IMG/VR virus record: IMGVR_UViG_3300032288_006230
Span: 1-25,773 of that record
DNA from: a virus
Strand: one strand, 5' to 3'
DNA length: 25,773 nucleotides
The position numbers and the translations under genes are program-made. Below are positions 1 to 25,773 of the stretch, piece by piece (positions within the stretch are counted from its first letter, which is position 1; the number at the start of each line of letters is the position of its first letter). The notes below the pieces were generated by a model. That model worked only from the letters and a program-made list of their open reading frames with translations. It had not been told where the DNA came from and did not search any database.

Positions 1-71
1 GGGAACAAATTACCCGCACCCTTGAGGCATTAGAAAAAATTGAGGAAATCCGCGGAAGAATCGTTGGATGA
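1..71 (+). CDS. C-terminal end of an upstream gene (partial)
   Basis: An open frame enters from the left edge (first full codon at 3) and ends with TGA at 69-71. The visible 22 residues end in EEIRGRIVG and are rich in Glu, Leu and Ile, compatible with the end of a helix or coiled coil. The stop sits one base before the ATG at 73 of the next gene, the tight spacing seen throughout the window. Function cannot be told from so short a piece. Confidence 0.55.
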   Translation, partial: EQITRTLEALEKIEEIRGRIVG

Positions 72-72
72 C

Positions 73-663
73 ATGAAATTTAAAGAACATGCCGTTGGCA
101 TTTGCCAATACGACAATATTTTTGATGCTGGGAATTTTATTGAACTCTTAGAAGAGGAATGTTCTCAGGATTGGGGATATGTGCGATGGGAAAAGTCTGC
201 CACTGGCGAAGGGCAAATTTCTAATACAAGAACATCAATGGGGTGCGAATTGATGCCTCTTGGTTCTAATGAAATTTCTATTGAGAGAGTGATGCCACTT
301 GCGTCTGAATGGCAGAAAATTTGGGAAAAAATTGACCCGATTGTTTGGGATTACAGGCACGTTTTTGAGTTGGACTTAGAAATGGACGAGGGGTACCGTG
401 TGCTCAAATATGGCGGTGGCGCCGAGTACCATGCTCATCATGACCATTTTAGAAATAATGCACGAAGTTTAAGCCTGGTTGCTTTTCTGAATGACAATTT
501 TACTGGGGGTAATCTTGTATTCCCTCGTTTTAATGTAAATATTCAACCAAAGGCCGGAAGCGTTATTATGTTCCCTTCCAATTACCCGTATTTGCATATT
601 GCTGAACCTGTAGGGGAAAAGGACAACACTGTTAAATATTCTCTAGTGACGTGGTTCCAGTGA
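73..663 (+). CDS. 2OG-Fe(II) oxygenase (prolyl-4-hydroxylase-like)
   Basis: A 196-residue protein of the 2-oxoglutarate/Fe(II) dioxygenase superfamily, which hydroxylates or otherwise oxidises a substrate using O2 and 2-oxoglutarate. The iron triad is visible: H122-x-D124 in the segment YHAHHDHF and distal H175 in YLHIAEPV. K188 (VKYSLVTWF) stands where the family has the Arg or Lys that binds 2-oxoglutarate. The segment GGNLVFPRF followed by KAGSVIMFPS is the usual strand pair of the double-stranded beta-helix core. I chose ATG 73 over the in-frame TTG at 40 because the preceding gene ends at 71 and a GGAAGAA sequence lies upstream at 54-60. It is the first of three such enzymes within 5.5 kb. 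The substrate is unknown; phage members are commonly found near structural genes. Confidence 0.85.
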   Translation: MKFKEHAVGICQYDNIFDAGNFIELLEEECSQDWGYVRWEKSATGEGQISNTRTSMGCELMPLGSNEISIERVMPLASEWQKIWEKIDPIVWDYRHVFELDLEMDEGYRVLKYGGGAEYHAHHDHFRNNARSLSLVAFLNDNFTGGNLVFPRFNVNIQPKAGSVIMFPSNYPYLHIAEPVGEKDNTVKYSLVTWFQ

Positions 664-821
664 CTCCAGAACCTGAAGAATCTAACGTTGAACAAATTAT
701 CGATGCTAATTTTGATTTAACTACAGGCCGATATAAGGAAAATGACGAAAGTATTGTTTCCTGCGCGATGCTTGACCAGCCTATAGTTTTTGTAATTGAG
801 GACGAGAATAATGGGTTATAA
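660..821 (+). CDS. small acidic hypothetical protein (53 aa)
   Basis: A GTG at 660 overlaps the stop of the dioxygenase gene (GTGA arrangement) and opens a 53-codon frame ending with TAA at 819-821, which in turn overlaps the start of the next gene at 811. The protein begins VTPEPEESNVEQIIDANFDL and ends in IVFVIEDENNGL. It is strongly acidic, with no signal peptide or membrane segment. The coupling at both ends, and the 147-base hole that would otherwise be left in a very compact operon, support it as real. No family recognised. Confidence 0.6.
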   Translation: MTPEPEESNVEQIIDANFDLTTGRYKENDESIVSCAMLDQPIVFVIEDENNGL

Positions 822-1080
822 CTTACAGAATGACTTTGACTATGTTCAAAACCAACTAGCGACGATTGCCGTAACAATCGGCATTGACTTGGCAGATATT
901 CAAACTCTAACCCTGGATGACCTCATGGAGTCCTGTAGTAATGTTTTTGGAGCAGCCAGCCATGACCCAAATTCCCCAATTGCGGTTGAACAGCATGCCG
1001 AATTGCGCAGACACCAAATGTCTTTAAGGCGATTTTGGTATCTTTTTCATGTTCTAAAATGGAGACTAGACAATGAATGA
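811..1080 (+). CDS. hypothetical small phage protein (89 aa)
   Basis: Begins MGYNLQNDFDYVQNQLA and reads as mainly helical, with an aromatic and basic C-terminus (RRFWYLFHVLKWRL). ATG 811 is preferred over the in-frame TTG at 796 because GAGG at 798-801 is placed as a ribosome binding site for 811. It overlaps the preceding 53-residue gene by 11 bases and the following gene by 8 bases, so it is probably translationally coupled. No domain recognised; such small proteins between phage structural and tailoring genes are often accessory. Confidence 0.7.
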   Translation: MGYNLQNDFDYVQNQLATIAVTIGIDLADIQTLTLDDLMESCSNVFGAASHDPNSPIAVEQHAELRRHQMSLRRFWYLFHVLKWRLDNE

Positions 1081-1768
1081 TAACTACAGTGTTTTCCAAA
1101 TGGCAAACCTGCTTTCACATACTGTTTCTTCGGACATTGATAAGGCAGCCATTGTTGCGAGCAATGCACAGTTCTTGCAGTCCGAGATAGCGACTGGCGT
1201 TGATAGAAACCGTTCAGCAATTGGCTATTCAGTCCAACTAAATTGGCTAGACCAAATTAGTGACGCATCTAGTTCTGCCATGGATATTGAAGTATTAACG
1301 CGCTCTATTGTGGAAATTGCTGTACGAATTAAAAACCCATCAAAAGTTATTTTTTATGGGATGAATTATATTCTAGCGTCAACGCTTGGCGATATTGTTC
1401 CGACGGTTCATTATGTAAATACCACAAGTATTGATTACATGGAAAAATACACAAATACGATTATACCGGAAGAAAAAATAATCTCTATGGAGAATTTTGT
1501 CAATGGGGACATTGACGAAGATTACGATTTGGCACTCATTGATGTTGAAATGGTCAGTCATGATTTTTCAATCATTGACAATGTATGGGCCAAACTGCCT
1601 TCGGGTGCTTTGATGATTCTTAATATTGTCAATGACTTTGGCTCACTGTACTCGTTAAAGAATAAGCACCCCTACTTTCAGTACTTGTCACGCCTCGCCG
1701 AAGATGATGACAAATACTTGTTTCATATTCCCGTAGCAACAGGTTTCACATTTGTGGTTAAAAAATGA
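1073..1768 (+). CDS. degenerate class I methyltransferase-like protein
   Basis: 231 residues. The second half has the order of elements of a Rossmann-type SAM methyltransferase: a hydrophobic strand (KVIFYGMNYILAS) where motif I would be, a second strand VHYVNTT, a loop with EKIISMENFV, the strand DYDLALIDVEM (motif IV-like) and a strand after LPSGALMILNIVND. The glycine-rich SAM loop is not recognisable, so SAM binding is doubtful. The N-terminal 90 residues are helical and unassigned. GGAGA lies upstream of the ATG. It overlaps the previous gene by 8 bases and the halogenase by 4 (ATGA), so it is probably co-translated with the halogenase. Alternatives are a non-catalytic Rossmann-fold partner or an unrelated fold. 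Confidence 0.55.
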   Translation: MNDNYSVFQMANLLSHTVSSDIDKAAIVASNAQFLQSEIATGVDRNRSAIGYSVQLNWLDQISDASSSAMDIEVLTRSIVEIAVRIKNPSKVIFYGMNYILASTLGDIVPTVHYVNTTSIDYMEKYTNTIIPEEKIISMENFVNGDIDEDYDLALIDVEMVSHDFSIIDNVWAKLPSGALMILNIVNDFGSLYSLKNKHPYFQYLSRLAEDDDKYLFHIPVATGFTFVVKK

Positions 1769-3240
1769 ACAGAAAAAAGATAGTAGTCATTGGTTCTGGA
1801 ACTGCAGGACTAGTGACGGCACTTATTATCAAAAATTACTTCAAAAATTATGAAGTGACTGTCGTTTCTTCTAGTAAAAAAGGTATCGTAGGCGTGGGCG
1901 AAGGCTCAACAGAACATTGGCGTCATTTTCAAGATTCTATTGGTATAGACGTTCATGACATGATTAAAAATGCCGACATTACGCACAAGTACGGTATTAG
2001 ATACGAAAATTGGACGAATCATACACCCGACTATTTCCATAGCGTTGGTGGGACAGGATTGAGTGCTGGAACATTCTGGGGCGGCTACGCACATGCGTTA
2101 GAAAATGACTGGCCGTTAACGAGTACTTTTTCTTGGCGCGGTTTAGTAGATAACAAAATCATTGATGCCGGTGACAAGACGCACTTTGGAACAAACCAGT
2201 ATCATTTTGATACCTTCAAATTAAACGCATATTTAACTAAAATTGGACAAGACAGAAAAATTCATTTTATTGATGCAGACGTAAATGATGTTGGCGTAGA
2301 TGAATATGGTTTTATTCAGCATGTAAAACTTGATTCATCTGAAAATGTTATTGACGGTGACTTTTTTGTTGATGCAACTGGCTTCAATAGAGAAATTTTA
2401 AGCAAAATATCAGATAACAATTTTGTTTCATATCGCAAGTATCTCCCATGCGATAGCGCAATTGCTTTCCCGACGGCATCTGACCCATCTGGCCAGATTC
2501 GTCCATACACACGAGCAAGAGCATTGAAGAATGGCTGGATGTGGGAAATCCCAACCCAAAAACGCCGTGGCAATGGCTATGTCTTCTCATCAGACTTCTG
2601 CTCTGTGGATGAAGCAATTAAAGAAGCGTCTGAAATTCATGGTTTTGAAGTAGAGCCAGCAAAAACGCTTGATTTTAAATCAGGTTACTTTAGTACAACA
2701 TGGAAGAATAATTGTGTCGCCGTTGGCCTTGCTGCGGGATTTGTTGAGCCACTTGAAGCAACGTCAATTTCCACAACAATCCAGCAGGCTCGTTTAATCT
2801 GTTCATATCTTCCGACGTTTTCTTATAAAAGAACATATGGAATTAAGGAATATCATCGTGTCATGGACTCCATTATGGAAAATATCCTTTGCATGATTTC
2901 ACTCCACTACATTTCGGATAGAAATGACACTCCAATGTGGGTGGAGCAACAAAAAGCGGAAAAACCGCCATTACTAATGCATCTTCTTGAATTATGGAAT
3001 ACCAGATGTCCAGAACATCATGACATACCTTCAACGGGATTTGAATTATTTGGCCCAGCACATTTGTGGCATGTAGCCCAAGGGCAGGGAGTGCTCAACA
3101 AGGAAGTTGCATCAATGCAGTTGGAAGCATACAATTCTCGTGAATCTTCTAGAAAAAATATTTCACAAATATCATCGGAACTCATTAACCAGAAATTGGT
3201 GGACCATGCGGAAGCGCTCAGAAAAACTGCAAATAGTTAA
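1765..3240 (+). CDS. flavin-dependent (tryptophan-type) halogenase
   Basis: 491 residues, normal for this family. These enzymes use FADH2, O2 and halide to make hypohalous acid, which is passed to a substrate held about 10 angstroms away. Seen here: an FAD dinucleotide motif GSGTAG at 10-15; GVGEGST at 43-49 (family GVGEAT); K75 in THKYGIRYENW, placed like the catalytic lysine of PrnA and RebH; the diagnostic W258-M-W260-E-I-P263 motif that separates halogenases from monooxygenases; and GLAAGFVEPLEATS with E331 where the family has its second key acid. The gene starts inside the end of the preceding methyltransferase-like gene (ATGA). No flavin reductase is visible nearby, so a host reductase would be needed. 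Cyanophages are known to carry a relative (VirX1), which makes a phage setting credible. Substrate and halide preference cannot be read from the sequence. Confidence 0.9.
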   Translation: MNRKKIVVIGSGTAGLVTALIIKNYFKNYEVTVVSSSKKGIVGVGEGSTEHWRHFQDSIGIDVHDMIKNADITHKYGIRYENWTNHTPDYFHSVGGTGLSAGTFWGGYAHALENDWPLTSTFSWRGLVDNKIIDAGDKTHFGTNQYHFDTFKLNAYLTKIGQDRKIHFIDADVNDVGVDEYGFIQHVKLDSSENVIDGDFFVDATGFNREILSKISDNNFVSYRKYLPCDSAIAFPTASDPSGQIRPYTRARALKNGWMWEIPTQKRRGNGYVFSSDFCSVDEAIKEASEIHGFEVEPAKTLDFKSGYFSTTWKNNCVAVGLAAGFVEPLEATSISTTIQQARLICSYLPTFSYKRTYGIKEYHRVMDSIMENILCMISLHYISDRNDTPMWVEQQKAEKPPLLMHLLELWNTRCPEHHDIPSTGFELFGPAHLWHVAQGQGVLNKEVASMQLEAYNSRESSRKNISQISSELINQKLVDHAEALRKTANS

Positions 3241-4021
3241 ACCAGACATTTTTCATGATTTACCAAAATTGAAGAAAAACCAAGTATTGCTTTCTTGCGT
3301 TGACCCAAATCTAATGGATGATTCATGTCGCCCGTATGCCAATAATGGGAATTGGCCCGAATGGTGGAAGAAACTAAGTGGTTCTGATGGGAGCCTTAAG
3401 AGATGTTCAGGGACGTCTGACTATCTTGCAACAGGTTTCACTATCCCCCTATGGGCAAAGTTGATGATTCGTCCATCTTTGAATGGGAAAAACTGGGATG
3501 CTAAATTTGATTTAGTCACTGATTTAGGGAACTATGGCATTGAAAGTTTTATGTATTCGCAAACAGGCGAATGTCCTGTTGCAAGAGCACGAAAACTTCA
3601 AGAATCGAACTACATTAAAGTTATTAACCCTTGGCTAATAAAAACTCCCCCAGGTTGGTCTTCTTTATTTCTCCCACCACTTTGGGACCCTAATCCGAAT
3701 TATACGATGCTCCCCGCAGTAGTTAATACGGATTATTACCACAATGCGCATATGGTGATTAATGTATTAACTAATGAGCCTTTTGAACTTGAGGTAGGAC
3801 GCCCGATGTGGCACGTAATTCCATTCAAAAGAACTAAAGAATCTGAACTATTATGGGGCGATACAAATGCCTATAATCTTCTGAAACATAGAGGATTCGG
3901 GGGTGGCTTTATGCCTAAAAGACAAAAAAGTAAATACAAAAAAATGCAAAGAGATGCCGATTCAGATTTAGCCACGCAAAAGAAAACATTTATTGATAAA
4001 ATAATGAGACGAGACGACTGA
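3206..4021 (+). CDS. uncharacterised halogenase-neighbour protein (possibly DUF6065-like)
   Basis: From ATG 3206 the protein is 271 residues and begins MRKRSEKLQIVKPDIF. A longer frame from 3107 would overlap the halogenase by 134 bases, so I reject it; GGTGGA just before 3206 can serve as a weak binding site. Recognisable blocks are a Trp/Pro-rich middle (KTPPGWSSLFLPP) and a beta-rich end (MVINVLTNEPFELEVGRPMW, then HVIPFKR), with a basic tail. These blocks recall a family of unknown function (DUF6065) often listed beside phage and cyanobacterial halogenases; I hold this only loosely. The tight overlap with the halogenase gene suggests a linked job, perhaps substrate presentation. Confidence 0.6.
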   Translation: MRKRSEKLQIVKPDIFHDLPKLKKNQVLLSCVDPNLMDDSCRPYANNGNWPEWWKKLSGSDGSLKRCSGTSDYLATGFTIPLWAKLMIRPSLNGKNWDAKFDLVTDLGNYGIESFMYSQTGECPVARARKLQESNYIKVINPWLIKTPPGWSSLFLPPLWDPNPNYTMLPAVVNTDYYHNAHMVINVLTNEPFELEVGRPMWHVIPFKRTKESELLWGDTNAYNLLKHRGFGGGFMPKRQKSKYKKMQRDADSDLATQKKTFIDKIMRRDD

Positions 4022-4030
4022 GGTTCTGAT

Positions 4031-4270
4031 ATGGAATTCAATATTACAGAAAACCAAAAAACTATTGCCAGAGAGACTGCACGCCGCCGTTTAGAAACAG
4101 AATTGTTTACCGCCGTCCTACTTGCAGGAGTGGACCCCGATGACCTAGAGTTGGTTGATGGCTCTTTTACTTGGCAACCAGATTTTTCAAACGCTGCCTA
4201 CAGCGACACCGCCCAACTTCACCTACGAGACATTCTTAATGTCTACGAAAAGTTTTTATCTCAAAACTAA
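4031..4270 (+). CDS. hypothetical small acidic protein (79 aa)
   Basis: Begins MEFNITENQKTIARETARRR, with one amphipathic helix followed by an acidic segment (GVDPDDLELVDGSFTW) and a C-terminal helix. GAGG at 4020-4023 stands 7 bases before the ATG, a good ribosome binding site. It lies between the halogenase neighbour and the second dioxygenase in the same direction. No family recognised; size and helical content resemble assembly or adaptor proteins of phages, but this is only an impression. Confidence 0.7.
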   Translation: MEFNITENQKTIARETARRRLETELFTAVLLAGVDPDDLELVDGSFTWQPDFSNAAYSDTAQLHLRDILNVYEKFLSQN

Positions 4271-4282
4271 ACTGAAAGGTCT

Positions 4283-4969
4283 ATGATGACCATCCAATTT
4301 TCTTGGCCTGCAGGGAAATCTTCAGCCATTATGGTTGCTGAAAATATTTTAAGCAAAGAATTATGTTCTTCAATTATTGATGAGTCTTCAAAATATTATG
4401 AGAGACTGTTTATACCGGGTCCAGTCATCAGTGGCGTGATGGCTAATGTTAAAAATACAATGGATTTTAGTTGGTCAAAAGAGAATCTAATAAATAACAA
4501 CATTCCACCAGAGCCATTGTCTACATATGAAATGGAACTCTCAAAGGCAATCTTTACTTCTGTTGGATATTATCGTGAACAATTTAAGTGGCTTTGGGAC
4601 TGGGTGGGTATTTGCGATACGGGATTTCGTATGCAAAGATATATTCGTGGTGAAGGTTTCTATAGGGAACACATTGACGGCGGGCCGGTTCCTGTAGTTA
4701 TCTTGAATCGTGTTCTCGGTGCTGTCGTTTATCTGAATGATGTCGAAGTTGGTGGGGAAACATATTTTCGCGAACAAGACATTTATGTGCCTGCCAAAGC
4801 AGGGTCAATAGCGTTATTTCCTGCGTATTGGACACATCCACATCAAGGGTGCGTGCCAATTTCAAATGACAAATGGATTGTTAGTACATTCATATTGGAA
4901 AATAGCGAAAATCAGCCTATTGACATGATTGACAACGGAGGGTCTTTAGCCAATGAGCACCTATTATGA
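4283..4969 (+). CDS. 2OG-Fe(II) oxygenase (second copy)
   Basis: 228 residues. The double-stranded beta-helix core shows the iron ligands H130-x-D132 (YREHIDGG), the strand LGAVVYLNDVEVGGETYF, then AGSIALFPAYW leading to H185 and H187 in THPHQG (one of these is the distal iron ligand), and K197 in DKWIVSTFI as the likely 2-oxoglutarate anchor. This is the prolyl-4-hydroxylase type of layout. The start may be ATG 4283 or ATG 4286; AAGG at 4276-4279 is better spaced for 4286. The sequence differs much from the first copy, so the two are not a recent duplication. Substrate unknown. Confidence 0.83.
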   Translation: MMTIQFSWPAGKSSAIMVAENILSKELCSSIIDESSKYYERLFIPGPVISGVMANVKNTMDFSWSKENLINNNIPPEPLSTYEMELSKAIFTSVGYYREQFKWLWDWVGICDTGFRMQRYIRGEGFYREHIDGGPVPVVILNRVLGAVVYLNDVEVGGETYFREQDIYVPAKAGSIALFPAYWTHPHQGCVPISNDKWIVSTFILENSENQPIDMIDNGGSLANEHLL

Positions 4970-5576
4970 CCCATTAACTAATCGCACGTTACACAAGAGA
5001 CCCCCAGCATTCATGGTTAATGAAGTTTTTGAGCCATCTGTATTCATTAAATTAAATGAAGACTTATCTTTACTGCAGGAGACCAAAGTAATTTCCTATG
5101 AGCCATCCCTGGGTAGATTCGGCATAAATAGTACGGAGAAAACAGAGTCTCCATTAGCGGAATATCATGAAATTTTATTAGACAAAGCCCGGTCCATATT
5201 TACCCCAACATTAAAACCTACTTACTGTCTGTGGGTAACCTATCGTGGATTTAGGGCACAACTGCCGAATCATGTTGATGACAATGCCTGCACCTACACA
5301 ATGGACTTGTGTGTCTCATACAAAACCCAATGGCCCATCTATGTTGAAGAACAAGAGATGTTGCCTGAGCCAAACCAAGCAGTATGTTATTACGGTGAGG
5401 ACCAATATCATTGGCGCGAACGTTTTCCTGACCCTGCGAACAATGAAGTTCAAATGATTTTCTTTCATTTTGCCGAACCGGAACATTGGTATTTTACTAA
5501 GGGGCCATCCCACTTGCATGAAGTTGCCCGCGCCAGACACGAGTACCAGAAAAAGAACGGCATCAAAGGCACATGA
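4953..5576 (+). CDS. 2OG-Fe(II) oxygenase-like protein (third copy)
   Basis: 207 residues, beginning MSTYYDPLTNRTLHKRPPAF. The core carries H107-x-D109 (PNHVDDNACTY) and a distal H153 (QYHWRERF) followed by strands VQMIFFHF, the spacing expected for a jelly-roll dioxygenase. The Arg or Lys that binds 2-oxoglutarate is not obvious: the equivalent stretch reads NEVQMIFFHF, so cosubstrate use is less certain than in the other two. GGAGGG near 4937-4942 is the binding site, rather far upstream, and the gene overlaps the previous one by 17 bases. Function inferred from fold motifs only. Confidence 0.7.
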   Translation: MSTYYDPLTNRTLHKRPPAFMVNEVFEPSVFIKLNEDLSLLQETKVISYEPSLGRFGINSTEKTESPLAEYHEILLDKARSIFTPTLKPTYCLWVTYRGFRAQLPNHVDDNACTYTMDLCVSYKTQWPIYVEEQEMLPEPNQAVCYYGEDQYHWRERFPDPANNEVQMIFFHFAEPEHWYFTKGPSHLHEVARARHEYQKKNGIKGT

Positions 5577-5869
5577 ATAAAATTGTTCAGTTTGAACAGA
5601 AGATAGTTGATGCTGTCAAAACAATGTCCAAGAAAGAATATTGGAATCGTCCTAACATTGTTGAGGCATGGGGCTTTGCGACAAAGATTCTCATTATCTT
5701 TCCTGGTTTACTTCTGGGCAAGCAGTGGTGGTGGCTGTACATTTTTGCCATCGTTTCCAGTATTTGTTTAATTTGGTCATCTACTAAGAAAACATTGCCG
5801 ACCATTATCCTCTTCAATGTTGCTTGGGTTGTCTTGGCGACTGCTTCGATTGTGAAACATTTCGTATGA
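5573..5869 (+). CDS. small integral membrane protein (98 aa)
   Basis: After a charged N-terminal 30 residues there are about three hydrophobic segments: TKILIIFPGLLLG, WWWLYIFAIVSSICLIW and TIILFNVAWVVLATASIV. The gene starts inside the stop of the third dioxygenase (ATGA), and its own stop overlaps the glycosyltransferase start. Membrane protein of unknown function. Its place directly before a glycosyltransferase could mean it presents a lipid-linked substrate, but it could also be an unrelated envelope protein. Confidence 0.7.
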   Translation: MNKIVQFEQKIVDAVKTMSKKEYWNRPNIVEAWGFATKILIIFPGLLLGKQWWWLYIFAIVSSICLIWSSTKKTLPTIILFNVAWVVLATASIVKHFV

Positions 5870-6642
5870 TTTCTATTATTACGCCCACATATAACACTCC
5901 GCAGGAAATCCTTGCCCGCACTTGGGGTTCTCTGAAGTCTCAGACCTTTACGGACTGGGAGTGGGTTGTCTGGGACGACTCCACGAACAATGAGACTTGG
6001 CGGCAACTATATGGCTTCTGTGCCGACGAGCGCTATAAACTTGCTATGCACCGGTCCCATGTCCATTCTGGCTCTATTGGAGAAGTCAAGCGGAACGGCT
6101 TCATGGTCGCCAAGGGAGACATCTTGGTTGAACTTGACCACGACGATGAGTTAATGCCAGATGCTCTGCAACTCATTAATGATGCATTTAATAGTAGTCC
6201 AGAGGTTGGTTTTGTTTATTCAGACTGGTGCGAAATACTCCCAGATGGGCAGTCAGGACGCTATCCGAGCGGTTGGGCCTTTGGGTACGGTAGTGACTAT
6301 TGGGACGAGCAGCACGGGGTTTGGACCATGCGTGCGCCTGAACTTAATACCGTCACAATGAGACACATCGTCTCAGCGCCCAATCACGTTCGTGCGTGGC
6401 GAGCCGACGTATATCACGCCCTTAATGGCCATGACTGGAATCTGAAGGTTGCCGACGACTATGACCTATGTGTGAGAACTTTCCTGACCACAAAGTGTTG
6501 CCATATCCCAAAGATGATTTACAAACAGCATATTTCGCCAAAGACCGCTCAACGGCAGCAAAATGCGCTTATTCAAGAAAATGTTGCAATTATTGCAGAG
6601 AAATACAAGCCTTTTCTTGATGACCTATTCGATAGGCTCTGA
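5866..6642 (+). CDS. family 2 glycosyltransferase (GT-A fold)
   Basis: 258 residues starting MISIITPTYNTPQEILARTW, the classic first strand of GT2 enzymes, which transfer a sugar from a nucleotide-sugar donor. The metal/nucleotide acidic motif is D91-H-D-D-E95 (DHDDE), followed by the helix MPDALQLINDAF. A later VADDYDLCVR segment resembles the catalytic-base helix (ED motif). I chose ATG 5866, which overlaps the previous stop as ATGA; a longer frame from 5824 lacks the clean domain start. No membrane segment, so cytoplasmic. It ends the first gene island; possible acceptors are a virion protein, DNA or a cell-wall glycan. Confidence 0.88.
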   Translation: MISIITPTYNTPQEILARTWGSLKSQTFTDWEWVVWDDSTNNETWRQLYGFCADERYKLAMHRSHVHSGSIGEVKRNGFMVAKGDILVELDHDDELMPDALQLINDAFNSSPEVGFVYSDWCEILPDGQSGRYPSGWAFGYGSDYWDEQHGVWTMRAPELNTVTMRHIVSAPNHVRAWRADVYHALNGHDWNLKVADDYDLCVRTFLTTKCCHIPKMIYKQHISPKTAQRQQNALIQENVAIIAEKYKPFLDDLFDRL

Positions 6643-6647
6643 ATTCA

Positions 6648-6676
6648 TTCATCAGGGGCTTCGTGTGCGCTAAACT
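6648..6676 (+). promoter_or_regulatory. candidate promoter before the structural genes
   Basis: In the 67-base gap after the glycosyltransferase, TTCATC (6648-6653) and TAAACT (6671-6676) are separated by exactly 17 bases, a weak match to -35 and -10 elements. AGAGGAG at 6698-6704 then gives a strong ribosome binding site for ATG 6710. The match is imperfect and may be chance. Confidence 0.3.
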
Positions 6677-6709
6677 GAGTGTGAATCTTTTTGCTTCAGA
6701 GGAGCACTA

Positions 6710-7090
6710 ATGGCACTTTACCCAGCAACCTTAACTGGCCCTACTTTATTAAGTATTGGAGCCACCGTAGCAGATGCCGCCCAGGTATATGATTCGGACA
6801 ACCCGGTGACATCACCGGGCTCAGCACGGGCAGCGAATGTTACCATTGTTAAACAAATCATCGTCTGCAATACCGACACTTCCGCCCGTACTTTTAGCCT
6901 CTATCTCGCCAATGATACTCCGGTTGCCATTGCCGACACGCTCTTTGAAGGAGTATCATTGGCTGCTGGGGAAACAAAGATTATTAATACCTCCATTGTA
7001 TTGCGTGCTGCCCAAGACCATAAACTGCATGCTCGCGCATCAGTCGACAGCAAAGTAGTACTTACCCTGGTTGGACTCGAGGAGTACTGA
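6710..7090 (+). CDS. probable virion protein, beta-rich (126 aa)
   Basis: Begins MALYPATLTGPTLLSIGATV. The body alternates short strands (TIVKQIIVCNTD, ARTFSLYLAND, GVSLAAGETKIINTSIVL, KVVLTLVGLEEY), the pattern of small jelly-roll or immunoglobulin-like decoration and tail proteins of phages. A strong binding site (AGAGGAG) and a fresh gap before it suggest it starts a structural transcription block. It overlaps the next gene by one base. Exact virion position unknown. Confidence 0.65.
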   Translation: MALYPATLTGPTLLSIGATVADAAQVYDSDNPVTSPGSARAANVTIVKQIIVCNTDTSARTFSLYLANDTPVAIADTLFEGVSLAAGETKIINTSIVLRAAQDHKLHARASVDSKVVLTLVGLEEY

Positions 7091-7650
7091 TGGCTGCTTG
7101 GGAAGTAAATAGATTCATCACAATTAATGGCTCAGATTCAATTGTTGAACTTGACGATATAGCGACGCTCACAAACAAAACTCTTACTGTACCAGCGCTG
7201 AATCGTCCAAAACTTGCCGTTTCTATTGAGGAGTGGACAGTAGCCGTAGGAACGGCAATTTCCACAAGCGCAGGAACGGTGGTCAACCTCGACCCGTTTA
7301 CTGCCAATACTTCTGCATGGATTTATACTGGCAACGCCACCAATACGTGGGTCCCCAACTTTGGCCACGCATCATCAACTAGTAATGAAGCCTCAATCAA
7401 CACTTTTCTTTCTGTCGGGGAAAGTCTTACAGTATCTATTGCTGCCTATATAACCAACGCTGCTGCATTTGCTTCAACATTGAAAATTGATGGACAAACT
7501 GCGTTTACTCCGTCATGGCAGGGAGCACTAGCGCCAACTTCCGGTAACGCATCATCATACGACGTCTATACCTATACAATTATTAAGACAGCGCTGAACT
7601 CGGGGATTCCAACATATGTTGTTTATGCTGCGCGGACAAGGTTTGCCTAA
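7090..7650 (+). CDS. probable tail-fibre-associated virion protein
   Basis: 186 residues. The short segment ATLTNKTLTVPALNRPKL near residue 26 is typical of phage tail fibre and baseplate proteins (TNKTL-type motif). The rest is Thr, Ser and Ala-rich beta structure with no cysteine. The ATG overlaps the previous stop (TGATG) and GAGGAG precedes it. No enzymatic motif. Inferred to be structural from composition, motif and position beside the long fibronectin-like protein. Confidence 0.65.
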   Translation: MAAWEVNRFITINGSDSIVELDDIATLTNKTLTVPALNRPKLAVSIEEWTVAVGTAISTSAGTVVNLDPFTANTSAWIYTGNATNTWVPNFGHASSTSNEASINTFLSVGESLTVSIAAYITNAAAFASTLKIDGQTAFTPSWQGALAPTSGNASSYDVYTYTIIKTALNSGIPTYVVYAARTRFA

Positions 7651-9492
7651 ATGCCGTTGGCTGTAAGTTTTACTGCAGCCTGTGCCCGTGGGCTAGGACT
7701 GGGCAATGGGGAAGCGCCGCGTGTCCCCACGAGCGTCTCTGTCACTGCTAGTGTTATCACAATAACTGCGACATACACAATTACGGTTTCAACATTCCCG
7801 CTTTCCCGTGTTGAGTATCGCATTGCTAGGGGTGGCGATGCTGGTCAATATACAGGGAGCCTCCCGGGAGCCAACGGCTCCAATTCAAGTGGGACCATCT
7901 CTACTCGTGTAACTGCGGCGGGAGCAACTGAAAATTTAGTGCACGCCACTGACTACACCATTTTTTTCCGTGCTATCGATGCCTCTGGGCAAATCAGCCC
8001 AGAGACCGCCGGAGATGCGTTTACAACTGCAGCCGAGGTTGCCCCAACTGCAGCAGCGCCAACTCTTGCCTCGCTGTCGGTTACTTCTCCAACCGCGCCG
8101 TACATTGACATTACATGGGCAGCGGGAACAGCAGGGACGTACTCAATCGCTACACGACAATATAGTGTTGTGGCGGGAACTGGGGCTGCCGGAACGTTCA
8201 CAACAGTAACCGGAAGTACTGGGACCGTGAGGGTTACCACGACTGCTGCAGGTGCAGCGATTTTGCCAGGCACCGCATATAGGGTATATATGAAATATAT
8301 CGCGTCAACGACGTCGACTGAGAGAACTGCGTCTACAGATATTACAACTGGCACGGAGGTTACCGCCAACGCCATTACGGCTCAAGCATCTAGTACTGGG
8401 CTGACGTTTGACCAGCATCGTACTCAATTTGTTATCTCGCGTGGCAATGTTCCGAATGCTACGACATATACGCAAAACTATCAGTTCGCCTATGGAACAT
8501 CCATAAACCCAACCAACTGGGCGTATTTCCCAAATTATGGTTTTGACTCGTCTGTCACCATTACTGGTTTAACAAGTGACGCAACCTACTATGCGCGCAC
8601 GCGAGCAATATCGACCGTAACGAGCGCAGCAGGCACGGCATCTGGCAATGCTAGCGTTCGATTGAATGCAGCCCTTCCGCCTACCCCGACAATTGCATTC
8701 CGCTCCATGAGTAGTTCCTCATATGGAACGGCTCAATTTACAATCAGCGGTAACGGTGGCTCGACTGACAGTGTTTATATTTATCGTCGACCAACATCTG
8801 GCACTAATACTGGAGCAACACCAGTGCTAAAAGCAACTGGTAGTCAAGATATCTCCGGCTATACGTCTGATGGCGGTACTGAATATTATGTTGCATATAA
8901 TTTTAATAGACATAGTGAAGCAAGCGCACCTTCAAACCAGATAAGATGGACCCGGCCAGCAAAAAACCAAGGATGGAATTCTGGCTACATTCGTCCAGAC
9001 CCAATTTACTTTTCAACAACCGCTGCTTGCACTTCCGAATTTGCTTACACCTTTGGGGCAGTACCAAGTTCAGATGAAGAAGTTGGGTACATCGCAGTTA
9101 CAGGGCTATCTGTGGACGGAATTCAACAAACAGGAAGTGGACTCAATGGTTGCTCCGCAACACAAACACTTGCCAATACGGGCAGCGGCAATTTGTTCTG
9201 GCTGTCAAATTCTTCTCATCCACAGTTTACTGAGGGTTTTGGTTTAAGTTCCACAACTGGGTTCTCTCCAAACTGGGGTACTGGAACATTTTCTACTCGT
9301 TCAATAACACTGAGCGCATGGGGTGGAAGCAATATCTCAGGAAAGTACTTTCTCGTTGGGACCGGCGTCGGCAGCAGAACTGGCGCATGTGCTGTGGGTT
9401 GTTCAGTTACAAGCGGAACACTCAATGCGTACCGTATGAAAAACTTTATAATTACCGGCGTCCAAACAACAGCAGGTTCTGTTGGTACGTGA
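7651..9492 (+). CDS. large virion protein with fibronectin-type-III-like domains
   Basis: 613 residues, very rich in Thr, Ser, Ala and Gly. About four successive beta domains of some 90-100 residues are suggested by repeats of the pattern RVEYRIA / TDYTIFFRAIDASGQ, TRQYSVV / TAYRVYMKYIAS, TTYTQNYQFAYG / ATYYARTRAIS and SVYIYRRP / TEYYVAYNFNRHS, each ending in a YxxxxRA-like strand as in fibronectin III folds. The last 190 residues are a different Gly/Ser-rich domain with four cysteines, perhaps receptor binding. No signal peptide, so it is not exported by the Sec route and fits a tail or fibre component that displays adhesive domains. It starts directly after the previous stop. Confidence 0.75.
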   Translation: MPLAVSFTAACARGLGLGNGEAPRVPTSVSVTASVITITATYTITVSTFPLSRVEYRIARGGDAGQYTGSLPGANGSNSSGTISTRVTAAGATENLVHATDYTIFFRAIDASGQISPETAGDAFTTAAEVAPTAAAPTLASLSVTSPTAPYIDITWAAGTAGTYSIATRQYSVVAGTGAAGTFTTVTGSTGTVRVTTTAAGAAILPGTAYRVYMKYIASTTSTERTASTDITTGTEVTANAITAQASSTGLTFDQHRTQFVISRGNVPNATTYTQNYQFAYGTSINPTNWAYFPNYGFDSSVTITGLTSDATYYARTRAISTVTSAAGTASGNASVRLNAALPPTPTIAFRSMSSSSYGTAQFTISGNGGSTDSVYIYRRPTSGTNTGATPVLKATGSQDISGYTSDGGTEYYVAYNFNRHSEASAPSNQIRWTRPAKNQGWNSGYIRPDPIYFSTTAACTSEFAYTFGAVPSSDEEVGYIAVTGLSVDGIQQTGSGLNGCSATQTLANTGSGNLFWLSNSSHPQFTEGFGLSSTTGFSPNWGTGTFSTRSITLSAWGGSNISGKYFLVGTGVGSRTGACAVGCSVTSGTLNAYRMKNFIITGVQTTAGSVGT

Positions 9493-9518
9493 CAAACATC
9501 CTGTATTCTCTTTGCTAT

Positions 9519-9542
9519 GTTAAACAACTAGTTTAGTTAAAC
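9519..9542 (+). repeat. operator-like repeat cluster GTTAAAC/GTTTA
   Basis: GTTAAAC occurs at 9519-9525 and again at 9536-9542. Between them GTTTA (9531-9535) is the inverse of TAAAC on either side, giving two nested small inverted repeats. The cluster ends 9 bases before a perfect TATAAT, a good place for a regulator or for a -35 substitute. It is AT-rich, so chance cannot be ruled out. Confidence 0.35.
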
Positions 9543-9551
9543 ATAAGATAG

Positions 9552-9557
9552 TATAAT
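9552..9557 (+). promoter_or_regulatory. TATAAT -10 element before the secreted LCCL protein gene
   Basis: A perfect TATAAT (extended to TATAATTA at 9552-9559) lies 21 bases before ATG 9579 in an 86-base gap. No good TTGACA sits 16-18 bases upstream; instead the GTTAAAC repeat cluster is there. The same 8-mer occurs at 12793-12800 before the endolysin, which raises confidence that it is a promoter element. Confidence 0.45.
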
Positions 9558-9578
9558 TATCATATAGATAAACTGTAA

Positions 9579-12578
9579 ATGGGGAATATGACAAAACGGG
9601 GACTAATTTCATTTTGGCTTATTGCTGCCCTTGCTTGGTTCGCGCCTGCAAATGTTTATGCGACCAATGCGAACCTACTAGTTAATGGCAATTTTTCTGC
9701 CAACGAAGGTGGGTGGGTGGGCGCTAATGGTGGAGCGTCTTGCTCTGGAGGCTCACCAAGTCTTGGGATTTGGGGTGGTGGACCACAACTGACGTTTAGT
9801 TATATGCAGAATTCCGTATCACAGCAAGTGAACATTGCCTCCCCATCGGAACTAGAACTATCCTTCCTTGCCAATGGGCCTAATGGTGGAACATATAGCG
9901 CGACGATTTCCGACTCGGACCAATCTGTAACAACTGGAGTACTGACTGCGGGGGAAAATCAAGTATCCAATTTGAGGATAACCACGACACAACAAGATGA
10001 AATAGTTACCGTTACTTTTTCTGGCGTAGATTCTCTATTTTGGGCTGGATGCTATGGGCCAGTAATAAGGAATGCTTCGCTGACAGTAGTTACACAGCCA
10101 ACCTCGCTGGTAGTTACGAGTCTTTTGGATGACGGCTCCGTTGGAACGCTACGTTGGGCGATAAATCAAGCAAACGCCATATCTGGTGGAATTCATGACT
10201 CCATTACCTTTGGCGTTGATGGTACGGTTTCGTTAACGAGTGCGTTGCCTCAAATTACACAATCCGTGACAGTCACTGGAAACGGTATTGCCAACACAAT
10301 CATTGATGGAAATAACTCTTATCGTTTATTTGATGTTCGCACAGCAAGAACTTTAACTATCTCCAACATGACCCTCAAGAGAGGTCAATCAACGAGTGGT
10401 GGCTTAATTTATATCAATAACGGAACAGTCAATGCTTCCAATATGCGCCTAACTTCAATGACTGGCGGAAGTGCAGTGTTTACAAGCAACAACTTTTCGT
10501 ATGCTACTTACACAGACTCAACATTTGACAATCTGAGTGTTGGTATTGCTGGAGACTGGGGCAATACCCCATCTTTGGGTAATGGAGTTACTTCTTGGGA
10601 TACTTTTGATGACTCTGGTTTCTCAAACAGAACGTACGTTATTCGTGGACAATTCACAAACAACACATACGCCATCAATAATTATAGATTCACAAAAATT
10701 GAAGACTCCACATTCACAAATAACACTTATGCTGCGTTTATTACTGGATGGAACAGGTCGCAAATATATGGTTCTACATTCACCAATAATACGGTAGCAA
10801 TTTATCATTCGGCAACCATAACTGGTGGCGCAAATATGGGCACCGATAACCGAATCATTGTCGGTAATAGTTTTGTAAATAACACTTCTGCAATAGTTTT
10901 ATCTGACCAATATCAAGTCGGTGGAATTATTCAGAAAAATCAGAATTCAGCAAAAATATCTAATAATAATTGGGATGTTAATGCTTCACCTGGGGCAAAA
11001 TACATAACTTATTATCAATTCCCAGACAACACTACGCCACTATACGCCCTGCCTGACTCTACTGGCGTTCCGTGGTCGGGCACTGGAAACAGCGTCGTCA
11101 CAACCACGACGACAACTACAACAACCACCACTATCCCCGAGCCCACATTTAGTGGCGGAGGATGTGGCCCCTACAATAGAATAACCGTAACGGGTCAGTC
11201 TGCTGGTTCAATCTGGGGAGATGGCCCTTACACCGATGACTCTAATTTTGGCGTCGCTGCGGTTCATGCAGGATTAATTGACGTAGGAGAAACGGCAATA
11301 CTTGAACCGTATGGAGTTGATAATTATCCATACTTCTATGGCACAACAAAAAATGGTGTTTCTACTTCAGCATGGGGGAGTAGTTGGTGCGGTTTTTATA
11401 TAAAAATTGCAGGAACCGAAACTCCTGAGTATAACTATCCAGGTCCAACTACAACTACGACGACCACAACTACAACTACCACCACGACACCAGAACCAGA
11501 ACCTACAGAACCCCCAGATACGACACAGCCCGAACCGGAGCCTACGGACCCTCCGGACACAACAGAACCTGAGCCAGAACCTACTTTGCCTCCTGATACA
11601 ATACCTGAGGAGACAGATACTACTGATGGAGGTCCTGATGGAGGAACCGGAAGTTCAACCGACACAACGTCACCCGAAACAACCGTACCTGAATCAGCCC
11701 CAGAAGAAGAAACGCCAGATACGACACCGGACATACCGGTAGAAGAAGAAACGCCAGAGGCAGTCGTTGACGACATTCTGGCCGATGACCCCTCACCAGA
11801 AGAACTGACAGATGCTGTTGGTGAAGCATTGGCTGCGACTGAGTCAGAAGAAGAACTTGTCAGCGTTGCTACTGAACTCTTGACATCAGACCTTGACGCC
11901 GAGCAATTCGCTGCAGTAGTTGCCGAAGTGTTCAGTCAGGATTTATCCGACGAAGCACTCACTGAACTCGTTACTACGGTTTTTGAACAGGATTTGTCAG
12001 ATGAAGAAATTGCTGCCGTCGTAGGCCAGGTATTCACCGCTGACATTAGCGACGAAGCATTCGCTGAAGTTCTCAATACGGTATTTGAAGAGCCACTAAG
12101 CGACGATGCCTTTGCATCGGTCATTGATGCAATCTTAGACGAACCAATTTCGGATGAAGCATTCGATGAACTTGTTGACGTCCTCGGTAGTGACACGGTT
12201 AGTGATGAGCAAGTCGTGGCTGCAGTTGACTCCATTATTGAAAATGGCCTTTCTGAAGAGCAATCAATAAGCATTGCTACAAGTGGCGAGGTGTTGGAGT
12301 CAGTCACGGGCGACCAGGCTTCTGAAATCTTCGCCACCGTTCCAATTGGCGATATCTCGGACGCCGAGGCTGCTGCTCTTGTTGAGGCCGTACAGGACGC
12401 ACCTGTGGAAGTCAAAGAATCATTTGAGACAGAGATTAATATTTTTGCAGCAGGAAATGTAGACACTTATGTGCCACTTGGTTCTGAGGTTCCAGTAGGT
12501 ACTAGGCGTGTCATTATTGCTGCTGCGGCAGTTGTTGTTGCAGTAGCGCCAGTACCAGTATCTAGAAAAGGGAGATAA
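9579..12578 (+). CDS. secreted membrane-anchored beta-helix/LCCL surface protein
   Basis: 999 residues. In order: a Sec signal peptide (about 1-29, hydrophobic GLISFWLIAALAWF, likely cleavage after VYA); a domain starting NLLVNGNFSANEGGW, like carbohydrate-binding jelly rolls (30-175); a right-handed beta-helix (about 178-490) opening with SLLDDGSVGTLRWAINQANA; a Thr-rich linker (507-522); an LCCL domain (about 526-612) with GSIWGDGPYTDDS, AAVHAGLI and NGVSTSAWGS; a second Thr/Pro/Glu linker (from 623); ten acidic 17-residue repeats (738-907); and a C-terminal hydrophobic segment followed by SRKGR. This is a cell-surface protein architecture, not a normal virion protein. The start may be ATG 9579 or ATG 9588; the GGGGA between them is too close to 9588 to decide. 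Likely captured from an actinobacterial host, and expected outside the infected cell, held by the C-terminal helix. Confidence 0.85.
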   Translation: MGNMTKRGLISFWLIAALAWFAPANVYATNANLLVNGNFSANEGGWVGANGGASCSGGSPSLGIWGGGPQLTFSYMQNSVSQQVNIASPSELELSFLANGPNGGTYSATISDSDQSVTTGVLTAGENQVSNLRITTTQQDEIVTVTFSGVDSLFWAGCYGPVIRNASLTVVTQPTSLVVTSLLDDGSVGTLRWAINQANAISGGIHDSITFGVDGTVSLTSALPQITQSVTVTGNGIANTIIDGNNSYRLFDVRTARTLTISNMTLKRGQSTSGGLIYINNGTVNASNMRLTSMTGGSAVFTSNNFSYATYTDSTFDNLSVGIAGDWGNTPSLGNGVTSWDTFDDSGFSNRTYVIRGQFTNNTYAINNYRFTKIEDSTFTNNTYAAFITGWNRSQIYGSTFTNNTVAIYHSATITGGANMGTDNRIIVGNSFVNNTSAIVLSDQYQVGGIIQKNQNSAKISNNNWDVNASPGAKYITYYQFPDNTTPLYALPDSTGVPWSGTGNSVVTTTTTTTTTTTIPEPTFSGGGCGPYNRITVTGQSAGSIWGDGPYTDDSNFGVAAVHAGLIDVGETAILEPYGVDNYPYFYGTTKNGVSTSAWGSSWCGFYIKIAGTETPEYNYPGPTTTTTTTTTTTTTTPEPEPTEPPDTTQPEPEPTDPPDTTEPEPEPTLPPDTIPEETDTTDGGPDGGTGSSTDTTSPETTVPESAPEEETPDTTPDIPVEEETPEAVVDDILADDPSPEELTDAVGEALAATESEEELVSVATELLTSDLDAEQFAAVVAEVFSQDLSDEALTELVTTVFEQDLSDEEIAAVVGQVFTADISDEAFAEVLNTVFEEPLSDDAFASVIDAILDEPISDEAFDELVDVLGSDTVSDEQVVAAVDSIIENGLSEEQSISIATSGEVLESVTGDQASEIFATVPIGDISDAEAAALVEAVQDAPVEVKESFETEINIFAAGNVDTYVPLGSEVPVGTRRVIIAAAAVVVAVAPVPVSRKGR
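11097..11135 (+). repeat. ACN-repeat coding a threonine linker (first)
   Basis: Runs of ACA, ACC and ACG triplets encode an unbroken threonine stretch linking the beta-helix to the LCCL domain. Such tracts are typical O-glycosylated or extended linkers in actinobacterial surface proteins and may vary in length by slippage. Confidence 0.75.
11444..11625 (+). repeat. threonine tract and PEPT/PPDT linker repeats
   Basis: A second ACN tract (11444-11491) is followed by tandem units of the type PEPEPTEPPDTT, PEPEPTDPPDTT and PEPEPTLPPDT. They form an extended proline-rich spacer between the LCCL domain and the acidic repeat region, suited to span a cell wall. Confidence 0.75.
11790..12299 (+). 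repeat. ten tandem 51-base units coding 17-residue acidic helical repeats
   Basis: Residues 738-907 fall into ten units of exactly 17, for example LSDEALTELVTTVFEQD, LSDEEIAAVVGQVFTAD, ISDEAFAEVLNTVFEEP and LSDDAFASVIDAILDEP. Each begins [LIV]S[DE][ED] and is probably a short helix ending in an acidic turn. The units are diverged at the DNA level, so the array is old. Function unknown; a rigid stalk is plausible. Confidence 0.8.
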
Positions 12579-12580
12579 TA

Positions 12581-12790
12581 ATGAAACTTATAAAGAAATT
12601 TTTTGGGTTGCTTTGGGATGCCATTGCGGAAATGAACTGGACTCTGTCTGGGACGATTCTTGTGCTCATAACTCTAAGCGGCGATACGCGTGACCTAGGT
12701 CTCAAGTTATTCATTGCCTCAACGGTCGTTAACTTGGCTCAAATAATGGTAACCAAACATAAAGAGTCCAAAGAGCCTGCCAAGTCATAG
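12581..12790 (+). CDS. small membrane protein, holin-like candidate (69 aa)
   Basis: Begins MKLIKKFFGLLWDAIAEMNW; two hydrophobic segments (WTLSGTILVLITLSG and LGLKLFIASTVVNLAQIMV) are followed by a charged tail KHKESKEPAKS. GGGAGATAATA before the ATG is a good binding site formed from the end of the preceding gene. Small size, two membrane segments, charged tail and position directly before the endolysin are the usual features of holins, but three other small membrane genes nearby compete for that role. Confidence 0.55.
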   Translation: MKLIKKFFGLLWDAIAEMNWTLSGTILVLITLSGDTRDLGLKLFIASTVVNLAQIMVTKHKESKEPAKS

Positions 12791-12792
12791 CG

Positions 12793-12798
12793 TATAAT
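12793..12798 (+). promoter_or_regulatory. TATAAT -10 element before the endolysin gene
   Basis: A perfect TATAAT followed by TA (TATAATTA), 28 bases before the ATG at 12826, in the gap after the small membrane protein. No clear -35. TTGGAGA at 12814-12820 serves as the ribosome binding site. Confidence 0.45.
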
Positions 12799-12825
12799 TA
12801 GTAGAAACGTCTATTGGAGATTTAT

Positions 12826-13629
12826 ATGAGCAAATATCCTTTTGTTAAACTGGTAGTGCCAACGGCATTGAAGGCATACAAGAACGGTCAACTTCCGGCG
12901 AATCTTTTGGCAAAAGTCAAAACTGGTGGACAAATGTATGCCCCAGTTGCAGAACAATTCAACAAGATGTACGACGCTGCTCTTGCTGCTGGTTTCAAAC
13001 TCAAAAATGTGGGCGACTACCGCTCATTTGAGGGCCAGTTGAACATGTTCATGGACCGCTACGTCACTACCGACACTGGTACCGGCGTCAAGCGCCAGTA
13101 CGACGGCAAGACTTGGTATCTCAAGAAGGGCAAGGCCCCTTCAGCAGCGCCGGACCCCACGGGCCTCAAGGGCTCAAATCATGGCTGGGGTCTCGCGATT
13201 GACCTTGGGTACGACGTCAACGGCAAACTCACCTCAATGGGTGGCGCTTGTGGCGACTGGATGTGCGCGAATGCACCCAAGTGGGGCTTCTACCTCCAGG
13301 GCGACAACCCTGCTTCAAAAGAATTTGAACTATGGCACTGGCAATACGCCCTCGGCGATGCATTGCCTAATGGCTCTGTCGCGTCCGCCCCTGCAGCGGC
13401 TCCAGCAGCACCTGCTGGCGGTGGCATGAAATTTGATTACCCAGGAGCGCCTATCAAACTTGGCTCAAAAGGTCCTGGCGCCGCTCTCGTTCAGGCAATT
13501 ATTGGCGCAAAAGCAGACGGTGACTTTGGTCCGAAGTCTGTTGCCTCGCTCAAAGCATGGCAAACCGCCAACGGTCTTACTGCAGATGGTTCGGTCGGCC
13601 CTATTACATGGAAGAAAATGTTTGGCTGA
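12826..13629 (+). CDS. endolysin: M15 (VanY-type) peptidase with peptidoglycan-binding domain
   Basis: 267 residues from ATG 12826; the in-frame TTG at 12814 is part of the binding site TTGGAGA, so I reject it as start. Zinc-peptidase motifs of the D-Ala-D-Ala carboxypeptidase/endopeptidase family M15 are complete: H119 and D126 in SNHGWGLAIDLGYD, E168 and H171 in EFELWHWQY. After an Ala/Pro linker (about 184-203), residues 205-267 form a peptidoglycan-binding type 1 domain (KLGSKGPGAALVQAIIGAKA, DGDFGPKSVASLKAWQ, DGSVGPITWKKMFG). No signal peptide, so a holin should release it. It would cut the peptide part of host peptidoglycan. Its local base composition is richer in G and C than its neighbours. 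Confidence 0.92.
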   Translation: MSKYPFVKLVVPTALKAYKNGQLPANLLAKVKTGGQMYAPVAEQFNKMYDAALAAGFKLKNVGDYRSFEGQLNMFMDRYVTTDTGTGVKRQYDGKTWYLKKGKAPSAAPDPTGLKGSNHGWGLAIDLGYDVNGKLTSMGGACGDWMCANAPKWGFYLQGDNPASKEFELWHWQYALGDALPNGSVASAPAAAPAAPAGGGMKFDYPGAPIKLGSKGPGAALVQAIIGAKADGDFGPKSVASLKAWQTANGLTADGSVGPITWKKMFG

Positions 13630-13649
13630 TATTCCCAGGAAGGGGAGCC

Positions 13650-13841
13650 ATGAAAATTACTAAATTAATAATTGGTTTGTCTTTGCTGCTTACCCCAGTT
13701 GTGTCCTCCTGTGGCGATGGTGGTTATAGATATCCATGCCAAGACCCAAATAACTGGGAGAACGAAGAATGCAATCCACCTATTTGCGAAGTAAATGGAC
13801 ATTGTTGGTACACGCTTGTCGGAAAAGGAAGTCAGCCGTGA
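13650..13841 (+). CDS. small cysteine-rich lipoprotein in the lysis region (63 aa)
   Basis: Starts MKITKLIIGLSLLLTPVVSS followed by C21: a basic start, a hydrophobic stretch and a lipobox (VSSC), so C21 should be lipidated. Four more cysteines follow (C30, C41, C46, C52) in a mature part of only 43 residues, which could make two disulphides. AGGAAGGGGA precedes the ATG; an earlier in-frame start at 13557 lies inside the endolysin gene and is rejected. The place beside the endolysin recalls lysis lipoproteins, but it could also be a superinfection-exclusion lipoprotein. Confidence 0.75.
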   Translation: MKITKLIIGLSLLLTPVVSSCGDGGYRYPCQDPNNWENEECNPPICEVNGHCWYTLVGKGSQP

Positions 13842-14107
13842 GTAAAAAACGCTATACCGCAGACGAATTAGACGCTCGTCTGAAATTTGTTATTGGTTGC
13901 GTCCTCGGTGGAGTACTCCTTATTACGACAGGGGCAATCTTGTATGCACTCGTGTTTGTTACCCAGCCCATCGGAGTTCAGGCCGAAAACGACAAAATGT
14001 TTTTTAGCGTACTTTCAAGCGTTGCAACTTTCATTACTGGAACACTTGCTGGTTTGATGATTTCTAATTCACGCAAAGGCAAAAACGACTCGGATTCGGA
14101 AATCTGA
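13838..14107 (+). CDS. two-helix membrane protein, holin candidate (89 aa)
   Basis: GTG 13838 overlaps the lipoprotein stop (GTGA) and is preceded by AAAGGAAG. The protein starts VSKKRYTADELDARLKFVIG, has membrane segments at about 17-41 and 54-76, and ends in a charged tail (SRKGKNDSDSEI). Two helices, a short loop and a charged tail are the layout of class II holins. It is my best holin candidate among the four small membrane proteins here. Confidence 0.65.
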   Translation: MSKKRYTADELDARLKFVIGCVLGGVLLITTGAILYALVFVTQPIGVQAENDKMFFSVLSSVATFITGTLAGLMISNSRKGKNDSDSEI

Positions 14108-14286
14108 TGATTGAGATTGTGGTCGCCCTCATCGGTTCCATGAGCATTGTTCTTGTTGCTCTTGTGGAGAAGGGTCGTCGTGAGAATAAAGATGACCACA
14201 ATCGCGTTGTTCAATCCTTGGACCGTATAGAAAATAAAATTGATGGACATATCAATGACCATGCCAAAGGTGAATTTGACGAATAA
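14107..14286 (+). CDS. small membrane-anchored coiled-coil protein (59 aa)
   Basis: ATG 14107 overlaps the previous stop (TGATG). The product MIEIVVALIGSMSIVLVALV continues with a basic EKGRREN and a heptad-like tail (VVQSLDRIENKIDGHIND). One N-terminal membrane segment plus a short coiled coil resembles accessory lysis proteins and the mycobacteriophage DUF2746-type membrane proteins. The exact overlap with the previous gene supports it as real. Confidence 0.7.
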   Translation: MIEIVVALIGSMSIVLVALVEKGRRENKDDHNRVVQSLDRIENKIDGHINDHAKGEFDE

Positions 14287-14318
14287 AGATTTAAACAAGC
14301 AATTAAAGGGGACAATTA

Positions 14319-15695
14319 ATGAAGGCATTTCGTCGTATCTCGTTATATCTAATAGGTGTTTTTGGTTTGCTTGGGATGGCTTCTTTGCTGTCGCCGACGT
14401 CATTGGCTCCCGTTTATGCAACCGCAAGTAGTGGTGGTCCAATAGTCCTAGATGGTATGGACCCGGTGTGTCACGCTGTATACGGCGAGAATACAGACCA
14501 GTACATCGCAAAAGTCCTAAAAAGTGTTTATGACCAGTCATCCATGCCTGGGAACAGCGGCAAAATTGCCATTCTTGGAACATCGGGCCCCACAAATGCC
14601 GGCGGGTGCGGGGGCAACTGGAACACATTGCTGTCTGGTAAGTTTCTAAGCCAATTTGCAACAGCCCCAACAATTCAATTTATTTCAACAACGACAGAAT
14701 TGGATGCCTTTTTCTCAAGTGGCATCACTAGTTCGGCCCCTCGTATGATTTGGATTGCAGACGACTGGAGTCGTTCTTCCGCAGTAAATACCATCCTTAC
14801 CACTAACGCTGAAAAAATTGCTGACTTCGTCAACTCTGGTGGCGGACTATTCGCAAACAGCAATGAGTATGGTTGGCTAACTGCACTTCTCCCTAGCGCC
14901 GTATATAACAATGGCGGATGCAATGGCGGCCCAGAAGCAACGACAGAAGGGACCACAGACTTTGGTCTCACGAATACTATCGTTGCAGCATGTTGGCATG
15001 GTTACTTTACTGGCAATGTAGGAACACTCAAGACTCTCGTTGACTACCCATACCCGTCACCAACAGATACCCGTAAGGCCGTTTCTATCGGTGGCGGCGA
15101 AGTCTCATTGCCGAGTTCATTCACTCTTTCTATTAGTCCAGAAAATCCCCCTGCTGGAACACCACTCACAATCACCGCTACGGCACAGACGCTTGCTGGG
15201 GTGCCTCAGGCTGGCGTTACCGTGAGTGTTGTTGTCAGTACTGGTCCTGATGCTGGACAAACATTTACTGCTACAACAAATTCCACAGGAATTGCAACAA
15301 TCACAATCAATACTTCTTCCGTTGGGACGAACGTTTATACCGCTACAGCGACTGTTAATGGTGTTGCAAAAACAGTGTCAACAACGGTCACTTGGTCCGC
15401 TGCTCCCACGACAACAGTAGCCCCAACAACTACGACAGAGGCTCCCGCAACGACTACCACAGAAACTCCCGTAGCAACAACAGAGCCAGCCCCTACGACA
15501 ACAGAGGCCCATCACGAGCACACAACACCGACCGATGCTCCCCACGAGCACACAACAACGACTGTTGGCTATCTAGTTGAAGAATTACCTCAAACTGGCA
15601 TAGATACTGATGAGATAAAATGGTTTGCTATGGCGCTTCTTGGCACTGGTTTGCTAGTAGCACTTATTACAAAAAAGACGAGGGTAGCAAAATGA
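14319..15695 (+). CDS. LPXTG-type cell-wall-anchored surface protein
   Basis: 458 residues. A signal peptide (about 1-35, SLYLIGVFGLLGMASLL, cleavage near VYA) leads to a 210-residue globular domain that includes IADFVNSGGGLFANSNEYGW, reminiscent of the ThuA/glutamine-amidotransferase-like fold. An Ig-like (Big_1-type) domain follows (about 268-363), then a Thr-rich linker with His-containing repeats (HHEHTTPTDAPHEHTTTT). The C-terminus is a full sorting signal: L423-P-Q-T-G427, a hydrophobic segment (WFAMALLGTGLLVALI) and a basic tail KKTRVAK. A sortase would cut between T and G and link the protein to peptidoglycan. No sortase gene is in the window, so a host enzyme is implied. AAAGGGGAC precedes the ATG. 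It sits between lysis-region membrane genes. Confidence 0.85.
   Translation: MKAFRRISLYLIGVFGLLGMASLLSPTSLAPVYATASSGGPIVLDGMDPVCHAVYGENTDQYIAKVLKSVYDQSSMPGNSGKIAILGTSGPTNAGGCGGNWNTLLSGKFLSQFATAPTIQFISTTTELDAFFSSGITSSAPRMIWIADDWSRSSAVNTILTTNAEKIADFVNSGGGLFANSNEYGWLTALLPSAVYNNGGCNGGPEATTEGTTDFGLTNTIVAACWHGYFTGNVGTLKTLVDYPYPSPTDTRKAVSIGGGEVSLPSSFTLSISPENPPAGTPLTITATAQTLAGVPQAGVTVSVVVSTGPDAGQTFTATTNSTGIATITINTSSVGTNVYTATATVNGVAKTVSTTVTWSAAPTTTVAPTTTTEAPATTTTETPVATTEPAPTTTEAHHEHTTPTDAPHEHTTTTVGYLVEELPQTGIDTDEIKWFAMALLGTGLLVALITKKTRVAK
15585..15599 (+). other. sortase recognition motif LPQTG (coding)
   Basis: The codons TTA CCT CAA ACT GGC encode LPQTG, followed by 8 residues, a membrane segment and four basic residues. 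Spacing matches canonical sortase substrates of Gram-positive bacteria. Confidence 0.85.
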
Positions 15696-15952
15696 AACAA
15701 TTAGAAACTCTAAAGCCAATTCTATATAGAATTTTAGCAACGTTTACTGTGTCTGGATTAGGCGTAGTTGGTGCTGGTGCAATTACAAATATCCCATTAT
15801 GGAAAGCAGTCATGATGGCTGGATTTGGAAGTGTGGCACAAGTTATCGAAGGTTTAGCCAGGGCGTACCTAAATGACGGTAAACTATCAGTAGCCGAAAT
15901 TGAAGAAGTTTTTCACCAGGCGGAGGATTCACTCCCGGAGGAAAGCAAGTAG
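15692..15952 (+). CDS. small membrane protein, holin-like (86 aa)
   Basis: ATG 15692 overlaps the stop of the LPXTG gene (ATGA). Two hydrophobic segments (ILYRILATFTVSGLGVVGAG and PLWKAVMMAGFGSVAQVIEG) are followed by LARAYLNDGKLSVAEIEEVF and an acidic tail. I recall similar proteins from actinobacteriophage lysis regions, with a LARAYLDDGKL-like helix, annotated as holin or membrane protein; the exact family name I cannot confirm. It may work with the 89-residue protein as a two-component holin. Confidence 0.65.
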   Translation: MKQLETLKPILYRILATFTVSGLGVVGAGAITNIPLWKAVMMAGFGSVAQVIEGLARAYLNDGKLSVAEIEEVFHQAEDSLPEESK

Positions 15953-16034
15953 GCTGCGCTCAAAAACGTATGCTTAAATTATAAATCTCAACAGAGTTTC
16001 GGCAGCCGCAAACACGATGCGATAGCCTCAATAT

Positions 16035-16367
16035 ATGCTTAAAGTTGACGATGGAGAAATGCTCTGGCATAACGATGGCCATTCAATATCGTTGCGCATC
16101 AATAAGTCCGATGTAGAGATAATTGACATTCTATGCCCAACTGGACGTACTGGGGAATGCCACCATGAACGCGTTGGCTGTATCGTCAGTTACTTCATTA
16201 GTCGCTTTGGTCTTGACTGCAATGTCGGTGTTTGCCCAGCAATGCCAAATTTGCAGATTTGCTGGTCTCTTGTAGGCGACCCCTATGAAGTTGATGCATG
16301 CCAATTGTGGTTCGTCCCATTGGAAGACGAAGTATTTTATGCTTGGCTAGCAACGAAGACCAACTAG
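16035..16367 (+). CDS. cysteine-rich conserved hypothetical protein (110 aa)
   Basis: Nine cysteine or histidine ligand candidates: C34, C42, H43, H44, C49, C62, C67, C76 and C89. The core (RFGLDCNVGVCPA, ICWSLVGDPYEVDACQLWF, PLEDEVFYAWL) resembles a hypothetical family I associate with uncultured aquatic phages. The start is uncertain: ATG 16035 has no clear binding site, while an internal ATG at 16059 follows GGAGAA closely. The 82-base gap before it has AT-rich stretches (TTAAATTATAAA near 15972) that could hold its promoter. It meets the leftward WhiB gene end-to-end with 9 bases between, and I see no hairpin terminator. Function unknown; metal binding is possible. Confidence 0.6.
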   Translation: MLKVDDGEMLWHNDGHSISLRINKSDVEIIDILCPTGRTGECHHERVGCIVSYFISRFGLDCNVGVCPAMPNLQICWSLVGDPYEVDACQLWFVPLEDEVFYAWLATKTN

Positions 16368-16376
16368 CCCACGACA

Positions 16377-16748
16377 TCACACCTTGATGGCGTTACGTTC
16401 TTTGAGTACTTTTGCTATTTTCTTTCGCTTAACATTGCTTTCAGGAAGTTCACGAAGGCGCTCGTATTCAACTGTCAATTTGAGCCGTTCAATATAGGCG
16501 ATATTGCCCTTGCGATGGCGATGAGACCAGCCAGCGGTGCCGCCCCACACCCCGGATACCTCGTGATTTTCTAGAGCGTATTCCGCACACTTGACAATGA
16601 CTGAGCACCCAGAACAGAAGTCCTCGGCTTGTCTATGTCTACTGCGAACATTCGTTTCTTCAGGGTCGGGGAAGAAAATTTCTGGGTCAGCACCGCGACA
16701 CTTGGCGCGAGAAAACCATGCAACATTGGCAATATTGTCTGTAGTCAT
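16377..16748 (-). CDS. WhiB-family iron-sulphur transcriptional regulator
   Basis: 123 residues from MTTDNIANVAWFSRAKC. The four cluster-binding cysteines are C17, C45, C48 and C54 (C-x2-C-x5-C in FCSGCSVIVKC), followed by the G66-V-W-G-G70 turn and a basic C-terminus (WSHRHRKG and KRKKIAKVLKERN) that should touch DNA. WhiB proteins hold a 4Fe-4S cluster and bind the major sigma factor's region 4. I chose the ATG at 16748 because the longer frame overlaps the neighbouring gene. It is transcribed after the 1027-residue gene with a 34-base gap. Confidence 0.92.
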   Translation of the reverse strand: MTTDNIANVAWFSRAKCRGADPEIFFPDPEETNVRSRHRQAEDFCSGCSVIVKCAEYALENHEVSGVWGGTAGWSHRHRKGNIAYIERLKLTVEYERLRELPESNVKRKKIAKVLKERNAIKV

Positions 16749-16782
16749 TGGGCCACAGCCTAGCGATGATGGCCCAAAATTA

Positions 16783-19700
16783 CTACCAGTCTGGCGGTAA
16801 TGCTTCCTCGTTGAGGTCGCGGAAATCGTACGACAGCGCAATGCTCTTGTAACTAAAACGCTCTGCAAGTCTGCCGCGCCTGTCAATGCCAAACATTTCG
16901 TCGCTCTTAATATTGATTCCCTTGTCTGCGAGCCAAGCAACCAATTCACCGGGCTGAATACCTAGTGCTCTCGCTACGTCACGTCGAATAGTTCCCATCC
17001 GTGCGCCGGTCAACTCGCCTGGAGACTTGCCTTTGAGTATTTGGTACATCTCGCCAAGTACTTCATTTTTTCCTTTGCCACTTGCCAGCAATTCCTTGGC
17101 AGTACTTAGTGCAACCTGCGTGGCATTGGCGCCAGGCTTGGAGCCACGCTGTGCATATGCGCCACGAGACTGAACCATGCCCTCAATGAGGAGACGGATG
17201 CCCGCATCTGGGATATCAAATTTCTTGCTCAGCGCAGCAATTGCCTTGACTTGCTGTTGGTTATTTTCTTGCATTGCCTGTGGGAACGCATTGCGAATTT
17301 CAGCAACAAAACCCGCCCATTCCTTTATTTTACTTGGGTCCGAAAGCATTGAATTGCCGAAGATATTGCCAAGACCACGGAACGGGTCGCTGCCATTAAC
17401 TCGCGTAATGCCTCCACCGCCAGGGTATAGGGCATCAATGACTTGCTGAGTAACGCCAGATTTGCCCTTCCATCTTTCTTCGTACTCACTCTTGAGTAGT
17501 CCTCCGAGCGTTCTATCTACAAGTAATCTTGCAAGAACTGGGGATACATCATTTAGTCGTTGAAAAATGTCCTCATCTAGTTGTTCTTTTCGGCCCACTT
17601 CTTCATTCTTGTCTCTAATGAGAGCCTTCAGTCTATTAAAGAAGTTATTGTATGCTTTTTCTGCTTCATCGTTATCGGCTAGATTGGGTAATTGCACAAA
17701 CCGCCCGCTAGTAGAAGCGTCCTCTGGCGAGGTGCCTCCAGCAATATTGCTACCGAGACCACTACCACCACCTGTGCCTTGTTCTGAAGGCGCCTGGTCA
17801 AAGCCACTACCGCCCATATCTATTGATACGTTGGCTCTGTCGGGGTCGTTGTCGTCGTAGGTTCCAAATGTGTCGCCGAACTCTCCACTATCATCGTCAC
17901 TCCCAGCAGGAGCATCAAGTGACAATGCGAGTTTTCGCCTTTGAATAACTTTTTGCTTGCCAGTCTTTGGGTCGATTTCTGGGACCTTATTCCCGTCGGC
18001 ATCTAATAAAAACGTGCCGTCTTTGGCCCTTACCCACTGCGGTTCAGGCTCAAACAAGACAGCCTTTTGTTGGGCCTCTTTGCGTCCTAGTGCGCCACTG
18101 AGAGTTCTTTCCAGCGCCTTGACCATTTCCGCAATGGTATTCGGTCGCGGATTGCCATCCTTGTCATTGACAAATGGGTGCCCTCCAAGTGGGAACTTCA
18201 AAGCCTCTGGGAATCCTAAAGTATCAGAAACTTTTTTATCCCACCATTTTGTGCTGCCATCTTTATCCACGGGGACCCATGCCAAGAATGAAAAGTCACC
18301 CTTCTCCATCATTGGCATATAGTTAGCCACAACTGCGGCAAGAATCTCCTGACGAAGGTCTTCTGTCATCCCTTGCGCTTTTGCTGATACACCAGCAGTA
18401 CGCGGTCCATCGTATCCAGGCCAGTTGAACATACTACCTTGTACGGCCGCCATCACTGCGGGCAGCCATGTATCTTCAACAAACTGCTTGAGTTTACGTT
18501 GTTCTCTTTGACTTAATGGCAGGCCATCCTGTTGAGGGAATAATGACTCTCCAAGTTTGCGCTTACCTGCATTGGATGCAGAGCGAGTTGAGCGGATTGA
18601 TAGGAGTGTTGATTCTGGGGTGAAGGTAGCAACTTGATGGTCGCGACTTACAGATTCCCCGATTGATTCATGATTCGGTGGCCGCTTGAGGCCTGACGAA
18701 TTAGATTTCATTCGGTCATAAATATCCTTACGGACCGCCGCATTGGTTTCTCTCTTGAACGCTTGATACAGCGGCTCATTCTTCTTCTTGGCAGCCAATG
18801 ATGCCTTTGTATGGAATTGAACTTCATAGTTAAATCCACGCGGGTCTTGAATCATTGCATTTACGCCACTATATGGGTCCTTGGAGCCCCAGTAGTTCCA
18901 AGTAGTGACGCGAGACCCATCTGCTCTAAGCGTAGCCAACGCCGACTTGACGAAATCGGAGTAGTCGTCAACACCGTCTGTAACAAACGTATAACGCAAT
19001 GCGTCATTCATCTGTACTGCCGTTGCACCTATATCGCCATCAAAATTGCCCTTGAGACGCTCAATCTTATTTGCAAACGAGTCAAGTGTTTTGAATTTTT
19101 TATCCAAATCAGCAAGTTTGGCAAAGCCGCCAGATGCTGACTCAATATCTTTCATTTTCTTGGTTACTTGAGGTTCGTTTCTACGGATAACCCTCTGTGC
19201 TGCTTTTGCAACTTCTACCGTATCGTCGGAAGGCTTTTCGCTACCCTTGGATGTAGAGCGCAACGACGAAATTGCAGGCGAACCTGGCAACGCTGGGCGC
19301 GCCCACGGGGTTCCCTCTTGTACGGTTCCATCATTATCGCCGTCAATGGCTTTCGGGTCGTATTTTTCAACAGACCGACCAACTCGCCTAAGCGTCTGGC
19401 CCAATCCTTTGGCCTGGATTCCAGAACCTACACGCACTTCTGCTTCAAAGTCGCGACGGTTTTGCTTTATCTCTTTTGCAAATTCTGTGTCTTCCTCTTG
19501 TGCAGTTGATGAACTAATTATGTCTTCATCAGGGAAGTAAGTGGCAATTTCGCGTGCTTTTTTATATAGCCATTTTGTATATTCGTAAGCATCATCTTCA
19601 GAAACAAAACGGCCAAGGTGTCCGCCTGTCTTTTTGTAGAGACGGACTGATTGCTGGTCGCTCATATCCTGGCCAATTGGATTTATCTTTGGCAAGATTG

Positions 19701-19866
19701 CATGAATGAGCCCATCTTTGTAGACATGCATGGACTGTCCAATAGACTTCATATAGGAGGCATAGTTATTGGCAGCAATATCGATATTGCCTTTTTCGGC
19801 AGGGGCGACAGGGGCACCATCTCCGTATTCTGGCATCATGCTTCCGTCAAATAGTTTTTGTCCCAT
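16783..19866 (-). CDS. 1027-residue protein with RelA/SpoT synthetase-like domain
   Basis: GGAGGAATA directly before the ATG is a strong binding site. Residues 175-185 (DGDNDGTVQEG) are an EF-hand-like acidic loop seen in actinophage head-associated proteins. Residues 235-390 look like a (p)ppGpp-synthetase fold: K257-F-K259-x3-S263-x3-K267 matches the R-x-K-x3-S-x3-K ATP motif of RelA, D288 in NDALRYTFV matches the metal Asp, Y332 in PYSGVNAM matches the G-Y-x-S substrate motif, and E348 in YEVQFHT matches the EIQIRT motif. Residues 460-535 (FVEDTWLPAVMAA, EDLRQEILAAVV, DFSFLAWV) weakly resemble sigma-70 region 2. A Gly/Ser/Asp-rich linker (655-720) and a helical C-terminal half with an HTH-like stretch (935-985) follow. 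Short motifs RST and ALSxD at module borders suggest a polyprotein or a packaged multidomain protein. Confidence 0.75.
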   Translation of the reverse strand: MGQKLFDGSMMPEYGDGAPVAPAEKGNIDIAANNYASYMKSIGQSMHVYKDGLIHAILPKINPIGQDMSDQQSVRLYKKTGGHLGRFVSEDDAYEYTKWLYKKAREIATYFPDEDIISSSTAQEEDTEFAKEIKQNRRDFEAEVRVGSGIQAKGLGQTLRRVGRSVEKYDPKAIDGDNDGTVQEGTPWARPALPGSPAISSLRSTSKGSEKPSDDTVEVAKAAQRVIRRNEPQVTKKMKDIESASGGFAKLADLDKKFKTLDSFANKIERLKGNFDGDIGATAVQMNDALRYTFVTDGVDDYSDFVKSALATLRADGSRVTTWNYWGSKDPYSGVNAMIQDPRGFNYEVQFHTKASLAAKKKNEPLYQAFKRETNAAVRKDIYDRMKSNSSGLKRPPNHESIGESVSRDHQVATFTPESTLLSIRSTRSASNAGKRKLGESLFPQQDGLPLSQREQRKLKQFVEDTWLPAVMAAVQGSMFNWPGYDGPRTAGVSAKAQGMTEDLRQEILAAVVANYMPMMEKGDFSFLAWVPVDKDGSTKWWDKKVSDTLGFPEALKFPLGGHPFVNDKDGNPRPNTIAEMVKALERTLSGALGRKEAQQKAVLFEPEPQWVRAKDGTFLLDADGNKVPEIDPKTGKQKVIQRRKLALSLDAPAGSDDDSGEFGDTFGTYDDNDPDRANVSIDMGGSGFDQAPSEQGTGGGSGLGSNIAGGTSPEDASTSGRFVQLPNLADNDEAEKAYNNFFNRLKALIRDKNEEVGRKEQLDEDIFQRLNDVSPVLARLLVDRTLGGLLKSEYEERWKGKSGVTQQVIDALYPGGGGITRVNGSDPFRGLGNIFGNSMLSDPSKIKEWAGFVAEIRNAFPQAMQENNQQQVKAIAALSKKFDIPDAGIRLLIEGMVQSRGAYAQRGSKPGANATQVALSTAKELLASGKGKNEVLGEMYQILKGKSPGELTGARMGTIRRDVARALGIQPGELVAWLADKGINIKSDEMFGIDRRGRLAERFSYKSIALSYDFRDLNEEALPPDW
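18682..19164 (-). other. RelA/SpoT nucleotidyltransferase-like domain (coding region)
   Basis: Codes residues 235-395 of the 1027-residue protein. Four landmarks occur in the right order and roughly right spacing: K-x-K-x3-S-x3-K, ND-ALRY, PYSGVN and EVQFHT. In bacteria this fold makes (p)ppGpp or, in toxic small alarmone synthetases, modifies tRNA or makes (p)ppApp. Which applies here cannot be told. Confidence 0.65.
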
Positions 19867-19949
19867 TATTCCTCCAGTGTTGGGGCACTGTCATGCATCT
19901 AAACACAACAACAATGATAGTACGAAAATGAATTAATGACAGGCACGCC

Positions 19950-20807
19950 CTATCCCTTGCGAGCACCCCTGGATGCACTTTCCGCACTTGATGTATTGGC
20001 CACAAACTGCTTGCCCTTTTTATCGCCAGATAGTTTTTTGGCAATTGTTGCCCGTCTTTGTTCTGGGCTCAGGCGCTTCCATGCCTTTGCGGGCAAGTAA
20101 CGGGTCATTTTCCCTTTTCTTAGCGCGGGCTTCCCGTCTGCCGTAGTCCATCGTTCACGGGTCCACTTGTTCAATGACCTCTGTGCTTTTGCTGGCTTCC
20201 CTCTATAGCCCCCTCCAGCACGACGATATTCTTGTGCCACCAATTGGGCTTTTCTAGCCGACCATTGACCTGGACGTCCACCACGAGAACCCGCCATAAT
20301 TCTGTTCTTAATAGATTCACGCAAATCTGGCTTTGTGTATTGCATTTTTTTTACAGAAACTCGGGAAGTGACTGTGTCAAGGAATTCCAACGCCTTCATT
20401 GTTGTTGGCGAGACATCACCATATTGCGGTGATTTAATTCCTACATGGACTTTTACGACATCATTCGGGATTACCGCAAAACGGCACTTACCTTCGGGCT
20501 CAACCGGCAATGCAATCAACTTGCACTCCGAACCACCTTTCCACATAATGCAATTCGAGCACTTGACTCCAATGTGTCGCTTGTCATTCTGTGAGGCTGG
20601 CTTGTATCCCGCCCACACCCCGTCGCCATCCTGGTCAAATTTCCCATATTTGGCTACCACCGCTAGCAACGAAGTGGCAACAGCAGTCTCCTGCTGGTCA
20701 ACAAATATCTTGTCGCCTTCTTTGGGGGTATCCAAAACGAGACGCATCCCGCCGGACAAGAGGTGCAGTATTGGTGAAGGGTTTCCCATGGGCCTATTAT
20801 CCCACAT
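19950..20807 (-). CDS. DUF5872-domain protein with CxxC N-terminal domain
   Basis: 285 residues. The N-terminal half has an acidic loop D58-Q-D60-G-D62 (KFDQDGDGVWAGY) and four cysteines, C83-x2-C86-x8-C95-x12-C108, that could bind zinc or an Fe-S centre, ending EPEGKCRFAVIP. The C-terminal half (about 175-272) is basic and matches my memory of DUF5872: RPGQWSARKAQLVAQEYRR, SLNKWTRERW, RYLPAKAWKRLSP and KKGKQFVANT. That domain is spread through phages and giant viruses, function unknown, probably nucleic-acid binding. Starts at 20807 or the internal ATG 20789 are both possible. It precedes the RelA-like gene in the same leftward unit, with an 83-base gap. Confidence 0.7.
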   Translation of the reverse strand: MWDNRPMGNPSPILHLLSGGMRLVLDTPKEGDKIFVDQQETAVATSLLAVVAKYGKFDQDGDGVWAGYKPASQNDKRHIGVKCSNCIMWKGGSECKLIALPVEPEGKCRFAVIPNDVVKVHVGIKSPQYGDVSPTTMKALEFLDTVTSRVSVKKMQYTKPDLRESIKNRIMAGSRGGRPGQWSARKAQLVAQEYRRAGGGYRGKPAKAQRSLNKWTRERWTTADGKPALRKGKMTRYLPAKAWKRLSPEQRRATIAKKLSGDKKGKQFVANTSSAESASRGARKG

Positions 20808-20818
20808 TTTGATTGGAC

Positions 20819-21097
20819 CTAGAGGTCGTCGTCATCAAGTCTTTTTTGCCTGTCATCCAGGCCCTTTGACCTAATCATTTTGAACAACTCATCGCGTCCA
20901 GAGCCAGTGATTAAGTACTTCTTTTCAGGGAACTCCTGCAAGAACCCATACTTTATGAGCGTTTGAGCAGACCGCTCAACCCTGCTGGGTTTTTCTAAAG
21001 CGACAACAATACGGATTGCTTCTTCTGCCGAAAATGGCTTTTTGAAAACTTTTGCCACCATAAGAAGGTCATGTGTGAGTGAGTTATATTTTATCAT
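20819..21097 (-). CDS. winged-helix-like small protein (92 aa)
   Basis: Begins MIKYNSLTHDLLMVAKVFKK. The segment PFSAEEAIRIVVALEKPSRV ERSAQTLIKYGFLQEF with a following beta wing (KKYLITGSGRDELF) has the helix-helix-wing order of a winged helix. It overlaps the preceding winged-helix gene by 14 bases, so the pair is coupled. Acidic, polar tail (DDRQKRLDDDDL). A regulator or DNA-binding replication/packaging adaptor is plausible. Confidence 0.6.
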   Translation of the reverse strand: MIKYNSLTHDLLMVAKVFKKPFSAEEAIRIVVALEKPSRVERSAQTLIKYGFLQEFPEKKYLITGSGRDELFKMIRSKGLDDRQKRLDDDDL

Positions 21098-21398
21098 TTT
21101 TGATTAAAAGTGCCAGCGTTTTATAATCCGGGTGCTGATGTAGCGCTTCGAGATTCACTGAATACTTATTATTCCTCCCATTTTTTTCTACAACAACAAT
21201 ACCGGCATCCAGCCAGAAAGCGACGGCTTTTTCGACTGCCGATGGCGAAATGCCCAGTATTACCGAAACTGCCACTTGAGTAATTGTGGGGTCGGCGACG
21301 AGCGTGACCAGAACGCGCCCATTAACTGAAAGAAGACCACCCTTCCTTAACAAATCTTTGGACTCACCCCAAGTTGTTAACAAATCGTAAACATTCAT
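21084..21398 (-). CDS. winged helix-turn-helix regulator (104 aa)
   Basis: ITQVAVSVILGISPSAVEKA VAFWLDAGIVVVEKNGRNNKYSV reads as an HTH recognition helix followed by a wing, like ArsR/MarR-type regulators. The N-terminus (VYDLLTTWGESKDLL) would be the dimer or first helix. It is the first gene of the leftward unit, 68 bases from a rightward gene, so it is well placed to control the divergent promoter region. An AGG sits just before the ATG. Confidence 0.65.
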   Translation of the reverse strand: MNVYDLLTTWGESKDLLRKGGLLSVNGRVLVTLVADPTITQVAVSVILGISPSAVEKAVAFWLDAGIVVVEKNGRNNKYSVNLEALHQHPDYKTLALLIKNDKI

Positions 21399-21422
21399 TG
21401 CCTAATCCCATCGGTGTAATTA

Positions 21423-21437
21423 GTGTTCTTTCAACAC
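21423..21437. promoter_or_regulatory. inverted repeat in the divergent intergenic region
   Basis: GTGTT (21423-21427) and AACAC (21433-21437) form a 5-base-arm inverted repeat around CTTTC, preceded by a TGTAATTAGT similar to the TATAATTAGT before the endolysin. A second small one, CCAC-AACC-GTGG (21444-21455), lies against the ribosome binding site GTGGAGG of the rightward gene. An operator or attenuating hairpin is possible; the arms are short. Confidence 0.35.
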
Positions 21438-21465
21438 CATATACCACAACCGTGGAGGTTCGGAC

Positions 21466-21726
21466 ATGCTGGCTAGCAAACTCAATACACTCGAGACACG
21501 AAGTAGTGGATGTCGTCTTAATGACATTATGACTTCACTTAGCAAGGATGATGCCCAGGCACTCAACTCCGCTATCCGGAATCCAGACGTATCAATCCGT
21601 GGGATTTATAGCGCCCTCCGGAGTGAGGGGATTTTGGTGAGTCGTGACTCTATCGCCAAGGGCCGTGATTGTTCCGCAAACACAGCCAACTGCAGATGCG
21701 GCCTTTTTACTGAAGGGGGTAAATAA
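21466..21726 (+). CDS. small DNA-binding-like protein (86 aa)
   Basis: GTGGAGG at 21452-21458 serves ATG 21466. Helices LNDIMTSLSKDDAQALNSAI and SIRGIYSALRSEGILVSRDS lead to SIAKGRDCSANTANCRCG: the order resembles a phage HTH family in which the last helix is followed by a Cys-rich end (usually HRxGxCxC). Cysteines C16, C69, C76 and C78 may bind a metal. It ends exactly where the metallophosphoesterase begins (one-base overlap). Function inferred only. Confidence 0.6.
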   Translation: MLASKLNTLETRSSGCRLNDIMTSLSKDDAQALNSAIRNPDVSIRGIYSALRSEGILVSRDSIAKGRDCSANTANCRCGLFTEGGK

Positions 21727-22919
21727 TGGCTCTTTCAGACAAGTTGGATACCGTCACTCAAAAAGAGACCAACACCAAAACGCTGGGCGCGATTGCCGAC
21801 CTTCTCGCTGCAAAAGGTATTGATATTAATGAAGTCGGCGATATTACAAGAATTTCCATCTATCAATCAATGCTGAAAGATGAGAATGGCGACCCGCAAG
21901 TTGTAGACCTCGCCGCAATTCAGATTAGCCCCAAGTGGGAATCTGGCCCGGAATGGCCCGTAATTCAGCGCGGCCCCGAAATCAAGTTGCCGAAAAATAC
22001 TTCTGCACCGAGTGCGGCAGAGTCATTTAAAACATGCGTTGTAGTTCCAGACATCCAGTTCGGGTTCTTCAGGAATCGCGATGGAGTTCTAGAGCCAACC
22101 CATGATGAGGAAGCAATTACGGTAGCGCTCAGCATGATTGCTCACATCAAGCCAGAATTAATTGTCTGCGTTGGAGATAACTTGGACTTGCCAGAAATGG
22201 GCAAGTATGTCACATACCCAAGTTACGCCTTGACGACCCAAGCAACGATTGACAGGGCTACCGTATTTTGTGCGGAGATGAGGGCCGCGGCACCACATGC
22301 CAAGATTATCTGGCTTGCTGGTAACCACGAAGAGCGAATGCCCAAGTACCTTGTACAAAATGCGGCTGCCGCCTATGGATTGAGGCGCGGGAATACGCCA
22401 GAATCTTGGCCAGTTCTATCTGTCCCATTCTTATGCAGAATGGACGACTTCGGGGTTGAGTACCGTCCAGGTTATCCCGCAGCAGACATATGGGTGAACA
22501 AGAAACTTCGCATCATTCACGGTGACCGAGTGAAGAGCGGTGGCTCAACTGCCCACGTATATCTGAACGCTGAAAAAAGCAGCGTAATCTATGGACATAT
22601 TCATCGTATTGAGATGGCCTACAAAACGCGCGAAGACTATGACGGTCCACGCACAATCATGGCAGCATCGCCAGGATGCCTTGCAAGAATCGATGGTGCT
22701 ATCCCAAGCACACGAGGTGGAGTAGACCTAGACGGTCGTCCGCTTGTTCGCCACGAAAACTGGCAACAGGGCCTCGGTGTAGTTATGTACGAAGATGGTG
22801 GAGACCACAAGTTCTCCTATGAGTGCGTACAAATTTATTCTGGATGGGCAATGTTTAGAGGTAAAGAGTTCACCGCTGTGCCTAAGGCCAAAGCCAAACC
22901 TGCCGTAAAGAAGAAGTAG
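21726..22919 (+). CDS. calcineurin-like metallophosphoesterase
   Basis: 397 residues. The two-metal motifs are in order: D109-x-Q111 (VVPDIQFGFF; family usually D-x-H), G-D151-N-x-D154 (VGDNLDLPEM), G-N200-H201-E (AGNHEERM), H265-G-D (IIHGDRV) and G-H291-I-H293 (YGHIHR). Such enzymes hydrolyse phosphomono- or diesters with Mn or Fe; in phages they are often called DNA phosphatases or nucleases, but the exact substrate is unknown. Q in place of the first His may alter metal choice. A Lys/Ala tail (KAKAKPAVKKK) could bind nucleic acid. GAAGGGGGT precedes the ATG. Confidence 0.87.
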   Translation: MALSDKLDTVTQKETNTKTLGAIADLLAAKGIDINEVGDITRISIYQSMLKDENGDPQVVDLAAIQISPKWESGPEWPVIQRGPEIKLPKNTSAPSAAESFKTCVVVPDIQFGFFRNRDGVLEPTHDEEAITVALSMIAHIKPELIVCVGDNLDLPEMGKYVTYPSYALTTQATIDRATVFCAEMRAAAPHAKIIWLAGNHEERMPKYLVQNAAAAYGLRRGNTPESWPVLSVPFLCRMDDFGVEYRPGYPAADIWVNKKLRIIHGDRVKSGGSTAHVYLNAEKSSVIYGHIHRIEMAYKTREDYDGPRTIMAASPGCLARIDGAIPSTRGGVDLDGRPLVRHENWQQGLGVVMYEDGGDHKFSYECVQIYSGWAMFRGKEFTAVPKAKAKPAVKKK

Positions 22920-22927
22920 GGCATTTC

Positions 22928-23581
22928 GTGACAACCATTGTCGCCATTCAGGGTGACGGATTCGCCGTACTAGGGACTGACAGCAGGCTGTCCACGGTTG
23001 ATACGGCTGGATATGTGACTCGAATTCACACAATGAACAGTAGCGTCTCTAAAATTTCCCAGATTAACGGGATGCTCATAGGCATTGCTGGCGATGTGCG
23101 GGCAATCAACCTTGTTGCTCACTCATTTCAAGCACCACAGGCATCGGCATCATTGCGTGGGAAAAAACTAGATGACTATGTAACAAACAAGTTCATCCCT
23201 GCCCTTCGTGCGTGCTTTGATGCAAATGGTTATTCGTCTCCACAAAAAGAATCATCAGACCACATGGCTGAACAAGGCTCCGAAATGCTCCTTGCTGTCA
23301 ATTCGGTTATCTATCAAATTGACAACGATTATGCGTGGAGCAATGACGCTTCTGGTCTCTATGCAATAGGCACCGGCGAGCAATATGCAATAGGAGCGCT
23401 TGCTGCCCTATTGAAGACAAAAGCGACGGCAGTTGCAGTAGCAAAAAAACAATGCCTAAATGCACTGGCAATCGCGGCCAAGTATGACCCTCATACTGGG
23501 CACCCATATCAAACATTTCAGCAAGATAATTCTAGCACTACGCGTAGAACAGTGAAACCTAAGAATGAAGGGAAGGTCTAA
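22928..23581 (+). CDS. proteasome-beta/HslV-like Ntn hydrolase
   Basis: 217 residues from GTG 22928. After removal of Met the chain starts TTIVAIQGDGFAVLGTDSR, the hallmark of HslV and 20S beta subunits: Thr1 nucleophile, Asp17 at exactly the family position (GTDSR) and a Lys near position 41 in SVSKISQINGMLIGIAGD, taking the part of Lys33. No propeptide is visible, so it resembles HslV-type or self-starting beta subunits. The AIGTGEQYAIGALAALL segment fits the family's C-terminal helix region. Length is normal for a beta subunit. It lies between the metallophosphoesterase and a WhiB gene. No ATPase partner is in the window. It may self-assemble or replace a host subunit. Confidence 0.85.
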   Translation: MTTIVAIQGDGFAVLGTDSRLSTVDTAGYVTRIHTMNSSVSKISQINGMLIGIAGDVRAINLVAHSFQAPQASASLRGKKLDDYVTNKFIPALRACFDANGYSSPQKESSDHMAEQGSEMLLAVNSVIYQIDNDYAWSNDASGLYAIGTGEQYAIGALAALLKTKATAVAVAKKQCLNALAIAAKYDPHTGHPYQTFQQDNSSTTRRTVKPKNEGKV

Positions 23582-23582
23582 A

Positions 23583-23882
23583 GTGGACATCATACCCCCA
23601 CTATTCCAGACCTTTGTATGGATGGATGATGCTAATTGTCGAGGCAAAACAGAAAAGATGTTCCCTCGCGAACATAAAGATATTACCTATATCGTTGAGG
23701 CTCGCGCTCTGTGCTCGGACTGTCCGGTAAAGTCTCAATGCTTGGAATATGCACTTGAATTCCCGCCCGCTGACATGCATGGCGTATGGGCAGGCTTAAC
23801 TAGTAGACAACTTGCTGCAGAACAACGACGTAGAGAAGTGGGCCCGAAGCGCCCTACGCTTGCTCAAATGTGGGGCGGCTAA
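23583..23882 (+). CDS. WhiB-family regulator (second copy)
   Basis: 99 residues if started at GTG 23583, favoured because GGGAAGG at 23571-23577 is well spaced and the previous gene ends at 23581; ATG 23565 would overlap it. Cysteines C19, C44, C47 and C53 (ALCSDCPVKSQC) bind the 4Fe-4S cluster, with the turn GVWAG following and a basic tail (RQLAAEQRRREVGPKRP). It is only distantly like the first WhiB, so the phage carries two independent members. It ends convergent with the next leftward gene, overlapping by four bases. Confidence 0.9.
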   Translation: MDIIPPLFQTFVWMDDANCRGKTEKMFPREHKDITYIVEARALCSDCPVKSQCLEYALEFPPADMHGVWAGLTSRQLAAEQRRREVGPKRPTLAQMWGG

Positions 23883-24280
23883 ACTCTCTCACCACATGCG
23901 CGAAACAAGATTGAGGATTCCTCGGTTAGTTGTTTGTTTTGCATCAACAAACCAATAAATGCTGCGTCATTGGGGATGTTGATTGACTTAATCTCTAGTG
24001 AATTCAAGACTCGCAGTAACTCGGCGACGTCAGGGTCACCGCTTTCGGTTGTTCCACGGACAATGCAGACCAAATACTTAGAATCCAGGGCAATCCAAAA
24101 TAGTCGCCCAGGGATGAGTTCTTTCTTCATTGTCATCATCTCAATGAGTTGTTTGATGTCTGGGAAAAGTTTAACCATTCCCGACTTTTCCTCACCTGTC
24201 TCATGGTCGATGAGTACGAGTACCGCATCGGCATCGATTCCGGTAATCCCAACCTCTTCTTGTATCTCTATTGTGCTCAT
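23879..24280 (-). CDS. hypothetical protein (133 aa)
   Basis: Begins MSTIEIQEEVGITGIDADAV and is predicted alpha/beta: VLVLIDHETGEEKSGMV, LIEMMTMKKELIPGRLFWIAL, KYLVCIVRGTT and SINIPNDAAFIGLLMQ. GTGAGG before the ATG is a good binding site. The start overlaps the stop of the upstream ribbon-helix-helix gene (ATGA). No family recognised; no signal or membrane segments. Confidence 0.65.
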   Translation of the reverse strand: MSTIEIQEEVGITGIDADAVLVLIDHETGEEKSGMVKLFPDIKQLIEMMTMKKELIPGRLFWIALDSKYLVCIVRGTTESGDPDVAELLRVLNSLEIKSINIPNDAAFIGLLMQNKQLTEESSILFRACGERV

Positions 24281-24621
24281 TCAATCCTCACGTTACAAGT
24301 ATCGCAAAATGTCAAACCTTGAAATTCAATCAACTTTATATCACATTGCTGCTTCCCGCAAGGCTGAAGAACTGTCTCGCCAGTAAAATACGAACGCACA
24401 ATGTCCATCGGCTCGGGAAGGGAGAACTGGGCAGTCCCTGGAGGCGGGATGCCCCTCTCTGAACGCATGTGTTCCCATGTGCAGTAAAGGATGTATTCCG
24501 CAAGCGTCATATCATTCTTTTTCGCTGCTGACATTATTTCGTTCTTGAGTGACCCTTTAACGCGCAGGGCAATGTTGTAGAGGCGTTCTGGGTGTTTTGC
24601 TCGCAGTGCCTTTTTACCCAC
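24277..24621 (-). CDS. ribbon-helix-helix protein with C-terminal zinc ribbon
   Basis: 114 residues. The N-terminal part LYNIALRVKGSLKNEIMSAA KKNDMTLAEYILYCTWEHM has the strand plus two helices of an Arc/CopG-type ribbon-helix-helix DNA-binding domain. The C-terminus carries C88-x4-C93 and C106-x2-C109 (FCDTCNVRIE), a likely zinc ribbon. The combination in one small protein is uncommon. It lies next to a second ribbon-helix-helix gene in the same leftward unit, suggesting paired regulators or partition-like proteins. Confidence 0.65.
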   Translation of the reverse strand: MGKKALRAKHPERLYNIALRVKGSLKNEIMSAAKKNDMTLAEYILYCTWEHMRSERGIPPPGTAQFSLPEPMDIVRSYFTGETVLQPCGKQQCDIKLIEFQGLTFCDTCNVRIE

Positions 24622-24628
24622 CCATTCC

Positions 24629-24799
24629 CTACTCTCCTGTGTCCTTATGTACCAGCATAGTTATGTATTCCGTAATCGTCATTCCATATGCCTGAGACTG
24701 CGTCACTATAAGACGCTTAAGGTCTGCGCCAATTTTCATCGTGATGGTTGCCTTGTCAGTTGTTGGCAACTTCGCTGGACGTCCAGTATTTCGTTTCAT
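24629..24799 (-). CDS. ribbon-helix-helix DNA-binding protein (56 aa)
   Basis: The reverse-strand frame from ATG 24799 to TAG 24629 encodes MKRNTGRPAKLPTTDKATIT, then MKIGADLKRLIVTQSQAYGMTITEY and a short tail. It has the classic strand (TITMKI), helix (ADLKRLIVTQSQAYG) and helix (TITEYITMLV) of CopG-like proteins. An AT-hook-like GRPAK is at the start. It overlaps the stop of the upstream gene as TGATG, which supports it as real. Confidence 0.75.
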   Translation of the reverse strand: MKRNTGRPAKLPTTDKATITMKIGADLKRLIVTQSQAYGMTITEYITMLVHKDTGE

Positions 24800-25257
24800 C
24801 ACTCCACCTTATATACGTCGGCCAAGTAATTGGCTAGGCGCTCAGAATAAATGCTCATAAAAAATTCCCTATCGCCATTAGTTGAAAGGCCAAACGCTGT
24901 TGAGCCAAGCGTCTGTATTGTCGTCCCAAGGACTGGATGCAATTCAACTGACGATGTATGAGTCCCTGAGTTCATCCCCTGAATCATTCGTTGGAGTTGA
25001 GCCCATGCTTCTTGCGGAGATGGTGGGATTACGTCCAAATTGCCCTCTACGACCGCCCTGCGAATCATCCCAGGAGTTGGCATAAATTTAGCAACAACAG
25101 CCATTCGGATGAATCTCTGCCGTACTTGTTCTACGTCAAGGTCACGCAGTAAGTTCCACCAAGCCTTAAGGATGTACTCCCTGTCTGTTTCATAGAATGT
25201 CTGATTAAACGAGGCATACACTTCTCTGACCAGTTCTTCAAGTTCTACTTTTGTCAT
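24799..25257 (-). CDS. replication protein, possible helicase-loader-like (152 aa)
   Basis: Helical N-terminal half with EDTDREYILKAWW-like spacing (YETDREYILKAWWNLLRDLD), then VRQRFIRMAVVAKFMPTPGM IRRAVVEG and PPSPQEAWAQLQRM. The W, PTPGMIRR and PPSPQEAW features are what I recall from phage helicase loaders and inhibitors (G39P-like). Function rests on that resemblance only. Starts 2 bases after the stop of the preceding replication-type gene. Confidence 0.5.
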   Translation of the reverse strand: MTKVELEELVREVYASFNQTFYETDREYILKAWWNLLRDLDVEQVRQRFIRMAVVAKFMPTPGMIRRAVVEGNLDVIPPSPQEAWAQLQRMIQGMNSGTHTSSVELHPVLGTTIQTLGSTAFGLSTNGDREFFMSIYSERLANYLADVYKVE

Positions 25258-25259
25258 TG

Positions 25260-25691
25260 CTAAAAATCGCCTTTTGCTTTTTTGCCTTCGCCGCGTTCCA
25301 GGAACATCTCAACATGTTCTACGTCACGAAAGATGAGCGTAATATCGTCATAGCGCTTATTGGCCTTGTTGCGCCCCATGTGGAAGTCCGACGCAGCACA
25401 GCCATCAATTGCCTGCTTGCATAGTTCTACCCCATAATCAGCGATAGCCCACTTCATTTTGCGTACGCGCTCAATGTCCAACTTAGGAACACGCGCTTTA
25501 CCAGGCCGCATTATTGCTACCCAGTGCTTGTAAACCTCATCTACCTCTTCTTCAGAGACCCCAGTGCCTTTTTTGTTTTGCTCAGGTCGGAGTAACGGAG
25601 ATGACCTCCGCTGTTTTCTTTTCTTATTCGGTTCGTAAGGAATTTCCTGCATATCAAGAGTCAGTCTAACGACCACCTCAGCCCCTTTCAT
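25260..25691 (-). CDS. replication initiator-like protein (143 aa)
   Basis: After a basic, low-complexity N-terminus (KKRKQRRSSPLLRPEQNKKG) there is YKHWVAIMRPGKARVPKLDI followed by MKWAIADYGVELCKQAIDGC, SDFHMGRNKANKRYDDITLI and FRDVEHVEMFLE. This AIxG...FHMGxN...YDDIxLIFRD signature is common in C-terminal domains of phage replisome organisers and putative initiators. The first gene of the leftward unit, it is led by palindromic DNA at 25692-25773. GAGG upstream is somewhat far (about 12 bases) from the ATG. Confidence 0.6.
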   Translation of the reverse strand: MKGAEVVVRLTLDMQEIPYEPNKKRKQRRSSPLLRPEQNKKGTGVSEEEVDEVYKHWVAIMRPGKARVPKLDIERVRKMKWAIADYGVELCKQAIDGCAASDFHMGRNKANKRYDDITLIFRDVEHVEMFLERGEGKKAKGDF

Positions 25692-25695
25692 GGAT

Positions 25696-25742
25696 AATTC
25701 AAACCTCGCGCGTGCGCACGTTCGAATTCTGTAACTTCGAAT
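25696..25742. repeat. palindromic cluster upstream of the replication operon
   Basis: AATTCAAAC (25696-25704) and GTTCGAATT (25720-25728) are near-perfect inverted arms (8 of 9). GTGCGCAC (25712-25719) is an exact palindrome between them. TTCGAAT occurs at 25721-25727 and again at 25736-25742. This may be an operator, promoter region or replication origin. Confidence 0.4.
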
Positions 25743-25753
25743 CTAAACTAATC

Positions 25754-25772
25754 GACTCATTCCCGTTGAGTC
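25754..25772. repeat. short inverted repeat GACTCA/TGAGTC
   Basis: Six-base arms (25754-25759 and 25767-25772) around a 7-base spacer at the right edge. It could be an operator; the window ends here, so its wider context is unseen. Confidence 0.35.
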
Positions 25773-25773
25773 A

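Follow-up and report, generated by a model that had tools for sequence, protein, structure and literature searches.

A phage operon for a predicted halogenase and 2-oxoglutarate oxygenases, and its linkage to glycine-rich tail adhesins

VirX1, the halogenase of cyanophage Syn10 (PDB 6qgm), was reportedly characterised on small aromatic substrates, in a Nature Chemistry paper of 2019. Among phage receptor-binding proteins, the adhesins of the T-even gp38 type (S16, PP01, CkP1) sit at the tip of the tail fibre and combine polyglycine helices and glycine-rich motifs with variable segments. In aquatic phages, halogenase and 2-oxoglutarate (2OG) oxygenase genes have been classed among the auxiliary metabolic genes, roles in DNA repair, nitrogen sensing, antibiotic synthesis or capsule decoration being guessed (PMC3037559, PMC2984593, PMC7824862). 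In particular, the halogenase/2OG clusters of S-SSM6a and related cyanophages have been assigned to secondary metabolite production or capsule decoration (Iyer et al. 2021, PMC7824862), so that the statement in a preliminary description of the DNA analysed here, that no phage system of this kind had been described, was too strong; our literature search found no link between these clusters and tail adhesins. Flavin enzymes of the halogenase superfamily that modify peptidyl residues are known as well, namely, QhpG (PMC7876137) and a RiPP brominase (PMC10858898).

The eleven-gene operon and its enzymes

The window, that is, the whole stretch of viral DNA analysed (25,773 nucleotides; IMG/VR record IMGVR_UViG_3300032288_006230), contains at positions 73-6642 eleven open reading frames, all on the plus strand and with repeated stop/start overlaps, as the preliminary description had it. 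The gene HAL (1765-3240) encodes a predicted flavin-dependent halogenase that matches the Trp_halogenase family PF04820 with 340 bits (cut-off 21; E-value 2.4e-101). The full motif set originally attributed to this protein is conserved among 150 homologues: the FAD-binding glycine motif (G10/G12/G15) at 93-94%, and K75 and E328 at 100%. In an alignment that includes PDB halogenases, the latter two residues coincide with the catalytic Lys and Glu known from tryptophan halogenases. The best alignments with tryptophan halogenases stop at residues 417-429 of 491, and the C-terminal segment that binds free tryptophan is therefore not alignable by sequence. HAL is related to VirX1 (phmmer E-value 7e-35, about 26% identity in tblastn), the two belonging to different clades, and matches the QhpG model weakly (2.3e-8, far below the model cut-off).

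The three oxygenases recognised from their HxD...H motifs also hold up, with triads 97-100% conserved in each of the three families. OxyA (73-663), an Fe(II)/2OG oxygenase of the prolyl 4-hydroxylase type (phmmer E-value of 6e-8 to prolyl 4-hydroxylases), and OxyB (4283-4969), the second such enzyme, score above the PF13640 cut-off (3.9e-15 and 2e-8, respectively), and their triads (H122/D124/H175 and H130/D132/H187, respectively) are 97-99% conserved in 150 homologues. The diverged third protein, OxyC (4953-5576), matched no Pfam model, and among PHROGs matched phrog_2954 (6.5e-13); we tentatively file this accessory protein as 2OG oxygenase-like by virtue of its triad (H107/D109/H153), which is invariant across 39 homologues.

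The product of the gene adjoining the halogenase, HALN (3206-4021; phrog_7084, 1.3e-22), yields an AF2 model (pLDDT 81) that matches the beta-clip dUTPase fold (Foldseek E-value 8.8e-5, TMt 0.73). One of 30 HALN members matches the dUTPase family PF00692, and the other 29 show no match at 0.01. In the stretch VNTDYYH, which we take to correspond to dUTPase motif III, the position of the usual catalytic Asp is, by eye, Asn or His in most members. HALN adjoins a ribonucleotide reductase gene in S-RIM4. The apparent bacterial copies of HALN come from three MAG contigs, of which two carry the adhesin gene and the module, and the third carries the module with a Gly/His-rich fragment that is cut by the contig end; these contigs are probably viral.

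The remaining genes are small or accessory. MTL (1073-1768), called methyltransferase-like in the preliminary description, is so at the level of the fold: Foldseek pairs its AF2 model (pLDDT 76) with class I O-methyltransferases (E-value 3.7e-8, probability 1.00), whereas searches of Pfam gave no match and the glycine-rich SAM-binding motif I is not recognisable, the stretch VIFYGMNYILASTLG of the window protein lacking the usual motif in a column that the family alignment does not conserve. Because this motif is missing, we refer to MTL as a methyltransferase-fold protein rather than a methyltransferase; it has no match in named phages. GT (5866-6642) is, as first described, a glycosyltransferase, of family 2 (PF00535, 1.5e-15). 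TM (5573-5869), to which family and profile searches assigned no family, encodes a small hydrophobic, probably membrane protein and is accessory but widespread. Three small proteins are encoded by sm1 (651-821), which is found in close relatives only, the accessory sm2 (811-1080), and sm3 (4031-4270), by family clustering a paralogue of the truncated gene at the contig start.

Gene set and order are largely kept in 16 IMG/VR loci in which HAL is 72-96% identical to that of the window, with sm1 now and then lost and GT now and then displaced. The set thus does not result from chance, and the genes do not behave as the unrelated, rarely co-occurring cargo that the preliminary description had envisaged as the contrary outcome. 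Its proposal of one set acting together stands insofar as the unit is conserved; the unit, however, is not the eleven genes but a smaller widespread core that consists of an adhesin, an OxyA-type oxygenase, HAL and HALN. MTL is present in 18 and GT in 6 of the 58 loci compared, counted up to 6 kb from those adhesins that have 4 kb or more of downstream sequence. A peptide encoded by one of the small genes, previously listed as a possible target, can be discarded: sm1 and sm2 are missing in most distant loci where HAL and the oxygenase are retained.

Linkage of the enzyme genes to tail adhesins

The window begins within a gene: positions 1-71 (plus strand; 96-98% DNA identity to two related loci, L001 and L002) hold the 3' end of an sm3 paralogue cut by the contig end, and bases 3-71 encode its last 22 residues, identical to those in L001. 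In L001 and L002, this gene directly follows adhesin genes or the gene denoted f9, and relatives carry two genes for glycine-rich tail adhesins (ADH1 and ADH2) before it. The gene for the probable substrate is not part of the window and lies immediately to the left of its first base. ADH2, which is encoded after the fibre genes, contains 19% Gly and a His/Asn-rich variable region with an identity of 48%, against about 87% for HAL. Neither ADH2 nor gp38 of phage Syn9 matches any PDB chain by sequence, the window-type adhesin (the ADH2 N-terminus of L001) has no match in named phages, and no homology between the adhesin family and the halovirus HSTV-4 adhesin is detectable by HMM.

When adhesins were used as bait, with no enzyme information, 64 of the 65 groups (dereplicated at 90%, each with at least 4 kb downstream) contained HAL within 6 kb, 61 an oxygenase, 56 HALN and 53 all three, numbers to which common descent contributes because the search starts from adhesins of enzyme-bearing loci. 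Conversely, with halogenases as bait, glycine-rich genes account for 106 of 616 ORFs within 5 kb of HAL compared to 1 of 120 beyond 7 kb; both tests rule out chance co-location. The enzyme block lies downstream of the adhesin on the same strand in 104 loci, is inverted in 8, upstream in 9 and interleaved in 4. A second family of glycine-rich tail fibres, from cyanophages (PF21722/phrog_863), has no detectable sequence similarity to the first and is accompanied by HAL in all 40 loci with usable downstream sequence, inverted in 8 of these. In two loci of the window's own HAL clade (L021 and L022), a third glycine-rich protein replaces the adhesin and HAL is kept. The module occurs in both freshwater and marine phages, directly beside glycine-rich tail-tip genes.

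Named phages show the same arrangement. HAL is found within about 3.5 kb of the Syn9 gp38 family in 18 of 18 records; across 140 kb of Syn9 itself, no ORFs of 150 amino acids or more reach 17% Gly except gp36, gp38 and gp39, and these immediately precede both halogenases, HALN and the majority of the 2OG genes. VirX1 (CPUG_00131) follows the glycine-rich tail-fibre genes of Syn10 and precedes HALN and 2OG genes, and glycine-rich tail-region genes also lie upstream of the S-SSM6a cluster. Two S-RIM44 isolates (KX349294, KX349293) carry three glycine-rich genes, two HAL genes, HALN and several oxygenase genes at a site where two others (KX349292, KX349295) have a different fibre, a tip that is not glycine-rich, one 2OG gene and neither HAL nor HALN, with the downstream flank 96.6% identical; here, adhesins and enzymes have been gained or lost as a single cassette. 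Halogenases of P-SSM2, HTVC008M, two further loci (L048 and L049) and the other S-RIM44 halogenase (at 167 kb) do not adjoin glycine-rich genes, and therefore the family has other roles too. Locus L244, considered as a natural adhesin without enzymes (variable region with 1.7% His, not His-rich), carries no weight as an example, because its contig breaks off at the flank that holds the module in related loci.

The composition of the variable regions differs between adhesin families. His makes up a median of 15.9% in the window's family, while the other families have 2-5% or about 1%, so that His-richness is a mark of the window's family only among the families compared, and no single target residue fits all adhesins. 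Trp is not a general halogenation site either, as 49 of the 141 variable regions lack it and one lacks both Trp and Tyr.

Proposed tailoring of the adhesin and competing explanations

We consider it reasonably probable that the enzymes hydroxylate and halogenate the adjoining tail adhesin; a tail protein is the best supported of the targets that the preliminary description listed. The window operon would then be the downstream part of a tailoring module of the form adhesin 1 - adhesin 2 - f9/sm3 - OxyA - HAL - HALN, with MTL, OxyB, OxyC, TM and GT as options. Late in infection, the phage would produce the glycine-rich tail-tip adhesins, and the 2OG oxygenases would, during or after translation, hydroxylate the exposed variable region, with His, Asn, Asp and Pro as likely sites. 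The halogenase, drawing on reduced flavin and halide of the host, would act on the aromatic side chains of Tyr or His; Trp is a less suitable candidate, being absent from about a third of the variable regions. HALN, with its modelled dUTPase fold, is probably an adaptor or assembly factor, and the additional methyl-, glycosyl- and oxygenase genes may add further groups. The modified tip would resist damage or alter binding to the host surface. What the analysis shows directly is the gene content, the conservation of catalytic residues, the close linkage to two mutually dissimilar adhesin families, and the exchange as a single cassette; the adhesin as substrate, the residues involved, the part played by HALN and the benefit to the phage are inferred. 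Against this reading stand the phage halogenases that do not adjoin glycine-rich genes, the share of common descent in the linkage, the compositional differences between adhesin families, and the virion proteome of S-SZBM1, which lists fibre ORFs 51-54 and not the glycine-rich ORFs 48-50.

An unlikely alternative is that, during infection, the enzymes synthesise or modify a halogenated, hydroxylated and glycosylated small molecule or host-surface glycan (e.g. an antibiotic-like compound or a modified capsule), the proximity to tail genes reflecting late expression. The respective enzyme families act mostly on small molecules in cells, cyanophage halogenase/2OG clusters have been given such a role (PMC7824862), GT resembles polysaccharide enzymes, and the S-SSM6a cluster includes carbamoyltransferase and cytidylyltransferase genes. 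Yet a Pfam scan of the window ORFs detected no scaffold-forming biosynthetic gene, most loci lack sugar and methyl genes while keeping adhesin, oxygenase, HAL and HALN together, the enzymes are exchanged with the adhesin as a cassette in S-RIM44, and even S-SSM6a has the upstream glycine-rich genes.

We find it improbable that the target is not the His/Asn-rich ADH2 but a different virion protein from the tail region (e.g. an upstream collagen-like or long tail fibre, ADH1 or the f9 product). Such a target would suit the closeness of OxyA to prolyl 4-hydroxylases and the collagen-like Gly-X-Y fibres encoded upstream in many loci, but many block-bearing loci (e.g. L156-L159) lack a collagen-like fibre and the constant neighbour is the adhesin; furthermore, the fibre ORF of S-SZBM1 is detected by standard mass spectrometry. 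Very improbable, finally, is inherited synteny combined with modular tail-tip exchange, in which the enzymes are passengers serving 2OG metabolism, DNA repair or, via HALN, nucleotide metabolism: cyanophage 2OG genes have been proposed to function in DNA repair or nitrogen signalling (PMC3037559, PMC2984593) and the dUTPase-like HALN lies beside ribonucleotide reductase in S-RIM4, but the inverted and permuted arrangements, the dissimilar adhesin families and the joint gain and loss are hard to account for in this manner, and the catalytic residues are retained across all lineages.

For the more general proposition, that aquatic phages from actinophages to cyanophages possess dedicated post-translational halogenation and hydroxylation of a receptor-binding tail adhesin, and that VirX1 and related enzymes modify proteins, with the neighbouring glycine-rich tail tip as their natural substrate, we see the chances as even. 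If true, a virus would be using halogenation and hydroxylation to diversify the chemistry of the protein with which it binds its receptor, giving the binding surface a chemistry wider than that of the twenty amino acids. Such a phage system would be new in category, and it would bear on host range and on the discovery of polypeptide-accepting halogenases. The constant partner gene makes the native substrate of VirX1-type enzymes testable by mass spectrometry on cultured phages.

Comparison with known systems

Several known systems share individual features with the module. QhpG and the RiPP brominase are, similarly, halogenase-superfamily flavoenzymes that target residues within a polypeptide; unlike the phage proteins, they are cellular, and they act on an enzyme subunit and on the precursor of a natural product, respectively. 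Glycosylation of virion proteins (suggested, e.g., in PMC11256854) likewise involves phage enzymes acting on the phage's own structural proteins; it employs, however, one or two glycosyltransferases, with no halogenase, oxygenases or adhesin-linked cassette. HALN shares with dUTPases the fold and, in a single member, the PF00692 match, and differs from them in the other 29 members and in the mostly replaced motif III Asp. ADH1 and ADH2, to judge from their sequences, resemble the T-even gp38 adhesins in being glycine-rich, with a variable part, and encoded after the tail fibre, whereas ADH2 and Syn9 gp38 lack the sequence match to PDB chains. VirX1 belongs to the family of the window HAL and sits in the same kind of block, although, at about 26% identity (tblastn), in another clade. 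The S-SSM6a-type clusters combine, as here, a phage Trp_halogenase-family gene with several 2OG oxygenases of the same superfamilies; in contrast to these clusters, described without adhesin or HALN, the constant partners in the loci analysed here are the glycine-rich adhesins and HALN.

Gene content and conservation of the enzyme block

The window, a virus record in its own right, is 25,773 bases long; its block at positions 73-6642 consists of eleven open reading frames on one strand, with overlaps between most neighbours. Searches of Pfam and PHROGs assigned two of the three 2OG-type oxygenases (OxyA and OxyB) to PF13640, HAL to the flavin halogenases (Trp_halogenase, 2.4e-101) and GT to the family 2 glycosyltransferases; no Pfam family was matched by the third oxygenase OxyC, the methyltransferase-fold protein MTL, the halogenase neighbour HALN or the small genes. 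The catalytic residues of the halogenase and the three oxygenases are intact: HAL K75 and E328, and OxyC H107/D109/H153, are 100% conserved across homologues, and the OxyA (H122/D124/H175) and OxyB (H130/D132/H187) triads are 97-99% conserved. The ORF layout, protein families and conserved residues all agree with the preliminary description of these genes. For MTL, the label 'methyltransferase-like' holds at the level of the fold, the AF2 model (pLDDT 76) resembling class I O-methyltransferases (E 3.7e-8), with no recognisable SAM motif.

An IMG/VR search with HAL as the query yielded 79 loci, 16 of which repeat the gene order (HAL 72-96% identical), with sm1, a small gene, sometimes lost and GT sometimes displaced. 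In more diverged loci (HAL 45-57%), the OxyA-HAL-HALN core is kept, often together with OxyB. Therefore, these genes do not behave as the rarely co-occurring, unordered cargo that the preliminary description had set against a joint system.

The AF2 model of HALN (pLDDT 81) resembles dUTPases (E 8.8e-5, TMt 0.73), and PF00692 is matched by one of the 30 members of the family (1.1e-6). Genes of this family that lack an accompanying halogenase are found near ribonucleotide reductase genes in the archaeal virus HSTV-4 (L085, 6953-7834), two small genes away from a Gly-rich 'putative adhesin', and in cyanophage S-RIM4 (L167, 6839-7633), where the gene adjoins ribonucleotide reductase. This location agrees with the dUTPase-like fold and points to an older role connected with nucleotides; HALN may serve as an adaptor or as an enzyme.

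Elsewhere in the window, two genes for WhiB-type transcription factors (16377-16949, minus strand, PF02467 2.8e-18; 23565-23882, plus strand, PF02467 8.7e-15) point to an actinobacterial host. The plus strand also encodes a Proteasome/HslV-like Ntn-hydrolase (22928-23581, PF00227 1.2e-5), unusual for a phage and adjoined by a calcineurin-like phosphatase; a secreted-looking tail-region protein of 999 aa (9579-12578) with an LCCL domain and repeats rich in Thr, Pro and Glu; and a probable endolysin (12826-13629) that combines a VanY carboxypeptidase with a peptidoglycan-binding domain.

Glycine-rich tail genes adjoining the block

Clustering of ORFs from the HAL loci identified a pair of Gly-rich paralogues, ADH1 and ADH2, followed by the small gene f9 and a paralogue of another, sm3, immediately upstream of the block. 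The window lacks the ADH genes because its contig starts within the sm3 paralogue, the last 22 residues of which occupy bases 3-71; L001 and L002, which are 96-98% identical to the window DNA, both have ADH2 just upstream. The ADH2 protein is about 400-1,100 aa long. Its N-terminal domain is conserved, both of its ends carry glycine-rich motifs, and its centre is of low complexity, with abundant His (15.9% as the median of 141 sequences), Asn, Gly, Pro and Ala. This centre diverges fast: in pairs with 80-90% HAL identity (median 87%), the variable region is 48% identical, compared to 80% for HALN. Given its Gly-rich make-up, its position after the tail fibre genes and this divergence, ADH2 is a putative tail-tip adhesin; ADH sequences had no match among PDB sequences.

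In the reverse test, with the ADH N-terminus alone as bait, two more locus sets were retrieved. Among the 65 ADH2 groups (dereplicated at 90% identity) whose downstream sequence extends for 4 kb or more, 64 have HAL within 6 kb, 61 an oxygenase-family (OXY) gene, 56 HALN and 53 all three. The accessory genes are less common (in the first set, MTL 18/58, OxyC 20/58, the small hydrophobic protein TM 24/58 and GT 6/58). In 104 loci the block lies downstream of ADH and shares its strand; it is inverted in 8, upstream in 9 and interleaved in 4. The sole group without HAL, L244, is unusable as an enzyme-free adhesin, its contig ending where the block lies in its relatives; its variable region is not His-rich. 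The same ADH-OXY-HAL-HALN block is present in two HALN-encoding bacterial MAG contigs (L169 and L170), and in a third (L168) the block is preceded by a Gly/His-rich fragment that is truncated at the edge of the contig.

Some loci depart from the single set. L123 and L127 (IMG/VR 3300042545_001591 and 3300042291_001557) each carry a tandem pair of ADH-OXY-HAL-HALN modules, as if two alternative adhesins each had their own enzymes, and in L112 and L136 the usual downstream set is supplemented by a run of several extra OXY-family genes on the upstream side of ADH.

The association extends to Gly-rich proteins other than ADH. A marine tail protein whose sequence shows no detectable similarity to ADH (PF21722; phrog_863, 'tail fiber assembly') retrieved 44 loci, with HAL in all 40 that had usable downstream sequence; HALN and several 2OG oxygenase genes are usual, and the arrangement is inverted in 8. 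In L021 and L022, from the HAL clade of the window, a third Gly-rich protein replaces ADH, and L051/L052 and L047/L060 also combine Gly-rich proteins, 2OG genes and HAL. Conversely, with HAL as bait, 25 of the 31 dereplicated halogenases that have flanking sequence lie at most 6 kb from a Gly-rich gene, and such genes account for 106 of 616 ORFs within 5 kb of HAL versus 1 of 120 beyond 7 kb; three of the six exceptions (L068, L074) belong to long multi-halogenase blocks with more distant Gly-rich genes. In the marine loci L246-L289, the enzymes typically follow three tandem Gly-rich tail genes, as if they tailored three copies of the adhesin jointly.

Among named phages, hand comparison of positions placed HAL within about 3.5 kb of the Syn9 gp38 family in 18/18 records. 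In the first 140 kb of Syn9, no ORFs of 150 aa or longer reach 17% Gly except gp36, gp38 and gp39, and these directly precede the halogenases gp41 and gp42, HALN (gp43) and most Syn9 2OG genes. The same kind of block contains Syn10 CPUG_00131, a full-length match to the halogenase VirX1. S-RIM44 isolates differ at the site that separates the tail fibre gene from neck gp13: KX349294 and KX349293 have three Gly-rich genes there, along with two HAL, HALN and additional oxygenase-type genes (four match oxygenase profiles), whereas KX349292 and KX349295 have a different fibre, a 12% Gly tip protein and one 2OG gene, with HAL and HALN absent from this site; the downstream flank is 96.6% identical. 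Thus, adhesins and enzymes come and go as a single cassette.

Proposed action on the adhesin

We propose that the oxygenases and HAL would act on the adjoining adhesin. Precedents are the flavoprotein QhpG, which dihydroxylates a peptidyl Trp (PMC7876137), and a flavin-dependent RiPP brominase (PMC10858898); HAL gives a weak match to the QhpG model. Because Trp is often missing from ADH2 variable regions (49/141, compared to 1/141 for Tyr and 0/141 for His), Tyr or His would be likelier halogen acceptors in these regions. Mass spectrometry of S-SZBM1 virions lists the fibre ORFs 51-54 and none of the Gly-rich ORFs 48-50, HAL (46) or the 2OG proteins (43 and 44), which fits enzymes outside the virion and is neutral with respect to adhesin modification.

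The adhesin link is not universal among phage halogenases: those of P-SSM2, HTVC008M, L048 and L049 are located away from adhesin-type blocks, as is the other one of S-RIM44. In a tree of 108 halogenases, the window belongs to a clade of 59, 56 of them ADH-linked, and the cyanophage-type linked halogenases mostly fall in another clade. Inherited synteny is not fully separable from function in bait searches; inversion, permutation, association with adhesins that share no sequence and the S-RIM44 swap argue for function.

Relation to known systems

Roles proposed earlier for cyanophage genes of these kinds include the repair of DNA, the sensing of nitrogen, protection against antibiotics, and a secondary metabolite or the decoration of capsules (PMC3037559, PMC2984593, PMC7824862); the literature searched, with most subscription journals outside its scope, yielded no link to tail adhesins. 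The enzyme families and the cyanophage halogenase/2OG clusters are already known, and phage glycosylation of virion proteins is a familiar idea, two glycosyltransferases having been suggested, for example, to modify a capsid (PMC11256854). A module that is linked to adhesins and includes HALN appears to be undescribed, as do its spread and its joint swap with the adhesin; demonstration of halogenated or hydroxylated adhesin residues would make this a categorically new system.

Follow-up and report, generated by a model that had tools for sequence, protein, structure and literature searches.

A predicted flavin-dependent halogenase of a likely actinobacteriophage lies in a conserved oxygenase cassette and may act on tail adhesins

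The stretch of DNA analysed here, referred to as the window, is the whole of the 25,773-base IMG/VR virus record IMGVR_UViG_3300032288_006230, and a gene on it is accordingly a phage gene. On its plus strand, positions 1765 to 3240 form an open reading frame that starts with ATG and encodes a protein of 491 amino acids. A profile search, as proposed in an earlier note that had read this gene as a halogenase, matched the protein over its full length to the tryptophan halogenase family (Pfam PF04820, Trp_halogenase; E = 2.4e-101, residues 5-450), with a score of 340 bits against a curated cut-off of 21. The protein also matched phrog_2928, "tryptophan halogenase", at E = 1.1e-98. An AlphaFold2 model built with 43 aligned sequences (pLDDT 92.5, pTM 0.92) has PyrH as its top PDB match (Z 44.1, 2.1 A, 481 residues). 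In a second-look alignment, the 48 best-ranked PDB entries all belonged to this halogenase family (Z 36-44) and were followed by CndH and Bmp2 (Z 26); VirX1, a cyanophage halogenase, aligned with Z 35.9. Because the best matches are all halogenases and the next ones are FAD-dependent halogenases too, the concern raised in the earlier note that the closest relatives might be monooxygenases does not hold. The sequence also lacks FxPxSxG, a motif that single-component flavin monooxygenases usually have. The product of the gene is very likely a flavin-dependent halogenase, with a predicted catalytic activity.

The sequence and its alignments locate the flavin and active-site motifs of this protein, all encoded on the plus strand. 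The FAD-binding GxGxxG motif is GSGTAG (residues 10-15, positions 1792 to 1809), and the flavin loop GVGEGST (residues 43-49, positions 1891 to 1911) opens the clade signature GE[GS]STEHW. The catalytic lysine, K75 (positions 1987 to 1989), is aligned with the motif lysine of PyrH, the W-x-W-x-I-P motif reads WMWEIP (residues 258-263, positions 2536 to 2553), and the catalytic glutamate, E331 (positions 2755 to 2757), lies in EPLEATS, which is aligned with EPLESTG of PyrH. In an alignment of 36 phage sequences, which took in both halogenases of cyanophage Syn10, K75, E46, W258, P263 and E328-P329-L330 are invariant and E331 is nearly so; among 43 aligned sequences, comprising the window and 42 IMG/VR relatives, E331 is invariant. 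The residues listed in the earlier note (GSGTAG, GVGEGST, K75, W258-x-W260-x-I-P and E331) were each confirmed by script, and the alignments contain no displaced motif of the kind that it had envisaged for the FAD site or the lysine. It was also right that the FAD loops deviate from the usual form, but GSGTAG and GVGE[GS]STEHW are the normal state of this clade rather than a defect. Judged by sequence, the active site looks intact. The dN/dS ratios (Nei-Gojobori) of 0.039, 0.071 and 0.064 against relatives that are 95%, 96% and 86% identical indicate strong purifying selection, and, together with the conserved motifs, they rule out a decaying or degenerate gene.

The halogenase gene is one link in a chain of plus-strand genes, tightly spaced and for the most part overlapping, that runs from about position 73 to 6642, with adjacent reading frames overlapping by 4-35 nt. 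The order of these genes is kept in 18 relatives, and the G+C content of the cassette is about 38-43%, against roughly 45-52% in most of the remaining window. The first gene of this chain in the window is 2OG-A (positions 73 to 663), a predicted prolyl-4-hydroxylase-like 2OG-Fe(II) oxygenase (PF13640, 4.4e-15). Its reading frame opens at a TTG at position 40, with a conserved start methionine at 73, and its best PDB match is a prolyl 4-hydroxylase of B. anthracis (6.5e-8). A small conserved protein (positions 811 to 1080), found at 19 loci in the same order, is followed by a 231-residue protein (positions 1073 to 1768; 26 loci) that overlaps the start of the halogenase by 4 nt. For the latter, comparisons gave weak methyltransferase-like hints only and no convincing match.

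The end of the halogenase gene is overlapped by the gene of a partner protein (positions 3206 to 4021; phrog_7084, 1.4e-22) with a predicted dUTPase (beta-clip) fold. The model of this partner (pLDDT 84.5) has dUTPases as all of its 50 best PDB matches (Z 9.9). Of the five dUTPase motifs the sole evident one is at the place of motif 3, which reads TDYY and contains an invariant D176 and a near-invariant Y178. The partner occurs at 54 loci, usually directly 3' of the halogenase gene, and a relative of it is present in the VirX1 locus of Syn10; it also bears weak similarity to DUF6065, on which a literature search returned no text. Beyond the partner lie a small conserved protein (positions 4031 to 4270), a paralogue of the small gene that stands before 2OG-A in relatives, and 2OG-B (positions 4283 to 4969), a second predicted prolyl-4-hydroxylase-like 2OG-Fe(II) oxygenase (PF13640, 2e-8) whose best PDB match is a procollagen-proline dioxygenase of B. 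anthracis (2.9e-5). Both 2OG-A and 2OG-B possess the PF13640 domain and the HxD metal motif. A candidate third Fe(II) oxygenase, 2OG-C (positions 4953 to 5576; phrog_2954), had no Pfam or PDB match and contains an invariant H107-x-D109 and H153. The chain ends with a 98-residue hydrophobic, apparently membrane, protein (positions 5573 to 5869; 33 loci) and a family-2 glycosyltransferase, GT2 (positions 5866 to 6642; PF00535, 1.7e-15).

The linkage of halogenase and oxygenase genes extends beyond the window. Across 14 phage contigs of 81-194 kb, genes with a PF13640 domain number 34, and 24 of them lie within 5 kb of a halogenase gene; when gene positions were rotated at random 20,000 times, the count never exceeded 19. 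These contigs are related to each other and therefore do not represent 14 independent linkage events. Cyanophages, a pelagiphage and gammaproteobacterial phages show the same association. A search of 23 phage contigs, several of which are perhaps fragments, for a flavin reductase (PF01613) gave none, and a host reductase is therefore assumed.

A maximum-likelihood tree of 62 halogenase sequences placed the window halogenase in a supported clade (100/97) of 43 members. Each of these comes from an IMG/VR contig, from a phage isolate (P-SSM2, S-H38) or from a phage-like contig in a metagenome bin. VirX1 and its Syn10 neighbour are located elsewhere in the tree, where VirX1 groups with the copies at loci L069, L072 and L075. 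The earlier note had taken the window enzyme for an actinobacterial-phage relative that would widen the VirX1 group and had called for a phylogeny against VirX1; the two proteins, which share about 23% identity, are separated by the tree into different supported groups, and kinship with VirX1 is thereby ruled out. The signature of the window's clade is GE[GS]STEHW / NQYHFDT. When 84,980 bacterial and archaeal genomes were scanned for the clade peptides, by a search that sees only sequences carrying this signature, four relatives were recovered. Genes for phage tail or head or for phage-type replication occur at three of their loci (L086, L087 and L089), and at the fourth (L088) the phage cassette is present. 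Because the four are phage-like, this STEHW clade looks virus-restricted so far, as judged from signature-bearing sequences.

Acquisition of the gene from an actinobacterial host was also considered, and neither a genome survey nor the signature search, which returned only phage-like contigs, supports it. In the survey, PF04820 was matched at 1e-20 in 5 of 198 genomes of the actinobacterial phylum; one of these matches is a phage-like MAG contig and the other four are partial matches only. The window itself encodes two WhiB transcription factors, which serve as host markers, one on the minus strand (positions 16377 to 16811; PF02467, 1.7e-18) and one on the plus strand (positions 23565 to 23882; PF02467, 8.7e-15). 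WhiB is likewise present in 11 of the 12 large relatives of the window phage and, among 14 control genomes, in Corynebacterium only. WhiB-like genes have been described as a key indicator of actinophages (PMC10202952). The WhiB genes of the window and of its large relatives support an actinobacterial host well, in agreement with the earlier note; the host is likely an actinobacterium, and the phage probably infects freshwater actinobacteria.

Downstream of the cassette, the window encodes a small tail protein, T126 (positions 6710 to 7090, plus strand; phrog_16194, tail, 0.0028; phrog_20100), homologues of which, in relatives, adjoin the tail-fibre genes that precede the cassette. Since the window begins inside the cassette, its upstream fibres are deduced from relatives whose halogenases are 95-96% identical to that of the window. 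All 16 close relatives in which the sequence reaches far enough upstream have, 5-9 kb upstream, a long Gly-X-Y collagen gene, with Q or T at Y and A or P at X of its repeats. At 41 of the 44 clade loci with at least 4 kb of upstream sequence, phage contigs in gammaproteobacterial MAGs included, two related proteins are encoded in tandem upstream; this pair is missing in L022, L023 and L046 and at all 23 loci outside the clade. Gly, His and Asn abound in the longer member of the pair, the gene of which stops 11 bp to 2.5 kb short of the halogenase gene on the same strand. The two pair proteins of locus L014 gave no match in 50,697 phage records or in Pfam. Although they have no family match of their own, the position and composition of the pair proteins and the PHROG tail matches of their neighbours suggest that they are fibres or adhesins. 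Identities for the longer protein and the halogenase, respectively, are 85% and 93%, 66% and 87%, and 54% and 73%, and the presumed fibre thus evolves faster than the enzyme, as expected of a host-recognition protein. A collagen was considered as a universal partner of the halogenase and rejected: it is nearby in part of the clade only and is absent near L020, L027, L031 and L036, for example. In other phages, the halogenase of P-SSM2 lies beside tail-fibre assembly genes, that of HTVC008M in a structural region with several 2OG oxygenase genes, and that of DSL-LC01 beside collagen genes and a glycosyltransferase, while the VirX1 locus contains the dUTPase-fold partner and 2OG oxygenases.

Four tryptophan-binding regions have been defined in a motif study (PMC8269204), and a sequence check revealed that the free-tryptophan motifs Trp1, Trp2 and Trp4 of that study are absent from the window halogenase. 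The Trp1 place, of the GEAT-x-P type, reads GEGSTEHW, the Trp2 place (HxF) reads H92-S-V, and neither Trp4 pattern occurs, which leaves the enzyme outside the free-tryptophan halogenases (groups A/B) of that study. Because these published motifs are absent, free tryptophan is an unlikely substrate, as it likewise is for BrvH, a group C enzyme.

The identity of the enzyme, its intact motifs, the selection acting on it, the operon, the genomic linkage and the likely host are all supported by sequence or structure; the catalytic activity, the substrate and the benefit are what we infer. The best explanation, to which we give a little less than an even chance, is that the cassette is a post-translational modification module whose halogenase acts on a phage tail adhesin. 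By analogy with the family, a host flavin reductase would supply FADH2, which, as is known for the family, would react with O2 and halide to form a hypohalous species at the flavin, and K75 and E331 would direct the halogen to an electron-rich aromatic group. The halogenase would be co-expressed as an operon with 2OG-A, 2OG-B, the candidate 2OG-C, the dUTPase-fold partner and GT2. The oxygenases would then hydroxylate, GT2 would glycosylate, and the halogenase would halogenate aromatic side chains of the tail adhesins, the targets being the collagen-like fibre, the His/Gly/Asn-rich fibre pair just upstream, or both. Such modification may harden the fibre or tune host recognition.

Other substrates have to be weighed against the adhesins. 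For the P-SSM2/S-SSM6a clusters, a cyanophage arrangement of halogenase, 2OG oxygenases and carbamoyltransferases, a jumbo-phage review (PMC7824862) has proposed a small-molecule product, and the window cassette might similarly make a halogenated, hydroxylated and perhaps glycosylated secondary metabolite during infection. Most characterised relatives of the halogenase do act on small molecules; we nevertheless regard this route, the next in likelihood after the adhesins, as unlikely, for the scanned cassette genes included no recognisable NRPS/PKS, carrier protein, carbamoyltransferase or transporter, the cassette oxygenases resemble protein prolyl hydroxylases, the cassette is tightly linked to fibre genes, and the free-tryptophan motifs are absent from the halogenase. 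A host surface polymer such as teichoic acid, a glycan or a wall protein, modified for example so as to prevent superinfection or to prepare release, is a distinctly improbable target. The similarity of GT2 to teichuronic-acid and colanic-acid glycosyltransferases, the membrane protein of the same operon and the secreted genes nearby, one of them with an LPQTG anchor, would fit such a role, but many clade members lack GT2 in their cassette, the halogenase-2OG core can do without it, and polymers of this kind are usually poor in aromatic groups.

Modification of a nucleobase or nucleotide, by the halogenase together with its partner and TET/JBP-like 2OG oxygenases, is suggested by the dUTPase fold of the partner, with its conserved D176 and Y178 at the motif 3 place, and by a weak Tet_JBP match of 2OG-A (E 0.004). 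That match is far below the cut-off, the best solved matches of 2OG-A are protein hydroxylases, the window contains no recognised thymidylate-synthase-type hypermodification gene, and the cassette is located in the tail region, all of which make a nucleic acid substrate very doubtful. The loss of the tryptophan-binding motifs could also reflect a flavin enzyme that has given up selective halogenation and serves as a generator of hypohalite or H2O2 or as an unspecific oxidase; flavin-dependent halogenases make free hypohalous acid. The retention under strong purifying selection of K75 and E331, which are needed for directed halogenation, renders this highly improbable.

Several observations temper the proposal that adhesins are the substrate. 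Late-region morons often adjoin tail genes, and neighbourhood is no proof of substrate; the dUTPase-fold partner is without an obvious role in protein modification; a phage in which no PF01613 reductase of its own was found must borrow one; and collagen is not universal in the clade, nor is the fibre pair, which is absent at some clade loci. A wider version of the adhesin proposal, which we advance with greater reserve, is that tailed phages of several bacterial phyla finish their adhesins with a halogenase and hydroxylases, sometimes also with a glycosyltransferase, on collagen-like and His/Gly/Asn-rich fibres. To our knowledge, no halogenated virion protein was known before. If true, adhesin finishing would account for the open active sites of phage halogenases, VirX1 among them, and for their lack of a known natural substrate. 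Phages would then modify their receptor-binding parts by halogenation as well as by glycosylation, and the clade would supply halogenases for large or polymeric substrates. With a conserved cassette in a fixed place beside fibre genes, the question of the phage-halogenase substrate becomes directly testable on virion fibres.

Halogenases have already been recorded in dozens of phages. The window halogenase matched 67 GenBank phage records, a halogenase was present in 20 of 153 cyanophage genomes (PMC10452541), and a "tryptophan halogenase" was reported earlier from the Actinomycetia phage DSL-LC01 (PMC10611076). No report of a natural substrate of any phage halogenase was found in the literature, and a search for work linking these enzymes to tail fibres or a native substrate yielded, apart from the jumbo-phage review, only papers on cyanophages in general. 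What seems to be new is the presence in actinobacteriophages of the STEHW clade, apparently restricted to viruses, as well as the conserved halogenase-oxygenase-dUTPase-fold cassette, elements of which also surround VirX1, fixed behind fibre genes.

The closest known phage enzymes are the PrnA-type halogenases of the cyanophages P-SSM2 (YP_214448.1) and S-H38 (QPB07927.1), which belong to the same supported clade (100/97), share the E[GS]STEH(W/F) loop and have 2OG oxygenase genes nearby; they differ from the window halogenase in their cyanobacterial hosts, in an identity of only about 32-33% and in that no dUTPase-fold partner was found beside them. VirX1 of cyanophage Syn10 (PDB 6qgm), an iodide-preferring halogenase according to a review, is likewise a phage flavin-dependent halogenase with the same fold and intact motifs, but it is 23% identical, belongs to another clade and has the loop GESTLGHF in place of GEGSTEHW. 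ORF137 of DSL-LC01, annotated as "tryptophan 7-halogenase", resembles the window gene in that its phage is a predicted actinobacteriophage and in adjoining collagen-like genes, a glycosyltransferase and WhiB, whereas its product is 24% identical, has Asp in place of the catalytic Glu and has lost the GVGE flavin loop. The closest solved structures are the bacterial tryptophan 5-/6-halogenases PyrH, SttH and Tar14 (Z 43.6-44.1, 2.0-2.1 A, 476-481 residues), which share the catalytic motifs of the window halogenase but bind free tryptophan through the Trp1-Trp4 motifs that it lacks. The lanthipeptide tryptophan 5-halogenase MibH (PDB 5uao), whose fold matches the window model with Z 39.1, functions in RiPP biosynthesis in actinobacteria rather than on phage fibres. 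MibH halogenates tryptophan within a ribosomal peptide and is thus a precedent for the halogenation of a polypeptide residue.

Upstream of the halogenase, relatives of the window encode a tandem pair of His/Gly/Asn-rich proteins, the longer of which we term the long fibre protein (L014:6438-8171, L003:5865-7610, L020:4497-7721 and L087:2654-4117, in coordinates internal to each compared locus). In all four loci this protein keeps the N-terminal domain DMYYxNLTVxSGATLFTNGFRVFV and carries Gly-rich stretches, and its low-complexity region is very rich in His, Asn and Gly, for example HNAGHGYHHHPAGHHGGNHNSGHG. Neither the 50,697 phage records searched nor Pfam nor PHROGs gave a match to the L014 protein.

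The window itself encodes a secreted Thr-rich protein (14319-15695) which, because it bears an LPQTG sortase signal and a C-terminal membrane anchor, is predicted to be wall-anchored, that is, a phage-encoded surface protein of a Gram-positive-type host. In a 999-aa protein (9579-12578), an LCCL domain is accompanied by acidic Thr/Pro/Glu repeats and by what appears to be a signal peptide; related genes lie near the cassette in many relatives. On the minus strand, a 1027-aa protein (16783-19866) has weak head-morphogenesis similarity (phrog_7625 and phrog_2859) and was found in none of the 79 halogenase loci compared; the right half of the window therefore differs from the sequence compared for these relatives. 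In one relative, the L042 contig (IMGVR_UViG_3300042484_001840), collagen matches recur 133,701 bases further along; the two ends of the contig thus probably overlap, and the genome would be complete at about 134 kb.

Haloarchaeal tailed viruses (L091, L090 and others, HSTV-4 and HJTV-2) encode proteins distantly related to the dUTPase-fold partner, at 26-28% identity, and there the genes for them are flanked by ribonucleotide reductase and tail-fibre/adhesin genes. Two genes of cyanophage S-H38 (L081:8392-9024 and 11434-11925), together with phrog_2297 and phrog_274, are annotated as 'DNA endonuclease V'. Genes so labelled resemble 2OG-Fe(II) oxygenases, with weak Pfam matches (E 0.0004 and 0.003), and the label seems to be an annotation error that propagated.

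Several phages (L069, L070, L072 and L074-L079) each carry three to four halogenase genes in tandem, a single operon combining VirX1-like enzymes with the STEHW type, the so far phage-only clade of the window. The halogenase of locus L024 (L024:10001-11251) is annotated as a shorter ORF, a 418-aa open frame, within an otherwise intact cassette; about 70 residues near the C-terminal end seem to have been lost, and truncated locus L017 possibly shares this shortening. In the published 'tryptophan halogenase' of actinobacteriophage DSL-LC01 (L084:8977-10548), Asp replaces the catalytic Glu and the GVGE flavin loop is missing, and for these reasons that enzyme may be inactive.

Follow-up and report, generated by a model that had tools for sequence, protein, structure and literature searches.

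Many viruses of lake and estuary actinobacteria appear to make a large, exported sticky protein of their own, held on the outside of the infected cell by the small membrane protein that the next gene encodes. One such protein is encoded in the stretch of DNA analysed here (the window), a linear IMG/VR virus record of 25,773 bases that is probably a fragment because it is linear. With slightly better than even confidence, we interpret it as a member of an undescribed family of phage-encoded, glycan-binding surface proteins that are exported, anchored together with a partner containing two transmembrane segments (two-TM), and most likely used for masking receptors. No description of the family was found in the open-access literature, and our best reading is that it is undescribed there. 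To our knowledge, the display of large, phage-made adhesins on infected cells is seldom considered.

Table 1. Features of the surface-protein gene and its neighbours in the window. AF2, AlphaFold2.
Feature	Coordinates	Strand	Basis or detail
Tail-like ORFs	6710–7090 and 7090–7650		PHROG tail match E 0.0028 for 6710–7087
Putative tail/fibre protein	7651–9492	+	Beside tail-like ORFs; blastn comparison
Surface-protein ORF	9579–12578	+	999 aa, ATG start and stop
Signal-peptide-like N-terminus, MGNMTKRG-LISFWLIAALAWFAP-ANVYA	9579–9662	+	Residues 1–28; sequence
CBM-like jelly-roll domain (predicted)	9666–10094	+	Residues ~30–172; AF2 model, Foldseek
Right-handed parallel beta-helix (predicted)	10101–11114	+	Residues ~175–512; AF2, VIA-align
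Thr-rich linker between beta-helix and LCCL	11103–11144	+	Sequence
LCCL domain, two-Cys form	11151–11417, Pfam core 11199–11384	+	PF03815; 7-copy alignment
Thr/Pro/Glu-rich linker	11448–11753	+	Sequence; break point versus L003 at about 11469
Phage-specific alpha-solenoid stalk (predicted)	11754–12434	+	AF2; viral loci counts
Acidic 17-residue repeats within stalk	about 11784–12242	+	Lag-17 test
Putative C-terminal anchor: RR, hydrophobic helix (residues 973–989), SRKGR	12495–12575	+	AF2 helix
69-aa two-TM partner (WTLSGTILVLITLSGDTRD...)	12581–12790	+	Linkage scans
Endolysin (VanY/M15 and PG_binding_1)	12814–13629	+	Pfam, PHROGs endolysin
63-aa lipoprotein, lipobox VSSC, conserved phage family	13650–13841	+	Alignment
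Second secreted protein, LPQTG, hydrophobic segment, KKTRVAK	14319–15695	+	Sequence
r1t-like holin candidate	15692–15952	+	PHROG 443 holin E 7e-5

Architecture of the surface protein

The module order proposed by an earlier sequence-only reading of this DNA was right: a binding domain is followed by a beta-helix, a T-rich linker, an LCCL domain, a PT-rich linker, acidic repeats and an anchor. Relatives are also multi-module and range from 359 to 1566 aa. The 999-aa protein matched no PHROGs family at E ≤ 0.1, and hence no known structural PHROG; its two NCBIfam matches both fell far below cut-off, leaving it without a family there, and PADLOC returned no result. Signal peptides and membrane helices were called from hydropathy and motif only. 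By hydropathy, the signal peptide suggested earlier has a counterpart in every complete relative (86 unique proteins in all), each of which begins with a hydrophobic, signal-like N-terminus, and from this pattern we infer the export and topology of the protein.

The outer half was modelled with AlphaFold2 from an alignment of 18 sequences from the window and viral contigs. The suggested binding domain is predicted to be a jelly roll, a beta-sandwich of the kind found in carbohydrate-binding modules, and Foldseek matches it to the sugar-binding structures CBM4, CBM16 and Fbs1 (E about 1e-5 to 1e-4); we call it CBM-like, with putative glycan binding. The beta-helix is predicted, with pLDDT mostly >90 over residues 175–512, as a three-sheet right-handed solenoid, which VIA-align matches at Z 20–27 (maximum 26.7) to right-handed beta-helix proteins including lyases, tailspikes and PfbA, in agreement with the sequence-only reading. 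A conservation check for catalytic residues found conserved Asp, Arg and Gly positions in the beta-helix, from which no enzyme family could be assigned.

The LCCL domain, also named beforehand, scores 28.3 bits with PF03815, for which the gathering cut-off is 22.6 (E 2e-6, residues 541–602; 32.2 bits in a six-frame search of the whole record), the match covering only profile positions 32–92 of 96. The evidence for it is this profile match, because AlphaFold2 models the domain with low confidence. Cochlin-type LCCL domains have four cysteines and two disulphides. Seven aligned phage copies share two invariant cysteines instead of that set of four, and the phage domain is therefore filed, by profile match only, as a divergent two-Cys form.

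The C-terminal 310 residues, modelled from a 60-row alignment, are predicted at a mean pLDDT of 87.6 to form a solenoid of ~15 short helices, with one short helix for each 17 residues of the stalk. The matching 17-residue repeat, already noticed in the sequence, gives a lag-17 self-identity of 0.35 over residues 720–890, a value that none of 2,000 shuffles reached (shuffle maximum 0.21). Foldseek found nothing in the PDB at E ≤ 0.001 for the stalk and 8 matches at the same threshold in a viral structure library, seven of them named uncultured Caudovirales phage proteins and one nameless. Pfam matches of the stalk to GatB_Yqey, Glycos_trans_3N, DUF445 and MgtE_N lay below the cut-offs where these are shown and were set aside as generic helical-repeat similarity.

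The protein ends in RR, VIIAAAAVVVAVAPVPV and SRKGR, which had been read as an anchor, and the pattern recurs: ~17–18 hydrophobic residues followed by K/R, with almost no D/E, are found in relatives, and the RR–hydrophobic–K/R terminus is kept in the 64 members whose partner is a separate gene. We take this segment to be a probable membrane anchor. It is short for a membrane helix and often contains Pro, and the RR precedes it on the presumed outer side. The Shine–Dalgarno sequence of the partner gene (GGGAG) overlaps the SRKGR codons; the basic tail is kept at spacings of 9–79 nt, which argues against its being a mere by-product of that overlap. Judged as a sortase substrate, the C-terminus (VGTRRVIIAAAAVVVAVAPVPVSRKGR) lacks LPxTG.

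Linkage to a two-TM partner

The partner proteins form a family of 52–69 aa with two TM segments and the signature WTLAGTxLVLITLSGxT. In every testable member the partner is encoded directly downstream or fused in frame, except in L019, where it lies one gene further on. An HMM search of 86 members found 18 in-frame fusions and 64 adjacent genes; the remaining four are L019, two that are fused when inspected by eye (L098 and L099) and one at a contig end (L037). Spacing between separate genes ranges from −4 to +79 and is −4 or −1 in 25 of 64, as in translational coupling. In the reverse direction, the two-TM protein searched alone gave at least 503 loci, and 79 of the best 80 carry the stalk module upstream, the 80th lying at a contig end. 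These counts come from related contigs rather than independent events, with no exception seen. The two genes are thus linked, and their products may be in physical contact.

Such a pair could belong to the lysis machinery: the two-TM protein would act as holin or antiholin, and its large exported companion would sense outside signals (for example, a superinfecting phage) and time lysis. We consider this unlikely. The position of the two-TM proteins beside the endolysin would suit it, as would the joining of the surface protein and the two-TM part into one reading frame in some phages, but no Pfam or NCBIfam family matches the two-TM protein, and the PHROG families that do are without lysis function (for the partner here only PHROG 29041, of unknown function). 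Further, homologues of a separate, r1t-like holin candidate occur in the region of 86 of 128 loci, which weakens the idea of the two-TM protein as a holin. The holin-candidate ORF in the window was called from 15620, and an internal start is likely.

Distribution and hosts

The stalk appears to be almost confined to viruses. With the whole protein as query, 44 viral loci were found, and the C-terminal stalk/anchor module gave at least 445 confirmed loci in IMG/VR; the best 80 loci were read in each scan, for the stalk the best 80 of at least 445. Across 84,980 bacterial and archaeal genomes the module was found at 1 locus, the sole match in its genome, where it is fused to a two-TM part with a VanY-like ORF next in line, the arrangement seen in phages, in a phage lysis-gene context. 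The peptide patterns used for this genome scan are present in 25 of 62 members (~40%) found independently through the two-TM gene, and equally close bacterial copies, if common, would therefore mostly have been seen. Lysogenic conversion is disfavoured by this near-absence from genomes. Among 50,697 phage records, the stalk module was found at E ≤ 0.001 only in Actinomycetia phage DSL-LC01 (WJZ48438.1), a phage from a lake metagenome whose predicted host is an actinobacterium, which provides one complete genome with a family gene. Three proteins of uncultured Caudovirales phages in UniProt/BFVD (A0A6J5QPU1, A0A6J5P167 and A0A6J5Q6G8) carry the same stalk/anchor module; these relatives and that of DSL-LC01 are annotated as hypothetical or by one module, and none is functionally described. 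Family contigs differ widely in size, and in all 46 records searched whole the stalk module occurs once, extra matches being pieces of the same ORF.

These counts bear on the suggestion, made from the sequence, that a host-type adhesin was taken whole from a host. LCCL, beta-helix, fn3 and PA14 modules do exist in cellular proteins, and the beta-helix has a GC content of 41% compared with 49–50% for the stalk, so that going by its GC this module may have been acquired, and single outer modules may be of cellular origin. By contrast, across the collections searched the stalk/anchor and its partner are restricted to phages, and viral contigs of very different size carry them. For the stalk, the host-derived reading is largely refuted, and recent capture of a bacterial adhesin is in our view very improbable.

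WhiB is encoded in 34 of 46 records and in 1 of 14 control genomes (Corynebacterium), which suggests Actinomycetota as hosts, a lineage given at phylum level for records that are metagenomic contigs. A terminase-family match in 16 of 41 records, mostly long ones, is weak support because the same profile matches 11 of 14 control genomes. With at least 445 loci and frequent WhiB, the module looks common in phages of aquatic actinobacteria, hosts that are believed to be under heavy phage pressure.

Exchange of outer modules

The outer parts are exchangeable. Pfam analysis of 58 members found fn3 in 11, PA14 in 11, beta-helix in 7, LCCL in 5, EPTP in 3, GLEYA in 2 and an L-type lectin in 1, and the position of the LCCL domain within the family varies from residue 49, just after the signal sequence, to residue 606. 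LCCL domains are uncommon in viruses, as had been supposed, but the present one is no singleton: at 23 of the 29 viral LCCL loci the ORF has the stalk module and is a confirmed member. L226 (truncated), as well as L228 and L236, which share the same type of N-terminus, look like further relatives, L228 also having a two-TM gene downstream, and the LCCL ORFs of L233, L234 and L235 seem to encode phage proteins of other kinds.

Closely related phages show the exchange at the nucleotide level. Over 11469–20579 the sister phage L003 shares 93.7% identity with the window, and the break between the conserved C-terminal half and the variable N-terminal half of the gene falls where this identity begins; L003 is without the beta-helix, and its LCCL domain and tail/fibre gene have diverged (blastn). 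L065 has the same divergence block, with conserved DNA on both sides (blastn). From these comparisons, which cover few phage pairs, the outer half co-varies with the neighbouring tail/fibre gene and the C-terminal half is kept. Modules common to the surface protein and other ORFs at its locus would have pointed to receptor mimicry; a search for them found none.

Placement on the infected cell

The gene lies directly downstream of tail-like genes, a usual site of virion fibres, and its product could be a side fibre or decoration of the virion, with a hydrophobic N-terminal stretch that does not function as a signal peptide. Beta-helices and carbohydrate-binding modules are common in tailspikes, and some phage proteins that lack a signal-like start (L233 and L235) likewise contain LCCL. 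Several lines of evidence nevertheless make a virion protein improbable. First, all complete members combine the signal-like N-terminus with a hydrophobic/basic C-terminus. Second, the two-TM partner is obligate. Third, the protein is conserved at its C-terminus and variable at its N-terminus, whereas most tail fibres show the opposite arrangement. Fourth, in DSL-LC01 the gene stands outside the terminase–portal–tail cluster of structural genes, in a separate minus-strand group ~27 kb from the terminase–portal genes.

The downstream neighbours are also candidates for the cell surface. The lipoprotein belongs to a family with the motif CGYDGxYRYxCQDPxNWExxECxPPxC, and all 21 homologues aligned, each from a locus selected for its surface-protein member, have the lipobox Cys. 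The second secreted protein carries the LPxTG motif, hydrophobic segment and basic tail of a sortase substrate, with LPITG, LPATG, LPTTG, LPDTG, LPVTG, LPETG or LPSTG in its relatives. That a single region encodes surface proteins of three anchoring types is in keeping with a programme for changing the exterior of the infected cell. Because of the two termini, the two-TM partner and these surface-anchored neighbours, placement on the outside of the infected cell, as the sequence-only reading had it, stands as the best-supported reading.

Proposed role

In the mechanism that we propose, the surface protein would be produced together with the products of the lysis region and leave the cell through Sec. 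The short hydrophobic helix and basic tail would anchor it, and the dedicated two-TM protein, fused in frame in some phages, would hold or work with this anchor. The acidic 17-residue-repeat alpha-solenoid, a predicted fold, would raise the outer part off the membrane. That outer half would serve as an exchangeable cassette of CBM-like, beta-helix, LCCL, PA14, fn3, GLEYA or L-type lectin modules and, since it co-varies with the tail/fibre gene, probably binds host-surface glycans. Displayed late on the infected actinobacterium, the protein would most likely mask host receptors and so keep other phages, as well as the phage's own progeny on encountering debris, from capture.

Display on the infected cell could instead serve adhesion in trans, the stalked, lectin-like head binding neighbouring hosts or particles so that progeny are released near new hosts, a close second possibility to which we give appreciable but lesser weight. 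A long stalk on large multi-module proteins would suit adhesion; PA14, GLEYA, lectin, LCCL and fn3 are typical of adhesins and flocculins, and the bacterial adhesin PfbA is among the beta-helix matches. However, the hosts are thought to be planktonic, and the co-variation with the tail/fibre gene suits masking and adhesion alike. Receptor masking, which we infer from co-variation in few phage pairs, is preferred mainly for this co-variation of the outer half with the tail/fibre gene and for the action on receptors of known phage surface proteins such as Cor; its margin over cell–cell adhesion is small.

More broadly, and tentatively, at somewhat less than an even chance, these loci may represent a widespread display system of the phages' own, in which a stalked, module-swapping lectin with a phage-only anchor, its two-TM partner, a lipoprotein and a sortase substrate together remodel the infected cells of many unrelated actinophages. 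An unannotated gene pair, currently recorded as "hypothetical protein", can now be named. If our reading is true, the pair offers a testable handle on superinfection, adsorption to cell debris or cell–cell contact in these phages.

Comparison with known systems

The family shares features with several known groups of proteins and matches none of them throughout. Like the LPxTG/sortase adhesins of Gram-positive bacteria, the protein has a putative signal peptide, outer binding modules, a long repeat stalk and a hydrophobic segment with a basic tail; unlike them, it lacks LPxTG, which its neighbour at 14319–15695 has, and instead carries a phage-specific anchor with a dedicated partner. Its beta-helix resembles those of the fibres and tailspikes of Sf6, HK620 and CBA120 (TSP3), at VIA-align Z about 22, and varies, as theirs do, between close phages, whereas the putative signal peptide, the conservation of the C-terminus instead of the N-terminus and the membrane partner set it apart. 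PfbA of Streptococcus pneumoniae (4mr0) is a surface protein with a beta-helix that aligns over 287 residues (Z 25.0, rmsd 3.5) but at only 17% sequence identity, and it has no stalk module. T5 Llp is, like Cor, a phage superinfection-exclusion surface protein. LCCL-domain proteins include the Plasmodium LAPs (PMC11285972); the phage domain has, like that of cochlin and the LAPs, an LCCL core above the Pfam cut-off, and differs from them in its partial alignment to the profile and its two invariant cysteines. Cor of phi80 and N15 is phage-encoded, exported to the host surface and acts on the receptor (PMC11436027). As with Cor and Llp, the protein described here is a phage-encoded surface protein that would be exported to the host surface and act on a receptor; those two are small and bind a protein receptor, whereas members of the present family are multi-module proteins of 359–1566 aa with a helical stalk and a two-TM partner.

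Separate and fused forms of the two-TM partner

In the window, the two-TM protein is encoded by its own gene, whereas in a subset of the phages (loci L004, L012, L014, L015, L016, L024, L028, L033, L039 and L043) it is joined to the surface protein as an in-frame fusion. Some fused versions have an internal ATG 3′ of a purine-rich stretch, a possible second start. In the viral locus L228, an LCCL protein (3188–5305) with a signal-like N terminus and an RR-hydrophobic-RKR tail is followed by a two-TM gene, and no stalk is recognisable in it; the minimal unit may thus be the tail plus the two-TM partner. LCCL domains also occur in phage ORFs of L233 (3995–5539) and L235 (1064–4237), whose N termini lack signal-like character; these are perhaps tail proteins.

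Other genes in the window

Features of the window
Positions	Strand	Feature	Basis or context
40–663, 1765–3240, 4283–4969, 5824–6642 (together)		2OG-Fe(II) oxygenases, tryptophan halogenase, glycosyltransferase	adjoin tail genes
12581–12790		Two-TM protein	
13650–13841		Small phage lipoprotein family member	motif, lipobox
14319–15695		Secreted protein	'GGPIVLDGMDPVCH' domain, LPQTG sortase signal
16377–16949	−	WhiB-like ORF	PF02467, 66.7 bits
22928–23581		HslV-family peptidase homologue	PHROG 1040, E = 6e-21
23565–23882	+	WhiB-like ORF	recognised from sequence only

The small lipoprotein family strictly conserves the motif CGYDGxYRYxCQDPENWExEECxPPxC and keeps the lipobox cysteine in all 21 aligned copies (21/21); no Pfam, PHROG or NCBIfam entry corresponds to it. 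The secreted LPQTG protein had no matches across 50,697 phage records, and among 21 ORFs its relatives retain LPxTG motifs in varied form.

The stretch of oxygenases, halogenase and glycosyltransferase has a GC content of 41%, below that of the remainder, and the halogenase matches PF04820 (E = 2e-101). Similarly, the complete Actinomycetia phage genome DSL-LC01 encodes a tryptophan halogenase, there adjoining collagen-like genes. Two WhiB-like ORFs lie on this one 26-kb phage fragment; DSL-LC01 also has an HslV-family peptidase homologue, next to a WhiB gene.
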